59,835 bases of DNA, taken from an uncultured Bacteroidota bacterium (GTDB lineage: Bacteria; Bacteroidota; Bacteroidia; Bacteroidales; VadinHA17). The notes under the pieces are model-generated. The model did no database searches and was not told the origin of the DNA. It saw nothing but the letters and a program-made list of their open reading frames with translations. The first letter of the stretch is position 1. Each line of letters begins with the position of its first letter. The DNA lies in assembly GCA_903824785.1 (NCBI GenBank), contig CAIJYD010000020.1:1-59835 (forward strand), read 5' to 3'. Positions 1 to 59,835 of this stretch are shown one piece after another. The translations under genes were made by a program, and so were the position numbers.

Positions 1-16
1 CTGGGGCATGCCCCAG
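1..16. repeat. perfect 16-bp palindrome
   Basis: CTGGGGCATGCCCCAG equals its own reverse complement. It is GC-rich inside an AT-rich region and abuts the TGTACA repeats. It could be part of an element end or the edge of an assembly break; no function can be assigned. Confidence 0.6.
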
Positions 17-90
17 AAGAAAGAAAACTGTACATTAGTGTTACCAAAAGTTGTACATCCGTTCTTACTGAAAGTTGTACATTGTTATTT
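1..90. mobile_element. probable IS21-family element terminus (partial)
   Basis: Three copies of an approximately 23-24 bp repeat are seen, each centred on TGTACA (29-34, 52-57, 76-81), preceded by AAAG/AAAC and followed by a T-rich stretch ending TTAC. Regularly spaced multiple terminal repeats of this kind are characteristic of IS21-family ends. The transposase genes would lie outside the window to the left. The exact boundary with the following gene remnant cannot be set; about 90 is a guess. A perfect 16-bp palindrome at 1-16 precedes the repeats. Confidence 0.4.
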
Positions 91-239
91 ACCGATTACA
101 CACAGTTCAATCAACAGAAGTTGAATGTGATAAATGTAAGAAAAGGAAAAAACTTTGTGGTATTTGTAAAGTAGAAAAGTGTGAATGCGGGGGTACGTAT
201 CAAAATATATTTGACAAATTCCCAAATATTTTGCATTAA
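90..239 (+). pseudogene. 3' remnant of a gene with a Cys-rich zinc-ribbon-like C terminus
   Basis: An open frame with no usable start runs into TAA at 237-239. It encodes about 49 residues, including CDKC, CGIC and CEC clusters separated by Lys-rich linkers (from 126 onward). Six cysteines in such spacing suggest a metal-binding ribbon at the end of a longer protein. The frame stays open back to a TGA at 69-71 within the TGTACA repeats, so the 5' part appears to have been removed by the mobile-element end. The family is not recognised. The alternative is a chance frame, but the paired-cysteine pattern argues against that. Confidence 0.45.
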
Positions 240-347
240 AAAATGAGGATATAAAAAATTAGTAACAGTAAATATTTGAAAGGATGCAAGTTGCAATTAC
301 TATTAAGACAATAATACATACAAGTTTATAAACTAATCTTAATAAAT

Positions 348-1208
348 ATGAAAAGGAAACTACTATTTACAATTTTGGGAATTATTTCCCTATTGATTTT
401 TTCATGTGGTGGTGGTAAAACATTAAAAAAGCCATTAGCAATAAAACCAATGAAGACAAACTTGGTTGCTGATTTTGATGAGGATTGCAAACCAGAAAAT
501 AAAGATGATGCTGTTGCTAACTACATGGAAATAATTGATTCAAGTTATGCTATTACTCCAATTGACAATGGTAACAAATTGAGAGTCGATGTTATTGTTA
601 AGTCATTAAGGAAAGCAAAGAAAGATGATGAATTCAAGTTGTCAGATTACTATGCATGTGGAAGAACCTATTTATACCTAATTGACGATGCAGGTACACG
701 TTTAATGATGTCAGGAACATTTCTTGGAAGTTGGGATATCGTAAACTTTGAAGCATTTAAAGAATTTCTTTCAAACGATGAAAATCGATTTATGTTAAGG
801 TTTGAAATATATGCTGATTATATGGCAGAGCATTTAAAAACTCCTGAAAAAATAAAAGGTTTCATAATAACTTGTTCAGGCTATAAAATGACTGGTGAAG
901 AATTAAAATCACAATCTAATGAATCATCATCAACAAGCGTTAGTGTAAGTCCATCAAGTAATACAGGTAGTGAAAACTGGGATAATATTCTTAATTCCTA
1001 TGAGAAGTATATTACCCAATATATTTCTTTAATGAAAAAAGCCAATGCTGGGGATATGTCAGCCATGACTGAGTATGCTTCTATGATGGAAAAAGCAACT
1101 GAATTTGCAGATAAACTGGAAAACGCCAGTGATGATTTATCCACTGCTCAAATGGAAAGATTTACAAAACTGCAATTAAAATTAGCGAATGCAGCAGCAG
1201 GTCTCTAA
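348..1208 (+). CDS. exported lipoprotein with DUF6591-like C-terminal helical domain
   Basis: A 286-residue protein starts with a lipoprotein signal peptide: a hydrophobic core, then LIFSC with the lipid-anchored Cys at residue 20. The central part (about 40-185) is a mixed alpha/beta region I do not recognise. A Ser/Thr-rich linker (about 190-215) follows. The last 75 residues form an acidic helical domain (WDNILNSYEKY..., GDMSAMTEYASMMEKA) resembling the C-terminal domain of DUF6591 proteins found in many Bacteroidetes; that family name is from memory. The role is unknown, and the likely location is the periplasmic face or outer membrane. The gene is AT-rich compared with genes beyond 5 kb, consistent with the accessory patch. 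Confidence 0.75.
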   Translation: MKRKLLFTILGIISLLIFSCGGGKTLKKPLAIKPMKTNLVADFDEDCKPENKDDAVANYMEIIDSSYAITPIDNGNKLRVDVIVKSLRKAKKDDEFKLSDYYACGRTYLYLIDDAGTRLMMSGTFLGSWDIVNFEAFKEFLSNDENRFMLRFEIYADYMAEHLKTPEKIKGFIITCSGYKMTGEELKSQSNESSSTSVSVSPSSNTGSENWDNILNSYEKYITQYISLMKKANAGDMSAMTEYASMMEKATEFADKLENASDDLSTAQMERFTKLQLKLANAAAGL

Positions 1209-1288
1209 CTTAGGCATAGCAACACTCCATACTTCGTATAATTAGGATTAAATGGTTCGTATCAATAACAATTAAAAACAAAGTACTC

Positions 1289-1594
1289 ATGGAAAACAAA
1301 CAACCGCTACCAAATGCAGTAGCATCATTAATTTTAGGTATCTGTTCACTTCTCTTCGGATGTGTATTTGTTGGATTTATTTGTGGTATAATTGGCTTGG
1401 CGATATCTGGTGGGAGTAAGCGACTCTATTTACAGAATCCTGCTCAATATTCAGGATATGGTATGTTAAACGCAGGCAGGGTTATGTCAATCATTGGCAT
1501 AATTTTGGGTGCACTTGCCATTATTTGGACTATTGTTTGGGTAGCAATATTAGGTAATGGAATGTTTGAGTATTTGGATTTTCTGGGGTACTAA
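1289..1594 (+). CDS. small membrane protein, DUF4190 / CCC-motif type
   Basis: This 101-residue protein opens with a short polar segment ending LPNAVAS and has two hydrophobic hairpin regions (about 13-40 and 62-92). The first contains LGICSLLFGC and GFICGIIGLAI, as in DUF4190 or CCC-motif membrane proteins of Bacteroidetes. The stop overlaps the start of the next gene (TAATG, 1592-1596), so the two are translationally coupled. The function of this family is unknown. It often sits beside DUF2752 genes, as here. Confidence 0.7.
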   Translation: MENKQPLPNAVASLILGICSLLFGCVFVGFICGIIGLAISGGSKRLYLQNPAQYSGYGMLNAGRVMSIIGIILGALAIIWTIVWVAILGNGMFEYLDFLGY

Positions 1595-1902
1595 TGTACT
1601 GGCATCTGATTCTTTGGTTAAAAAATCATCTACTGCCTTGTCCATATAAACAAATATTTGGAATTGAATGTCCTGTATGTGGCTTCCAGCGTTCATTCAT
1701 TTCTTTATTAGAAGGGAACATTTCAGATTGTATTTTACAATTTCCTGCAATGTTCCCTTTAATCATTACATCAGTGTTGTTTTTGGTCTTATATCTTTTT
1801 AAATCGCAAAACAGAAAATTAATTATTCAGAAGGTACTTCTTTTCGATTTATCTATAATGATTATTAGTTGCTTGGTTAAAAACATTTTAAATATTTGTT
1901 AA
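1594..1902 (+). CDS. DUF2752 membrane protein
   Basis: This 102-residue protein carries the DUF2752 signature CPVCGFQRS (near residues 26-34) followed by two hydrophobic segments (about 48-66 and 80-100). An extra cysteine pair lies upstream (LPCPYKQIFGIEC). The family is a small, uncharacterised two-helix membrane protein whose CPxCGxxR motif may bind metal or be redox active. It overlaps the preceding DUF4190-like gene by one base and precedes the exported PsbP-like protein by 16 bases, so the three genes probably form one transcript. Confidence 0.8.
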   Translation: MYWHLILWLKNHLLPCPYKQIFGIECPVCGFQRSFISLLEGNISDCILQFPAMFPLIITSVLFLVLYLFKSQNRKLIIQKVLLFDLSIMIISCLVKNILNIC

Positions 1903-1918
1903 ACTACAATTCAGTATT

Positions 1919-2434
1919 ATGAAAAAGTATTTATTGTTTTTGTTAGTAGTTGCCTTTATAGGTGAAAGGCAAGTATATCCTCAGGAAAGTTCTGCAACAA
2001 AAACCCTGACATTTAAAAATTATTCAATTAGTTATCCAGCAGACCTACGTTTAGCAAAAAAGACAGAATCAGGAAATTTCATGCTACTTGTCACACCAAA
2101 AGAAGATATCTCTATGGTCATTATTGATTTATCACAATATCCATATGATGTTCCTCTAAAAGATTATGCAGAAAGTGCTATTGAGCAACTAAAGGAAGAA
2201 CACTTCACAACTGTTCTTGAAAACAAGGCTACAACAATTAATAATTTGCCATGTTGGAGATTTATCTGTGCATTTGATGATGGGCATGGTGAACTTCAAG
2301 CAAAAAGCATGTACCACATCTGGATAAAGAATAAATGGGCATATGTAATGATTTTAAATTCTGAACCGACCAATTTCGACAAACAAAAACTTATTGTACA
2401 AAAGATTGCTGGAACTTTCAAATATACCCATTAA
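1919..2434 (+). CDS. exported PsbP-like/DUF1795-type protein
   Basis: A 171-residue product has an N-terminal signal peptide (hydrophobic to about residue 15, then polar; cleavage probably near VYPQE) and a single domain starting TLTFKNYSISYPADL. The layout is a strand pair with YPADL, a mid-domain helix (LKDYAESAIEQL) and a C-terminal strand-helix ending IAGTFKYTH. This resembles PsbP-like / DUF1795 alpha-beta sandwich proteins, but the assignment is from pattern only. No catalytic residues are evident. It is probably periplasmic and the last gene of the DUF4190-DUF2752 transcript. Confidence 0.6.
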   Translation: MKKYLLFLLVVAFIGERQVYPQESSATKTLTFKNYSISYPADLRLAKKTESGNFMLLVTPKEDISMVIIDLSQYPYDVPLKDYAESAIEQLKEEHFTTVLENKATTINNLPCWRFICAFDDGHGELQAKSMYHIWIKNKWAYVMILNSEPTNFDKQKLIVQKIAGTFKYTH

Positions 2435-2464
2435 CAGAAGTTGTTTAACCCTTAATAATCTTCT

Positions 2465-2812
2465 TTACTGCTTTCTTAAAGCAATCATTTCTAAAGTTTG
2501 GAAATCAGCCAGACTCCATAACCACCAATCACCCAAATATTCCACATTCCACGACAAAGTATAGGTTCTGTCGGTTATGAGTTCCTGAACATCGAGAAAA
2601 ATGATGCCACCCTTTTCATAAAAATCAACGAGCCGTATTGCTGCAATGCACTCTCCTGCTACTTTCTTTTCAAGCAGCATGTACGGCATTTTACGGGTAA
2701 GCATCTTGCTTTTGGTAAGAATGAAAGGCATGTCAATCATTAATGAATCTGGCGAGAAATACCGCAAAACGCTCCTTCCTGAACTGTTTATGTATTCATT
2801 TACGTTCATCAT
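2465..2812 (-). CDS. hypothetical protein, 115 aa
   Basis: A 115-residue soluble protein with no signal peptide or membrane segment, which I do not recognise. It is rich in predicted strands, and WNVEYLGDWWLWSL near the C terminus is Trp-rich. Its ATG overlaps the stop of the upstream gene by four bases (2809-2812, ATGA), so the two are translationally coupled and probably form a two-gene unit. Such small coupled pairs in an accessory patch could be a toxin-immunity or phage-defence accessory pair, but nothing in the sequence proves this. Confidence 0.6.
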   Translation of the reverse strand: MMNVNEYINSSGRSVLRYFSPDSLMIDMPFILTKSKMLTRKMPYMLLEKKVAGECIAAIRLVDFYEKGGIIFLDVQELITDRTYTLSWNVEYLGDWWLWSLADFQTLEMIALRKQ

Positions 2813-3207
2813 AGTTCATTTCCAAGTTCACGAAGTTCTTTATCATTAAAGTCGGATGATAATTCTGAATACACAATGTCTTCAATATCTTTCCAGTTTA
2901 CCAAGAATACATTTGGATGTTTATTAGTTATAAGCAGACTGTATTCAGCCGAATTTCCAGTCATAGGATTTGTGAATGATAATAAAATAACTCCCTCTTT
3001 GTAATCAATGTTGTCCAAACTGTACAATCCGAAGCCGTCCTGATTTACAACCATGTACATCTGACCAAAATCAATACAATGATTTTTAGGGCGATTCAAT
3101 ATAAACTGAAGGTGCTTATATTCATCGGGGTATAATTCCATGTCCATTATCAGTTCATCCAGCGTGGCTGGGAATGTGTTGTCAATTGTTTGTTGTTTTG
3201 TTTTCAT
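2809..3207 (-). CDS. hypothetical protein, 132 aa
   Basis: A 132-residue soluble acidic protein. The first 45 residues look helical (TLDELIMDMELYPDEYKHLQ). The rest is strand-rich, with GFGLYSLDNIDY and NPMTGNSAEYSLL. I do not recognise a family. It is the first gene of a two-gene minus-strand unit with the 115-residue protein. No signal peptide or membrane segment is visible, so both products are probably cytoplasmic. Confidence 0.6.
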   Translation of the reverse strand: MKTKQQTIDNTFPATLDELIMDMELYPDEYKHLQFILNRPKNHCIDFGQMYMVVNQDGFGLYSLDNIDYKEGVILLSFTNPMTGNSAEYSLLITNKHPNVFLVNWKDIEDIVYSELSSDFNDKELRELGNEL

Positions 3208-3238
3208 AATGTAGATATTATATTGTACAGGAGACCTA

Positions 3239-3303
3239 CCCCACCGTAACCCCCGCTACGGGGCATCCCCATACAGTAGTGCCAAAATAAGCCGCTGGTG
3301 GGG
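3239..3303. repeat. GC-rich nested inverted repeats in AT-rich intergenic DNA
   Basis: CCCCACC (3239-3245) pairs with GGTGGGG (3297-3303). Between them CCCCG-CTA-CGGGG (3251-3263) forms a short hairpin. The segment is a GC-rich island in an AT-rich spacer, and a TGTACA lies just to its left (3224-3229). It may be an element scar or the terminator of a lost gene. The rest of the 3208-3467 spacer shows nothing else recognisable. Confidence 0.4.
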
Positions 3304-3467
3304 CGTATATTTCTCCGCTTATCTTTACTATAAATACAGGAAAAAAAGGATTCTGGTCAGTATTCAGAACTGTTTGAAACAGAAGTGATTAAAAATTCTG
3401 GAAAATATTTTTCAATAATGGAAGAATGACCTGAGAAAAATTTTTTAAAAATTTATAGACGAGCATA

Positions 3468-4265
3468 TTAAGAGATTTTAAAATTTCTTGAAACACCTAA
3501 TCCAAATAATGCAAAATCATATTTCACAGGGTCATTACGGTCAAATTGCCGAAGAACACCATCCAGTTCCAGTACTGCTTTTGCATCATTCTGTTTCCGA
3601 CAAAGCAAACCAAGTTTGCGTGCAATGTTCCCTGAATGAACATCAAGCGGACATGAAAGAATGGATTGTGGGATGTTTTTCCAGATGCCGAAATCCACGC
3701 CAGCATTATCTTGGCGAATCATCCATCTGAGGTACATATTGATTTTTTTCGCAGCAGAACCAGTCATTGGGTCAGGCAGATGCTTTCGTGTTCTTTCAAG
3801 ATGTGGGATATTAAAAAATTCCTTTTTTAGTTCATGAATAGCAGGCTGAAGCGAATCATGGGTCTGGTATTTCACAAATATACCTTCAAGTCCATTTTTA
3901 TCTTTGTACAAGTGCTTCAGACCCTCAATGAACGTCAACAGGTCACCCGAATTAAATGTTCGGTGCACAAAACCGTCCATCTTCTTTAACTGGTGCTCAT
4001 TGTGATTGCGAATGAAGTCATATGGTGATTCTCCCATGTATGCCAACATACGTTTTGCGTTTTTTACAATGGAAGTCCGATTGCCCCATGATATAGTTGC
4101 AGAAAGGAATCCTGATATTTCGATATCTTCCTTTCTGGTGTACGAATGTGGTATTTGTATCGGGTCGAGTTCAATGAATGTCGGATTGTTGTATTGAGCA
4201 ACCTTTTCATCAAGAAAATCCTTCAGTTCTTTCAATTCTTGTTCCATGCATATATCTTTACGCAT
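3468..4265 (-). CDS. TIGR02757/DUF2400 family protein, intact copy
   Basis: A 265-residue protein matches the TIGR02757 (DUF2400) family across its length: YTRKEDIEISGFLSATISWG near the N terminus, then GSAAKKINMYLRWMIRQ, LDVHSGNIARKLGL and the terminal DPVKYDFALFGLGV. The family has a helix-hairpin-helix-like fold related to DNA glycosylases, but its biochemical role is not established. The first Met is at 4265. Met7 at 4247 (MEQELKEL) is an equally good start and leaves a more typical N terminus. It lies head to head with a 3' remnant of a diverged second copy. Confidence 0.85.
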   Translation of the reverse strand: MRKDICMEQELKELKDFLDEKVAQYNNPTFIELDPIQIPHSYTRKEDIEISGFLSATISWGNRTSIVKNAKRMLAYMGESPYDFIRNHNEHQLKKMDGFVHRTFNSGDLLTFIEGLKHLYKDKNGLEGIFVKYQTHDSLQPAIHELKKEFFNIPHLERTRKHLPDPMTGSAAKKINMYLRWMIRQDNAGVDFGIWKNIPQSILSCPLDVHSGNIARKLGLLCRKQNDAKAVLELDGVLRQFDRNDPVKYDFALFGLGVSRNFKIS

Positions 4266-4314
4266 GGCAAAAATACTAATAATGACAAGGGTTTCCTACG
4301 CTACCTTAATTATC

Positions 4315-4584
4315 CGTCTCAACATGTACCTGAGGTGGATGGTCAGAAAAGATGACAGAGGCGTTGATTTCGGTATCTGGAAGACTATTTCTCCTTCAAC
4401 CTTATCCTGTCCGCTGGATGTGCATTCGGGTAATGTTGCCCGAAAACTTGGATTAATAACCCGAAAGCAGAATGATTCTAAAACTGTAGCCGAACTGGAT
4501 ATGAATCTGAGGGAACTGGATAAAGAAGACCCTGTTAAATATGATTTCGCTTTGTTCGGGCTAGGCGTTTTTGAAGGGTTTTGA
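4315..4584 (+). pseudogene. 3' remnant of a second TIGR02757/DUF2400 gene
   Basis: From about 4315 the + strand encodes the last 88 residues of a DUF2400 protein: RLNMYLRWMVRKDDRGVDFG, LDVHSGNVARKLGLITRKQN and YDFALFGLGVFEGF, ending at TGA 4582-4584. The first two-thirds of the gene are missing. The open frame extends back to an ATG at 4246, but those residues show no family similarity and lie over the start of the intact copy. The remnant resembles the intact copy clearly but with many substitutions, so it is not a recent duplicate. It probably marks where the AT-rich patch joined the ancestral chromosome. Confidence 0.8.
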
Positions 4585-4866
4585 ATTTCTTAACCTGGGG
4601 AAAATCGCAGTAAACCAAAACGTTATAGCTATTTAAATTATGTGTAAATATGATAATAATATCGTTGGTAATATCCTTTAATAAAAATGTATAAATATGG
4701 TTTCCTCAAGAAGCGGAAGTCACTGAACGTCCCCCACAGAGCAATACAGAATGTTTTAATGCATTTGATTATGATGAGTTTATAAGCATAAATACCTATT
4801 TTCCAGGCAATTTAGTACACTTATGACCATATTTATTATATTTGGCTACACCCTAAACCAAATATC
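4585..4866. other. intergenic, no gene seen
   Basis: AT-rich spacer between the DUF2400 remnant and the DUF819 gene. No convincing open frame, hairpin or promoter consensus was identified. It may hold the promoter of the following gene. Confidence 0.5.
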
Positions 4867-6140
4867 ATGATCAAGATTGTTTTGCTGGTAATTTTTTATT
4901 TTGCATTCCCCATATTTATTATTTATCTGTGCAAAGATGGTCTTTTCTTCAGAAACTGAGTTCAATAGTGCTTGCTTATGGAATTGGACTTTTAATTGGA
5001 ACTTCGGGGATCTTACCTGATGGAAGTGATGGCTACAAGTTGGCATTACAAGGAAAAACTGCACTTAAAACGGTTGAAGTTGAATCCTTAATTAGTCAGG
5101 GTAAAGCAACTTAGAATGATTTGTTCGTTAACCAGGTTGCAACTGTTCAGGATATTATCCCATCTTTAGTTGTTCCTCTTGCATTTCCCTTATTACTGTT
5201 TTCACTTAACCTGAAAAGGTGGTTGCGGTATGCAAAAAAAAGATTTTTATCAGTTGTTCTGGCGCTGATCTCCGGAATTGTTATGGTTACAATTGGCTTT
5301 TTTATTTGGAAAGATTCAATTCCGGAGAGTTGGAAACTTGCAGGTATGTTTGAAGGTATCTATACCGGCGGAACTCCTAACTTTGTTGCAATCAAGATGG
5401 CGTTGAACGTTGACCCCAGCCTTTTTGTTATTTTAAGTACCTATGATATGATAGTTGGAGCATTTCTTGTTCTCTTTTTTATAACTATTGCCCCAAAGAT
5501 ATTCCGATTTATTCTGCCCCCATTTGATAAGACGAAGGGGATTACAGGCGATGAGGAAGAAATAGCAAAGCAAACCGAGAATCTTGAAGATTATTCAGGA
5601 ATGTTTAAAAAAGGAGTATTTCTTCCTCTCCTCGGAGCTCTGGGGATCTCGGTTACAATTTTCATTTTGGCAGGTAGTCTTGGGTTACTTCTTTACAAAA
5701 TTCCTTTGATGGTTGTGGTAATACTAACAATTACAACATTAGGGCTACTTGCATCCCTTGTTAAGCGAATAAACCAGATTGAAAAAACATTCCAGCTTGG
5801 AATGTACTTAATCCTGGTATTTTCTCTTACTGTTGCATCAATGGCAAACCTCCGATCTATGTTCGGAATAGGTATGTGGAATCTTATACTGTTTATTACC
5901 TGGTGTTATTTCGGATCCCTAATCCTTCATATAATTCTGGCTAAAATCTTCAGAATTGATGCAGATAACTTCCTGATCACATCAGCTGCTTTTATTTTTT
6001 CTCCGCCTTTTGTGCCGCTGGTTGCCAATGCCCTGAAGAATAAAGATGTAATCGTCACAGGTATAACAGGGGGCATAATCGGCTATATTCTCGGTAATTA
6101 CTTCGGTGTTGCACTTGCATATTTTCTTAAGGGGTTTTGA
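4867..6140 (+). pseudogene. DUF819 family membrane protein, disrupted by frameshift and amber codon
   Basis: Read across frames, 4867-6140 encodes about 424 residues with the multi-helix layout of DUF819 proteins, a transporter-like family of unknown substrate. The N-terminal helix (MIKIVLLVIFYF...IIYLC) is in one frame. A shift near 4927-4933 is needed to join QRWSFLQKLSSIVLAYGIG. That frame then meets TAG at 5112-5114 and continues without change as NDLFVNQVATVQDIIPSL. The largest intact piece is 5121-6140 (TTG start, 339 residues), which contains GIYTGGTPNFVAIKMAL and about ten hydrophobic segments. Two lesions suggest a decayed gene; sequencing error could explain one. The stop is 16 bases from the convergent deacetylase gene. 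Confidence 0.75.
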
Positions 6141-6156
6141 TTACAATTACCCTTAT

Positions 6157-6933
6157 TCACCTGCACCGTTTTAAAACAACCCCGGCAGGCAGTATCTCCA
6201 GAGAGTCAACTTTTACCAGACGTTTTAACAGAACATTCAGATAGTCTGAGCTTACAGGACCCCAGCCTTCCTCATTAAGTCCGTGAAGGTTTAAAATAAG
6301 CCAGCCTCCGGAAGAAGCAAGAAACTCACTGGTCTGCTGTTCAACCCATTTATCGGCATTATCAGGTCCTTCTGACCAGCATCCCAGCCGAACCGGAGTG
6401 GATGAGGAAGGAACAGGATTCACTGCCATATCACCCTGGGTTCTTACCGCTCTAGTTTTTGTAAGGGCAAACCTTTCAAGCTCAGGGGTTGAAGCATTGA
6501 AGGCAAAGTTATATACGGCATCAGATGAATTAAAGCCATCAAGTTTGTCAGTAAAATAGTCAAGACATTTAACGATATCCTTTTTTGCCTCCTTCAGTGG
6601 CATTTTGGTAAGGTCGGAATGATCCCAGCTGTGAGGCATAATTTCATGACCTCTTTTCTGAAGCAAATTCCAGTCATTGAAATCTCCGCGCACCAGATTA
6701 CTATGATATTGATCCGGAGGTATGAAATCAGGTAAATGACCTGAAGCAATTACATTAAGGCAGGCATACAGATTATACTTTTCAAAAATATCGGCAATCA
6801 GGTAAAATGATTTCTTAAATCCATCATCAAAGCTCAGGGTAATGATATGGGTTTTATTGCCTGAAGTGAATCTCAGAGAACCAAGAGCAATGCTTCCCGT
6901 TACAGCTGTTTTAATAAAAGATCTGCGTTGCAT
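6157..6933 (-). CDS. Tat-exported polysaccharide deacetylase (NodB domain)
   Basis: This 258-residue protein starts with a twin-arginine signal (QRRSFIKTAVTG followed by a hydrophobic stretch). The NodB homology domain follows: TLSFDDGF (motif 1, about residues 32-39) supplies the catalytic and metal-binding Asp pair, and HSWDHSDL (motif 2, near residue 102) supplies the metal-binding histidines. The expected reaction is metal-dependent hydrolysis of N- or O-acetyl groups from a carbohydrate; the substrate is not evident. It is the last gene after tatA and lolD on the same strand, 97 bases beyond lolD. A Tat substrate near a tatA-like gene is a sensible pairing. Confidence 0.85.
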   Translation of the reverse strand: MQRRSFIKTAVTGSIALGSLRFTSGNKTHIITLSFDDGFKKSFYLIADIFEKYNLYACLNVIASGHLPDFIPPDQYHSNLVRGDFNDWNLLQKRGHEIMPHSWDHSDLTKMPLKEAKKDIVKCLDYFTDKLDGFNSSDAVYNFAFNASTPELERFALTKTRAVRTQGDMAVNPVPSSSTPVRLGCWSEGPDNADKWVEQQTSEFLASSGGWLILNLHGLNEEGWGPVSSDYLNVLLKRLVKVDSLEILPAGVVLKRCR

Positions 6934-7030
6934 AATTCTTAGGGTTTACAGACATAAAAAAGTGATGATTCGGCGATACGTTTTTCAGCAATATCAGATT
7001 TATTCCATCAACCCGCGGACCTGTTTTTTC

Positions 7031-7708
7031 TTAAGCCTCAGTTAAAATAAGTCCGTCTTTAATATGGACTATCCTATCTGACATTGCTGCAAGCTGGCGG
7101 TCGTGAGTAACGATTATGATAGTCTGGCCAAAAGTATCCCTGAGCTTAAAAAAAAGTTTATGCAGCTCGTTCTTATTTTCTGTGTCGAGATTCCCTGATG
7201 GCTCATCGGCAAGGATAACAGAAGGGTTATTTACGAGGGCCCGTGCCACCGCAACGCGCTGTTGCTCTCCTCCGCTCAGTTCGGAAGGTTTATGGCTGAG
7301 TCTTTCAGAAAGGTTTAAGAATCCAAGAAGTTCGGCAGCCCTTGCTTCAGCCTCCGATTTGCTTTTTCCTGCAATATATGCCGGAATACAAACATTTTCA
7401 AGTGCTGTGAATTCCGGAAGCAACTGATGAAACTGAAATACAAAACCAATGTTGCTATTACGGAAAGCCGAAAGTGCTCTTCCGTTCAGTTTGCTGATAT
7501 CAGAACCGTTATAGAAAATTGTACCGCTGTCAGGCCGGTCGAGAGTACCAATTATCTGAAGAAGAGTTGTTTTTCCGGCGCCGCTGGCTCCTACTATGGA
7601 GACCACTTCCTTATCTTCAATCTGTAAATCGATCCCTTTCAGAACTTTAAGCTCTCCATATGCTTTGGTAATGCCGGCTGTTCTTATCATAATGCTTTCT
7701 GAAGGCAA
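7031..7708 (-). CDS. lolD: LolD-type ABC transporter ATP-binding protein
   Basis: This 225-residue ATPase has Walker [10 protein letters not shown] (about 39-47), the signature [15 protein letters not shown] (about 143) and Walker [13 protein letters not shown]. This is the MacB/LolD subfamily pattern. LolD powers the inner-membrane complex that releases lipoproteins for transfer to the outer membrane. No permease gene is adjacent. A LolC/E-type permease lies 48 kb away in this window and a MacB-type permease without its own ATPase lies at 21.1 kb; either could be a partner. It sits 65 bases after tatA on the same strand. Confidence 0.85.
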
Positions 7709-7773
7709 ATAAACAATTAATCATGGGTAAGGAATCCGGTGACAAAATACCGGGGAAGAACTGAAAAAATGTA

Positions 7774-8253
7774 TTAACCTGTCACATCCCTGTAGTTCCC
7801 GTCAGAAACCACATTCGAATCTTTCTGACCAGTATCTTTAGTCTCCGGAATATCCGTTTTAATACTTTCTCCAGCATCATTCAGATTCTGCTGAATATTT
7901 TCTGCAGTTTCATTAGCATCATTTTGAATTGTGGAAGCAACATCATTCATATCCTTCCGTATATCGGAAGTAACATCATTCATCTCGTTGCGGATATTAT
8001 CGGAAACTTCTGTCGCATCCTTTGTGATATTGTTTTGAAAATCAGAGACATCCTTCTTCAAGGAATCTGTTACATCACTAAAATCCTTGCGTATATCCGA
8101 GGTGCTGTTTTCAAGTTCCCTACGGATCTCATCTGTTGCCTTCTTAAAATCGCGCATTCCCCTTCCGACAGTTTTAGCTATATCCGGAAGTTTTTCTGCG
8201 CCAAAAAGAAGCAGAGCCACAATAACAATAACAAAAATTTCCTGTCCGCTCAT
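7774..8253 (-). CDS. tatA: TatA/TatB-like translocase subunit with long repeat tail
   Basis: Residues 1-17 form the transmembrane helix, followed by the FGAEKLPDIAKTVGRGMRDFKKA amphipathic region typical of TatA/TatB (the full run is at residues 17-39; key residues Phe17, Gly18, Pro23). Standard TatA proteins are 60-90 residues. This one is 159, because residues 51-138 are eight consecutive 11-residue repeats of the form T-S-D-I-R-K-D-x-x-D-V. The protein should act in twin-arginine export of folded proteins, and a Tat-signal deacetylase lies two genes downstream. No tatC is seen in the window. A TAACTTTG -7 box lies upstream. Confidence 0.85.
   Translation of the reverse strand: MSGQEIFVIVIVALLLFGAEKLPDIAKTVGRGMRDFKKATDEIRRELENSTSDIRKDFSDVTDSLKKDVSDFQNNITKDATEVSDNIRNEMNDVTSDIRKDMNDVASTIQNDANETAENIQQNLNDAGESIKTDIPETKDTGQKDSNVVSDGNYRDVTG
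7840..8103 (-). repeat. eight 11-residue repeats in TatA tail
   Basis: Residues 51-138 divide exactly into eight 11-mers, for example TSDIRKDFSDV, TDSLKKDVSDF, SDNIRNEMNDV, TSDIRKDMNDV and ASTIQNDANET. Ile/Leu is at position 4 and a hydrophobic residue often at position 11. Such hendecads favour a long amphipathic helix or right-handed coiled coil. Confidence 0.85.
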
Positions 8254-8291
8254 ATTAAAAAAATAAATTCTGTACCGTTAATCAAGTGAGG

Positions 8292-8299
8292 CAAAGTTA
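8292..8299 (-). promoter_or_regulatory. -7 box TAACTTTG upstream of tatA
   Basis: On the minus strand TAACTTTG matches the Bacteroidetes -7 consensus TAnnTTTG, 39 bases before the tatA start. No clear TTG -33 element was found. Confidence 0.4.
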
Positions 8300-8470
8300 G
8301 AAAAGTTTAATGATATTATAATACAGTAATAAGCTGCTGCGAAATTAATTATTATTACTTCATCCCCATGTTAAAAAAACAAAAAGCATAGCCGATATTA
8401 ATAAATATCTATGTGCCGGAAAAGGCAATCCTTAGGGTGGCTGCTTTTAAATATTTTTTATTGTGCCGGT

Positions 8471-9307
8471 TTAATACTCTTCCGGCAATGATAAGATCTG
8501 CTCGTAACTGAAGACAGGGCCGTCCTTGCAGACAAAAACCTTTCCTACATTACATCTTCCGCATTTTCCGAAACCGCATTTCATTCTGTTTTCCAGGGTT
8601 GTGTAAATATCTTTATCCTGAAATCCGAGTTTTTTCAATACAGGCATTGTGAATTTTATCATTACCGGCGGGCCGCAAAGAATTGCGATACAGTTCTCTG
8701 AGGATGGGGCTGCTTTCTCAAGAACCATCGGAACAAAACCTGTTTCACCCTTCCAGTCGGGTGTCTGTCCTCCCGGATCAACTGTAGTTATCATTTTAAT
8801 GTCCGGTCTTTCGCTCCACTCTTTCAGTTCCTGTTTGTAAACCAGGTCACCCACAGTACGGGCGCCATATACTATAGTAATATCTTTGTACTTATGGCGA
8901 AGGTCTATTGTATTCCATATTACGCAACGCATTGGAGGCAAGGCTATTCCTCCTGCTATATATAAAAGGTTTTTACCTTCCCATTGTTCAATAGGAAAGG
9001 TGTTTCCATAAGGGCCTCTGAAACCGACAGTATCGCCTACTTCAAGGTTTGCCAGTGCATTTGTAACACGACCTGCTTTCCGGAATGTACATTCAATATA
9101 CTCTTTCCGGGTAGGAGATGAGGCAATACAGAAAGTTGACTCCCCTTCGCCAAATACGGAGTACTCACCAAACTGGCCTGCTTTGAAGGAGAATTTTTCA
9201 GCATCCTCAGGATTTTTAAATATTAACCGGAATGTTCTGACATCAGGAGTCTCTTCAACAATGCTCCCTATCTTCATCAGGTAAGGTTTATATATATTTT
9301 CAGCCAT
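8471..9307 (-). CDS. flxA: FlxA/FloxA: FAD-NAD(P)H-binding oxidoreductase subunit
   Basis: This 278-residue protein has a ferredoxin-reductase layout. An FAD-binding barrel with FKAGQFGEYSV and CTFRKAGRVTNAL comes first, then a nucleotide-binding domain with GGIALPPMRCVI and LCGPPVMIKF. A C-terminal iron-sulfur motif, CGFGKCGRCNVGKVFVC, ends the protein. The family includes hydrogenase gamma (HydG), AsrB and FlxA subunits. As the NADH-facing subunit of FlxABCD it should pass electrons from NADH into the Hdr complex. It is the last gene of the eight-gene operon, 12 bases after flxB. The AsrB reading is unlikely because no sulfite reductase subunit is present. Confidence 0.85.
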   Translation of the reverse strand: MAENIYKPYLMKIGSIVEETPDVRTFRLIFKNPEDAEKFSFKAGQFGEYSVFGEGESTFCIASSPTRKEYIECTFRKAGRVTNALANLEVGDTVGFRGPYGNTFPIEQWEGKNLLYIAGGIALPPMRCVIWNTIDLRHKYKDITIVYGARTVGDLVYKQELKEWSERPDIKMITTVDPGGQTPDWKGETGFVPMVLEKAAPSSENCIAILCGPPVMIKFTMPVLKKLGFQDKDIYTTLENRMKCGFGKCGRCNVGKVFVCKDGPVFSYEQILSLPEEY

Positions 9308-9319
9308 TGTGTAATCTGA

Positions 9320-10330
9320 TTAAATGTTTTGTAATGCTTCCAATTGCTCTGCTATGTTCATATCTACCGGGCAACCACTTGAGCAACGGCCGCAACCGAC
9401 ACATCCCAGTGATTCATTCCTGTCGGGCATGTAGGAAAATTTATGCATTATCCTCTGCCTCCATCTCTGGCTCTGAACATGACGCGGATTATGACCGGAG
9501 GTATGAAGCGTGAACAAGCCAAAGCCGCAGGAATCCCAGCTCCGGTAGCGTTTCCCGTTCTTCCCTTTGGTTTCGTCCTGGATATCAAAACAGGCACAGG
9601 TAGGGCAGACATAGGCACAAGCTCCGCATCCGATACACCTGAGTGAGTTGGCAATCCAGAATTCATGCTCAAATGCACCGGCTAATTTTTCAGTTACCTG
9701 CTTATGGCTGAATTTCTGTTTTACTTCAGTGATATCAACTTTTTCGTCTGTTAATGGTTCAAATAAATCCGGAAAAGAAGATACTATCTCATTTCCCTTT
9801 GCAGTAAGTATTTCAGCCTGATAATCACCTGTTTGCAATTTTGTCAGCAAAATATCGCTCCCTCTGGACGACGAAGGGGAGAGTCCCACTGATGTACAGA
9901 AACAATATTCATCACTGCTGTGGCATCCAAGGCCGATAACCGTCAGCTTTTCGAGACGTCTGGAAAAGAACTCATCTTTTGTATCCCAGCAGAATATTGA
10001 CCGGAGAGTATCAAATGCTGCATTATCGCAGGGATGTGCTCCCCACAGAACTACTTCCGGGATTTTATCTAAATCGATATCTGTAATAGTACTTTCAGTC
10101 TTACTGTTCTCATAAAAAAAGAGGTTCTCCACTTTTGGAAAAACAATATTCTTAACAGAGAGGGTAGATCTGATATGATCAAAAGTTACATCAGCAAAAC
10201 CTGGGTTGTATTTATATTCGGCCTTTTTATCAGCTGCAATAACCGGGGCATACACTTTACGGTTTGCCGCTAAATTATTGTACAGCTTTTCCAGCGACTG
10301 CTTCCGGATTAATTTCCTGATTGTTTCCAT
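9320..10330 (-). CDS. flxB: FlxB/FloxB: 4Fe-4S dicluster electron-transfer subunit
   Basis: This 336-residue protein has two ferredoxin-type clusters: CIGCGACAYVCPTCACFD (near residue 232) and CVGCGRCSSGCPVDMNI near the C terminus (about 312-328). The N-terminal 220 residues resemble the beta subunit of sulfhydrogenases and AsrA, including LWGAHPCDNAAFDTL. It should carry electrons between FlxA and the remaining iron-sulfur subunits. It is 1 base downstream of flxC and 12 bases upstream of flxA, so the three are tightly coupled. Confidence 0.82.
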   Translation of the reverse strand: METIRKLIRKQSLEKLYNNLAANRKVYAPVIAADKKAEYKYNPGFADVTFDHIRSTLSVKNIVFPKVENLFFYENSKTESTITDIDLDKIPEVVLWGAHPCDNAAFDTLRSIFCWDTKDEFFSRRLEKLTVIGLGCHSSDEYCFCTSVGLSPSSSRGSDILLTKLQTGDYQAEILTAKGNEIVSSFPDLFEPLTDEKVDITEVKQKFSHKQVTEKLAGAFEHEFWIANSLRCIGCGACAYVCPTCACFDIQDETKGKNGKRYRSWDSCGFGLFTLHTSGHNPRHVQSQRWRQRIMHKFSYMPDRNESLGCVGCGRCSSGCPVDMNIAEQLEALQNI

Positions 10331-10331
10331 G

Positions 10332-11135
10332 TTAAACTATAAAGCTTTCTTTATCATTAGGTTCATACGTTGACATCACCGAATTCATTTTCTCTGAGGT
10401 GCCTGCATATACTTTGAAATAGTTATAGACCTGATCAGTAAGGTGCATTGTGAGAAGGTGGCATGGGATACCTACAGGACATGCTCTCCCGCATTCTCCA
10501 CAGCTTATGCACCGACCAGCCAGATGCATTGCCCTGAGTATGTGCCATTCCATATTCCCGTGAGCATTCGACTGAACAGAAATCCACTGCGGCTGATTCA
10601 CCTCCACAGTGCAACGGGTACAGTAACACATAGGGCATGCTTGCCGGCAGGCATAACATTTAATACATTTTGAGAGCTCTTTCTGCCAGTATTCAAATTT
10701 CTCTGCAGGAGTAAGCTTCTTAAGCTCTGCCAGCAGTTCTTTATATTTCACTGGATTGCTCAGGTCTGACTTGTCAATATAGCCCTGCATAACGCTGAGA
10801 TCTGCAATATCAAGTAATACGCCATCGGCAGAGATTCCAAGAACAACAATCTCGTCGTAGGAGATCTGCTGCTCGGATATCAGCATCATAATACTTCGCA
10901 TAACCGGAAGAGAGGAGACAATAGCGATCCGGCCAAGATGCTTAACCTCAGGTTTTGTGAGATAAACTGCCAGGTTCTGCACACAACGTTCATCGTAGAT
11001 AAGACTGTCGGCGTTTGCCGGGTCGGAAATAAAAGCGGGACGAACGACACCGGTTGGACCGGCTTCATAGCCAATTACCACTTGAACTGTTTTATTTTCA
11101 AGCAGCTCTTTTGCCCTTAATATCAGATTATCCAT
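10332..11135 (-). CDS. flxC: FlxC/FloxC: 4Fe-4S dicluster protein
   Basis: This 267-residue protein has an N-terminal domain resembling the F420-hydrogenase beta (FrhB) superfamily. Two cluster motifs follow: CIKCYACRQACPMCYCTRC (about residue 157) and CISCGECGRACPVGIPC (about 208). The first is unusual for its number of cysteines. It overlaps mvhD/flxD by 8 bases (11128-11135). In characterised FlxABCD-HdrABC complexes this subunit is an internal electron relay; the assignment here rests on motif pattern and gene order. Confidence 0.82.
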   Translation of the reverse strand: MDNLILRAKELLENKTVQVVIGYEAGPTGVVRPAFISDPANADSLIYDERCVQNLAVYLTKPEVKHLGRIAIVSSLPVMRSIMMLISEQQISYDEIVVLGISADGVLLDIADLSVMQGYIDKSDLSNPVKYKELLAELKKLTPAEKFEYWQKELSKCIKCYACRQACPMCYCTRCTVEVNQPQWISVQSNAHGNMEWHILRAMHLAGRCISCGECGRACPVGIPCHLLTMHLTDQVYNYFKVYAGTSEKMNSVMSTYEPNDKESFIV

Positions 11136-11580
11136 TTTTCACCTCCTCTTCAACTGACTTGTTGACAAGCTCTTTGTATGAGACATACGGTCCCAGTTCG
11201 CGGATTCTTGTAACAGTTGTGTTTACCACTTCTGCCCATCTGGCACCTTCCGCAGCCGAAACCCACGAAAAAGTGATTCGGCTCATATCTATTCCCATAA
11301 AGTCCATCAGCTCTTTAAACATTATCCAGCGGCGCTTTGCGTGAAAGTTACCCGATGTATAATGACAGTCGTTCGGATGGCAGCCTGATACGATAATTCC
11401 ATCGGCTCCATTGGAAAATGCTTTAAGAAGCAGCATAAAGTCAATTCGTCCGGTACAGGGGAAGCGTATAATCTTTACATTGGAGGCATACTTAATACGG
11501 CTGGTCCCGGTTAAATCGGCGCCGGCGTAAGTACACCAGTTACAAACGAAGGCTACAATTTTTGGTTCAAAATCTGACAT
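11128..11580 (-). CDS. flxD: MvhD/FlxD: hydrogenase iron-sulfur (delta) subunit
   Basis: This 150-residue protein is a clear MvhD-family member: CNWCTYAGADLTGTSR at the N terminus, FPCTGRID, then SGCHPNDCHY. MvhD binds an iron-sulfur cluster and links the electron-donating module (a hydrogenase in methanogens, FlxABC here) to HdrA. No [NiFe] hydrogenase gene is present, so the donor here is expected to be NADH through FlxA. It lies 38 bases downstream of hdrA and overlaps flxC. Confidence 0.9.
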   Translation of the reverse strand: MSDFEPKIVAFVCNWCTYAGADLTGTSRIKYASNVKIIRFPCTGRIDFMLLLKAFSNGADGIIVSGCHPNDCHYTSGNFHAKRRWIMFKELMDFMGIDMSRITFSWVSAAEGARWAEVVNTTVTRIRELGPYVSYKELVNKSVEEEVKNG

Positions 11581-11618
11581 ATAATTTTCTTTAAAGAAGA
11601 AATGAGCTATTTAATATA

Positions 11619-13622
11619 TTAATATTCATTAAGCAAGGCGACTACTTCAGCGTAGACCTGTGTATTTGAATATCCGAGTAAATCAATTGATTTTGAGCGA
11701 CATAAAGCAACACAAGTACCACATCCCTGACAAAGTCCCTCATTTATTTTCGCAACTGTTTTCACAACTTTGCCATCGCGGGCTTTGAACTCTTCGCGTT
11801 CGATGGCCTGGTAAGGACATACTGACTGGCACATAAAGCAACCTACACAGGTAGAATAGGTCGGAGGCGAGGTACGGTTTACTATAGCTACCAGCGGTTC
11901 GCGCGTCAGTTCGCTTTGTGAAAATAGTGCAGCAACTTTTACAGCTGCCCCTGAGGCCTGCGACACTGCATCGGGAATGTCTTTTGGATTCTGACAGGCA
12001 CCTGCTAAAAATATTCCTGCTGTATTTGTTTCAACAGGCTTTAGTTTCGGATGAGCTTCAGCAAAAAACTTATGAGAATCGTACGACACATGCAACTTTT
12101 GTGCGAGATCCTCCGCTCCTGAACTGGCCACTCCTGCTGTGGCTAATACCACCATGTCAGCAACGATTTCAACCTGTTGTGCACCAAGAAGCGTATCAAC
12201 ACCCTTGACAATCAGTTTACCATCGCGCTCAAAAACCGTGGAGACCCTTCCCCGTATATAATTTACATGATCTTCTTCAATAGCTCGGCGGACAAACTCA
12301 TCGTAGTTTTTTCCTCCCGATCTGATATCCATATAGAAAACGTGGGCCTTCCCTTCATGAACCTTATGTTTATAGAGCATTGCATGTTTAGCTGTGTACA
12401 TGCAGCATATCTTTGAGCAGTAAGCAATCCCTTTTGCCGGATCGCGCGAACCTGCGCAGGCGATAAATACAATATTCTTCGGAATCTCTCCGTCGGAAGG
12501 TCTTTTTATTACACCTGCCGTCGGGCCTGAAGCAGAGGCTAACCGCTCAAACTGAAGTCCGTCAATAATATCTTTGTATCTGCCGTGACCATATTCAGGG
12601 AAAAAATCAGCGTGTTTGATATCGAAGCCGGTGGCAACAACTATTGCTCCTATTTCAAGTTCAAGGATCTCATCGGGCTGGTCGAAACGGATTGCTTTAG
12701 TAGGGCAGACAATCTCACAAATCTTGCATTTACCTTTTATATAATAGGTGCAATTCTCTCTGTCGATAACAGGTCTGTTGGGAACTGCCTGTGGAAAAGG
12801 AACATAGATAGCCGGACGCATTCCCATTCCCTGTTCAAACTCGTTCGGGATCTTCTTTTGCGGACATTTGGTTGTGCATAAACCACAACCCGTGCACGCC
12901 TTTTCATCGAGACTCTTAGCCTTTTTACGGACTTTTACCTTGAAATTGCCGATGAATCCCTCCACACTTTCAACTTCAGCATAGGTGTAAAGAGTGATAT
13001 TAGGGTGCTGAGCCACCTCAACCATCCTCGGTGTAAGGATGCACTGTGAGCAATCGAGGGTAGGAAATGTTTCGGACAGCTGCGACATATGTCCACCGAT
13101 GGAAGGTGATCTTTCGATCATTATAACTTTATGGCCGGTGTTTGCAATGTCAAGTGCCGATTGTATTCCCGCTATGCCTCCACCGATTACCATAGCAGTT
13201 TTTGTAACAGGAACTTTAATAGGCTGAAGGGCAGAATTCAGCTTGACCTTTTCTACCTGTGTTCTGACTATATCTATTGCCTTCTCAGTTGTCAGTTCAT
13301 TTTTCTCATGAACCCAGGAGCAATGTTCGCGCAGGTTAGCCATTTCGCACAGGAAGGGGTTTAATCCGCCTTCAGCACAGGCTTTCCTGAAAGTAGGTTC
13401 GTGCATCCTCGGAGAGCAGGCAGAGACAACAACCCCGGTAAGGTTATGCTCTTTAATGGCATCCTTAATCAGAGTCTGTCCCGGATCGGAACACATATAT
13501 TTATACTCGGTGCTGTAGGCAACATGCTTTAAATTACCGATGGTTTCCGCAACCTTCCCGCAATCGACTGTTGCACTAATATTTTCACCGCAATGACAAA
13601 CAAAAACACCTATTCTGGCCAT
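11619..13622 (-). CDS. hdrA: HdrA: flavin and iron-sulfur subunit of heterodisulfide-reductase-like complex
   Basis: This 667-residue protein has the HdrA layout: an N-terminal domain with scattered cysteines (SACSPRMHEPTF), a FAD-binding fold GGGIAGIQSALDIANTG (about 148), a cysteine pair LDCSQC, and a ferredoxin domain CTGCGLCTTKCPQKK with a second CKICEIVCPTKAI. A C-terminal ferredoxin pair has CVGCFMCQSVCPYQAI and CQGCGTCVALCRSKSI. HdrA holds the bifurcating FAD in methanogen and bacterial Hdr complexes. No in-frame UGA (selenocysteine) is needed. The length fits the single-chain bacterial/archaeal HdrA class. Confidence 0.92.
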   Translation of the reverse strand: MARIGVFVCHCGENISATVDCGKVAETIGNLKHVAYSTEYKYMCSDPGQTLIKDAIKEHNLTGVVVSACSPRMHEPTFRKACAEGGLNPFLCEMANLREHCSWVHEKNELTTEKAIDIVRTQVEKVKLNSALQPIKVPVTKTAMVIGGGIAGIQSALDIANTGHKVIMIERSPSIGGHMSQLSETFPTLDCSQCILTPRMVEVAQHPNITLYTYAEVESVEGFIGNFKVKVRKKAKSLDEKACTGCGLCTTKCPQKKIPNEFEQGMGMRPAIYVPFPQAVPNRPVIDRENCTYYIKGKCKICEIVCPTKAIRFDQPDEILELEIGAIVVATGFDIKHADFFPEYGHGRYKDIIDGLQFERLASASGPTAGVIKRPSDGEIPKNIVFIACAGSRDPAKGIAYCSKICCMYTAKHAMLYKHKVHEGKAHVFYMDIRSGGKNYDEFVRRAIEEDHVNYIRGRVSTVFERDGKLIVKGVDTLLGAQQVEIVADMVVLATAGVASSGAEDLAQKLHVSYDSHKFFAEAHPKLKPVETNTAGIFLAGACQNPKDIPDAVSQASGAAVKVAALFSQSELTREPLVAIVNRTSPPTYSTCVGCFMCQSVCPYQAIEREEFKARDGKVVKTVAKINEGLCQGCGTCVALCRSKSIDLLGYSNTQVYAEVVALLNEY

Positions 13623-13642
13623 CTTAAATAATATTTTCCTCT

Positions 13643-14488
13643 TTAACTGATTTTAACCTCAACAAAATGTCGTTTCAAACCAACCTTTTCCGCAGGTAAT
13701 CCTATTGCCAGGCCAATAGCCTGAGTAACAAAGATTACAGGAATCTTGTATTTTGCTTTCCAGTATTTATTAATATCCGGTCGTCTCATATCAAGATTTG
13801 AATGGCACATAGGGCATGCAACAATTATAGCCTCGGCGCCCCTGTGTTCGGCATCTTCAATAATCTTCCCTGAAAGTTTTGATACAATATCGGTACGGGA
13901 AATTGATAACCCGGCACCGCAGCATTCAGTTTTAAAAGGATAGTCGACAGGAGCAGCACCGATTTTACTCATCACAATATCAAGAGTCTGAGGATCTTCA
14001 GCACGATCATAATTAAGGATCTTATCGGGTCGAACGAGAAGGCAGCCATAATAGCAGGCAACCTTATGGTTGAATGGCTTAACTATCTTTTCCTCAAGCT
14101 TCGGAATGATATATTTATCAATCCATTCAATAACATTTAATATTACAGATGTGCCGCGGTAGTCCATTTCAATTACCTCGCAGATACGGTTTTTTAGTTC
14201 CGGATCTTTTTTCAGTTCATGTTGTGTAACCACAAGGCGGCTGTAGCAGGCAGCACAAGGAACAATGATCTCTTCAAGTCCGTTTTTCTCAGCAAGTGCC
14301 AGTATGCGGGCAGGAAGTGCAAGTGATAACTCTTTATTGAGGTTGTGGGCAGCAGTAGCTCCGCAACAGTTCCAGTCAGGAATCTGAGTAAACTCCAGCC
14401 CAAATGCCTCCGCAATGGCAAAAACTGATTCATTATAGTCTCGTGCAGAACCGGTTAACGAGCATCCGGGATAAATGCCAAATTTCAT
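13643..14488 (-). CDS. hdrB: HdrB: non-cubane iron-sulfur catalytic subunit
   Basis: This 281-residue protein has both CCG domains intact. The first is Cys9, Cys41-Cys42-Gly and CAAC (about 78-81). The second is CYYGC (about 149-153), ECCGAG (about 193) and CPMC (about 231-234). In HdrB these bind two non-cubane [4Fe-4S] clusters that split a disulfide. The physiological disulfide is unknown here, because CoM-S-S-CoB is a methanogen cofactor. It lies 10 bases downstream of hdrC and 20 bases upstream of hdrA. Confidence 0.92.
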   Translation of the reverse strand: MKFGIYPGCSLTGSARDYNESVFAIAEAFGLEFTQIPDWNCCGATAAHNLNKELSLALPARILALAEKNGLEEIIVPCAACYSRLVVTQHELKKDPELKNRICEVIEMDYRGTSVILNVIEWIDKYIIPKLEEKIVKPFNHKVACYYGCLLVRPDKILNYDRAEDPQTLDIVMSKIGAAPVDYPFKTECCGAGLSISRTDIVSKLSGKIIEDAEHRGAEAIIVACPMCHSNLDMRRPDINKYWKAKYKIPVIFVTQAIGLAIGLPAEKVGLKRHFVEVKIS

Positions 14489-14498
14489 ATATGCCTCC

Positions 14499-15059
14499 TT
14501 AAGTTCTTGTTTTTTTAAATATTCTGGCGATATGAGCAGTACCTTTAATCATAGTGGGGAAGAGATGCAGTTTGCCTCTTGAAATCATTTTCGGGGCAAG
14601 TGAAATATCCTGGGTCATATTCAGCGACTGACGTTTATAATCGAGAATAAGCCCGAGTTCGTACAATCTGCCGGTAAATCTTATTGAGTTCAGAAAAGAT
14701 TTATGGAAAGCGATAATGTTCTTTGCCTTTTTATTAACCTTTTTCTCTTTTCGGGCTCTTTGCCTTAAATAATCCATCATCGAAGGAATATCTATTTCCA
14801 TAGGGCAACGGCTCAGGCACATTTCACAGGTTACGCAAAGCCATATTGCATGAGATCTGAGAATCCTCTCGTCATTAGCAGGCTCTTCAGTCTGAAGAAG
14901 GCGCATCACCATGCTTGGAGGGAGGTCCATCTCATCAGCTACCGGGCAGCCTGCAGTACATTTGCCGCACTGATAACATTTATGAGCTTGTACTTCAACA
15001 CTCTTTTCCACACTGCCTGCCAGTGTATTTCTTTCAGTATGATGTTCGGAATGAGACAT
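14499..15059 (-). CDS. hdrC: HdrC: 4Fe-4S subunit
   Basis: This 186-residue protein has two [4Fe-4S] motifs, CYQCGKCTAGCPVADE (about 28-43) and CVTCEMCLSRCPMEIDIP (about 74-91), as in HdrC. The C-terminal 80 residues are basic and helical, ending RIFKKTRT. It transfers electrons between HdrA and HdrB. It lies between the DHOD-like gene (20 bases) and hdrB (10 bases). Confidence 0.9.
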   Translation of the reverse strand: MSHSEHHTERNTLAGSVEKSVEVQAHKCYQCGKCTAGCPVADEMDLPPSMVMRLLQTEEPANDERILRSHAIWLCVTCEMCLSRCPMEIDIPSMMDYLRQRARKEKKVNKKAKNIIAFHKSFLNSIRFTGRLYELGLILDYKRQSLNMTQDISLAPKMISRGKLHLFPTMIKGTAHIARIFKKTRT

Positions 15060-15079
15060 TTTTATACTTTAAATATGTG

Positions 15080-16123
15080 TTATTCAATACTTGAAAAAAG
15101 ACGCAGAAACTGTACCCGTTCATACGACGCAGGGTTATGTACATTCTTCCTGCTTAACAGACCTTTAAAATCAGAAATGCTTTTATAATTATGCGAGGTC
15201 ATCCAGTTTTCCATTCCTGACAGGATCTGAGGAAGAACATCAAAATGATGTGATGGATTTTTATAAAATACCGATACCAGATGAACAGCATCGGCACCTG
15301 CCAGCAATTGCTTAATAACTGTTTGGTGGTTATGTATTCCGGTAGAGGCGGCAATATTGCATTTAAGCCTTCCTGACATAAGTGCAACCCACCTGAGTGA
15401 ATGAGAGTATTCCGTATCGCTGCTGAACATATTGGAAGAGGTGACCTGAAGATTTTCTATATCAATATCAGGGTTGTAGGGCCTGTTGAAAAGAGTTAAT
15501 CCTGCAATACCTGTTTCAGAAAGTTTCAGTAGTGTCTGCGCAAGACTTGAGAAATAATATCCTGTTTTCAGGGAGACCGGTATGGTGACAAATTTTTTAA
15601 CTTCCTCAATAATACTGAAATAAACATTTTCATTTTCAATACCATCCTTGTCAAAATCAGATGGGAGAAGATAAACATTGAGTTCAAGTGCATCAGCTCC
15701 GGCCTCCTCAATACGTTTTGCAAAATACTGCCAATCGTACTGCGTGCTGCAGTTAATACTTGCAATAACCGGAATAGAGATATTCTTTTTGGCCTCGGAT
15801 ATCAATGAGAGGTAATGGTTCAGAGTATGTTCTTTAGCATAATTTGTCAGATACTCAAATGCCTCATCATAATAAAATTCAGTTTTGCTGACAATACCCT
15901 GGAATGCTTTCTGCCATGATTTCATTTCCGGATTATCTGACTGAAGAAATTTATCAGCCTCATATTTTATCTGTTCCTCAAAGATAGATTTAAGGACAAC
16001 CGCCCCTGCTCCCATCTGAGCTATAGTCTTAAGCTTATCGATGGAAGAAGTTAAACCAGAGCTTCCTACTACCAGGGGGTTCTTTAATTCAAGTCCAAGA
16101 TATTTGCATGAAAGATCAACCAT
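15080..16123 (-). CDS. dihydroorotate-dehydrogenase-like flavoprotein
   Basis: This 347-residue TIM-barrel protein starts MVDLSCKYLGLELKNPLVVGSSGLT-like (residues 1-25; key LKNPLVVGSSGLT), as in class 1 DHOD and dihydropyrimidine dehydrogenase. It also has SIPVIASINCST and a C-terminal phosphate-binding region STGIHNHQ / LLAGADAVHL. The stretch that carries the catalytic Cys/Ser loop in true DHODs (ELN-V/L-SCPN) reads ELNVYLLPSD here. It is therefore probably not pyrimidine-biosynthetic PyrD. It is the first gene of the hdr-flx operon with a good promoter 23 bases upstream. A role as an FMN redox partner is inferred from context only. Confidence 0.8.
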   Translation of the reverse strand: MVDLSCKYLGLELKNPLVVGSSGLTSSIDKLKTIAQMGAGAVVLKSIFEEQIKYEADKFLQSDNPEMKSWQKAFQGIVSKTEFYYDEAFEYLTNYAKEHTLNHYLSLISEAKKNISIPVIASINCSTQYDWQYFAKRIEEAGADALELNVYLLPSDFDKDGIENENVYFSIIEEVKKFVTIPVSLKTGYYFSSLAQTLLKLSETGIAGLTLFNRPYNPDIDIENLQVTSSNMFSSDTEYSHSLRWVALMSGRLKCNIAASTGIHNHQTVIKQLLAGADAVHLVSVFYKNPSHHFDVLPQILSGMENWMTSHNYKSISDFKGLLSRKNVHNPASYERVQFLRLFSSIE

Positions 16124-16145
16124 GATGTTAAGTTTTTAACAGCAC

Positions 16146-16175
16146 TAAATATAAGAACATATTAAATGCTACAAA
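16146..16175 (-). promoter_or_regulatory. promoter of the DHOD-like/hdr/flx operon
   Basis: On the minus strand TTTG (16172-16175) and TATATTTA (16146-16153) are separated by 18 bases, close to the Bacteroidetes pattern TTTG-N19-TAnnTTTG. The -7 box differs only in its last base. It sits 23 bases before the first start codon, so the whole eight-gene operon may use it. Confidence 0.5.
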
Positions 16176-16303
16176 ATGATTATAACCCATTTTTCTCAAT
16201 ACAAAGCAATAAAATATCAACAGGATAAATAAATTTCAAATCCTCACTGGTTTTACTTTGTACCGATTTCGTTCTCCACATTACGGCATACCTTCTGAGG
16301 CAT

Positions 16304-16335
16304 AAAAAAAAGGCTGCCTAAGAAAGACAGCCTTT
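16304..16335 (-). terminator. rho-independent terminator of secDF
   Basis: On the minus strand AAAGGCTG pairs with CAGCCTTT (arms 16328-16335 and 16309-16316), with an 11-base loop and a following run of seven T (16304-16310 on the + strand as A). It lies 20 bases beyond the secDF stop. Confidence 0.85.
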
Positions 16336-16354
16336 GAGAATATAATATTTTTCC

Positions 16355-19351
16355 TTATGCCTTTATTCTGGCTTTGGGTTCTTCGTCAACATTTCCCTTA
16401 GGAGATGTGTCGTACATCAGAGCAGTAGCTACGAAAACTGATGAATATACACCGGTACCGATACCAACCATCAGGGCAAACATAAATCCGCGTATTACGG
16501 CTCCGCCAAAGATAAACATGGCGACAATTGTAAGCATTACCGTTAGTGTTGTGTTTATGGTTCTGCTAAGAGTTGAGTTGATAGCCATATTAAGAACCTC
16601 TTTCATTGGGCGTTTACGATAGAGAGGAATATACTCCCTGAGCCTGTCGAAGACAATTACAGTATCGTTGACAGAGAAACCGATTACAGTAAGTATAGCT
16701 GCAATAAATGCCTGATCTATCTCCATTGAGAAAGGCATCAGTCCCCAGAAAATGGAGTAAACACCTATTACCAGAAGCACATCATGGAACAATGAGACCA
16801 CAGCGCCGAAACCATACTGCCAGTAGCGGAACCTCATGAAAATATATAAGAAGATAAGAAGAAGTGCAATGCCGACTGCAAAAAAAGCATTTATTTTAAT
16901 ATCGGCAGCAACAACAGGACCAACCGATTCTGAACTTACTCTGTATCTGCTGAGGAAACTCTCTTTATTAAGGTCACCACCTGTAACGCCTTTAAGTCCC
17001 TCATACAATTTGGTTTCCACATCATCGTCAACGCCTGTTTCATTTATTCTGTATTTGGTTGTAATCTTAACCTGATTGTCACTTCCGAAAGTAACAACCT
17101 GTGGAAGTTCTCCAAAAGAGACATTAAGCCTGGCCGCAATGTCTTCCGTAACAACAGGCTTGTCAAATCTTACGATATAGGTTCTTCCTCCGGTAAAATC
17201 GATACCCGGATTAAGGCCTCTGACAAATAATGATATAACCCCTCCAAGAAGAATGACTCCGGAAACAACATAGAAGTATTTCCTCATACCAATAAAATCT
17301 ATCTTGGTATTCTTAAAGACATTAGCTGTAAGTTTAATAGAAAAGGTAAGGTTTGCATTTCTCTTAAGAAGACTTTCATAAATTATTCTTGTAATAAAAA
17401 TAGCAGTGAATAACGAAGTAATAATTCCTATAACAAGAGTAGTTGCAAAACCTTTAATAGGACCTGTTCCGAAAATATAAAGAACAATACCTGTAAGGAT
17501 CGTTGTGACGTTTGAGTCAATAATTGCTGAGTAAGCGTGTTTGTATCCATCAGCAATTGCAAGCTTTATCCCTTTCCCGGCTCGTAATTCCTCCCTGATA
17601 CGTTCATAAATAAGAACGTTTGCATCAACAGCCATACCCATTGTAAGTACGATACCTGCGATACCCGGAAGTGTAAGAACTGCACTGAGTGAAGCAAGCA
17701 CCCCGAAGAGTAGAAATACGTTTGCAAGCAGGGCTATATTGGCAATTGTACCGGCACTTTTGCTGTAATAGAATATCATAAATACAAGCACAAAGATAAA
17801 GGCAATAATAAAAGAAACGAAACCTGAGTTTATTGCTTCTTTTCCAAGGGTTGGACCGACAATTGTATCGGAAATGATATGAGCAGGAGCAGGTAATTTA
17901 CCTGATTTCAGAATATTTGCAAGGTCATCTGCCTCTTCAATTGTGAAATCGCCAGTAATTTCGGTATTACCTCCGGTGATCTCATTCTGAACGCGCGGAT
18001 ATGAACGAACATAACCATCGAGGACTACGGCAAGGCAACGGTCGATATTCTCGCGGGTCATTCTTGCCCATGTTTTAGCACCTTCCGAGTTCATCGACAT
18101 ATCTACTTTCACCTCAGAGCCGGTAACGCCTGATGATGTTCTGGCTGAAGTAATTACATCTCCATCAAGAGGAGGACGCCCGTCGCGGGTTGTAATTTTA
18201 ATGGCGTGAAGCTCATATAACGTTTTTGTAGGATCATATTTATAAGGGTTCTGACTCCACATCATTTTAAGATCGCGTGGAAACAGAGCTTTAATCTGAT
18301 TCATTTTCAGTAAATTATTTACCCTTGCGGTATCTTTCGAGCTGGCAAGGCCGATCATACTTGAAGGCAAAGGCTGTCCATCGGCACTAACACGCGGACT
18401 AAGGAGGCCAAACAAAGGATTCTGCGTAGTAAACTCTTCGCGTGTGGCAGCATCCAATCCACTGGTTGTGTCTTTTTCAATAAGGTCGAGAAGCGACTGA
18501 TCTTTTTTGGCTGTATCGGAAACAGCAGTATTAACTGTTTTATCAACTGCCGGCTTATTGGTATTTTCGGTATTGGCCTGAATCTCTTTCAGGAGATTAT
18601 TAGCTGAAGAGAGATAGCCGATAATTTCACTGTTCTCATAAGTTTCCCAAAACTCAAGGTTGGCTGTTCCCTGAAGAAGTTCCCGTACACGTTTTGGATT
18701 ATTCTGCCCAGGAAGTTCAATCAGGATGCGTCCTTTAGTTGAAAGCTGGGTGATATTCGGCTGAACAACACCAAAGCGGTCGATCCTGGTACGAAGAATA
18801 TTAAAAGCGTTGGAAATAGCACCTGTTACTTCAGCATCAAGGACCTTTAACACCTCTTCGTTTGTCGAGTTGAAATTTATTTTCTCTTTCAGGTCAACTG
18901 TCCCGAATATTGAAGCAAGTTTGGCGTTGGGGTCAGTCTCCTGAAATGCTTTCCCAAAAAGGGTAAGATAATCCGACTGACTCTGCTTCTGCAACTCCCT
19001 TGTCCTTGCAAGAGCAGCGTTGAATGTTTTATCAGGATTAAAATTTGAAAGAGCTTTTAAGATATCTTCAACCGATACTTCAAGGATCACGTTCATGCCT
19101 CCTTTAAGGTCAAGTCCAAGGTTAAGTTCTTTTTTCTGACACTCCTTGAATGTGTTTCCAAGGAAACTCCACTGGTCTTTCGTCAATGTGGAAATAGAAT
19201 CAAGGTATTGTGTTTCCTTTACCAGGCTTCCTTTTGCATATGCTCTGGCTTCTTTTTTTACCTTATAGGTTGCACCTGTAAATGAAAGCTGGTAAATTGA
19301 TACCAACCCTAATGCTATTGCCAGAAAGATGATAGCTGCTTTATTCTGCAT
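16355..19351 (-). CDS. secDF: SecDF fused protein-export membrane protein
   Basis: This 998-residue fusion of SecD and SecF is the usual form in Bacteroidetes. The SecD half has an N-terminal helix, LGLDLKGGMNVILEVS (about 80), a long periplasmic P1 domain and a six-helix block including GMAVDANVLIYERIREE. The SecF half begins near residue 690 with its own GIDFTGGRTYIVRF and ends with IGFSVNDTVIVFDRLRE and five helices. It uses the proton motive force to pull exported proteins out of SecYEG. It is transcribed alone, with a promoter upstream and a strong terminator downstream. Confidence 0.96.
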   Translation of the reverse strand: MQNKAAIIFLAIALGLVSIYQLSFTGATYKVKKEARAYAKGSLVKETQYLDSISTLTKDQWSFLGNTFKECQKKELNLGLDLKGGMNVILEVSVEDILKALSNFNPDKTFNAALARTRELQKQSQSDYLTLFGKAFQETDPNAKLASIFGTVDLKEKINFNSTNEEVLKVLDAEVTGAISNAFNILRTRIDRFGVVQPNITQLSTKGRILIELPGQNNPKRVRELLQGTANLEFWETYENSEIIGYLSSANNLLKEIQANTENTNKPAVDKTVNTAVSDTAKKDQSLLDLIEKDTTSGLDAATREEFTTQNPLFGLLSPRVSADGQPLPSSMIGLASSKDTARVNNLLKMNQIKALFPRDLKMMWSQNPYKYDPTKTLYELHAIKITTRDGRPPLDGDVITSARTSSGVTGSEVKVDMSMNSEGAKTWARMTRENIDRCLAVVLDGYVRSYPRVQNEITGGNTEITGDFTIEEADDLANILKSGKLPAPAHIISDTIVGPTLGKEAINSGFVSFIIAFIFVLVFMIFYYSKSAGTIANIALLANVFLLFGVLASLSAVLTLPGIAGIVLTMGMAVDANVLIYERIREELRAGKGIKLAIADGYKHAYSAIIDSNVTTILTGIVLYIFGTGPIKGFATTLVIGIITSLFTAIFITRIIYESLLKRNANLTFSIKLTANVFKNTKIDFIGMRKYFYVVSGVILLGGVISLFVRGLNPGIDFTGGRTYIVRFDKPVVTEDIAARLNVSFGELPQVVTFGSDNQVKITTKYRINETGVDDDVETKLYEGLKGVTGGDLNKESFLSRYRVSSESVGPVVAADIKINAFFAVGIALLLIFLYIFMRFRYWQYGFGAVVSLFHDVLLVIGVYSIFWGLMPFSMEIDQAFIAAILTVIGFSVNDTVIVFDRLREYIPLYRKRPMKEVLNMAINSTLSRTINTTLTVMLTIVAMFIFGGAVIRGFMFALMVGIGTGVYSSVFVATALMYDTSPKGNVDEEPKARIKA

Positions 19352-19411
19352 TTGTCTGTTCTTTTGGGATTATTCTGTATAATATATATTTTATTCTACT
19401 TTATTGAGGCG

Positions 19412-19440
19412 CAAAGATATTAAAATTTTGTAAAAACAAT
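19412..19440 (-). promoter_or_regulatory. secDF promoter
   Basis: On the minus strand TATCTTTG (19412-19419) matches TAnnTTTG, and ATTG (19437-19440) lies 17 bases upstream as a -33 element. It lies 61 bases before the secDF ATG. Confidence 0.5.
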
Positions 19441-19557
19441 CAATTATTAATCAGTTGAATTGGAGGAAAAGAAATTAGCCTGTAAGCCATGACTAACAGA
19501 AAGTAAAATATAAAAATTTCAGGATTGTATGGATCAAGGCAGGCATAAATTAATCAA

Positions 19558-19582
19558 GGGCCTGATTATAACGATCAGGCCC
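19558..19582 (-). terminator. hairpin downstream of tolC
   Basis: GGGCCTGAT (19558-19566) pairs perfectly with ATCAGGCCC (19574-19582) around a 7-base loop, 26 bases beyond the tolC stop. The stem is strong, but no long T run follows on the minus strand. It is a likely end of the efflux operon. Confidence 0.6.
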
Positions 19583-19607
19583 CGGTCTAACTCTAAATAA
19601 CTACCTG

Positions 19608-21107
19608 TTATTGAAGTAGTTTTTCATAATCTGTTTCGAGTGGTCTTTTATTGATAAAATCGAAAAGTGTAAGATTCCGTAAATTATAAAAGTAGCTCCA
19701 GTAATTCTGCAAAGACTGGACATAAGCCCTTCTGTTCTGGTCTTTCTTTGTATCAGCATTATTGAGTTCAAGAACTGCAATTTTTCCGATAAGAAATCTC
19801 TGTTTTGTTACTTCGAACATTTTCTGGGCAACAGTATCAGATTTCGCTGCAATTCCTACCTGTGCAGCCTGCAGGTTGAACTGTTCAACATCGAGATAGA
19901 GGTTTTGCTGAAAATCAACAATTGCCTGCTGCGACTGAACCTGTGCCAGTTCAAGACTTGACTGTGCCATCTTGTATTTTCCACGTCCAAGCCCCCAGTC
20001 GAGTATAGGCATTGTAAAGCCCACCCTCACACGCTGCTGCTGGTTTGGGGATGTATAGGCGAGATCAAAATTAGGATCCTGATCGCGTAAACCGAACGAT
20101 GCTATCAGGTTTGCATTCAGACCCCTTTCTGCTTTTGCCTGAGCCACACTGCTCTGGGCAGTAAGTAAAGTAAGCTGTTGCATTAACATTTCAGGATTGT
20201 TCACCATTGCGAGATCAAAGACCTCCTGAGTGCTGACCTGCAACGCCGGAATCTGATTAGGCAGAATAAGTTCAACTCTCACATTTTCATTAAAGCCGAG
20301 AAACGATCTCAGACGAATCTCCCTGTCTCTTAAATTCATCTCAGCCTCTTTTCTGGCAGTTTCTGCATTAAGCCAGGAAAGCTGCATCTGAAGGAGTTCA
20401 TCCTCAGCAATTGTACCAAGATCATAACGACCTTTGGCAATTCGCCACAGAGTGTCAGCATTGGAATAGTTCATTTCCGAAATCTGCTTATTGATCTGAG
20501 CCAGTGCAAGGGAGAAGAAATTGTTAACAGCCTGCTGATGAACAGATTCTATATTTGAAAGAAAAGTCTTTTTAGCTGCTTCAAATTTCAGCGGTTCGGT
20601 TTTCTTCTGCCATTTAAGAGCATTATATCTGAATAAAGGTTGATTAAGGCCTATGCTTAACGGAGCAGTTATATACTTGCGTGTACCATTCTCAAAATCA
20701 TTGAATATGGTAAGGTCGGAATTCAACGAAACCGATCCGCCGGTTAAACCAATATTCTGTGACAGGGAAAGCGACCCCAGGTTACTGAGTGTGTTTGTAG
20801 CCCTGTAATCGTAACTTGATGTTATGGAGTTCCAGACTTTATCATAAGCTGTACTGTAATCAGGAGTTGTACCTGCAAGGGTCAGCGATGGCCTGTATTG
20901 AGCCACAAAAGTCCTGTATTGCCAGTAACTGGCACGGAACCTGTGTTTAGCCATAAGTGCATTGGGCGATTGCTCTTCAGCCAGCTTTATTACTTCGTCG
21001 AAAGTAAGCTGTTTAATATCCTGGGCCTCAATTTTCTCAGATAATACGAGAACAACAGCTATAATGGGAATAATAAGTAATTTCTTCATTTTTAATAATT
21101 TATTCAT
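19608..21107 (-). CDS. TolC-family outer membrane efflux protein
   Basis: This 499-residue protein has an N-terminal signal peptide (to about IEAQ) and two long coiled-coil-rich outer membrane efflux repeats. It has the family's NSPEMLMQQ-like repeat start (AMVNNPEMLMQQL) and LPILDWG-like motif (MPILDWGLGRGKY). It should form the outer-membrane channel of the tripartite pump encoded with the adaptor and permease upstream. Its start overlaps the permease stop by 8 bases. The first Met is at 21107; Met7 (MKKLLIIPI) may be the true start. Confidence 0.9.
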   Translation of the reverse strand: MNKLLKMKKLLIIPIIAVVLVLSEKIEAQDIKQLTFDEVIKLAEEQSPNALMAKHRFRASYWQYRTFVAQYRPSLTLAGTTPDYSTAYDKVWNSITSSYDYRATNTLSNLGSLSLSQNIGLTGGSVSLNSDLTIFNDFENGTRKYITAPLSIGLNQPLFRYNALKWQKKTEPLKFEAAKKTFLSNIESVHQQAVNNFFSLALAQINKQISEMNYSNADTLWRIAKGRYDLGTIAEDELLQMQLSWLNAETARKEAEMNLRDREIRLRSFLGFNENVRVELILPNQIPALQVSTQEVFDLAMVNNPEMLMQQLTLLTAQSSVAQAKAERGLNANLIASFGLRDQDPNFDLAYTSPNQQQRVRVGFTMPILDWGLGRGKYKMAQSSLELAQVQSQQAIVDFQQNLYLDVEQFNLQAAQVGIAAKSDTVAQKMFEVTKQRFLIGKIAVLELNNADTKKDQNRRAYVQSLQNYWSYFYNLRNLTLFDFINKRPLETDYEKLLQ

Positions 21108-22482
21108 ACCTCAATGATTCAATAGGGTCTTTCTCTGATGCCCTTTTGGCAGGGGAGTATCCAAAAATGACACCCACAGCGGCAGATACGCCGAATGCAA
21201 TAAAAACAGAGAAGAAGGATACGATGGTCATAATACCGGCTATCTGCTCTATCAGTTTAGCCATTACAACACCAAAAAACACACCGATAAAACCTCCTGA
21301 TACGCTTATAAGTACTGCTTCGGAGAGAAACTGTACCACAATATCCATTTTCTTGGCTCCGATAGCCATTCTGGTACCAATCTCCTTTATCCTTTCCATA
21401 ACCGAGGCGAACATGATATTCATAATACCAATTCCGCCAACGATAAGTGAAATACTGGCAATGGCTCCAAGAACAACATTGAAAATATCCTTTGTACGCT
21501 GTTGCTGTTTAAGAAGTAATTCAGGAACTGTAATCTCGAAATCTTTTACACCAGTATGCCTTCTTGTAAGCATTCTGCTCAGAATTTCAGTTGTCGGCTG
21601 AAGGTGCTCTGTTTCAGCTACCTGTACAACAATTCTGTCAAGCTGATTATAATTTGTTTCAATATCGCTTGAAGCATCGGAACCGCTTGTAACAATTCTT
21701 GCCATTCCTCCGCCACCACCACCGCCAAAGAACTGCATCGAAGTGGCTTCCGAAACCAGTTTTGTATTAATCAGAGCTCTGTTCTGATATCTTAACAACA
21801 TGGTCTGAATAGGAATATAAATATTGTCGTTATAAACATTCACCCCCTTTTCTTCAAAACCTGTAAGACTGACATTGCTCTTCTGGAGTACACCGATTAC
21901 CTTAAGCCAGATTCCGTTAAATTTAATATACTGTCCGAGAGGATCTATTTTGCTGAAAAATTTTGCCCGTATATTTGCTCCGATTATACATACCTGAATC
22001 CCGTTTTCTTCCTGATAAGCATTAAAAAACGCCCCTCCTACCAAAGGCAGGTTATAGAGATAGAAATAATCATTCGAGACACCTACAAGCTTGGCTGTAT
22101 ATTTCACACCATTCATCATCGCTGTTGAATTGAAAGAGATCTCAGGACTTATCCTTTTAACAGATGGAAGTGTTTCTTTAATAGCCTCAACATCAAGAAG
22201 ATTAAGTCCCCTTGAGAATTTCTTCTGTTGCTTTTCTCCTCCTTCGGTGGAAGAAGATTTGTCGGGAATAACCGGATTAATAAGGATATTGTTTACCCCT
22301 ACCATTTTCATCTGTTCCATAATTTCCTGCTTGGCCCCTTTTCCAATTGCGAGCATTGCAATAACAGCAGCCACACCAAAAATTATTCCCAGTGCTGTAA
22401 GCATTGATTTCAGTTTATTCGAAACGATTGATTCGACAGCAATTTCAATATCGTGGAAATATCTTAAGATAAATTTGAACAT
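21100..22482 (-). CDS. MacB-type ABC transporter permease (no ATPase domain)
   Basis: This 460-residue permease has an N-terminal helix in the form SNKLKSMLTALGIIFGVAAV, a periplasmic MacB_PCD domain (about 45-320) and three C-terminal helices. The FtsX domain has ERIKEIGTRMAIGAK. A glycine run in the periplasmic domain (FFGGGGGGGMAR) is unusual. Classic MacB carries an N-terminal ATPase, which is absent here, and no ATPase gene is adjacent. LolD at 7.0-7.7 kb is the only MacB/LolD-type ATPase seen in the window. It is transcribed between the adaptor and TolC. Confidence 0.88.
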   Translation of the reverse strand: MFKFILRYFHDIEIAVESIVSNKLKSMLTALGIIFGVAAVIAMLAIGKGAKQEIMEQMKMVGVNNILINPVIPDKSSSTEGGEKQQKKFSRGLNLLDVEAIKETLPSVKRISPEISFNSTAMMNGVKYTAKLVGVSNDYFYLYNLPLVGGAFFNAYQEENGIQVCIIGANIRAKFFSKIDPLGQYIKFNGIWLKVIGVLQKSNVSLTGFEEKGVNVYNDNIYIPIQTMLLRYQNRALINTKLVSEATSMQFFGGGGGGGMARIVTSGSDASSDIETNYNQLDRIVVQVAETEHLQPTTEILSRMLTRRHTGVKDFEITVPELLLKQQQRTKDIFNVVLGAIASISLIVGGIGIMNIMFASVMERIKEIGTRMAIGAKKMDIVVQFLSEAVLISVSGGFIGVFFGVVMAKLIEQIAGIMTIVSFFSVFIAFGVSAAVGVIFGYSPAKRASEKDPIESLRYE

Positions 22483-22542
22483 ATTATTTCCTTTTTAATT
22501 TCTATTTCATAATTATTGTGAAGGGATAATTGTTTTGATAAA

Positions 22543-24135
22543 TTAGCTGCCCGGCTGAACAACCCGGATTTGAGTCCTGCCTCCTGCAGAAGTATCCCTT
22601 TGGCCGCTTCCGCGCTGATTACGCATATTCATCATACGGCGCATGGCAGCAGTATCCCTTGTGCCACCACCCTGTTGTCTGCGCATATTCATGCCACGTC
22701 CCGCAGAAGAGCTGTCCCTGCTTCTTCCCTGCCATTGCTGATTACCACCCCTGTTCTGAAACTCCTGCATCATTTCTGGAGTAAAATTCATCATTCCCTC
22801 TCCTTGTTCTTTAGCTTTTTCGGCCTCCTGCCTTATTCGCATTTCTTCTGCTTTCTTCTCTTTTTCACGGTCTTTTATAACTGTAATAAGCTCCTCCCCG
22901 AGACGATTGAATTTTTCGGGAGCCAGCGGGGTACTGAGATAAATCTGAACCCCCTCTTTCAATCCCTGTTCAACCACAACATTATTTTCGTTGGATTCTC
23001 CAAGTACAACAACCTGCTTGTCTCCTTTTTTAAGATAGACGAAGGGAATACTGTCGGTTCCTGCCTGAACACTTTCAAGAGGAATATAGATCACATCAGC
23101 AATTGTCTTTGTAACTATCTTGTTTCCTGTTGTCATTGAGGGTCTTAATATAGGATCCGATCCATCAACCTTGACAAGTACTTCAAACACTTTTGCATCG
23201 GCATTCGGCAGTTGTTCGCCGATATTTGCAACACTTGTCACAAGGCCGGTATAGGATTTTTCAGGAAAAGCATCGACCATAAGTTCAACTTTCTGCCCTG
23301 CTTTCACTTTGCTTACATCTATTTCATTAACATAAGTTTTTGAAATCATTGAAGACATATCGGGAAGAGTTGCCACAACATTATCCCAAGGGTTGATTGA
23401 TGAGCCTACTTTTCTCTTTACTCCCATCCTGTCTCTCTTGTATATTACCATCCCGGATGAAGGGGCGGTAATCAGAAATTTTGATAAAATAGTCTGTAGG
23501 TCACCTACTCTTGTCTGTTGCTCCGACAGATTATTTTTATTATTCCTCATATCTGATTTGGCCTGTTCAACTCTTAATGAGTAGCTCCTTATTGCCTGGT
23601 CGAGCGAACGGTTAGCTTTGTCGAGTGAAATTTCCGCCTGCCGGATTGTGGTAGGTGGCTCATATTTCGATTGCTGAAGGGTTATGGCAGCCTCTTCCAC
23701 TGTAAATTTAAGATTTTTGATATTATCTCTTAAGTTACTGAGTGTGACAGCAGTATCTAATATCTTCATCTCAAGGTTAGTCTCATATGTTGTGAGCCTT
23801 TCAAGTTCATCCTTCAGACTGTTATCAAAAGCTGTTCTGTCAAGTGTAGCTATAAAATCGCCTTCTTTAACTTCAGTTCCTTCCGGAACAAGATCCTGAA
23901 TTTTGATATCCATTACCCTTATATTTCTGCTCTGGGTAAATTCAGGGCCCCGTATATCAGTTGAGTTCTCAGCCTGCAATTCACCTGTGGTGGTAACGAC
24001 TATATCAAACTGCCCTCTCTTGGATTCAACAAAAAGATTTGAAATATCCTTCTTTGAAGTCAGCTTGTTTATAACTACCAGAAATATGATTGCGACCACA
24101 ATAACAATACCTGTTACAATAATTGTTCTTTTCAT
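22543..24135 (-). CDS. HlyD/MacA-type periplasmic adaptor with Arg/Gly-rich tail
   Basis: This 530-residue adaptor has an N-terminal membrane helix (about 4-25), a lipoyl/biotinyl half-motif, a coiled-coil hairpin (about 105-215), the second half-motif ITAPSSGMVIYKRD and a beta-barrel (AGQKVELMVDAFPEKSYTG). The C-terminal 110 residues are unusual: charged helix, then an Arg/Gly/Gln/Met-rich tail with a repeated block (RDTAAMRRMMNMRNQRG and related). The tail is outside the normal adaptor fold and may bind other envelope components. First gene of the efflux operon, with an upstream TACTTTTG box. Confidence 0.9.
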   Translation of the reverse strand: MKRTIIVTGIVIVVAIIFLVVINKLTSKKDISNLFVESKRGQFDIVVTTTGELQAENSTDIRGPEFTQSRNIRVMDIKIQDLVPEGTEVKEGDFIATLDRTAFDNSLKDELERLTTYETNLEMKILDTAVTLSNLRDNIKNLKFTVEEAAITLQQSKYEPPTTIRQAEISLDKANRSLDQAIRSYSLRVEQAKSDMRNNKNNLSEQQTRVGDLQTILSKFLITAPSSGMVIYKRDRMGVKRKVGSSINPWDNVVATLPDMSSMISKTYVNEIDVSKVKAGQKVELMVDAFPEKSYTGLVTSVANIGEQLPNADAKVFEVLVKVDGSDPILRPSMTTGNKIVTKTIADVIYIPLESVQAGTDSIPFVYLKKGDKQVVVLGESNENNVVVEQGLKEGVQIYLSTPLAPEKFNRLGEELITVIKDREKEKKAEEMRIRQEAEKAKEQGEGMMNFTPEMMQEFQNRGGNQQWQGRSRDSSSAGRGMNMRRQQGGGTRDTAAMRRMMNMRNQRGSGQRDTSAGGRTQIRVVQPGS

Positions 24136-24173
24136 CAGAAAATAAAATAATTAATAAAATAAAAATTCAGCCA

Positions 24174-24205
24174 CAAAAGTATTAAAAAGTGATGTTAGCA
24201 TTCAA
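24174..24205 (-). promoter_or_regulatory. promoter of the efflux operon
   Basis: On the minus strand TACTTTTG (24174-24181) fits TAnnTTTG, and TTG (24203-24205) lies 21 bases upstream. It is 39 bases before the adaptor start. Confidence 0.45.
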
Positions 24206-24259
24206 CCATTAACAAAATTTAACATCACTCACATTTTTGTCCTTGTGAATTAAAGACAC

Positions 24260-24287
24260 TCTTTCCGGTAGATTTATTCCGGAAAGA
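24260..24287 (-). terminator. hairpin downstream of glmM
   Basis: TCTTTCCGG (24260-24268) and CCGGAAAGA (24279-24287) are perfectly complementary with a 10-base loop, 18 bases beyond the glmM stop. No clear T run follows, so termination is probable rather than certain. Confidence 0.5.
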
Positions 24288-24305
24288 ATCGTAAAACAGA
24301 TTAAT

Positions 24306-25688
24306 TTAGAGATTTTTAACAATTTGAATAACACCGCCGGCCAGATCCTCTGCTTCCTGAGTAGTTCTGCCTTCCGCATATATTCTTATTATGGGCTCAG
24401 TATTTGATTTTCTGATCTGCACCCATCCATTCTCATGCCCGATCCATAATCCGTCTCTTTCATCAGTCTGATGACCTTTGAAATGAGTTTTAAGTGTATT
24501 TACAATAAGGGTGAAATCAGAATTTGGGGCGAGTGTCAGTTTCTTTTTAGCTATAACATATTGAGGATAAAGCTGCCGAAGGGAAGTGCACTTCATTTTG
24601 CTTTTTGCAAGATGCGAAAGAAATAGAGCAATACCCGCGAGAGCATCGCGTCCATAATGAAGCTCAGGATAGATGACTCCTCCATTTCCTTCACCTCCAA
24701 TAACTGCGCCTCTTTTCTTCATCTCTTCCACTACATTTACCTCCCCGACAGAAGCAGAATAATATTTGCAGCCATGCTTTACCGTTATATCACTTAACGA
24801 TCTGGTAGAGGAGAGATTAGATACTGTACTTCCGGGAGTATGTTTCAGGATGTAATCGGAAATTGCTACAAGGGTATATTCCTCTCCGAACATTGCTCCG
24901 GTTTCACATACAATAGCCAGCCTGTCTACATCAGGGTCAACAACAAATCCGAGATCGGCTTTCCCTTTTACTACAAACTCAGAAATAGCAGTCAGATTTT
25001 CAGGAATCGGTTCGGGGTTATGAGCGAAGTTCCCGTCTGGATTTGTGTTCAGTTCTATTATATTTTCAACTCCAAGTGACCTTAACAGCTGCGGAAGTAT
25101 TATCCCTCCTACCGAATTAATGCAATCTATTGCTACAGTAAAACCAGCCTCTTTAATCTCTTTTACATCAACCAGATTAAGGGCAAGAACCAGGTCAATA
25201 TGCTTTTTATCCCAGGTATCATCAAGGACAAGCGATCCTGTTAAATTGCCGGAAACAAAATTAAAATCTTCCGAATCGGCAATCTCAAGCACTTTCATGC
25301 CATCATCTGATGAAAGAAACTCACCATCTTCATTGAGCAGTTTCAACGCATTCCACTCAGCCGGATTGTGACTGGCAGTAATAATAATGCCACCATCGGC
25401 TTTGGTACCTGAAACCGCCAGCTCGACAGTCGGTGTTGAAGCCAGACCAAGATCAGTAACACTGATTCCAAGGCTGCGAAGAGAGGTAATTACCAGGCTG
25501 TTAACCATGCCACCCGACTTGCGGGCATCGCGGCCTACAATTACGTTCAACTCTACTTTGTTATGCCTTTTCTGAAGCCATGTTCCAAAAGCAGAAGCAA
25601 ATTTTACAATATCAACAGGAGAGAGACTCTCTCCGGGTTTACCACCTATGGTTCCTCTTATACCGGAAATTGATTTTATCAGTGCCAT
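24306..25688 (-). CDS. glmM: phosphoglucosamine mutase
   Basis: This 460-residue alpha-D-phosphohexomutase has the phosphoserine loop TASHNPAEWNALK (Ser near residue 106), the metal-binding loop DPDVDRLAI (about 245), the sugar-binding loop EGNGGVIYPELHYGRD and the phosphate-binding RKSNTEPIIRIYAEG. GlmM converts glucosamine-6-phosphate to glucosamine-1-phosphate for peptidoglycan and LPS synthesis. The N-terminal GIRGTIGGKPGESLSP is family-typical. A phosphomannomutase is possible, but the Bacteroidetes 460-residue form is normally GlmM. It is divergent from rluB, with a promoter region of about 96 bases between them. Confidence 0.85.
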   Translation of the reverse strand: MALIKSISGIRGTIGGKPGESLSPVDIVKFASAFGTWLQKRHNKVELNVIVGRDARKSGGMVNSLVITSLRSLGISVTDLGLASTPTVELAVSGTKADGGIIITASHNPAEWNALKLLNEDGEFLSSDDGMKVLEIADSEDFNFVSGNLTGSLVLDDTWDKKHIDLVLALNLVDVKEIKEAGFTVAIDCINSVGGIILPQLLRSLGVENIIELNTNPDGNFAHNPEPIPENLTAISEFVVKGKADLGFVVDPDVDRLAIVCETGAMFGEEYTLVAISDYILKHTPGSTVSNLSSTRSLSDITVKHGCKYYSASVGEVNVVEEMKKRGAVIGGEGNGGVIYPELHYGRDALAGIALFLSHLAKSKMKCTSLRQLYPQYVIAKKKLTLAPNSDFTLIVNTLKTHFKGHQTDERDGLWIGHENGWVQIRKSNTEPIIRIYAEGRTTQEAEDLAGGVIQIVKNL

Positions 25689-25756
25689 TTAAATTTGTTT
25701 TTCAGACTTACAAAGGTGCAAAAAAATAGTCAAATCATAATATTGCAATTTAATCG

Positions 25757-25764
25757 TACCTTTG
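25757..25764 (+). promoter_or_regulatory. -7 box TACCTTTG upstream of rluB-era-der
   Basis: TACCTTTG matches the TAnnTTTG consensus and ends 20 bases before the rluB start. A TTG lies only 11 bases upstream, so no good -33 element is assigned. Confidence 0.45.
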
Positions 25765-25784
25765 CACCCTGATAATTAATTGAT

Positions 25785-26885
25785 ATGGACAACAGAAAAC
25801 CGGCAGGCAGGCCAGTAAGAAAATATGAAAAGCCGGAAGGTAGCGCAATAAGAACCCGGAGGAGTGAAGAAAAGCCTTCATCCAGGCCGGGAAGGAATGA
25901 TGACAGACCAGCAGTCAGGTCAGGCAGAACCGATGTCAGACCTTCACCAAGGACAGGAAGAACCGATGACAGACCAACAGTCAGGCCGGCAAGAACCGAT
26001 GACAGACCGGCAGCCAGGCCGGGAAGAACCGATGTCAGACCTTCACCAAGGGCAGGAAGAACCGATGACAGACCAGCAGCCAGACCGGAAAGAACCGGTG
26101 GCAGGACATCAGTCAGGCCGGTTAAACCTGCAGGAAAAGCCGGAGCCAGAACCGGTAAACAAAAGATAACCACACAGATAAGGCTCAACAGGTTTATTGC
26201 CAATAGCGGTGTTTGCTCGCGCAGAGATGCTGATGAGCATATTAAAAACGGGTTGATAACCGTGAATGGCCATCTGGTTACCGATATGGGGACAAAAGTC
26301 AGTTATGACGATGAGGTTCGTTACAAGAACAAAAAACTCTCATCAGAAAAGAAGGTTTATATCCTGTTGAATAAGCCGAAAGATTATGTCACAACCGTTG
26401 AGGATCCTCACGCGGAGCATACAGTGCTGGAACTTATCGGCGAAGGATGTCCTGAAAGGGTCTATCCGGTAGGCCGGCTTGACAAGGCAACTACAGGGGT
26501 GCTTCTTCTGACAAACGATGGTGATCTTGCTGGAAAACTCACACATCCCAAATATAAAAGAAAAAAGATTTATCATGTTTTTCTCGATAACCCCGTAACA
26601 AAAAATGATCTTTTCAGAATTACTGAGGGTATAGAGCTCGATGGGGTAACTGTTATTGCCGATGCAGTATCTTACGCTGATCCTGATGACAAGAGTCAGA
26701 TCGGCATAGAACTTCACTCGGGACAAAACAGGGTTATCAGAAGAATGTTCGAGACTCTTGGCTATAAGGTTAAGAAACTCGACAGGGTATATTTTGCCGG
26801 TCTTACTAAAAAGAATGTCCAGCGTGGTAAATGGAGATTCCTGACAGACAAGGAAGTAAGCATGCTAAAGCGCGGAATTTTTTAA
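25785..26885 (+). CDS. rluB: RluB-type 23S rRNA pseudouridine synthase with Arg-rich repeat extension
   Basis: The catalytic core (about residues 127-366) has an S4 domain (IRLNRFIANSGVCSRRDAD) and the RsuA/RluB catalytic motif VGRLDKATTGVLLLTNDG, in which the Asp is the nucleophile. The end is RRMFETLGYKVKKLDRVYF. The expected reaction is uridine-to-pseudouridine conversion in 23S rRNA. Ahead of the core is a 125-residue low-complexity extension built from eight 11-residue units such as RTDDRPAARPG. It is basic and probably disordered. It is followed by era after 9 bases and then der. Confidence 0.9.
   Translation: MDNRKPAGRPVRKYEKPEGSAIRTRRSEEKPSSRPGRNDDRPAVRSGRTDVRPSPRTGRTDDRPTVRPARTDDRPAARPGRTDVRPSPRAGRTDDRPAARPERTGGRTSVRPVKPAGKAGARTGKQKITTQIRLNRFIANSGVCSRRDADEHIKNGLITVNGHLVTDMGTKVSYDDEVRYKNKKLSSEKKVYILLNKPKDYVTTVEDPHAEHTVLELIGEGCPERVYPVGRLDKATTGVLLLTNDGDLAGKLTHPKYKRKKIYHVFLDNPVTKNDLFRITEGIELDGVTVIADAVSYADPDDKSQIGIELHSGQNRVIRRMFETLGYKVKKLDRVYFAGLTKKNVQRGKWRFLTDKEVSMLKRGIF
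25860..26123 (+). repeat. 33-bp tandem repeat, eight copies, in rluB 5' end
   Basis: Residues 26-113 divide into eight 11-mers: RSEEKPSSRPG, RNDDRPAVRSG, RTDVRPSPRTG, RTDDRPTVRPA, RTDDRPAARPG, RTDVRPSPRAG, RTDDRPAARPE and RTGGRTSVRPV. The DNA period is 33 bp with units such as GAACCGATGACAGACC. Copies 2/5 and 3/4/6 look like products of recent unit duplication. Confidence 0.9.
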
Positions 26886-26894
26886 TCGCATCAA

Positions 26895-27773
26895 ATGAGT
26901 CACAGATCAGGTTTTGTAAATATTCTGGGAAACCCAAATGTAGGGAAGTCCACCATTATGAACGCTCTTGTCGGCGAAAAGCTCTCTATTATTACTGCTA
27001 AGGCTCAGACTACCCGTCACCGTATTATGGGCATCGTGAACGGAGATGATTTTCAGATTGTCTATTCCGACACACCCGGGATACTCAGACCTCAGTATAA
27101 GCTTCAGGAAACGATGATGGGCTTTGTCAATATGGCTCTCTCTGATGCCGATCTTATCCTCTATGTTACAGATGTCAATGAACGTAATGCTTTTGAAGGT
27201 GAATACATTGACAGGATAACCGAATCGGGGATCCCTGTCATTATTGCTGTTAATAAAGTTGACCTCACCACACAGCCCGACCTTGAGAAAGTTGTCGACT
27301 CATGGCATATTGCTTTTCCCGATTCTCCGGTTTTTCCGGTTTCGGGACTTAAGAAATTCAACCTCGATTCTTTGTTGAATGCCATTCTCAGCAAATTGCC
27401 TGAAGGGGAACCGTTTTTCCCAAAGGATCAGCTTACCGACAAGCATGAGCGCTTCTTTGCGTCTGAAATCATAAGGGAAAAAATACTGATTAATTACAAG
27501 AAAGAGATTCCTTATTCCGTTGAGATAGAGATTGAGAGCTTCACCGATGAGCAGAAAATAATCAGGATCAGAGCTCTCATCCATGTTACCCGCGATAGTC
27601 AGAAGGGGATCATCATAGGCCATAAAGGGTCGATGTTAAAAAGAGTGGGAACTGAAGCACGGCATGACATGGAATCTTTTTTCGGGAAAAAGGTTTTCCT
27701 TGAGTTATATGTTAAGGTCACAAAAGACTGGAGAGATAAACCACTTGTTATTAAACGATTTGGTTATCGCTAA
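26895..27773 (+). CDS. era: GTPase Era
   Basis: This 292-residue GTPase has G1 GNPNVGKSTIMNAL (about 11-24), G3 DTPGIL, G4 NKVD and a C-terminal KH domain containing GHKGSMLKRVGTEARHDME. Era binds the 3' end of 16S rRNA and assists 30S assembly. The TTARH-like switch I is AQTTRHRIMG. It follows rluB by 9 bases and precedes der by 21, forming a ribosome-maturation operon. Confidence 0.96.
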   Translation: MSHRSGFVNILGNPNVGKSTIMNALVGEKLSIITAKAQTTRHRIMGIVNGDDFQIVYSDTPGILRPQYKLQETMMGFVNMALSDADLILYVTDVNERNAFEGEYIDRITESGIPVIIAVNKVDLTTQPDLEKVVDSWHIAFPDSPVFPVSGLKKFNLDSLLNAILSKLPEGEPFFPKDQLTDKHERFFASEIIREKILINYKKEIPYSVEIEIESFTDEQKIIRIRALIHVTRDSQKGIIIGHKGSMLKRVGTEARHDMESFFGKKVFLELYVKVTKDWRDKPLVIKRFGYR

Positions 27774-27794
27774 AATTGAATTTGAAATAAAATT

Positions 27795-29099
27795 ATGAGT
27801 AGAATAGTTGCAATAGTAGGCAGACCCAATGTTGGAAAATCGACACTCTTTAACAGGCTTGTCGATTCGAGAGAGGCAATCGTTGATGAAGTAAGCGGTG
27901 TTACACGCGACCGTAACTATGGGATGTCGAACTGGAATGGAATAGATTTTTCAGTTATTGATACCGGAGGATATGTTCAGAACTCCGATGATGTTTTCGA
28001 GGAAGAGATCAATAAACAGGTTCTTCTTGCCATAGAAGAGTCTGACCTTATACTGTTTATGGTAGACGTAACGTGCGGTATTCATGAAATGGATACCTCT
28101 GTCTCTTCGCTTCTCAGAAGAGTTGATAAGAAGGTGATTGTTGTTGTGAATAAAGTCGACAACGGAGAACGATTGATGGAGGCAACTGAGTTTTACAACC
28201 TTGGACTTGGAGATTATTTTCCTCTAAGCTCGATGAACGGAAGCGGAACCGGCGAGTTGCTTGATGAAGTAGTTAAGCATCTGCCGAAAGAGGACCCCGG
28301 TGTAATGCCTGATTTGCCCAGAATAGCTATTGTTGGCCGGCCAAATGTTGGCAAATCGTCTCTGGTAAATTCACTCCTCGGTGAGGAAAGGAATATTGTA
28401 ACTCCGGTTGCCGGAACCACTCGTGATTCAATATATACCAGGTATAATAAATTTCAGCACGATTTCCTTCTTGTTGATACAGCAGGTTTGCGCAAGAAAG
28501 GAAAAGTCAGTGAAGATATTGAGTTCTATTCAGTAATGAGAGCTGTGAGGACAATAGAAAATTCCGATATCTGTCTTCTTCTTCTCGATGCCACAAGAGG
28601 TATTGAGTCTCAGGATCTGAATATCATGTCGCTTATTCAGAAAAACAACAAGGGCATGATAGTTCTGGTAAACAAGTGGGATCTAATTGAAAAAGAGAAT
28701 AATATCACCACTCAGTTTGAAAAAGATATAAGAGAAAAAACTGCACCTTTCACCGATTATCCTATACTGTTCATCTCCGCAATAAACAAGCAGCGAATTC
28801 ACAAGGTGCTTGAGCTGGCAGAACAGGTTAACAAAAACAGGAACAGGAAGATAAGCACCTCAGAGTTGAATGATGTAATGCTTCAGATAATTAAGAACAA
28901 TCCTCCACCGGCTTTAAAAGGTAAATATGTCAAGATCAAATATGTGACACAATTACCAATTTACACCCCTGCTTTTGCCTTTTTCTGTAACCTGCCCCAG
29001 TATGTAAAGGATCCTTACATGAGGTATCTGGAGAACCGGATGAGGGAAAAATTTGATTTTACAGGTGTGCCGATAAGGATATTTTTCAGAAAAAAATGA
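27795..29099 (+). CDS. der: GTPase Der (EngA)
   Basis: This 434-residue protein has two tandem GTPase domains with P-loops [14 protein letters not shown] (about 8) and [14 protein letters not shown] (about 180). Each has DTGG/DTAG and NKVD/NKWD motifs. A C-terminal KH-like domain ends with FRKK. Der is required for 50S subunit maturation. It is 21 bases after era. Confidence 0.97.
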
Positions 29100-29147
29100 T
29101 TTAATTTGGAACAGTTTTTGTTAATGACTGTTTATTAATGAATAACG

Positions 29148-29666
29148 ATGAGAAAGATTAAGTACTATATCATTTTTCTGATTACCGTACTTGCACTTAC
29201 TTCGTGCCGGAAGTTAGAGCAGCTTCCTCCTGCTCCGCATATTTCATTTACAAGTTTTGCTGTTTTTGACACTACCGACATTCTTGGTAACATTGCAAAA
29301 GGAGGAAGGCTTCTATTCTATTTTGAAGACGGGGATGGCGATCTTGGGCTTGAAGAACCATCGAAAATTCAGACTGACACAACAAATATGTTCTTTACTC
29401 TTTTCCGGAAAACGGGAGGCCTTATGATACCTGCCTCTGATAATGATCCGTTAGAACCATCTTCTTACAGGATTCCCTATATGGAGAGACTGGGACAGAA
29501 TAAGATACTCAAAGGGACTATTTCTGTTACTTTTCTTTACCTCTCCTATTATAAGAGCGATACAATAAGATATGATTTTTACATAAAAGACCGTGCCGGG
29601 AATGAGAGCAATACAGCCTCAACAAGTGATATTGCTTTGTATACCAATAAAATATATGCAAATTAA
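29148..29666 (+). CDS. hypothetical lipoprotein
   Basis: A 172-residue protein has a lipoprotein signal (LITVLALTSC, Cys20). The mature part has strand-rich sequence with FYFEDGDGDLGLEEPS, an acidic Gly-Asp patch that could bind calcium, and a C-terminal YDFYIKDRAGNESN, as in Ig-like sandwich domains. No family is recognised with certainty. It is 48 bases after der on the same strand and convergent with the SpoIIE gene (5-base gap). Confidence 0.7.
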   Translation: MRKIKYYIIFLITVLALTSCRKLEQLPPAPHISFTSFAVFDTTDILGNIAKGGRLLFYFEDGDGDLGLEEPSKIQTDTTNMFFTLFRKTGGLMIPASDNDPLEPSSYRIPYMERLGQNKILKGTISVTFLYLSYYKSDTIRYDFYIKDRAGNESNTASTSDIALYTNKIYAN

Positions 29667-29671
29667 CCGGT

Positions 29672-32600
29672 TCAGACTTTTATTCCCATCAGAAGAATAT
29701 CATCTACCTGTTCGTAATTACCTCGCCATTCCAGGTAAAAATTATACAAAGCCTCTTTCTGCTCGTTCATCGGTAATTTTGATACCTGCTCAATAACCCT
29801 TTTAAGTCTGGCAACTTTCATTTTTTTGCCGTCGGTACCTCCGAACTGGTCGGGGAGCCCGTCTGAAAACATATAGACAGTATCTCCTTCGTTAAGATAG
29901 TACTCCTGATCGTCGAAGAATTTTTCCACTACCGATTCACCTCCAACAGAAGACCTGTTGCCTTTGATATAATATGATTCGCCTCCAATAACAATTATTA
30001 CCGGGCGCATGGCTGATGCAAATCTGATATGCCGGGTCTTGATATTAAACTCGCAAACCACCATATCCATTCCATCGTTTGAGATCCCAAGTTCAACATT
30101 CTGATTTAGTGTCGAAAAAATCTGTTTGTCGAGCAGCTTAAGAATCTCTGAAGGGGTTGATATTCTTTTCCTGGTAACTATGTCCTGCAAAATTGTTGAT
30201 CCTATCATTGACATAAACGCACCAGGAACCCCGTGTCCCGTAGAATCTGCACAGACTATAATAAACTTATCATCTGCAAGTTTATCGAACCAGTAAAAGT
30301 CACCACTTACAATATCCCGGGGGCTGAAAAGAATAAATGCATCTTTGAATGATTCCTTCAGTTTATTTATATCCGGTAAAATGCTCGATTGTATCCGCTT
30401 GGCATAGTTTATACTATCGGTGATCTCTATATTCTGAAGCTCAATTTCTCCTTTCTGTTTCATTACAACACTTGTTCTGGCTTCAAGTTCTCTTTCAAGA
30501 TATTCCTGAATTTTTTTCTGTTCCTTATCCCTTTGGCGGATAAAAAGAATGATGATTGCTGTTATAGAGGTAATTGCAGAAAGAATAAACCACCATGCTC
30601 TCCAGAAAGGCTTGCTGATGAGAATATCAAATGAAACCGGTATTTCCCGGGACAGACCTTCAGGATTTACCGAGGCCATACTGAATTTATACTTTCCGAA
30701 ACTGAGATTATAAGAGACATCTCTTGATGTACTCATCTTACTCCAGTCTGCATCAAAATTCTCAAGAAACGTACTGTAATATACTTTATCGGGAGAGCTG
30801 AAGCTGATACCCGAATAATAGACTCTTAAGACATATTTTTTATTATAGGGAAGTGAAAAAGATGGCTTATAATTATATCTGACATCGTTTAAAGTAATAT
30901 AGTTTATGTTATTTAAAGGGGCAATTTCGGTTTTCCTGTCCTTTAGTCTGTCATAAACTATCAACCCCTCTGTTGTTCCAATGAAGATCTTTTTATCGGC
31001 CGATTCAAACAATCCATCCTGATTGCAGCCACCTCCTTTTGCGAAATCTCCGCCAAAAACCTTCATAATGCCTGTCTTGTAATTTAATCTTGAAAAGCCT
31101 TTCTCGTGACCTATCCAGATATAATCTTCAGAATCTGCAAGGATACTGTAACAGTAGTTTGACATCAGATCATCAGAACGGTTAACACTATTAACAGAGT
31201 CATGAAGGAGTTTAAAAACTCCGTTGCCCCGTGTTGCAGCCCATATCGCTCCATCAGTTGTCTGGGAGATGGAGAGGATCTTGTTAATGGTATTTCCGCT
31301 CATAACGGCTTTTCGTACTGAAATCTTAAATTTTTTGTCAATCATAAAGAGTTTGTCACTCTCCGTTCCGATATAAATATAACCGTCACGTGACATCAGA
31401 ATACTGTTGATGCTGTTATGGGGCAGTCCGTTACTGATGTCAAATTTTCTTAAAAAATCTCCGGTTTTTCTATTCAGAACAACAACCCCGTTAGTGGTGG
31501 CGAGCCAGATATTCTGATCATCCATTTTGATATCCTTTATAAAATCTGCACCGGAGTCTCCCGACCGGTAGAACAGTTTTACAGCTCCGGAATTTGTTCT
31601 GGCAAACAGGCCGTTCCCTCCTGTTCCGATCCAGAGTTTTTTCTCATTGTCAAGAAAATATGAGGTTATCTCTGCCTTTCCAACCCCATTTGACAGATTG
31701 GTAAAAGAGACCGATTTCCCGGCAACAGGGTCAAAAAGATGAACGCCCACAGGAGTACCAAGAATATATTTATCCCCGTAACTGTTCACATAAAGAATAT
31801 TGTTATCCTGCGGGTTAGTGCCTGGTTTATAGTAGCTAAAGGCATAGGAACCCAGCATTGAAAGGCCTTCACCGTAAAATCCAATCCAATAATTTCCTTC
31901 AATATCCTGAAATACCGATTTTACATCATCAGATGCCAGACCTGAGCGGGCCTCAAAATGGCGGAGCGATTTTACTGATTCGTAATCCTCCGTGAGTTGA
32001 ATCTGGTAAACACCTGATCCGAAAGTGGATACCCACAAAGCATTTTCTGCATCTTCTGTGATAGCCTGAACACTAAGTAACTCCATGGATGGATTATCAG
32101 TGAGGCGTTTAAGAATATTACCAGTCGCGGTAATTCTTAATTGAAACAATCCATTCCCGTCAGTACCCACGATAAATGCCGAGCTGTCATCAGTCTGATG
32201 TATTGAGGTAATACTTGAATATCCGAAACCTTCAATTGTATCTGTGACTGTTAGTGACTGCTTATTCAGCAGGCATATCAATACATTTTCCTGAGTACCG
32301 ACAATAAGGTGGCCTGATGGTGTAAATGCTGCTGAAAAGATAACCAGCTCATCGGAAAATGAATATGTATCTATCTCTTCAGGTATAACCGGATTAATTC
32401 CGAAAACCGCTTTCCCCTGCGGGACAACATAAATCCGTCCGTCGGGTCCTTCAAGCAGATCGCTGATGCTCTTTGAATTAATAATCGGAACATGGATCAG
32501 TTCATTCTCTTTTGAATAATAAACGGTACCATCGCTGCATCCGAACCAAAGAGTTCCGTTTTTATCTTTCAGGCTTGCCGTAGTGTACCTGCCGGCTACA

Positions 32601-32839
32601 GAATCGGGATAGGTAACATTAAAAAAACTAAAACCGTCAAAACGCGAAAGTCCATTTCCTGTTCCAACCCAAAGGAATCCATCGTCAGACTGGTTTATAG
32701 TATATACAAATCCACTGGGGATGTCGCTTTCTGCTCCAAAATTTTTAAAACTGTAAGTCTGACAATTTAATACAGCCGAATATAAAAATAAGCACCAGAT
32801 GGTGATGCTTAACGTTTTCATAGTCCTGTTAAATTTCAT
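29672..32839 (-). CDS. beta-propeller/Y_Y_Y receptor with SpoIIE PP2C phosphatase domain
   Basis: This 1055-residue sensor has a signal peptide (to about LNCQ) and two-component-regulator propeller repeats over about residues 30-630, with recurring motifs such as DGFLWVGTGNGLSRFDG. A Y_Y_Y domain follows (YSTFLENFDADWSKMS), then one membrane helix (WWFILSAITSITAIIILFI) and a coiled coil. A SpoIIE/PP2C domain closes the protein: SILPDINKLKESF, SPRDIVSGDFYWFDKL, CADSTGHGVPGAFMSMIGS and a final FSDGLPDQFGG. Unlike most propeller receptors it has no histidine kinase. It should dephosphorylate a partner-switching protein in the cytoplasm in response to a periplasmic ligand. It closes a five-gene surface-protein block. 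Confidence 0.88.
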   Translation of the reverse strand: MKFNRTMKTLSITIWCLFLYSAVLNCQTYSFKNFGAESDIPSGFVYTINQSDDGFLWVGTGNGLSRFDGFSFFNVTYPDSVAGRYTTASLKDKNGTLWFGCSDGTVYYSKENELIHVPIINSKSISDLLEGPDGRIYVVPQGKAVFGINPVIPEEIDTYSFSDELVIFSAAFTPSGHLIVGTQENVLICLLNKQSLTVTDTIEGFGYSSITSIHQTDDSSAFIVGTDGNGLFQLRITATGNILKRLTDNPSMELLSVQAITEDAENALWVSTFGSGVYQIQLTEDYESVKSLRHFEARSGLASDDVKSVFQDIEGNYWIGFYGEGLSMLGSYAFSYYKPGTNPQDNNILYVNSYGDKYILGTPVGVHLFDPVAGKSVSFTNLSNGVGKAEITSYFLDNEKKLWIGTGGNGLFARTNSGAVKLFYRSGDSGADFIKDIKMDDQNIWLATTNGVVVLNRKTGDFLRKFDISNGLPHNSINSILMSRDGYIYIGTESDKLFMIDKKFKISVRKAVMSGNTINKILSISQTTDGAIWAATRGNGVFKLLHDSVNSVNRSDDLMSNYCYSILADSEDYIWIGHEKGFSRLNYKTGIMKVFGGDFAKGGGCNQDGLFESADKKIFIGTTEGLIVYDRLKDRKTEIAPLNNINYITLNDVRYNYKPSFSLPYNKKYVLRVYYSGISFSSPDKVYYSTFLENFDADWSKMSTSRDVSYNLSFGKYKFSMASVNPEGLSREIPVSFDILISKPFWRAWWFILSAITSITAIIILFIRQRDKEQKKIQEYLERELEARTSVVMKQKGEIELQNIEITDSINYAKRIQSSILPDINKLKESFKDAFILFSPRDIVSGDFYWFDKLADDKFIIVCADSTGHGVPGAFMSMIGSTILQDIVTRKRISTPSEILKLLDKQIFSTLNQNVELGISNDGMDMVVCEFNIKTRHIRFASAMRPVIIVIGGESYYIKGNRSSVGGESVVEKFFDDQEYYLNEGDTVYMFSDGLPDQFGGTDGKKMKVARLKRVIEQVSKLPMNEQKEALYNFYLEWRGNYEQVDDILLMGIKV

Positions 32840-32851
32840 CTCAGCTTCCTC

Positions 32852-33856
32852 TTATTTCTTTGGCGAAATTTTAATTATATTCGTTTTAGGCTGGTAAACC
32901 GGCACTCCGCCAATGGGTGAACTATAGAATTTCAGTGCATCTCCCCTTTGATTTTCGAGTGTAACAACGACGTTATTATTTTTAACAAGCTCTCCCTGTC
33001 TTTTATGAAACTGAAAATCGAGTGAAGATCCCTCTTCAGCAGATTCAATGGGGATTCTGGTTTCAGCCCAATCATCCTCATTTGAAGTCTGCACATCAAT
33101 TCCCTGTTTATATCTGGAAACCACCAGAATCTTTCCGTCTTTATCCCAGTCAAAATTACGTTGTTTGATATATACTATTCCGGTATCAACATAAGGATAG
33201 ATATGTGCAACACTTTTAAAATCATTCCACATACGGAAAGTATAAGAATAGGTAAAAGCATTGGCACCTTCAACTGCAAGGTTATTATTAGCGTCACGGC
33301 TAAGGAAATATCTGTAAAGGTTTCCGTCATCGCCGGCTACTCCTTCACATACAATTTTAAAGAAATAAGAGTTCCATCTTGCGTTAAAATCCCCTTCAGC
33401 CGGATTAAACGGCCCGAAGGAATAGAATTTATTGTCATATCTGGCTTCATTGCCAAAAACTTTTGAAGCAAGCAGATTACCACTTTTAAAATTTAATCCC
33501 TTCTCCAGGCCTCTCGATTCTTCGTTAACTTCAGGATCAACACCTTTCCCTCCATAGACTGAGAACATTGTTTTTGTATTAAAATCACCCTGTATTTCAT
33601 CGTGCTCGCCGCCACAATCGGGGTCAAAGACTCTAATAAAAAACTGTTGTTTGAAATCTTTAGGTATGGCAAAGAAAAAAACCTGATTGAAATCATTGTC
33701 GCCCCAGGATGTCCTTCCCAATTTTCCGAAAGTAACAAGGAAAGGAATATTTTCATCCTTTCCCGGAACGGCTTGCCCGTATAGTCTGACTGCAATCGGT
33801 AATCCGAGCAGAACCAGAAGAATCAGGATCCTGTATTTTGGCTTGTTCAATTTCAT
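32852..33856 (-). CDS. exported protein of unknown function, 334 aa
   Basis: An N-terminal signal peptide (hydrophobic residues 9-27, cleavage near RLYGQ) is followed by about 305 strand-rich residues. Motifs include FFIRVFDPDCGGEHDE, VYGGKG and AGDDGNLYRYFLSRDANN. Acidic D-x-D/N patches and aromatics are frequent. No domain is recognised. It sits 12 bases upstream of the SpoIIE receptor and 28 bases downstream of the PD40/PKD gene. It is therefore probably part of the same transcript and a candidate ligand or structural partner for the receptor. Confidence 0.75.
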   Translation of the reverse strand: MKLNKPKYRILILLVLLGLPIAVRLYGQAVPGKDENIPFLVTFGKLGRTSWGDNDFNQVFFFAIPKDFKQQFFIRVFDPDCGGEHDEIQGDFNTKTMFSVYGGKGVDPEVNEESRGLEKGLNFKSGNLLASKVFGNEARYDNKFYSFGPFNPAEGDFNARWNSYFFKIVCEGVAGDDGNLYRYFLSRDANNNLAVEGANAFTYSYTFRMWNDFKSVAHIYPYVDTGIVYIKQRNFDWDKDGKILVVSRYKQGIDVQTSNEDDWAETRIPIESAEEGSSLDFQFHKRQGELVKNNNVVVTLENQRGDALKFYSSPIGGVPVYQPKTNIIKISPKK

Positions 33857-33884
33857 TAATCTCCAAATTTAACTATTTTCGGCA

Positions 33885-35351
33885 TCAGGGTTGAGATATG
33901 ACAATAATATTTTTCGAAACACATGCCTCTCTCTTCATGCCTCCCGGTTCAGGTGCTGATGATACAATAAGCTGTATGTTATAAGTTCCCCTTTTGTTGT
34001 ATATCTTTTCTGCTTCTTTTCCTGTTGCTACTGTTCCGTCGTCAAAGTTCCAGTAATACTCTGCGATATTCCATCCCGGAAGGTTTGTGCTTTCAGCGCT
34101 AAGCATTATCCGCTGACCTGTTGCGGCATTTTCGGGAGATGAAATAACAGGTTGCTCTGTTGCTGTCAATAATAAGGTATCTGTTTTTTCATTATACATA
34201 ACCTCTTTGGTAATAAGGTTTACTACATCAAGCTGAACAATATATCTTCCCGGGCCTTTATAACAATGCTCGACCACTGCACCCGATTCCTTCTCTCCAT
34301 CCCCGAATCTCCACTCATAGCGGAAAGGCATTGTATCGAACTTAACTGCATTCTCCTCCTGAAACCTGAAACAGTAGCTATCTTCAACAATAGTGTCGCA
34401 CGATGCTTTCCGTATTATTGTCGAGGAAAATTCAAAAATATCATCGTTTTTCGAGCGGTTTGAAGAAAAGTAACCAGTCCGGAGATTCTCTTCAGCAACA
34501 AAAGCAAAATCATCATACTCTGAATTTAAAGGTTCAGGAAGAGGTGATGGTGATTCCCATTTGCCGTCATTTTGTGATGTGACATAGATATCAAGATTCC
34601 CAAAACCTCCCGGACGGTTAGAGGTGAAATAAAGTTTACCGGAAGGATGCATATTGGGATAATTTTCCGCTTCAGGAGAGTTCACATCCGAACCAAGGTT
34701 CACAGGCGGTGCCCAATCTCCGTTAATAAATTCACAATAATAAAGGTCTGAAGCTCCCTTCCCTCCCGGCATATCGGAGGCAAAGAAAAGAAATCGTCCA
34801 TCGCTGCTCACAGATGGCTGGCCAACTTCATATTGAGGATTATTGTACTTGAAAGGCCTGACGGATAAAAGGTCGGTTCCTGAAAGATCTGCAATAAAGA
34901 TCCCGCTATGGTTTATAAAACTACGCTTCTTTGTTACTTTTCCTGTCTCAATATCGCTTGTAAAATATACTGTTTTCCCATCAGGTGCGAAGCATAATGG
35001 CCCATTGTTGAACAGATAAGTTCTTTCGCTCTTCAGCTCTTCAGGTTTTGACCATTCTGAACCGTTTATTTTTTGAGCAAAATAAATATTATAAAGACGG
35101 TGCCCGTCCCAGGTTGTCCGGTCTATTATTCCGCTAAAACGTCTGTCAGAACAGAACATAATACCATCTTTCACAATAACCGGAGATATTTCGCCGAAAT
35201 AATCTGAATTGAATGACATCTTTTTAATCTCATACAAAGAGGGCGTTTGTGCAAATGTCTGCACAGCTATCAGCGTTGTGATCAGAACAATTTTTATTCT
35301 ATGTAATCCTGTCTTTATCATAGAGTTAAAAATACCTTGGATTAGCAGCAC
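33885..35351 (-). CDS. exported PD40 (WD40-like) and PKD repeat protein
   Basis: This protein has PD40 beta-propeller motifs (MFCSDRRFSG, VYFTSDIETG, FFASDMPGGKGASDLYYC, YFTSNRPGGFGNLDIYV). They are followed by two PKD domains (YEWRFGDGEKESG and YYWNFDDGTVATG). A signal peptide lies at residues 10-34 if translation begins at MIKTGLHRIK, whose codon starts at 35324, one base beyond the porP stop. That is a better start than the upstream Met at 35351, which would overlap the previous gene by 26 bases. PD40/PKD proteins often sit beside PorP/SprF genes; its role is probably periplasmic or outer-membrane anchoring. Confidence 0.85.
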   Translation of the reverse strand: MLLIQGIFNSMIKTGLHRIKIVLITTLIAVQTFAQTPSLYEIKKMSFNSDYFGEISPVIVKDGIMFCSDRRFSGIIDRTTWDGHRLYNIYFAQKINGSEWSKPEELKSERTYLFNNGPLCFAPDGKTVYFTSDIETGKVTKKRSFINHSGIFIADLSGTDLLSVRPFKYNNPQYEVGQPSVSSDGRFLFFASDMPGGKGASDLYYCEFINGDWAPPVNLGSDVNSPEAENYPNMHPSGKLYFTSNRPGGFGNLDIYVTSQNDGKWESPSPLPEPLNSEYDDFAFVAEENLRTGYFSSNRSKNDDIFEFSSTIIRKASCDTIVEDSYCFRFQEENAVKFDTMPFRYEWRFGDGEKESGAVVEHCYKGPGRYIVQLDVVNLITKEVMYNEKTDTLLLTATEQPVISSPENAATGQRIMLSAESTNLPGWNIAEYYWNFDDGTVATGKEAEKIYNKRGTYNIQLIVSSAPEPGGMKREACVSKNIIVISQP

Positions 35352-36324
35352 TTACCTTAGAACCGAATTCGTACCGTAAAATAAATTCACTTGAACCCTT
35401 TGAATAGGAGTTCATCCTTCCTACCGGATAATCATAAGAGAATCCAAACATAAGCTGAGGATTAATCTGAATCTGGAAGATCCCCACTGCAACTTCTTCA
35501 GAGCTCCTCCATGATCCACCCAGCCAGATAAGATCGGCTAAAATAAAATTTCCGTTTATGTCAAGCTGGGTAAGCTTTTTTGTGTTTTGCAGGGAATAAT
35601 CAAGGAGAAGGGAAGGTTTGAATCTGAAAAACTTTGAAAAAGTGATAAGTCCTCCTGCTGAAAAAACAAAATCATATTCATTTAAACTATGATAAGGCTG
35701 AACCGAGCCGGTGCCGGTTTTCCTGTAACTGAGAAATGAAGGTACCGAAACTCCGGCAAATAATTTATCGCTGAAATAGTATACTCCTGCCCCCACATTC
35801 GGGAGAACATAAGGTTTGTCAACTGAAGTAAAAACAGGATCGCCGGGGTTTGTCAGAAGAATACCCGTGTAATCGGTATTTGACAGATCAGCACCACCTT
35901 TGAGTCCGAATGAGACCTTTCCGCTTCCTACCCTGATATGGTAAGCATAATTTGCATAGATACTTGTCGATTTGGTAAATCCGAATTGCATGAATTGAGC
36001 CATTAAGCCCAGGGCAACCCTGTCATTTTTCATGGGAGTATGAAGGGAAACTGATTGAATAACAGGCGATCCGTTTGTTCCCATCCATTGCATTCTGTAT
36101 GACAGGAATCCGCTCATTGCCCCACGGGAACCGGTGTAAGCCGGATTGATCATCAATCCATTCTGAAGGTATTGACTGTAAACAGGATATCCAAGGCTGA
36201 TCCCGGTGGAATCAGGTAAAGCCTGTCCGGGAACAGAGGTAAAACCATAAAAGAAAAGTGAAAAGAAGATTAGCTTAACCTTGTCCATATAATGAAACTC
36301 TCGAAAACAAAAATTCAAAATCAT
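35326..36324 (-). CDS. PorP/SprF-family outer membrane protein
   Basis: A 332-residue beta-barrel with a signal peptide is best started at Met13 (MDKVKLIFFSLFF, 36288), not at 36324. Family marks include LPVYSQYLQNGLMINPAYTG-like sequence (YSQYLQNGLMINPAYTGSRG), YRMQWMG, YYFSDKLFAGVSVPSF and the terminal SSEFILRYEFG. PorP/SprF proteins serve type IX secretion as anchors for specific type B CTD substrates, and the adjacent upstream gene encodes one. The gene lies 4 bases after that large protein (40 with the Met13 start). Confidence 0.88.
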   Translation of the reverse strand: MILNFCFREFHYMDKVKLIFFSLFFYGFTSVPGQALPDSTGISLGYPVYSQYLQNGLMINPAYTGSRGAMSGFLSYRMQWMGTNGSPVIQSVSLHTPMKNDRVALGLMAQFMQFGFTKSTSIYANYAYHIRVGSGKVSFGLKGGADLSNTDYTGILLTNPGDPVFTSVDKPYVLPNVGAGVYYFSDKLFAGVSVPSFLSYRKTGTGSVQPYHSLNEYDFVFSAGGLITFSKFFRFKPSLLLDYSLQNTKKLTQLDINGNFILADLIWLGGSWRSSEEVAVGIFQIQINPQLMFGFSYDYPVGRMNSYSKGSSEFILRYEFGSKVSAANPRYF

Positions 36325-36328
36325 CTGA

Positions 36329-39300
36329 TCAATATCTTTTTAGCACTACAAAACCACTCTTCTTGAAAACCTGCCCGTTTCCTTTTGAAGTTATTTTAAG
36401 CAGATAATAATATGTCCCTTCCGGAAGGTCAAGCCCTTTGGAGTTGGTTCCATCCCAGTCAGTCCATTCCTCCCCGTCAAGATTGGTTGTCGAAAAAATC
36501 TCTGATCCTGCTCCGTTAACTATTTTCAACTCAGCTGTCTGGTTCTGCAGATCCAGACCGGCTACAATAAATTTATTGTTGTAATTGCCCGGATCGTTAT
36601 TTGGAGAAAATCCTTCAGGAATGGCAATTTCATAAACATCAACATTTACTATATCCTCAGATTTACAGGGCCCATTTGTTGTTGTCCACAAATAGCTGTT
36701 TTTACCTTTTGAAATATTTCTGACTGATGTACGATTATCTCTATAATCATCAAAATCGCCGGTTCCGCTTACCAGGGTCCATTTTCCAGTTTCCCAAGTA
36801 AACAGAGGAGAGGCGACCATGTGAATTATATAATCAAATGTAAAAAATGTGGTGTCAGGACCGGCATTAATGGTGCTTGATGGAAGAGAATGTATTAATA
36901 TTTCTGAAGTGTTTGAAATACTTGAACAGCAATCATTTGCTCCTGATTTTACAATACGCTTGTATTTCATGGGAACCGTAAGCGATGGTGGCTGATAATT
37001 TCCTGAAGATGAGTTATTGGCGCCATCAGCAGAAGTCCAGACTGATCCATCGGTGCTCTGCTCCCATAAAAACAGATATGACCCGGGACCGGCACCTCCT
37101 GAAAGAGTAGCACCTGTAAGAAGAGCAGGTGCGGTATTGGAGCAGATAGTTTCCCCAGCCGGAATATTATTATTTGTTATAACCGGCAACACTGTTACAG
37201 CAATAACTGAACTGCTTATTTCGGTACAACTTCCTGATATTACACGGCGTTTATAATATGTTGTTGTTGTGAGTGCTGCAGGCTGGTAATTAATACCCGT
37301 GGCTCCTGAAAGCACAGGGTTCCAGCTGGTATTATCGTTAGAATACAACCACTGGTAGGCATAACTGTCAGAAATTCCGGTGCCTCCGTTCGCAATAGTT
37401 CCTTTAAACCTGTTTGGAACTGCTCCGTTACAGATCGTTGTATCAGCAGAGGCAACTGCAAGAAGGGAGATGTTATTGTTCATTATTGGCTTATGAACAT
37501 TAAGCCTTACCGGAAAGCTGGTATTTGTACATTTAGATGAATTGACAACTCTCCTGAACCAGGTAGTATCTGTAAGTGCTGAAGGAGAAAAACTGAAATC
37601 GGCAGTGGCTTTCGTTGTCCATGTACTGACTTTTGAACTGTCCTGCCACATATAGGTATAGATACCGGAGCCCTGTGACGGAACTGAGCCCGAAAGAGGC
37701 AGAGGAGCGCTGCCAGAGCATATCGTCTGGTCGGCAAGTATTGAATTCGTTTTTATCTTATGGTATCTTATCAGCTGGATAGGTGAGCTGTTATTCCTGC
37801 AAACATTATCGGGACCTGAAAAGACGACCCGTCTGAAATATCTTTTTTCAATAACCGAAAACACTGAAGTATCAGGGGAATAGGAGAGCGCATCATTTGT
37901 ATTTACGGAGGCACTCCACAAACCTGTGGCCGTACTGTCCTGCCACTGATATTTATAAGCAAGGTCACCTCCTCCGGCAGCTGATGCTCCAAGGGTATTG
38001 AAAAGAGCTCCTTCACAAATTACTGAATCGGGCCTGGAAGTTAAGTTTCCGGATATGGAAGGAAGAACCGTAATTTTCACAGAAGGGCTGTAATCAATAC
38101 AACGTCCCGATGTAACAACCCGTGTATAATAAGTTGTGCTTGTCAGAACCGGAGGGTCATAATCCGGCTCTGTTATAACTGTTCCTGCTGCATCTGGAGA
38201 GCTGGTCCATCCTGTATTTGTACTGTTTTCAATCCATTTATATTCATATACCCCGTTGCCCTTTGCAGGGCCGCTATTCTGACTGACCAAACTTAACGGA
38301 TTCTGATTAAAGCAGATAACAGTATCTTTCCCGACAAGATTTCCGGTAATGGCAGGTTGAACCAATATATTCACCCATTTACTGGTGTCAGTAAGTGATG
38401 TCCCGTTATCTTTTACTATCCTTCTGAACCATACTGTATCATTTTCAGTTGCTTCAGGTAAATAATTAATTGTATTGGAGGAGGGGATATTTGAAACCGG
38501 CCCTGAAAGATTATAACTCTTCTGCCATAAGTAAGTATATGAGCCTGAACCACCAACAGGCATTGTTCCTGTTATCTCCTTAGGTATTACATTTGAGCAA
38601 ATTGAATCAATCTGGTTACCGGTAACTGAAGAGCGGATTGAGTTAAAAAGGAATCCGTTCAGAACTGGTACGAACAAGGTGCGAATCTCTCCGACGGAAC
38701 CTGCTCCCCCGGTCGATCCGCCTGTTCTTGATCCTGCTGCTCCCCCGGAAACCGTTCTGGAAACATTTGATAAAATGGGAATATTGCTGACATTAATCAG
38801 GCCGCCTCCACCTCCTCCGCCTTCTCCGAATGTTCCTGAGTTATTCCCTCCTTTTCCGCCATTAGCAGAAATTGACAAAACAGATGGCAAAAAGCTCTGA
38901 AGATAAATGGTAACTGAACCTCCGCCTCCGCCACCACCGGAACCGGCACTGGATGATGCCTGTGACGCGGAAGTTCCATTTGAGATAATGCTCTTCCCGT
39001 TACCTTCAATAGATTCTGATATTATTATGATTATTCCTCCTCCATTACCTCCTGGTGAAGGTGCCGAGCCTAAAAGATAAGATGACGACCCACCGCCACC
39101 TCCAAGGAAAAATCCCGGATCAAGCGGAGTGAGTTTCAGCTGTATTCCACCACGTCCACCATCGGCCCTGACATAGAGAGGGAAACAATCGCTGTTTTCC
39201 AGTCCCCCTTTTCCGCCTGCACCATAGTTTGAGCCACCGCCTCCGCCGGAAAATCTCCCGTTTCCTCCGCCACCCCCTGTCAGGTTTGCGCCCTTTCCTT

Positions 39301-40024
39301 TTGCATAGCCGGGAAGTATCGGGGGAAAATCCGACAGAGCCAGCCATCCTCTTATTACAGGGCTTTCGCCTTTAATCCCGGAATTAGTAAACCCTGAGCT
39401 GAAGGCATATTTATCGAGATTAGTGAGATCCGATCCGGTACACAGTCCTGTTCCTTCTGAAATAGCACCACCGGAAAAACCCATTCCTGTAACATCTATG
39501 TTTCTGTTCAGAGACAAAGACCTTCCGACGATCATTGACAATACCCCTCCGATTTTACCGATACTATCCCATTTCATGCAGGTAAGGTCTGCATTATTAA
39601 CAACGGCAGAGTTATATGAGGGAATCCTGACAATCTGCAATGCACCATCAACACTGAATGAATTTATGATATTATTCCTGAAAACTATTTTTTTTGTCCC
39701 TGATTCAACTGCCTGGATTATCAGAAACTCATGCTCCCCGGGATTACCATAGGCGCTTTGAAGCGATCCGTAAGAATTATCGTCAATAGTAGTAATCCTG
39801 ACACCTTTCATCTGGATTAGAAGGACTGTATCATCTTTTGCAAACTGTTCAAACTGCGATCTGTCTTCAATAATCACATAATCGGTTCCTAATGCACTGA
39901 CCCTTCCGTATTTATTGATTACACCACTGACAGAAGTTTGTGACATTAAAGGGCTAAGGAAGCCCATATAGATTAACAGGCTAAATAAAAATTTCCTAAT
40001 ACGCCAACCTGACTTTCCAATCAT
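36329..40024 (-). CDS. large T9SS type B secreted surface protein (gliding-motility CTD)
   Basis: This 1231-residue protein has a signal peptide (to about PLMSQ) and a glycine-rich region (about residues 225-440, with long poly-Gly runs). Six Ig-like units of about 90 residues follow, each with a Gly-rich turn then a Y-x-W core (GSYTYLWQ, GVYEYKW, AYKYQWQ, GIYTYMWQ, SYAYQWL, GSYLFLWEQ). It closes with a CHU_C/type B sorting domain (IPEGFSPNNDPGNYNNKF, near 1140, then ELKIVNGAGSEIF and EGTYYYLLKI). It should be exported by Sec, then T9SS, and attached through the adjacent PorP-like protein. It is first in the five-gene block. Confidence 0.85.
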   Translation of the reverse strand: MIGKSGWRIRKFLFSLLIYMGFLSPLMSQTSVSGVINKYGRVSALGTDYVIIEDRSQFEQFAKDDTVLLIQMKGVRITTIDDNSYGSLQSAYGNPGEHEFLIIQAVESGTKKIVFRNNIINSFSVDGALQIVRIPSYNSAVVNNADLTCMKWDSIGKIGGVLSMIVGRSLSLNRNIDVTGMGFSGGAISEGTGLCTGSDLTNLDKYAFSSGFTNSGIKGESPVIRGWLALSDFPPILPGYAKGKGANLTGGGGGNGRFSGGGGGSNYGAGGKGGLENSDCFPLYVRADGGRGGIQLKLTPLDPGFFLGGGGGSSSYLLGSAPSPGGNGGGIIIIISESIEGNGKSIISNGTSASQASSSAGSGGGGGGGSVTIYLQSFLPSVLSISANGGKGGNNSGTFGEGGGGGGGLINVSNIPILSNVSRTVSGGAAGSRTGGSTGGAGSVGEIRTLFVPVLNGFLFNSIRSSVTGNQIDSICSNVIPKEITGTMPVGGSGSYTYLWQKSYNLSGPVSNIPSSNTINYLPEATENDTVWFRRIVKDNGTSLTDTSKWVNILVQPAITGNLVGKDTVICFNQNPLSLVSQNSGPAKGNGVYEYKWIENSTNTGWTSSPDAAGTVITEPDYDPPVLTSTTYYTRVVTSGRCIDYSPSVKITVLPSISGNLTSRPDSVICEGALFNTLGASAAGGGDLAYKYQWQDSTATGLWSASVNTNDALSYSPDTSVFSVIEKRYFRRVVFSGPDNVCRNNSSPIQLIRYHKIKTNSILADQTICSGSAPLPLSGSVPSQGSGIYTYMWQDSSKVSTWTTKATADFSFSPSALTDTTWFRRVVNSSKCTNTSFPVRLNVHKPIMNNNISLLAVASADTTICNGAVPNRFKGTIANGGTGISDSYAYQWLYSNDNTSWNPVLSGATGINYQPAALTTTTYYKRRVISGSCTEISSSVIAVTVLPVITNNNIPAGETICSNTAPALLTGATLSGGAGPGSYLFLWEQSTDGSVWTSADGANNSSSGNYQPPSLTVPMKYKRIVKSGANDCCSSISNTSEILIHSLPSSTINAGPDTTFFTFDYIIHMVASPLFTWETGKWTLVSGTGDFDDYRDNRTSVRNISKGKNSYLWTTTNGPCKSEDIVNVDVYEIAIPEGFSPNNDPGNYNNKFIVAGLDLQNQTAELKIVNGAGSEIFSTTNLDGEEWTDWDGTNSKGLDLPEGTYYYLLKITSKGNGQVFKKSGFVVLKRY

Positions 40025-40097
40025 TAGAACCTGATATGAACTGCTAATATAACTATTAAATTGAATAATTCAAGATACATAAATCAACCAACTGAAG

Positions 40098-43000
40098 TCA
40101 TCCTAACTTTTCAACTGTGTACATTAATGGTAATTCTATATAGAAAACTGTACCCTTATCAGCCTCCGATTCAAACCAGATCCTGCCGTTAGCACTTTCA
40201 ACATATTTCTTCACGATGGATAATCCGAGACCCATCCCCGACGATTTGGTCGTAAAATTAGGGGTGAATAATTTCTTCTGAAGTTCGGCGGGGATCCCTG
40301 CTCCGTTGTCTGAAACAGAAACAATAACTTTATCGCTTCTTACATCAAGGCTGATTTTTATCAGCCCGGCCCTGTCAGCAGGAACAGACTGTATCCCATT
40401 CTTGAAAATATTCGAAAAAACTCCATTAAGATGTTCTTTATCGGCATAAACAACAATTTTACTCTCGTGGGGCCATATTACATGGAAATTAATATTATCC
40501 GAATCCTTAAACAGCTCAATAGCAATTCTGATCTGATCGAGAAGATTTACCTCCACAGGATTTGTTCCCGGCATTTTTGCAAACGCCGAAAATGCTGAAG
40601 CTATTGATGAAAGGTTATCGATATATTCTATCTGGTTTTTTGTAAAACGCTCCAGCTTTTCATCAAAACCCGGGGCTTTGTCGTTCCACGATTTAAATAA
40701 CTGCTGAACATTAAGTTTCATTGGGGTGAGAGGGTTTTTTATCTCGTGGGCTATCTGTTTGGCCATCTCTCTCCAGGCATACTCCCGTTCAGAATTGGCG
40801 AGCTTATGGGTACTCTCCTCAATTTCATCAACCATTATGTTATATTGTTTAACAAGAGCACCAATTTCGTCATTACCTTTATATAGGAGATGCTCGCTTT
40901 TTTTCCCTACCCCTACAGTAGCAAGTCCCTCACCCAGCATCACCAGGGGAGATGTGAGCCTTCCGCTGATGAAGACTGCTATCCCCATTGTAATAATGAT
41001 AAGAAGCAGTGTGAAATTCATAACAGCAACTATCAGGTTTGATATCTCTTTTGCAAGTACACTCTGCATTCTGAAATATGGAAGATTCAGATATGCAAGA
41101 ACATTGTTATCTGTCCCGAAAAAAGGGACATAAGCTGAGATATATTCAAGTGTGCCTACTTTTTCCGTTTGAAAATATTCGCTTTTTGTCAGATCAGCCA
41201 GATTAATATATGCCATGTTGTTTATTCTGCGGCTGGTAAGGTCGCGGTAGAAAATCTCCGGCCGGGATGTTGCAATTAGAAATCCGTTTAAATCATATAG
41301 ATTAATATCTGTATTGAAAGTATTAGATAGTTTAATAAGCAACTCATTTAATGATGTATAGCTGTTGTTTCTCCAATCAGTAGAGAGGTGTTTCTCCATT
41401 GAAAGCTTATTATCGAGCTCAAGGTAGATAGAATTGAGCTTTTCTTTTATGTTTTCATGATGTTTTGTCTGAAACTGGCCGATAGTTAAAAATGCTGCAA
41501 CCACTCCAATCAATATAAATGAGAACAATAGAATTACAATATAAGAAAGCTGTAACTTCTGCCTGAAATTAAATACATTAACCCCTCTAACTACCGGCCG
41601 CCGGATAATCAGAATTATCAGATTTAAAAACAGAAGAATAAATGAAAAAAGGTATGCAAAGGAGATAATAATATCACCTGCGGTCTGTTCTGGTCTGGTT
41701 ATCAACACAGTAGCATTCCCGTTTTTATAGAGAACGTGCTTATACCCATCAGTAGCAAAAATCCTGTAATCTGAATCTTTATCCACATATTCTGCATCTG
41801 TCTTGTCGAATGGAAATTCGCCGGTGCTCAGTACCATTTTACCATTGAGGTATTTTGCGAATGAATAATCCTTCAGACCGGCATAACCATGGTATTTTTT
41901 ATCAAGAAGCAATTCGGAATAACCAGGCTGAAAAATATTCACATCGCTGTACAACTCAATAAATAAACCGTTTGTTTTTCCTTTTGATTTCTTAAAAACC
42001 ACCTTTCCAAGATAATAGGATCTTCCTCCCTGGTTATCAATAAAATAAAAATCTGTCCCTGTCAGCTTATGACCATTCATCTTTATCCGTTCATCAAAAA
42101 AATCAAAGCAGTTCTCAGTCATCTCATTTCCCGGTCCGATCTGAAGGGGATCGTCGTTACGGCAGAGAACTATGCTGAAATTAAAATTGCCCCAGTAACC
42201 GTTAAAGTAATTGGAATGCAGGTAGTTGAAAATTTTATCGAAATCCTGTTCGAAAAATTCACTCTTCATCATGTTTGACAGAATAGTATCAGAAACAACA
42301 GATGGCCATAAATCGAGCAGAAGATGCTCAGCTTCAGGATCATTCTCGGTAGAAAAAGAGACCGCCTGGATCTTAAGGTTTTCAATTGTCTTCTCCTCAG
42401 AGAGCTTTGTAATAAAATAAAGAGCATATAATCCTGAAATAAGTGAAAAGAGAATAGTGATATTAAAGAGTCCTGTCCTCCTTTTACCGGTAATCCATAT
42501 AATTATTGTCAGAGCAGAATAAAAAGTTACCATCGGGATTAATGCATCCTTCCGGTGAATAAAAGCCGGGACAAAAATCAGCAGAGATGATAAAACCGAA
42601 AGAATGATTATCCGGGTACCTAAAAGCCTGCCACTTTGAAATATTTTCAGAAGGAAAAATACAGGAACAAGTAACAATAAAACTGCTGATGCAAATCCGG
42701 CTATACTGAAAACGTTAAGATTCAATATTTTATAAGTTTCGAAATTGATGTTGGAAGTTAACACAAGCTGACTGAAAACCAGGTGGAACAGACTTACCAG
42801 AAGTGCTCCTGCTATTAATGAAACAGTAAGAAAAAAGTAGTTCCTGACAGGTTCGTCACTCTTTCTTTCCTTTAGCGGGAAATAGACATAAAAAATATAC
42901 GAAAAACCTGATGCAAGGAAACTTATCAGCATAAGGTGCCCCAGGGATGGGATTGCACCATTAAAGGAAAACCTGTACGGAGAAAAGAGTTCCGTCCTGA

Positions 43001-43793
43001 ACAGTGCATCCGGTTTGTTGGTAAAAAGTATTGCAAGGTAAATTATTGAAAAAACTAAAAGCCCGAAACCAACAGCCAGCCGTTTTTTTCCTCTTTCTGC
43101 AAATAATTTAACCACTTCCATCGAAAGGAGGATTATCAGAATAAAGGCAAATGCCCATAATGATAATGGGATCAGTATCAGATAGGAATTCTCCCTGACT
43201 TCAGGAAAAATGAGGGAAAAAAGAAAATTCCCCTTACTGTCGGAGATATGAAACTCAGAACTGTTTTTATCTTCGGTAAAACCAACATTATCCGGCAACC
43301 TGAATTCCTTTTCGAACCCGCTTTTTATTATGCTGTTTTCAAAGCTATAATCGGTCCGGAGCCTTAGCAGCCCTACAATTTTTTCATTTCCTGCCTGGAC
43401 ACTCCTTGTCAGAAACCAGCCGTTCTGCAAAAAGACCATCGGCTTGGTATAAAGTGAATCTTCGAGAACAGGTGATACATCAAATCCATTATCTGACCAG
43501 TAAACAAGCCTGTTGTCAATATATTCAAGAATGGTGATACTGTTCTGTTCGGCAACTGAAAAAAGATTATTCTCAGAAATTGATCCATGATGGTTCTCTC
43601 CTGCAAGAATAGGCTTCATCACATTAAGGCACTCCTCCAGTATTTTTTCCTTTTTACTCAGGATCTTATTACACATTCTTGTCCTCAGCCGATATTCGAA
43701 ATCGCTGAAATAGACAGATTCCGCAGCAATTGCCAGAAATATAACTGAAACAGCAAGTATTGTAAGAAATATCCTGTAGTTTTTACCCTTCAT
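40098..43793 (-). CDS. large NtrY-like sensor histidine kinase
   Basis: This 1231-residue membrane kinase has an N-terminal helix, a periplasmic sensor and eight or more further helices (about residues 190-470). A second periplasmic domain follows, then a helix pair and a HAMP-like region near 950. The HisKA box is MAKQIAHEIKNPLTPMK (His near 1005). The ATPase has FKNGIQSVPADRAG, VSDNGAGIP and SSGMGLGLSIVKKYVESANG. The layout resembles NtrY-type kinases but with a much larger membrane part. No response-regulator gene is adjacent; an NtrC-like regulator lies at 58.3 kb. It may share the transcript of the surface-protein block 73 bases downstream. Confidence 0.88.
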   Translation of the reverse strand: MKGKNYRIFLTILAVSVIFLAIAAESVYFSDFEYRLRTRMCNKILSKKEKILEECLNVMKPILAGENHHGSISENNLFSVAEQNSITILEYIDNRLVYWSDNGFDVSPVLEDSLYTKPMVFLQNGWFLTRSVQAGNEKIVGLLRLRTDYSFENSIIKSGFEKEFRLPDNVGFTEDKNSSEFHISDSKGNFLFSLIFPEVRENSYLILIPLSLWAFAFILIILLSMEVVKLFAERGKKRLAVGFGLLVFSIIYLAILFTNKPDALFRTELFSPYRFSFNGAIPSLGHLMLISFLASGFSYIFYVYFPLKERKSDEPVRNYFFLTVSLIAGALLVSLFHLVFSQLVLTSNINFETYKILNLNVFSIAGFASAVLLLLVPVFFLLKIFQSGRLLGTRIIILSVLSSLLIFVPAFIHRKDALIPMVTFYSALTIIIWITGKRRTGLFNITILFSLISGLYALYFITKLSEEKTIENLKIQAVSFSTENDPEAEHLLLDLWPSVVSDTILSNMMKSEFFEQDFDKIFNYLHSNYFNGYWGNFNFSIVLCRNDDPLQIGPGNEMTENCFDFFDERIKMNGHKLTGTDFYFIDNQGGRSYYLGKVVFKKSKGKTNGLFIELYSDVNIFQPGYSELLLDKKYHGYAGLKDYSFAKYLNGKMVLSTGEFPFDKTDAEYVDKDSDYRIFATDGYKHVLYKNGNATVLITRPEQTAGDIIISFAYLFSFILLFLNLIILIIRRPVVRGVNVFNFRQKLQLSYIVILLFSFILIGVVAAFLTIGQFQTKHHENIKEKLNSIYLELDNKLSMEKHLSTDWRNNSYTSLNELLIKLSNTFNTDINLYDLNGFLIATSRPEIFYRDLTSRRINNMAYINLADLTKSEYFQTEKVGTLEYISAYVPFFGTDNNVLAYLNLPYFRMQSVLAKEISNLIVAVMNFTLLLIIITMGIAVFISGRLTSPLVMLGEGLATVGVGKKSEHLLYKGNDEIGALVKQYNIMVDEIEESTHKLANSEREYAWREMAKQIAHEIKNPLTPMKLNVQQLFKSWNDKAPGFDEKLERFTKNQIEYIDNLSSIASAFSAFAKMPGTNPVEVNLLDQIRIAIELFKDSDNINFHVIWPHESKIVVYADKEHLNGVFSNIFKNGIQSVPADRAGLIKISLDVRSDKVIVSVSDNGAGIPAELQKKLFTPNFTTKSSGMGLGLSIVKKYVESANGRIWFESEADKGTVFYIELPLMYTVEKLG

Positions 43794-43810
43794 AATACGA
43801 TAATAATATC

Positions 43811-44284
43811 CTACTCATGGTGATAAGGCTCACCCTTAATAATAGTAAAAGCCCTGTATAGCTGTTCCAGAAACAATAATCGGACCAACTGATGTGGAAA
43901 AGTCATTTTTGAAAGAGACATTTTGAAATCGGCTCGGTTGTAAACCTCTTCAGAAAAGCCCCAGGGGCCACCGATAATGAATAAGATCCTCTTCCTGGGA
44001 AGCATAAATAATTTCTCAACCATTCCTGAAAACTCAACTGTTCTGAGCTCTTTGCCTCTTTCATCAAGCAAAATAACATAATCATCATTGGTTACCGCCT
44101 TTATTACACTCTTTCCCTCCTTTACCCTTTGTTCCTGAACCGGCATATTAGCGGCATTCTTCAATTCAGGCAATGTAATAATCTCAAACCCGGAGTACTT
44201 CTTAATGCGTGATGCATAGAGATCAGCCACTTCTAAAATGTGCTTGTCTGTTGTTTTTCCAATCTGCAATAAAGCGATTTTCAT
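43811..44284 (-). CDS. rlmH: 23S rRNA m3-pseudouridine-1915 methyltransferase
   Basis: This 157-residue SPOUT-family protein has LLDERGKELRTVEFS, FIIGGPWGFSEEVYNRAD (the AdoMet-binding knot) and the terminal FPHQLVRLLFLEQLYRAFTI with KGEPYHHE. It methylates pseudouridine 1915 in 23S rRNA. Length and ends match the family. A CAAAAATA (minus-strand TATTTTTG) -7 box lies upstream. Confidence 0.97.
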   Translation of the reverse strand: MKIALLQIGKTTDKHILEVADLYASRIKKYSGFEIITLPELKNAANMPVQEQRVKEGKSVIKAVTNDDYVILLDERGKELRTVEFSGMVEKLFMLPRKRILFIIGGPWGFSEEVYNRADFKMSLSKMTFPHQLVRLLFLEQLYRAFTIIKGEPYHHE

Positions 44285-44330
44285 AAATATCTGTGCTCTT
44301 TTGTTTTAATGGCGTACCTCCGGTTCAATA

Positions 44331-44338
44331 CAAAAATA
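44331..44338 (-). promoter_or_regulatory. -7 box TATTTTTG upstream of rlmH
   Basis: Minus-strand TATTTTTG fits TAnnTTTG, 47 bases before the rlmH start. No convincing -33 element. Confidence 0.4.
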
Positions 44339-44531
44339 ACATTTTATAACATCCTAAACTGATGACGCCTCATGATATTTCATTAAACAAAATCAAGTAT
44401 CCATTAATAAAGTAACCCATTGTGATCTGTTAAGCCTATAAATGCCGGAAATTACCTGAATGGCTACCGGTTTAAACACCTTAATATTAATTTTGATAGG
44501 CATGAGGAGGATTCCATTATCAAAAAAATAT

Positions 44532-44539
44532 TAAATTTG
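44532..44539 (+). promoter_or_regulatory. -7 box TAAATTTG upstream of DUF4783-nadC-yihY
   Basis: TAAATTTG fits TAnnTTTG, 45 bases before the DUF4783 start. It would drive the three-gene operon. Confidence 0.45.
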
Positions 44540-44584
44540 TAATGTATTGTTCTGAATTACCGGCAATATTTAAACTGATTTGAG

Positions 44585-44989
44585 ATGAAATCCAAAAATA
44601 TTATTCCTCTGGTTCTGGTAGCTTTCATCACATTTATTGCCGCGATGCAGGAGCAGTCGAAAATACCCGGAGGGATCTCAATTGCCATTAAAGCCGGAAA
44701 TGCTGCTGAATTATCAAAATACATGAATTCGACAATTGAGCTTCTACTGCTCGAGAAGGAGGATTTCTACAAAAAAAACGTGGCTGAAGTTATTCTGAAA
44801 GATTTTTTTAATGTGTACCATACAAAGGATTTTACTATCCGGCACCAGGGTGCGAAAAATGACGCACAGTATGCCATTGGCAACCTTAAGACAGATAAAG
44901 GAGACTTCAGGGTCTATTTTCTTCTTAAGAAAGTTGATCAGGAATTGCTGATTCATCAGATACGTATAGAATCTGACAATGGAAAATAG
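44585..44989 (+). CDS. DUF4783 family exported protein
   Basis: This 134-residue protein has a short N-terminal hydrophobic segment (about 7-20) and a single NTF2-like or DUF4783 domain (GNAAELSKYMNSTIELLLL, FFNVYHTKDFTIRHQG, YAIGNLKTDKGDFRVYFLLKK). The family is widespread in Bacteroidetes next to nadC and rlmH, with no known function. Its stop lies 11 bases inside the nadC gene. Confidence 0.85.
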   Translation: MKSKNIIPLVLVAFITFIAAMQEQSKIPGGISIAIKAGNAAELSKYMNSTIELLLLEKEDFYKKNVAEVILKDFFNVYHTKDFTIRHQGAKNDAQYAIGNLKTDKGDFRVYFLLKKVDQELLIHQIRIESDNGK

Positions 44990-45821
44990 AATTCTCAGGG
45001 AATTCATTTCAGAAAGCCTCGCTGAAGATATCGGAGATGGCGATCACTCTTCACTTGCATGCATTCCGTCCAATGCCACCGGGAAAGCAAAACTACTTAT
45101 TAAAGAGAAAGGGATTCTTGCAGGATTAAGAGTTGCCGCTGAACTATTCGCAGTTGCCGATAAGGATTTGAAACTGGAGATTATTCTGGCTGACGGCATC
45201 CCTGTTGTCCCCGGCGATATTGCATTCTACATTACCGGAAGTCAGCAATCTATCCTGAAATCGGAACGCCTTGTTCTCAATATTATGCAAAGGATGAGTG
45301 GAATTGCAACAAGCACTCACGAATATGTAAGCCGGATTGAGGGATTAAAAACCAGAATTCTCGATACCAGAAAAACGACCCCCAGCCTGCGGTTTCTTGA
45401 GAAAGAGGCTGTGAGGATTGGCGGAGGGATGAATCACAGGATGGGATTATTTGATATGATAATGCTTAAAGATAACCATATCGATTATGCCGGTGGTATT
45501 GAGAAAGCGATAACTGCAACACGCGAATACCTGAAAAAAAACAACCTCGATCTGAAAGTCGAAATTGAAGCAAGAAACATTGATGATGTAAGAAAAATCA
45601 TCTCAGCCGGAGGAGCAGATCGCATCATGCTTGACAATTTCAGTGTTAAGGATACTGCGGCTGCAGTAAAAGAAATCGCCGGAAGGATTGAAACAGAATC
45701 TTCAGGAGGTATTACTCTTGAAACCATCAGATCTTACGCGGAATGTGGTGTGGATTATATCTCAGTTGGTGCCCTTACGCATCATATTAAAAGTCTGGAC
45801 ATGAGCCTTAAAGCTGTTTAG
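44979..45821 (+). CDS. nadC: nicotinate-nucleotide pyrophosphorylase (carboxylating)
   Basis: This 280-residue enzyme has the NadC marks: EDIGDGDHSS at the N terminus, LDTRKTTPSLRFLEKEAVRIGGG-type active site (LDTRKTTPSLR, then GGGMNHRMGLFD), KDNHIDYAGG and IEARNIDD. It converts quinolinate and PRPP to nicotinate mononucleotide in NAD synthesis. It overlaps DUF4783 by 11 bases. yihY follows after 3 bases. Confidence 0.96.
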   Translation: MENRILREFISESLAEDIGDGDHSSLACIPSNATGKAKLLIKEKGILAGLRVAAELFAVADKDLKLEIILADGIPVVPGDIAFYITGSQQSILKSERLVLNIMQRMSGIATSTHEYVSRIEGLKTRILDTRKTTPSLRFLEKEAVRIGGGMNHRMGLFDMIMLKDNHIDYAGGIEKAITATREYLKKNNLDLKVEIEARNIDDVRKIISAGGADRIMLDNFSVKDTAAAVKEIAGRIETESSGGITLETIRSYAECGVDYISVGALTHHIKSLDMSLKAV

Positions 45822-45824
45822 TCT

Positions 45825-46760
45825 ATGAATATCAGGGAGATATCGGCTTCCGGAATGACGGAAAAGATAAGTAACATTGTTCTTCCCGGGTTTTATGGAG
45901 TTCCCATAAGTCATGTTATAACCTTTGTAATAAAAGGCTTTCGGAAAGGTGTCCTTGTGACAAGGGCATCTTCAATTGCATTTAATCTGCTGATGGCTTT
46001 ACTGCCAGCCTCAATCTTCCTTTTTACGCTTATCCCTTTTATACCGATAGCCAACTTCCAGCAGGAGCTTATCAGGCTCTTTGAAAGCATTCTTCCCGCC
46101 AATGCTTTTAATTTCATGGAGGCAACCATTGTAGATATTGTTACAAGAAAAAGCGGAGGACTTCTCCTTATCATGTTTATTGTAACAGTAATCGCCTCAA
46201 CAAATGGGATCCATGCAGTTATTCATGCTTTCGTTGTTTCTGCCCACACATTTAAAACAAGGTCGTGGGTTAATCAGAGGAAGATCTCAATTGTCCTGCT
46301 GATAATCATTGTTATGATGATCTCCACAACAGGATTTCTTCTGATTTTTGGAAAAATGGCCGTGAACAGGCTGGTAGAATTACACATTATTAAAAGACAC
46401 CTGGTAATCTATGTCCTGATATCTCTGAAATGGGTCCTGATTATTCTCCTGCTCTTTCTGGCCATATCATTTCTTTACTATTTTGCTCCTGCCAAAAGAA
46501 CCGGGTTTAAGTTTTTCTCCCCCGGATCATCTCTGGCAACTCTTCTGTTTGTACTTACATCGCTCGGTTTTTCAGCATATGTAAACAATTTCGGACAATA
46601 CAATAAGCTATATGGTTCGATTGGTACTCTAATGATTATTCTGATATGGCTTTACCTGAATTCCATTGCCATACTAATCGGTTTCGAGCTGAATGTAAGT
46701 ATCAATGATGCACTTGCGCAGGATACAGAGAACAGAAGGATTATCAACTGCAATGAATAA
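45825..46760 (+). CDS. YihY/BrkB-family membrane protein
   Basis: This 311-residue integral membrane protein has about six helices and family motifs: TRASSIAFNLLMALLPASIF, FPFIPIANFQ-like LIPFIPIANFQ, and FGQYNKLYGSIGTLMIILIWLYLNSIAILIGFELN-type end (key residues Tyr-Gly-Ser-Ile-Gly near 265). The YihY family is often called a virulence factor or ribonuclease BN in error. Its function is not settled. It is the last gene of the nadC operon, and its 3' end overlaps the convergent glutamine synthetase gene by 17 bases. Confidence 0.9.
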   Translation: MNIREISASGMTEKISNIVLPGFYGVPISHVITFVIKGFRKGVLVTRASSIAFNLLMALLPASIFLFTLIPFIPIANFQQELIRLFESILPANAFNFMEATIVDIVTRKSGGLLLIMFIVTVIASTNGIHAVIHAFVVSAHTFKTRSWVNQRKISIVLLIIIVMMISTTGFLLIFGKMAVNRLVELHIIKRHLVIYVLISLKWVLIILLLFLAISFLYYFAPAKRTGFKFFSPGSSLATLLFVLTSLGFSAYVNNFGQYNKLYGSIGTLMIILIWLYLNSIAILIGFELNVSINDALAQDTENRRIINCNE

Positions 46761-48249
46761 ACTGTCTGACAAGTTTGCTTATCTCATCGTTCCTGTTGTA
46801 TAACCTTTCGCTAAGCCCTTTATCGTCAAATGCTTTCAGTGTTGAAACAACATTATCGATAACACCTTCGGGGAACACTCCGTCTTTTTCAAAATAACTT
46901 CGTTGCGCCACAAGGCATTCTGCTGATTCCCAGCATGAAGCCGGTAGTGATTCGAGAGTTTTCCTTTTTGATTTCTCTTTTTCCTTAAAAATATCAAAAT
47001 CGACATAGAGCTCTTCGGCTCGTTCCAGACCATTATCCATTTCAAGCCCGTGTTCTGTTGCTACCACCAGCCCGGCAAAAAGCTTATAGATATCTGCTGA
47101 TCCGTCAGGTGACCTGAGCTCTACTGTTTGTTTTGAAGGCATGTCATGAAAAACATTCTTGTCGGCCGGATTAGCATCTTTTATCATATTCATAGCACCA
47201 TTCCAACCCAGAGGAACACGTATCAGAACAGACCTGTTCCTGTCACCCCAGCAGATACTTGTAGGTGCCTCCTGGTGTGGCACCAGACGCAGATAGGATG
47301 TAGGTATTGTATTCCCGAAAGCTGTAAGCGATTTAGAAAGGTCAAGAATTCCGGCTATCATTTTTTTTGCCGTCCGGCTGAGTTTGCCATTTTCAACCAT
47401 CTGGTTCTCTCCATCCTTTTCAAGCATCATATGTATATGCATGCCCGAGCCGGCTTTCCCGACAGTAATTTTGGGAGCAAAACTTACCTCAACACCATAT
47501 TGATTACCAAGATTCCTCAGGATCCATTTGGCGATAAGAAGCTGATCAACAGCTTCATCCATCTCAACAGGAAGAAACTCAATCTCGTGCTGCTCAAAAT
47601 CCTCGCCATCCTTTGAAAAACTTCCCACTTCCGAATGTCCATATTTTATTTTACATCCTGCGTTGGCACAAAACCTGAGGGCCTCAATCCTCAGATCCTC
47701 AAATTTAGCAAATGGCCCCGACTGATGATACCCTTTCTGATCGGTAAGAGGATAAAGCTCTTCATGGAAAGAATTAATATAATATTCAAGCTCTCCGAAT
47801 GCCTTCATCTTAAACCCGGTCTTTTTTGTAAATCGTGAATAGGCTTTACGAAGGATATATTCAGGAGAACTTTCCAATGGTTTTCCGTCATTGCCATAAA
47901 ATGAACAGAGAATTTCAAGAGTCGGATGCTCCGTAAAAGGATTGAGAAAAGCTGTTCTGTAGCGCGGAATCACATAAAGGTCGCTTGATCCGGATTCAAC
48001 AAAAGAGAAGAGGCTTGATCCGTCAACTCTTTCTCCGGCTGTAAGTATTGATTCAAGATGGTCGCGATTAAAAGGTACAAAATTCAGCGATTTTAGTTTC
48101 CCATCTTCGGCCACATATCTGAAATTAAGCATGGAAATTCCTTTTGCCTCAATAAACCTTATTATGTCTTCACGGGTAAACTCAGCGCACGGCTTCTTAA
48201 GAAACTGAACCAGCTCATTCCGGTTCATTGATATATCTTCATTCTTCAT
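46744..48249 (-). CDS. glnA: glutamine synthetase (type I-like, ~500 aa)
   Basis: This 501-residue protein has the glutamine synthetase core: GELEYYINSF (metal ligand Glu), GHSEVGSFSKDG / QHEIEF (metal and substrate residues), GSGMHIHMML, YLRLVPHQEAPTSICWGDRNRS and VELRSPDGSAD. It ligates ammonia to glutamate with ATP. The NLYDLP adenylylation site of enteric GlnA is not seen; the corresponding region has a Lys-rich stretch (FKEKEKSKRKTLESLPAS). Residue 1 could be Met1 or Met8 (MNRNELVQ). It is transcribed alone with a TAATTTTG box 29 bases upstream of the start. Confidence 0.93.
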   Translation of the reverse strand: MKNEDISMNRNELVQFLKKPCAEFTREDIIRFIEAKGISMLNFRYVAEDGKLKSLNFVPFNRDHLESILTAGERVDGSSLFSFVESGSSDLYVIPRYRTAFLNPFTEHPTLEILCSFYGNDGKPLESSPEYILRKAYSRFTKKTGFKMKAFGELEYYINSFHEELYPLTDQKGYHQSGPFAKFEDLRIEALRFCANAGCKIKYGHSEVGSFSKDGEDFEQHEIEFLPVEMDEAVDQLLIAKWILRNLGNQYGVEVSFAPKITVGKAGSGMHIHMMLEKDGENQMVENGKLSRTAKKMIAGILDLSKSLTAFGNTIPTSYLRLVPHQEAPTSICWGDRNRSVLIRVPLGWNGAMNMIKDANPADKNVFHDMPSKQTVELRSPDGSADIYKLFAGLVVATEHGLEMDNGLERAEELYVDFDIFKEKEKSKRKTLESLPASCWESAECLVAQRSYFEKDGVFPEGVIDNVVSTLKAFDDKGLSERLYNRNDEISKLVRQFIHCS

Positions 48250-48277
48250 TTTCCTGGATATGTAATTAATAAGGGTG

Positions 48278-48285
48278 CAAAATTA
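48278..48285 (-). promoter_or_regulatory. -7 box TAATTTTG upstream of glnA
   Basis: Minus-strand TAATTTTG fits TAnnTTTG, 29 bases before the glnA start; the adjacent sequence is AT-rich with no clear -33 element. Confidence 0.45.
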
Positions 48286-48452
48286 AATAATTAACTCATT
48301 GTGCTTAATGACGTTTATCATACCGGCAGGAAAACGAAAAAGAGTTTCCGGTATAAAAACATCAGGCTCTAAAAATCAAAACCAAATTTGCAATTACAGG
48401 GTTTTCCCGTTTATGATTTTTTTACTACTTTCGGGACGACAAAACGGGCTCA

Positions 48453-49754
48453 ATGAAAAACCTGATTTTAATATCCCTATTCCTGTTTCTGATAAGCTGT
48501 ACCGGAGAAAAGAGTGATTCTTTCTTCACTCCTGAAAAGGCTTTGCGCTACTTCAAAAGTGTTGAAGATATCTGCAATCGCGATGATGGCACCCTGTGGG
48601 GAAAAAATCTTTACGGACCTATGATGTTTATTGACCGCACAAGCCGCAGAATTATTGCAAATCAGCCGGATAATGATGGTATTTTGAAAGAGAAAGATGG
48701 CATTTATACAGGGTTGTACCCTAAAGAACTTATAGTAAGTAATACTCCGGTGCAATTTGGAAGTACACTTTTTGCAATGACTCCACTTCCAAATGTAGAA
48801 GATGAGTACCGGATAAAAACACAGGCTGTTCACAGCCTTTTCCATCGTTTCCAGAAGGAATCAGGAACCTTTACTGCCGGGTACAATACAAATAATATGG
48901 ATGAAAAAGAGGCCCGTCTGTGGATCAAGCTGGAATGGAAAGCTTTAAGAAAGGCTCTCAATTCAAGCGGGGAAGAGCGTCAGCTGGCGGTAAGGGATGC
49001 TCTTATTTTTAAAGGGGCGAACAGGGAACTTTACCAGAAGTATGCCAATGATGAAAACAGGTTCGAAAATTATGAGGGGCTTACAACATTCACATATACA
49101 ATGCTTTGTTCTAATTCAGCTGATGAGATCAGGCAGAAGCTGATCGAAAACCTCGACAGAGTCTATGCAATGCAGTCATACGCAAGATCATACGGGTTCA
49201 TACATGGTGCTCTTTATGCATCTCTGCTTTATGATAAAGGTTTCAGTCTTCAGACAATAAAGAGTGATGATTTTGATCTTGGAAAGGAGGTAAAGGAGCA
49301 GTATAACATCGAGCTGCCGCCTATTTGCAGAGATGTTGCCGGCAGCCTTGCTGTAAATTATGAAATTGAGGTCATCAATAAGGAAGAAGAAAAACGGCTA
49401 GCTGATATAAAAGAAAGTATTCATAAACAAATAAGCATATTTACAGAAAAACCGGTAGTCTTCCTTGAACTTGAAAGCCCATACTTTGACTTTGAACCGG
49501 AAGATATTCATTCACTTGACACACTGGGCACTCTTTATAACACAATGAGGGTTTCAGATAACTGGGGCAAACTGACTGTCGATAAAGGTGGCTGCCTTGT
49601 CTCCAATAATTTCAGATACCTCAGGATTACTGCAAAAGGGTTTAAAGAAGAGAAAAACAGAATTTCTGCTGAAGGATGGCATCTGATAATAAATAACGAC
49701 TGGGAACTGATCAAAGTTGATCAGAACTATTTCCTCCGAAAACTGATGCCGTAA
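48453..49754 (+). CDS. hypothetical lipoprotein, 433 aa
   Basis: This protein has a lipoprotein signal (LFLFLISC, Cys16). The mature part starts with EKALRYFKSVEDICNRDDG and has GLYPKELIVSNTPVQFG, HSLFHRFQKESG, a helical segment with YAMQSYARSYGFIHGALYASLLYDKGF and a C-terminal strand-rich region. It looks like a globular periplasmic or outer-membrane protein, but I do not recognise the family. It lies alone between glnA and valS. Confidence 0.75.
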   Translation: MKNLILISLFLFLISCTGEKSDSFFTPEKALRYFKSVEDICNRDDGTLWGKNLYGPMMFIDRTSRRIIANQPDNDGILKEKDGIYTGLYPKELIVSNTPVQFGSTLFAMTPLPNVEDEYRIKTQAVHSLFHRFQKESGTFTAGYNTNNMDEKEARLWIKLEWKALRKALNSSGEERQLAVRDALIFKGANRELYQKYANDENRFENYEGLTTFTYTMLCSNSADEIRQKLIENLDRVYAMQSYARSYGFIHGALYASLLYDKGFSLQTIKSDDFDLGKEVKEQYNIELPPICRDVAGSLAVNYEIEVINKEEEKRLADIKESIHKQISIFTEKPVVFLELESPYFDFEPEDIHSLDTLGTLYNTMRVSDNWGKLTVDKGGCLVSNNFRYLRITAKGFKEEKNRISAEGWHLIINNDWELIKVDQNYFLRKLMP

Positions 49755-49833
49755 TTATCCTTAAATCTTACTTCGCTTAAGAACAGGCAAAGAGCTTCTC
49801 AACTTTTTCTTTGTACCATATAACTATTGCCGG

Positions 49834-52470
49834 TCAGCTTTGAGCCTCAAGACTTTTCATTGCCTCCTCAAGCGAATTTATCCTTGATTCTGCATCTCCT
49901 TTTTTCTTTCTCTCCATATCAAGAACACTGGCAGGCGCATTTTGCACAAATCTTTCATTATCAAGCTTTTTCATCACAGTTAAAAGAAATCCCCTGTTAT
50001 ATTCAAGCTCTGCCCTTACCTTTTCAAGTTCTCCTTCAATATCCAGTTTCCCTTCAAGCGGAATAAAATATGCGGTCGTTCCAACCATAAAGGAGACTGC
50101 TCCTTCAATCTTCTCCGGAACAAATGACACTTCCGATAAATTACAGAGTTTGCTGATAACCGGAATAAACTCAACTTCAAAACTTTGAGCATCCGAGCGT
50201 ATCAGAAGCTTTATCTTTTCCCTGACCGGGATATCTTTGCTTTTCCTGACAGTTCGTACTGCACTTACGATCTCCCTTACATTTTCAAAGCTCGCAATCA
50301 GTTTACTATCATATTTCGCGGCTTCAGGCATAAGTGTCACCATAATGCTCTCGCCATTTTTTCTTTCATTCAGTAACTGCCAGATCTCTTCAGTAATAAA
50401 TGGCATAAATGGATGAATTACCGTCACCAGCTTCTCAAATAAAACAACAGTTGCTTCAAATGTAATGCGGTCGATGGGTTTCTGATATTCCGGTTTAATG
50501 ATCTCAAGAAACCATCCTGAAAAATCATCCCAGAATAATTTGTAAGTGATCATAAGTGCCTCTGAGATCCTGAATTTCCTGAAATTTGAATCAATCTCAT
50601 CAATTGATTTATTTAATGCATCAGTCATCCATCTCAGTGCTGCTTCAGATGAATCGGGCTGAGAGATTGTATCATCAATTTCCCAACTTCGTACAAGCCT
50701 GAAGGCATTCCAGATCTTATTTGCAAAATTTCTCCCCTGTTCCGGCAAACTGTCTTCATAAAGCAGGTCATTTCCTGCGGGAGAGCATAGCAGCATACCC
50801 ACCCTGACTCCATCTGCCCCATATTTTTCAATCAGGTCAAGAGGTTCGGGAGAATTTCCAAGTGATTTTGACATCTTTCTCTTTTGCTGGTCGCGGACCA
50901 GGCCTGTGAGATAGACATTGGCAAATGGCTTTTCCCCTCTGAACTCATATCCGGCAATGATCATCCTTGCGACCCAGAAAAAAAGAATTTCGGGGGCAGT
51001 AATAAGATCGTTTGTCGGATAATAATATTTAATGTCTTCATTATCAGGGTTATTTATGCCATCAAATGATGTTATAGGCCAGAGCCATGATGAAAACCAT
51101 GTATCCAGAACATCCTCATCCTGTCGTAATGAACTCTCTGTCAAACCATTGTTCCCACTCTTTTTCTTCGCCAGCTCCAGCGCCTCTGCAATATTTTCTG
51201 CCACAACAAATTCGCTGTTATCGTAGTACCAGGCAGGAATGCGGTGTCCCCACCACAGCTGCCGGCTGATACACCAGTCGCGGACATTCTCCATCCAGTG
51301 GCGGTACAGATTTTTAAATTTTGCCGGATGAATCTGAACATCATCATTTAAAACAGCATCCAGAGCAGGTTCTGACAGCTCCTTCATTCTGAGAAACCAT
51401 TGAAGGGAAAGCCTTGGTTCTATGACTGAATTTGTACGTTCCGAACGACCTATCTTATTATCATAGTTTTCAACTCTTACCAGACTGCCGGTTCGCTCAA
51501 GTTCCTTTTCAGCCAGTTCCTTTGCTTTAAAGCGGTCAACACCAACAAACATTCCGGCCCTGGAACTCATTGTACCATCATCATTAAAAACATCAATTGA
51601 TGGCAGCTTATGCCTGAGTCCGATCTCGTAGTCGTTAATGTCGTGTGCCGGAGTAATCTTAAGGCAACCTGTTCCGAATTCCGGATCAACATAACTGTCG
51701 AAGATAAACGGCACCTCGCGATTAGCCATTGGAACAATTACCTTTTTACCTTTCAGATGTTTATATCGCTCATCATCGGGATTGGCACAAACAGCGGTAT
51801 CTCCAAGAATTGTCTCAGGTCTTGTTGTTGCAACCATCACATATCCATCCTCTCCTACTATTTTATACCGGACATAATAGAGTTTTGACTTTTCATCGGT
51901 ATAATTTACCTCTTCATCCGAAACAGCTGTCATAGCCTGGGGATCCCAGTTCACCATTCTTACACCTCTGTAAATAAGACCTTTATTGAACATCTCAATA
52001 AAAACCTTTATAACAGAATCATACCTTTTCTCATCCATGGTAAAAAGAGTACGATCCCAGTCACACGAAGCACCCAGCCGTTTAAGCTGTTCGAGAATAA
52101 TGCCTCCATGTTTATTCGTCCATTCCCAGGCATGGCCAAGGAACTCTTCCCTTGAAAGATCGCGTTTTTCAATTCCTTCTGCCTTCAGCTTTGCCACTAC
52201 TTTTGCCTCGGTGGCAATTGAGGCATGGTCAGTGCCCGGAACCCAGCATGCATTCTTCCCCTGCATCCTTGCCCTCCGTACCAGCACATCCTGAATTGTA
52301 TTGTTCAGCATGTGGCCCATATGAAGTACCCCTGTAACATTGGGAGGCGGAATAACAATTGTATAGGGCTCTCTTTCGTCGGGAATGCTTTTAAAAAAAC
52401 CGTTTTCCATCCAGTATTTGTACCACGTACTCTCTGCCTTACCCGGTTCGTATTTTGAAGGAATTTCCAT
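49834..52470 (-). CDS. valS: valyl-tRNA synthetase
   Basis: This 878-residue class I synthetase has the HIGH signature in [17 protein letters not shown] (about 41-57), editing-domain motifs ([15 protein letters not shown]) and KMSKS in [17 protein letters not shown] (about 532). It ends with an anticodon-binding domain and a C-terminal coiled coil typical of ValRS. Length is normal for bacteria. A candidate -7 box lies 141 bases upstream of the start, which would leave a long leader. Confidence 0.97.
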
Positions 52471-52610
52471 TGTTTGTTTTAGTTTTTACCTTATTAATAG
52501 TTATTGGAGTAACCAGAGTCCTTAGAGTTAATACAAGACACTCTTTCCAACTTCAGCCTACTCCAGATTCCGGCTCACTACATTAGTGATCAGTTTTAAA
52601 TAATGAACTG

Positions 52611-52618
52611 CAAAATTA
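52611..52618 (-). promoter_or_regulatory. -7 box TAATTTTG, possible valS promoter
   Basis: Minus-strand TAATTTTG fits TAnnTTTG. It is 141 bases from the valS ATG, so the valS transcript would have a leader of about 130 bases. The match could be chance in AT-rich DNA. Confidence 0.3.
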
Positions 52619-52730
52619 AAAAAATTCATAACATTAGCTGAATGTAATTGTAAAAAGGTCTGTTACTTCCGTGAAATCTGACCATGCTTTCAATCTAAAA
52701 ATATTGAACCCTTATCCGATGAATTGCAAT

Positions 52731-52850
52731 ATGCCTATCTTATCTTTTCTTTTCCTTATCATACTTGCCTTATTTTTAATGACTTGTACTAAAGATGAAG
52801 ATTCCGGGCTATCAATCATCCAACTACCTGGCGGCGAGCTGCAACTTTGA
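52731..52850 (+). CDS. very small putative lipoprotein or remnant, 39 aa
   Basis: ATG at 52731 opens a 39-residue frame with a convincing lipoprotein signal (LIILALFLMTC, Cys19, followed by TKDEDSG), ending at TGA 52848-52850. In the +1 frame the sequence continues as AASCNFEYCRETVKINC to TAA at 52903-52905. That continuation is Cys-rich and could be the original C terminus of a frameshifted gene. It is either a short genuine lipoprotein or a decayed one. Confidence 0.35.
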   Translation: MPILSFLFLIILALFLMTCTKDEDSGLSIIQLPGGELQL

Positions 52851-52958
52851 ATATTGCCGCGAAACAGTTAAAATCAATTGTGCCCTGCCGGAGGATATCA
52901 ACTAAAAGGAATAATTCATTTTCTGAGGAATATCATTCTTTCATTATCCTATTTTACC

Positions 52959-52966
52959 TATTTTTG
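52959..52966 (+). promoter_or_regulatory. -7 box TATTTTTG upstream of the aminotransferase
   Basis: TATTTTTG fits TAnnTTTG, 34 bases before the ATG at 53001. Confidence 0.4.
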
Positions 52967-53000
52967 TCACTCTTTATTAAGCGTCTAATACCATAATGAT

Positions 53001-54197
53001 ATGCCGGTTATTTCAGATAAAGGCAAGGCTATGCCTGCCTCACCAATAAGAAAACTTGTCCCCTATTCCGAAGAGGCAAAACGGAAGGGAAGAAAGGTTT
53101 ACCATCTTAATATCGGACAACCTGATATTCCCACACCTGAAGTGGCATTGAATGCTATCCGGAACATAGATCTAAAAGTTATAGAGTACAGCCATTCGGC
53201 AGGTAACGAGTCGTACCGCCGCAAGCTTGCAACATATTATCAGAAGATCGGAATTAACATCGATCATACTGAAATGCTTATTACAACAGGCGGTTCTGAG
53301 GCTATCCTTTTTGCCTTTATGTCATGTATTAACCCCGGTGATGAAGTTATCACACCCGAGCCGTTCTACGCCAACTATAATGGTTTTGCAACAACTGCAG
53401 GAATAAAAATAGTTCCTGTAACTTCCACTATTGAAGAAGATTTTGCACTGCCTCCCATCGCTGAAATAGAGAAAAAAATCACTTCGAAAACCAAAGGTAT
53501 TATTGTATGTAATCCGAATAATCCCACAGGTTATCTCTATTCGAAGGATGAACTTCTTCAGCTGAAAGAGATAGTGAAAAAACACGATCTTTTTCTCTTC
53601 TCAGATGAAGCCTATCGTGAGTTTTGCTATGACGGAGCGGAACATTTTTCAGCTATGAACCTTGAAGGCATTGAGAATAACGTCATCATGCTCGATTCGG
53701 TATCAAAACGGTACAGCGAATGCGGTGTCAGGATTGGTGCACTGATAACAAAAAACAAAGAGGTTATTTCCGCCGCCCTTAAATTTGCACAGGCACGCCT
53801 CTCCCCTCCGGGGCTCGGTCAGATCGCCGGTGAAGCTTCAATTGATACCCCCGACCAGTACTTCAAAGATGTAAACAGGGAATATACTGCACGCCGCGAC
53901 TATATGGTTGAGGCTCTCAATAAAATCCCGGGCGTCTATTGTCCGAAACCTAAAGGAGCATTTTACACAGTTGTGAGGCTTCCTGTAGATGATGCCGACA
54001 AGTTCGCACAATGGCTTCTTGAGGATTTTGCATTTGAAAACCAGACGGTGATGGTCGCTCCTGCCTCAGGTTTCTATTCAACACCAGGCTCAGGTAAGAA
54101 TGAGGTGCGCATAGCTTATGTCCTGAAAATTGATGACCTTAAGAATGCGATGATGATCCTTGCTGAGGCGCTGAAGGTCTATCCGGGAAAAGTCTAA
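53001..54197 (+). CDS. class I pyridoxal-phosphate aminotransferase (aspartate-type)
   Basis: This 398-residue fold type I enzyme has NIGQPDIPTP near the N terminus, GGSEAILFAF, CNPNNPTGYLYS, SDEAYREFCYDG and the PLP-lysine segment LDSVSKRYSECGVRIGAL. The Arg in NEVRIAYV binds the substrate carboxylate. The likely reaction is transamination of aspartate or an aromatic amino acid with 2-oxoglutarate. Substrate cannot be fixed from sequence. It is a single gene between valS and namZ. Confidence 0.88.
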   Translation: MPVISDKGKAMPASPIRKLVPYSEEAKRKGRKVYHLNIGQPDIPTPEVALNAIRNIDLKVIEYSHSAGNESYRRKLATYYQKIGINIDHTEMLITTGGSEAILFAFMSCINPGDEVITPEPFYANYNGFATTAGIKIVPVTSTIEEDFALPPIAEIEKKITSKTKGIIVCNPNNPTGYLYSKDELLQLKEIVKKHDLFLFSDEAYREFCYDGAEHFSAMNLEGIENNVIMLDSVSKRYSECGVRIGALITKNKEVISAALKFAQARLSPPGLGQIAGEASIDTPDQYFKDVNREYTARRDYMVEALNKIPGVYCPKPKGAFYTVVRLPVDDADKFAQWLLEDFAFENQTVMVAPASGFYSTPGSGKNEVRIAYVLKIDDLKNAMMILAEALKVYPGKV

Positions 54198-54239
54198 AAA
54201 CTATCGAAGGAATGGCTTAACAGTCTTTTGAATTTTTAC

Positions 54240-54265
54240 ACTGACGAACATTTCAGGCTGTCAGT
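54240..54265. terminator. weak hairpin between convergent genes
   Basis: ACTGAC (54240-54245) pairs with GTCAGT (54260-54265), with ATTTT after it on the + strand and GTAAAAATTC after it on the minus strand. It lies between the convergent aminotransferase and namZ stops. The stem is only six base pairs. Confidence 0.35.
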
Positions 54266-54284
54266 ATTTTCAACTTTATAGACT

Positions 54285-55499
54285 TTACTTATATAACAAA
54301 TATTTCTCCCTTATAGCAGAAAATTTGTTGAGTCCTTCTTTCCATGTTGCCCGTATCTGGCTTGCAGTCATCCCTTTAATTATCTGTTCTCGTAAAACGG
54401 GTCCGCCTGCAAGTACATCGAAATAGGCAGTAAAAAATTTACTCTTATCCGGGTATTCATTATAAGCTCCTATTATCAGATCGAGATTGAGTTCAGGTCT
54501 GGGTACCAGCTTACTGTCGATTGCACCCCTGAGGTCAGTCCCGAAGCACTTTTTCCCGAGCAACGGAGGGTTCTTTGCCCCGGGCACACTTTCGGGAGTA
54601 AAACTAAATCCTTTATCCGGAAGATCCGGTGATCCATAAACCTGAAACGGGAATGAGGTACCTCTGCCAAGTGAGAGGTTGGTTCCCTCAAAGAAGCAGA
54701 TTGAAGGATAAAGATACACTGCTGTCTGATTTGGTAGGTTCGGTGATGGTTTTACCGGAAGATTATAGAAAGTTTTGTGGTCATAGTTTTTACATTTCAC
54801 AACTGTCAGATCGCATTTGATTCCTCCATTAAGCCAGCCCTCCCCGTTTAACATCCCGGCATATTCGCCAACTGTCATTCCATGTGCAATGGGAACAGGG
54901 TCCATTCCAACAAATGAACTGTATGCCGTGTCGAGTATATTTCCGTCAAAATAGAAACCATTTGGATTGGGCCTGTCGAGAATGAGACATTTCACATTAT
55001 TTTCGGCACACGCTTCAAGAATATAATGAAGTGTTGAAATATATGTATAGAACCTTGCACCAACATCCTGAATATCAAAAATTACAATATCAATTCCAGC
55101 AAGATCCTGTGCGGTTGGCTTAAGATGTTTACCATAAAGGCTTGTCAAAGGAATCCCTGTCTCGCTATCTTTGCCATTATCGATCTTTTCACCGGCATCG
55201 GCCATATTCCTGAATCCGTGTTCAGGGGAAAATATCACCCGGATATCTGTTCCGATCGATAAAAGAGTATCGACCAGATGTACTTTTCCAACCATCGATG
55301 TCTGGTTTGCAACTATGGCTACTGATTTCCCTTTAATCGTATTCCGGTAAAGATCAATCTGGTATGATCCGGGAAGAGTGGTCTTTTCCGCTTTGCAGCA
55401 CAAAAGAGATACTAATAATAATGAGGTCAGGAAGAGGGGCTTTTTCATGTTTTGAAAATTATAGTCAGGTAAATTTAAGATTTTTCTCAGATCCATCAA
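54285..55499 (-). CDS. namZ: NamZ/DUF1343 exo-beta-N-acetylmuramidase, lipoprotein
   Basis: The protein matches DUF1343, the family of NamZ exo-beta-N-acetylmuramidases that act on peptidoglycan fragments: VAIVANQTSMVG, FSPEHGFRNMADAG, DIQDVGARFYTYISTL, LDRPNPNGFYFDGN, GMTVGEYAGML and EGTNLSLGRGT. The best start is Met18 (MKKPLFLTSLLL, 55448). It gives a lipoprotein signal with LLVSLLCC, placing the enzyme in the periplasm or outer membrane. The upstream Met at 55499 would add 17 polar residues. It is divergent from the LolC/E permease. Confidence 0.88.
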   Translation of the reverse strand: MMDLRKILNLPDYNFQNMKKPLFLTSLLLVSLLCCKAEKTTLPGSYQIDLYRNTIKGKSVAIVANQTSMVGKVHLVDTLLSIGTDIRVIFSPEHGFRNMADAGEKIDNGKDSETGIPLTSLYGKHLKPTAQDLAGIDIVIFDIQDVGARFYTYISTLHYILEACAENNVKCLILDRPNPNGFYFDGNILDTAYSSFVGMDPVPIAHGMTVGEYAGMLNGEGWLNGGIKCDLTVVKCKNYDHKTFYNLPVKPSPNLPNQTAVYLYPSICFFEGTNLSLGRGTSFPFQVYGSPDLPDKGFSFTPESVPGAKNPPLLGKKCFGTDLRGAIDSKLVPRPELNLDLIIGAYNEYPDKSKFFTAYFDVLAGGPVLREQIIKGMTASQIRATWKEGLNKFSAIREKYLLYK

Positions 55500-55651
55500 C
55501 TAAAATTGTAATTCCACATTGTTTATTTTTAACTCTGTGTTTCTGTGCAATCTCCTGTCAGCTTTCTTTTTACAGAATTATTTTAAAGTCCCTTTTTTTA
55601 TCGATTTAAAAATGGAATTGGATTAAAGTAACCGGATAACCTTTAATTTCT

Positions 55652-55659
55652 TAAATTTG
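55652..55659 (+). promoter_or_regulatory. -7 box TAAATTTG upstream of the LolC/E permease
   Basis: TAAATTTG fits TAnnTTTG and ends 16 bases before the ATG at 55676, which would give a very short leader. Confidence 0.4.
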
Positions 55660-55675
55660 GAGAGTTAGTAACCCG

Positions 55676-56920
55676 ATGAATTTATCATATTTCATAGCAC
55701 AAAGGCTTATCAAAGGGAGACGTGAAGAGACCTCTTTTTCACGTCCTATAAATGTCATTGCCATTATCGGCATAGCCATGGGGTTAGCTGTAATGATACT
55801 TTCAGTTTCAATACTTACAGGGTTCAAACAGGAGATCAGGGATAAGGTGGTAGGATTTGGTTCTCATATTCAGATCATGAACTTTGATTCAAACATTTCA
55901 TTTGAAACTGCACCCATAAGTGACGGTCAGGAATTTGTTCCTGAAATAAAAAAGATCCCGGGTATCAAACATTTGCAGGTCTTCGCCACGAAAGCCGGGA
56001 TAATAAAAACCGATCAGGAGATACAGGGTGTTGTACTGAAAGGTGTAGGAAGTGATTATGACTGGAGCTATTTCAGCAGTAATCTGGTTGAAGGTTCTGT
56101 GTTTACCGTTACCGACAGCGTAAGAACAGATAAAGTAATCATCTCCCGGAAGATTTCAGATTTGCTCAGACTTCGTATCGGAGATTCCTTTGCCATGCAT
56201 TTTATTCAGGATCCTCCGCGTATGAGAAAATTCACAATATGTGGCATTTACGAAACAAGCCTGGAAGAGTTTGACAAAATTTATGTCTTCTGCGACATCG
56301 GCCATATCAAACGGTTAAACGGTTGGAGCGATGACCAGATCAGCGGGTTTGAGGTATTTATTGATGATTTCGACCGGCTCGATGATATGACAGTAGCTGT
56401 GAGAGATGCCATTGGCTATAAAATTACAGAAGAAGAGACGAAATTCAAAGTTACCAATATCAGGATTAAATATCCCCAGATCTTTGACTGGCTGAACTTT
56501 CAGGATATAAATGTGGTAATTATTATTTTCCTGATGCTTGTTGTTGCAGGCTTTAACATGATATCCGGGTTGCTCATCCTTATTCTTGAAAAGACAAATA
56601 TGATCGGTGTTCTTAAAGCACTTGGCTCTGATGACATTACAATCCGCAGGATATTCCTTTACCAGGCAGCATATCTGATAGGGAAGGGCTTACTATGGGG
56701 CAATCTTATCGGAATCGGACTGGCATATCTCCAGCTTAAAACAGGGATGATCAGCCTCGATCCGACATCATATTATATTAAAACAGTTCCGGTAAATCTT
56801 GAACTCATGCATATTCTGCTGCTGAATGGAGGAACAATGGCTGCCATTATCATCATGCTCATTATCCCCTCGCAGCTGATAAGCAGGATCACACCTGTAA
56901 AAGCGATAAAATACGATTAA
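55676..56920 (+). CDS. LolC/LolE-type ABC transporter permease
   Basis: This 414-residue permease starts MNLSYFIAQRLIKGRR, typical of LolC/E proteins. The first helix has AIIGIAMGLAVMILSVSILTG, and the large periplasmic domain has GFGSHIQIMNFDSN and GVVLKGVGSDYDW. Three C-terminal helices follow, with GLLILILEKTNMIGVLKALGS. It moves lipoproteins from the inner membrane toward LolA with LolD. LolD is not adjacent but encoded at 7.0-7.7 kb. Its last four bases overlap the convergent kinase gene. Confidence 0.9.
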   Translation: MNLSYFIAQRLIKGRREETSFSRPINVIAIIGIAMGLAVMILSVSILTGFKQEIRDKVVGFGSHIQIMNFDSNISFETAPISDGQEFVPEIKKIPGIKHLQVFATKAGIIKTDQEIQGVVLKGVGSDYDWSYFSSNLVEGSVFTVTDSVRTDKVIISRKISDLLRLRIGDSFAMHFIQDPPRMRKFTICGIYETSLEEFDKIYVFCDIGHIKRLNGWSDDQISGFEVFIDDFDRLDDMTVAVRDAIGYKITEEETKFKVTNIRIKYPQIFDWLNFQDINVVIIIFLMLVVAGFNMISGLLILILEKTNMIGVLKALGSDDITIRRIFLYQAAYLIGKGLLWGNLIGIGLAYLQLKTGMISLDPTSYYIKTVPVNLELMHILLLNGGTMAAIIIMLIIPSQLISRITPVKAIKYD

Positions 56921-58269
56921 AAATTAAGGCAGAAAACTGTTTCATTTGAAGGAACAGATCTCACTTTCAGATTGCCTCCGTGAACCCGCATTATCTGTCG
57001 GGAAATACTCAGACCAATACCCGATCCGTTCTCCCTGGTTGTAAAAAACGGGACAAATATCTGATCGAGAATTGCTTCACTTATGCCGGGGCCGTTATCG
57101 ATGACACATATTTCAGGACGATAATCCTTATCAACACCGGCAATAACCCTGATCATCCCTGAAGGATTCTCTTCATTGGCTTCAATGGCATTTTTAATAA
57201 GGTTGAGGAGAACCTGAGAAATAAGGTTCTGGTCTGCTGTAATCTCCAGATCAGGATTGGTCAATGAAAAGGATAATTTAATTGTGTCGCTCTTTTCGAG
57301 CGAATCATAGAGAACCTTAACACGACTCAACAGGTCGGCTACCTTAAAAGATTTCTTTTCCGGATCAGGTATGCGTGTCAGTTTCCGGTACGATTCAACG
57401 AAAGACATCAGACCTTTTCCCTGTTCTTTTATGACATTTAACCCCTGCAGAGTCGAAGTTATTGTTCGTTCATTAACCTTTTCCGGGGAAACCGGTAATC
57501 CATCTTTGCTGTAAATCGCAAAAAGACTCTCTGACAAAGATGTTATAGGTGTTATTGAGTTCATTATTTCATGCATCAGCACCCGTATGAGTTTCATCCA
57601 GGACTGGATCTCTTTTTCATCCAGTTCATTCTTAATATCCTGTATGGAAAGGATTACCATCTCGGTATTATTGGTTTTGAATGAGGTAGCCTTAAGAGAA
57701 AGCTCCGTTTCGCCCTGGAGCGTTTTTAAGGCTACCAGCCGCCGTTCCGATGGTTTAATGGAGGAAATTTCCCGGAAGAGGTTTTTGTCAATACGATCTA
57801 TTTGCTGTAAATGGAAAAGCATATCTGTTGACAACAATCTTTTTGCTGAAGAATTGGCATGGATTATAAACCCTTTTTTATCATAAGTAATGATCCCAAC
57901 TGCAAGCTCTTCAAGTAAAATCCTGAAATACTGTTCCTGATTCCTGTTTTCAATTTTAAGATGTTTTATCTGTTGATTGACCTTGTTCATGTTACTGTAT
58001 AGATCCCTGATAATTGAATTTTTTTCATCCATGGAAAAAGAGAGAGTGGAATCATCATTTCTGACAGAATTGAAAAAGAATCCTATTTTCTTGTTAACGG
58101 TATTCAGATAAGAAATAAGATTTATTGTCACAAACAGAACTGCAAGGGCGGTAATAAAGGAAAAATGCAATGACTTCACAATAAAAACAAAAAATGAAAA
58201 GAGAAGAGACAGAATTACTATAAGAAGGACTCTTATTAATATTGAATAATAGAGCTTTATACTTATCAT
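56917..58269 (-). CDS. NtrB/NtrY-type sensor histidine kinase
   Basis: This 450-residue kinase has two N-terminal membrane helices (about 10-55), a PAS domain (AVGIITYDKKGFIIHANSSA) and a HisKA box around VLMHEIMNSITPI. Its ATPase motifs are NLIKNAIEANEENP, VIDNGPGIS and GSGIGLSISRQIMRVHGG. It overlaps the upstream response regulator gene by four bases (58266-58269, ATGA), so kinase and regulator are translationally coupled. The signal is not evident because only a short loop separates the helices. Confidence 0.92.
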   Translation of the reverse strand: MISIKLYYSILIRVLLIVILSLLFSFFVFIVKSLHFSFITALAVLFVTINLISYLNTVNKKIGFFFNSVRNDDSTLSFSMDEKNSIIRDLYSNMNKVNQQIKHLKIENRNQEQYFRILLEELAVGIITYDKKGFIIHANSSAKRLLSTDMLFHLQQIDRIDKNLFREISSIKPSERRLVALKTLQGETELSLKATSFKTNNTEMVILSIQDIKNELDEKEIQSWMKLIRVLMHEIMNSITPITSLSESLFAIYSKDGLPVSPEKVNERTITSTLQGLNVIKEQGKGLMSFVESYRKLTRIPDPEKKSFKVADLLSRVKVLYDSLEKSDTIKLSFSLTNPDLEITADQNLISQVLLNLIKNAIEANEENPSGMIRVIAGVDKDYRPEICVIDNGPGISEAILDQIFVPFFTTRENGSGIGLSISRQIMRVHGGNLKVRSVPSNETVFCLNF

Positions 58270-59636
58270 TTGCCGTATTTTTTAAATCTGTTATAAAGTG
58301 TTTGCCGGGTAATTCCAAGTTTTTCCGCTGCGGCAGTAAGATTTCCATTATTCTTCTCAATAGTATGACGGATCATTTGAATCTCCATCTCCTCAATTGT
58401 GGAGAAAGATTTGCTGTTTTCAACGTGGTTTGGGTTTTTCAGATACAAATCTTCCGGTATTAAAACAGACGTTTCAGATAATATTACTGCCTTTTCAATT
58501 GTATGCTGAAGTTCGCGGATATTACCCGGCCATGAGTATTTAAGAAGCTTTTCATTTGCCTTGGGGTTAATTTTAAGGTCTGGCTTATTATATTTCCATG
58601 AGTATTTTTTCAGAAAAAAATCGGCAAGAATAGTAATATCACTCCCGCGTTCCCTTAGTGGAGGCAACTCGATATGGATTGTATTTATCCTGTAAAGGAG
58701 ATCTTCCCTGAACAATCCTGTAGCCACCATGTTTTCAAGATCTCTGTTTGTTGCACATACAAGGCGTATATCAGAGGGAATAAGCTGATTAGAACCAACA
58801 GGTGTAATCTTCCGGTTCTCAATAGCTGCAAGGAGTTTAGACTGCAGATGGATTGAGAGGTTCCCTATTTCATCAAGGAAAAGGGTCCCTTTATCGGCAA
58901 TTTCAAATTTGCCTTTTCTGTTTTCATGCGCATCGGTAAAAGAACCTTTAATATGTCCGAACAGTTCACTTTCAAAGAGAGATTCACTCAATGAACCCAT
59001 ATCTACAGTTACAATCACCTCTTTCGAACGACCCGACAGACGGTGGATCTCCTGTGCAATCAATTCCTTCCCGGTTCCGTTCTCTCCGGTTATCAGAATA
59101 TTAGCTTCTGTTTTTGCTATCTTCCGCACCATATTCAGAACAGCCATCAGCTGAGGAGATGAACCAATAATAAACCGCTGTTCACGGTTCATCTCTTTTT
59201 TAAGTCCGGCTTCTCTCTCCTTAAGGTGACCTATCTCTCTCTTCGATAAATTAAGCTGAACACCCAGTTTAATAGTTGCCAGCAGTTTTTCATTATCCCA
59301 CGGTTTAAGGATAAAATCTGAAGCCCCCGACTTAAGGGCCTTCACCGCTATATCAATATCTCCATAAGCAGTTATCATTACCACAGAAATCTCAGGATTA
59401 CTCTCTTTTATCCTTTCAAGCCAGTAGAGTCCTTCATTGCCGCTATTTACACCCGATTTAAAATTCATATCAAGGATAACCAGGTTGTATTCATTTTTTT
59501 GCAATTCTGCCACCAGCTGGTTTGGATTTGAGAGAGTGGTTACTTTCTGAAACTCCTGTGAAAGCAGAATCTCGAGTGTGCTTAAAATGCTCTTATTATC
59601 ATCAATTATCAGAATATTTCCCTTTGCGGTCTGCAT
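58266..59636 (-). CDS. NtrC-family sigma-54-dependent response regulator
   Basis: The 456-residue regulator has a receiver domain (Asp12, Asp13 and phospho-acceptor Asp56 in NLVILDMNF, then KPW). The AAA+ domain has Walker A GENGTGKELIAQEIH and Walker B GTLFLDEIGNL. Its sigma-54 loop is GSFTDA in place of GAFTGA. A C-terminal Fis-type helix-turn-helix ends NLTAAAEKLGITRQTLYNRFKKYGK (key residues Thr-Arg-Gln-Thr-Leu). It activates RNA polymerase carrying sigma-54 after phosphorylation by the downstream kinase. Targets are unknown. Confidence 0.95.
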   Translation of the reverse strand: MQTAKGNILIIDDNKSILSTLEILLSQEFQKVTTLSNPNQLVAELQKNEYNLVILDMNFKSGVNSGNEGLYWLERIKESNPEISVVMITAYGDIDIAVKALKSGASDFILKPWDNEKLLATIKLGVQLNLSKREIGHLKEREAGLKKEMNREQRFIIGSSPQLMAVLNMVRKIAKTEANILITGENGTGKELIAQEIHRLSGRSKEVIVTVDMGSLSESLFESELFGHIKGSFTDAHENRKGKFEIADKGTLFLDEIGNLSIHLQSKLLAAIENRKITPVGSNQLIPSDIRLVCATNRDLENMVATGLFREDLLYRINTIHIELPPLRERGSDITILADFFLKKYSWKYNKPDLKINPKANEKLLKYSWPGNIRELQHTIEKAVILSETSVLIPEDLYLKNPNHVENSKSFSTIEEMEIQMIRHTIEKNNGNLTAAAEKLGITRQTLYNRFKKYGK

Positions 59637-59835
59637 ATTTAACTACTTAATTATTTTTCACCCCCTTTTTCCCCGGCTTTAAGTCAGCAATGAAGACCGG
59701 GGATTGAATAGCAATTGTAAATTTAATAGTTATAAAATATCAGCAAACAACATGTCAAATAATTTTACGATAAATTGTACTATATTATTTACAAAAGGAA
59801 GATCCTACCTATATTATATTATTGATTATTAGATA
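59637..59835. other. intergenic region at the window end
   Basis: AT-rich sequence upstream of the response regulator. CCCCGG (59671-59676) and CCGGGG (59697-59702) form a possible stem with a 20-base loop. No gene or consensus promoter was identified; the sequence continues outside the window. Confidence 0.5.

Follow-up and report, generated by a model that had tools for sequence, protein, structure and literature searches.

The question raised by this locus is what a complete Hdr-Flx complex does in a member of the Bacteroidales and to which acceptor its electrons go. In the window, as the whole analysed stretch of 59,835 nucleotides is called here, seven adjoining intact open frames in the order hdrC-hdrB-hdrA-flxD-flxC-flxB-flxA run on the minus strand from 15059 to 8471, with intergenic gaps of -8 to 38 bp. 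The gene assignments agreed across the Pfam, NCBIfam and PDB-sequence matches, flxC being weak by domains.

The hdrC gene (14499..15059; 186 aa) encodes two 4Fe-4S motifs (Fer4_8, 3.9e-11), and its best NCBIfam HdrC score was 65 bits, below the cut-off of 270. The product of hdrB (13643..14488; 281 aa) has two CCG domains (PF02754, 1.4e-23, two stretches), with ten cysteines aligned with cysteines of 8rvu_b and both CCG sites complete; its best NCBIfam row was the MFR subunit SdhE (183.7 against a cut-off of 500), followed by HdrB (170.5 against 345). HdrA (11619..13622; 667 aa), the flavin-based bifurcation subunit, aligned over residues 3-662 with 5odc_A (697.8 bits). Its residues K412, E359, C389, C402, C406 and C407 lie opposite K409, E356, C386, C399, C403 and C404 of 5odc_A and were invariant across all nine aligned HdrA sequences; the four cysteines near the bifurcation Lys and Glu presumably have a role in HdrA. 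K409 and E356 (M. thermolithotrophicus numbering) have been proposed as markers dividing bifurcating from non-bifurcating HdrA (PMC12054007, in the part of the text available), and the HdrA of the window carries both. The adaptor flxD (11128..11580; 150 aa) is MvhD/FlpD-like (PF02662, 1e-49; 7bkb_F, 1e-45, cysteines aligned), while flxC (10332..11135; 267 aa), a 4Fe-4S protein with a Fer4_9 match of 2e-7 only, owes its assignment chiefly to its position in the conserved gene order. The 4Fe-4S protein FlxB (9320..10330; 336 aa) is related to the sulfhydrogenase beta subunit and AsrA (PF17179, 9.8e-33; 9nez_B, 3.1e-42). FlxA (8471..9307; 278 aa) is related to PyrK and the sulfhydrogenase gamma subunit (9nez_C, 1.9e-64) and has all of its NAD, FAD and 2Fe-2S domains (PF00175, PF00970, PF10418), the nicotinamide type being NAD(P)H by sequence.

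From gene content and order we infer that the seven genes encode a soluble complex of the known Hdr-Flx kind. The FlxABCD-HdrABC of Desulfovibrio, reportedly described by Ramos et al. in 2015, has the same seven subunits; the window differs in the lack of DsrC in the genome and in a dihydroorotate-dehydrogenase-like (DHOD-like) gene before hdrC, and some relatives of the window have a headless complex I as the neighbour of the operon. As far as the accessible portions of two papers go, the complex is also named 'Hdr-IFO' (PMC5736913), and for Bilophila the gene order is given as hdrCBA-flxDCBA (PMC12125255). With the methanogen MvhAGD-HdrABC and Fdh-Hdr complexes (5odc, 8rvu, 7bkb) the window shares a full-length HdrA, the bifurcation residues and the cysteines of HdrB and MvhD, but it has an NADH-type module where these have a hydrogenase or formate dehydrogenase. 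None of the HdrA, HdrB and HdrC scores reached the curated cut-offs set for the methanogen NCBIfam models, those of HdrA being 763.8 against 1100 for HdrA2 (model kind 'exception') and 568 against 1300 and 567 against 1400 for the HdrA equivalogs.

All seven genes in exactly the order of the window were found by tblastn in 39 of the 80 named loci, these being the best 80 of 587 candidate stretches; in a further 18, many on short contigs, the order was only partly present, and 23 differed, mostly by hdrB-hdrC-hdrA in Bacillota. The full order was likewise detected in 8/20 loci from a phylum survey and in 21/33 near loci of the same taxonomic order (both tblastn). Because the gene order is conserved across loci, chance assembly of the genes is excluded, and the preliminary description of a complete, tightly ordered operon with intact HdrB CCG sites, HdrA and FlxA module is upheld. 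A phylogeny of HdrA, proposed there as a check, grouped the window HdrA with other Flx/Hdr copies, all rows having been recruited by similarity to HdrA or FlxD, so that distant groups were not among them. The Bacteroidetes background, in turn, is less remarkable than had been thought: FlxD at least 70% identical was present in 35 of the 393 genomes of the same order, the own genome included, and two cultured species, Bacteroides oleiciplenus and Segatella paludivivens, carry the operon. The Hdr-Flx complex in these Bacteroidetes is of a known kind and not rare.

The interval 8471..16123, previously given to the seven genes, does hold them, but also an eighth gene that had been left unnamed. 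This DHOD-like gene (15080..16123, minus strand; 347 aa) lies 20 bp upstream of hdrC and is probably the first gene of the unit. Its product has the FMN-type TIM-barrel fold (NF005741/PRK07565, 396.4 bits against a cut-off of 303), and all of its PyrD equivalog scores were below cut-off. The cysteine of the DHODB active-site loop is catalytic; in a weak alignment the SCPN stretch of 1ep1_A fell opposite VYLLP of the window, without a match to the cysteine. A terminator-like hairpin with a T run (16309..16335, minus strand; 11-pair stem) was located between secDF and the DHOD-like gene by a consensus scan only, as one of seven such sites in the region, a number not above that in shuffles (mean 7.2). 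No viral contig searched with the DHOD-like protein gave a match.

The DHOD-like gene adjoins Hdr-Flx in five families and three layouts: ahead of hdrC in all five genomes of the window subclade and in one further family (L208), between flxA and nuoA in L226, and convergent with flxA in L223 and L228. This adjacency required at least three changes on the HdrA tree and, with its spread over families and layouts, speaks against the protein being a passenger, that is, a core flavoprotein beside hdrC with no role in the complex. So does the DHOD-like tree, in which the copies of four Hdr-Flx-negative genomes (one each; second copies of G398 and G416 were left out) fell in a separate clade. The passenger alternative nevertheless keeps a chance not far short of even, as NF005741 proteins scored above cut-off in 16/16 tested genomes of the genus, including the four without Hdr-Flx, and the genes also occur at other places with other neighbours. 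Pyruvate:ferredoxin oxidoreductase is a neighbour of the DHOD-like gene in other phyla. NifJ as its fixed neighbour was rejected for the genus: each of 16 genomes had one NifJ above cut-off, on another contig in 15 of them and about 443 kb off in G404.

Beside the operon, the open reading frames and families examined included neither a hydrogenase nor dsrC, as had been stated before. The DsrC-like partner for which a genome-wide search had been suggested is absent: PF04358 had no match in the own genome, which is 97.83% complete (E. coli control positive), and DsrC is thereby ruled out as the acceptor for this genome. NifJ, five FeFe-hydrogenase domain matches, Rnf and a headless Nuo were present. 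The latter consists of the 11 genes nuoABCDHIJKLMN on another contig (C99, locus L172) and is headless in that none of the 11 matched NuoE, NuoF or NuoG; across the own genome NuoF had no match above cut-off and six below it. A group-4-like cluster on contig C101 and an HdrABC-like cluster on C52 were observed as well.

In some relatives the two systems are joined. All 12 genomes of the genus outside the window subclade with a visible flank had nuo divergent from hdrC (L146, L147, L149-L156, L187 and L189; subunits named for L149), and in ten of these loci nuoD and nuoH stood side by side without nuoEFG, the contigs of L146 and L151 ending at nuoB. G522 had hdrCBA-nuoABCDHIJKLMN-flxDCBA on one strand as one apparent operon. 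In G672 and G652 nuo lay directly downstream of flxA, in G555 downstream of flxA with the DHOD-like gene in between, and in G621 and G588 nuo genes lay before flxD, the EFG region being out of view. The junction occurs in five families and three layouts, the headless layout having been verified in four families. The linkage required at least five changes on an HdrA tree of 64 rows, one linked row of which is the 14-subunit L099 and some 'unlinked' rows of which have short flanks; the counts on an earlier HdrA tree left out rows without readable flanks, and the later set was smaller. At L099, Hdr-Flx lies ahead of a complex I that has NuoE, NuoF and NuoG, an arrangement that argues against Hdr-Flx being purely a substitute for the NADH module.

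Within the genus, headless complex I was present in 17 of the 19 genomes with Hdr-Flx (G401 and G406 lacking it) and in none of the eight without (Fisher 2e-5). The test covered 27 of 36 genomes (G396, G414, G415, G421, G422, G424, G426, G428 and G429 left out). G420 was scored Hdr-Flx-positive although FlxD was not found, because hdrC adjoins nuo where its contig stops (L187); G409 was scored negative, its 49% FlxD-like match standing in another HdrA setting (L159); and G400 and G427 were scored headless-positive from a nuoB at the end of a contig rather than from NuoD. Proteins of about 400 aa resembling NuoD did not count towards headless complex I. Seven of the eight genomes without Hdr-Flx have a NuoD of this size in another complex-I-like cluster (layout H-B-C-D-L-K-L) and so do possess a Nuo-like enzyme; in six of the seven clusters fetched, distantly related FlxB- and FlxA-like genes lay ahead of it. 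The trait counts share ancestry, and a tree built on NifJ alone from 16 genomes had two to five changes per trait, too few for significance.

The HdrA trees placed the window subclade and the nuo-linked members of the genus in two separate clades, while in the NuoD tree, many forks of which were weakly supported, their sequences were interleaved. Two acquisitions of Hdr-Flx or an old duplication would therefore fit better than a move of one operon, inside the genus, away from nuo and next to the DHOD-like gene, for which the two sets of trees give no support.

Since Hdr-Flx joins headless complex I in some relatives, its metabolic job is less open than it had been held to be. The operon is of the Hdr-Flx type and includes an NAD(P)H/FAD module, and a ferredoxin-related job, as had been proposed, is likely. 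With a little better than an even chance, Hdr-Flx uses NADH to reduce ferredoxin, and this ferredoxin feeds headless complex I, the second electron going to an acceptor of higher potential. FlxA would oxidise NADH and the electrons would pass via FlxBCD to the flavin of HdrA, from where one would go down to ferredoxin and the other via HdrC and HdrB to the higher-potential acceptor. To judge from the gene order of the relatives, the reduced ferredoxin, or Hdr-Flx itself, would feed nuoABCDHIJKLMN, and this enzyme would reduce menaquinone and pump protons. The acceptor would be other than DsrC; the DHOD-like flavoprotein is the best local candidate for it, or for a partner of the HdrB arm, which is a guess. 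The reverse direction of Hdr-Flx may also occur. It is quite improbable that Hdr-Flx and headless complex I form one energy-conserving system in which the low-potential half enters complex I via ferredoxin or supercomplex docking and the high-potential half goes via HdrB to a DHOD-like protein reducing an organic substrate, bifurcation replacing the NADH module.

Possible, though less so than the feeding of headless complex I, is an ordinary Hdr-Flx that balances fermentation between NADH, ferredoxin and a disulfide/thiol protein, headless complex I being a mere neighbour in some relatives. This would agree with the lack of adjacency between the Hdr-Flx and nuo clusters in the window subclade (5/5 genomes), with the possible ferredoxin partners NifJ and FeFe-hydrogenase in the genome, and with 28 of the 33 near loci (FlxD at least 70% identical), which had no nuo gene beside Hdr-Flx; several of these were short contigs, and as nuo genes were recognised via similarity to proteins of the genus, far nuo types may be missed. 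The recurrence of the junction over families and layouts, including nuo inside the operon, argues against a mere neighbour.

That Hdr-Flx replaces Rnf, or runs in reverse, ferredoxin and NAD trading electrons with no membrane step involved, is unlikely. In its favour, RnfC was above cut-off in 8/8 tested genomes of the genus without Hdr-Flx and in 6/19 with it (Fisher 0.0019), and syntrophs other than Desulfovibrio are stated to have one of Rnf and 'Hdr-IFO' in their genomes (work cited in the available part of PMC5736913). Against it, the genome of the window has both, canonical complex I in 11 of the 13 Rnf-less genomes (called on NuoF above cut-off in ten and in G425 on NuoD above cut-off and a partial NuoF) could alone explain the loss of Rnf, and some of the 13 are less than 90% complete. 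The loss of Rnf was kept only as a rival explanation because of this confounding and because the independent changes were too few, the tree-based test having fewer than six pairs.

The headless complex I context of Hdr-Flx is what is new here. Among open-licence papers, in the parts accessible, none joining the two in Bacteroidales was recognised, which is no proof of absence. Complex I without NuoEFG is known in Bacteroidales from Bacteroides and Prevotella (PMC7002350 and PMC6560451, in excerpt). In the type linked to Hdr-Flx, nuoC and nuoD are separate genes and NuoD has 374 aa, whereas G394, of the same order, has a NuoD frame of 523 aa, taken as a NuoCD fusion, in a complex I not beside Hdr-Flx. 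The excerpted text on the B. fragilis enzyme states that NADH is not used and calls the donor unknown (PMC7002350); ferredoxin is the donor of the cyanobacterial headless enzymes and, by hypothesis, of the Moorella one (accessible part of PMC13040438). The Moorella HdrABC-MvhD-MetVF (PMC13391211 and PMC13040438, as excerpted) is alike in that an Hdr complex is proposed to supply a flavoenzyme in an organism with headless complex I, but the flavoenzyme here is DHOD-like, not MetF, and the link here is by gene order only. In Nuo-Bfu, too, a bifurcating module is proposed in place of NuoEFG on complex I, with the HydBC-like BfuABC there and HdrA here (PMC9304861, in the portion available).

The gene order of the relatives names Hdr-Flx as a candidate donor for a headless complex I related to the B. 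fragilis type, while Bacteroides without Hdr-Flx would still require another donor. As to the missing high-potential acceptor, the DHOD-like flavoprotein offers a first lead. If the feeding of headless complex I by Hdr-Flx is true, complex I would have, next to Nuo-Bfu, a second way of working with a bifurcating module in the place of its NADH module, and Hdr-Flx would gain a role outside sulfur metabolism.

The window carries on its minus strand, from 16123 to 8471, a close-set unit of eight genes in the order DHOD-like (a dihydroorotate-dehydrogenase-like flavoprotein), hdrC, hdrB, hdrA, flxD, flxC, flxB and flxA, with intergenic gaps, calculated from the coordinates, of 20, 10, 20, 38, -8, 1 and 12 bp, respectively. 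The subunit names are consistent with the domain searches, and the complete HdrABC-FlxABCD operon claimed in the preliminary description was borne out by the gene content, the CCG domains of HdrB and the key residues of HdrA. Residues 3-662 of HdrA aligned to the solved methanogen HdrA 5odc_A with 697.8 bits, and this alignment places K412 and E359 as the counterparts of K409 and E356, the lysine and glutamate said in PMC12054007 to tell bifurcating from other HdrA proteins. Near this site HdrA keeps four cysteines (C389, C402, C406 and C407), and all six residues are invariant among nine aligned HdrA sequences, that of the window included. HdrB has two CCG domains and ten cysteines opposite cysteines of 8rvu_b, FlxD matches MvhD, and FlxA and FlxB resemble the gamma and beta subunits of sulfhydrogenase I (9nez); FlxC, with a weak domain match, was assigned mainly by gene position. 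HdrA, HdrB and HdrC all scored under the cut-offs of the curated methanogen models. Hdr-Flx complexes of this sort are already known.

The first gene of the unit, not named in the preliminary description, belongs to the NF005741 family. Structure prediction (mean pLDDT 79) gives it a TIM barrel whose closest structural matches are dihydropyrimidine dehydrogenase and DHOD. The protein is probably not a true DHOD, because in a weak alignment another sequence takes the place of the DHODB loop with the catalytic cysteine. A separate, weaker match (73 bits) on contig C99 of the same genome is probably the pyrimidine gene. Between secDF and the DHOD-like gene lies a terminator-like hairpin, found in a consensus scan whose sites were no more frequent than in shuffles. 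The DHOD-like/hdrC junction was present in all five genomes of the window's subclade within the genus, and in L208, a locus from another family; in one survey of 88 loci outside the genus it was not seen. Three loci (L223, L226 and L228) have a DHOD-like gene adjoining Hdr-Flx in other layouts, and the HdrA tree requires at least three changes for the DHOD junction.

Elsewhere in the window, a 112-aa frame (4246-4584, plus strand) overlaps a TIGR02757-family gene on the other strand (3468-4265, minus) and repeats part of that gene at 71% identity, which makes the pair a partial inverted duplication. Two consecutive minus-strand genes (36329-40024 and 40098-43793) encode exactly 1231 aa each, the first matching the gliding protein AgmC N-terminal model below cut-off.

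PF02662 (FlpD) matches were found in 114 of 395 genomes across the phylum, all listed as other classes except the window's own and the same-order G394. The order is probably Bacteroidales, since the HdrA of G394 hardly differs from the Segatella paludivivens protein. Within the order, the window FlxD was matched in 72 of 393 genomes (E up to 1e-20), and at 70% identity or more in 35, its own counted, from 25 families. The complete seven-gene order was present in 39 of 80 named loci (the best 80 of 587 candidate stretches), 8 of 20 from the phylum survey and 21 of 33 near ones within the order. Among the named carriers are Bacteroides oleiciplenus, Segatella paludivivens and several Bacteroidales bins. 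The HdrA phylogeny suggested earlier was constructed, and the trees put the window among Bacteroidales copies. Variants were also seen: L058 (325-3813) has hdrCBA and no flx genes in the next 10 kb, and in L059 (2861-4675) an S9-type peptidase gene separates hdrA and flxD. The window's own genome has a second HdrC/HdrB/HdrA-like set on contig C52 (L175, 6943-11995), accompanied by a 634-aa membrane protein with CCG-type motifs.

A search of the whole genome found no DsrC, one match above cut-off each for NifJ and RnfC, and five FeFe-hydrogenase domain matches. NuoF had none above cut-off and six below, three of these on contigs with FeFe-hydrogenase matches and one on the RnfC contig. Contig C99 carries, behind truA, an eleven-gene headless complex I, nuoABCDHIJKLMN. 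Contig C101 (L173, 1586-10887) has a group-4-hydrogenase/complex-I-like cluster that encodes three NuoL-like proteins and one each of the NuoD-like and NuoB-like kinds; by eye, the NuoD-like protein lacks hydrogenase cysteine motifs. According to PMC7002350, the headless complex I in B. fragilis does not accept electrons from NADH, and the paper calls the donor unknown; PMC13040438 has the cyanobacterial headless enzyme taking ferredoxin and hypothesises the same for Moorella. Hdr-Flx, as an NADH-to-ferredoxin bifurcating partner, would fill this donor gap. In such a scheme, set beside the observed gene content, key residues and gene order in relatives, NADH oxidation, bifurcation, its direction and the ferredoxin link are all putative, as would be any role of the DHOD-like protein.

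Gene linkage bears on this partnership from both sides. In all 12 same-genus genomes outside the subclade with a visible upstream flank, hdrC is divergent from nuo genes (L187 and L189 among these loci; subunits named individually for L149); ten have nuoD followed by nuoH without EFG, and two contigs stop at nuoB. Against the partnership, both clusters lie apart in the window's own subclade, where nuoA lies right behind truA, and Hdr-Flx at another place (L172, L182-L185). Among loci of the wider order, 33 near (FlxD identity 70% or higher) and seven more distant, the nuo junction was found in five near loci and one distant locus. G522 has hdrCBA, eleven nuo genes and flxDCBA on a single strand; G621 and G588 have nuo before flxD, their contigs ending with EFG status not visible; nuo follows flxA in G672 and in G652 (FlxD 63%), and in G555 the DHOD-like gene and then nuo follow flxA. 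NuoE, F and G are absent between nuoD and nuoH in G522, G672, G555 and G652. A nuo neighbour is, however, missing from most of the order's fetched Hdr-Flx loci (28 of the 33 near loci within the fetched stretch), and L099, a distant copy, joins Hdr-Flx to a downstream complex I with its own NuoE, F and G. The HdrA tree requires at least five changes for the nuo junction. Small proteins similar by eye adjoin nuoN in L172 (2114-2467, 117 aa) and, between nuoN and flxD, in L231 (7547-7981, 144 aa), with no NCBIfam match. An ExbB/ExbD/TonB-type set, identified by similarity, repeatedly lies near Hdr-Flx in several families (L225, L227, L228, L237, L242-L244) and near the headless nuo of the window's genome (L172).

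Among 27 same-genus genomes, headless Nuo was present in 17 of 19 Hdr-Flx-positive and none of eight negative genomes (Fisher 2e-5), and RnfC in six of 19 and eight of eight, respectively (Fisher 0.0019), counts which ignore the kinship of these genomes. On a NifJ tree of 16 genomes the differing independent contrasts all pointed in one direction but were fewer than six, and neither association was significant after correction. The Rnf pattern is also confounded, because canonical complex I was found in 11 of 13 Rnf-less genomes; by NuoF, one Rnf-bearing genome has it too. An extra complex-I-like cluster with a NuoD of ca. 400 aa, not found in the window's genome, is present in seven of the eight negative and several positive genomes. 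In six of seven fetched loci (L254, L256-L260, from G423, G416, G404, G398, G395 and G403) distant FlxB- and FlxA-like genes (24-26% and 37-41% identity, respectively) stand before it, and its own Nuo-like genes run in the order H, B, C, D, L, K, L. It may encode a membrane enzyme whose NADH module is Flx-like; the pairing of such a module with a Nuo-like enzyme has thus arisen in another form too. The cluster limits what the co-occurrence count can say and also supplies a parallel example, and the likelihood given to the proposed partnership is unchanged by it.

What is new is the context of the complex, with a DHOD-like gene at its head and a recurring junction with headless complex I in relatives, and this context gives a testable functional proposal.
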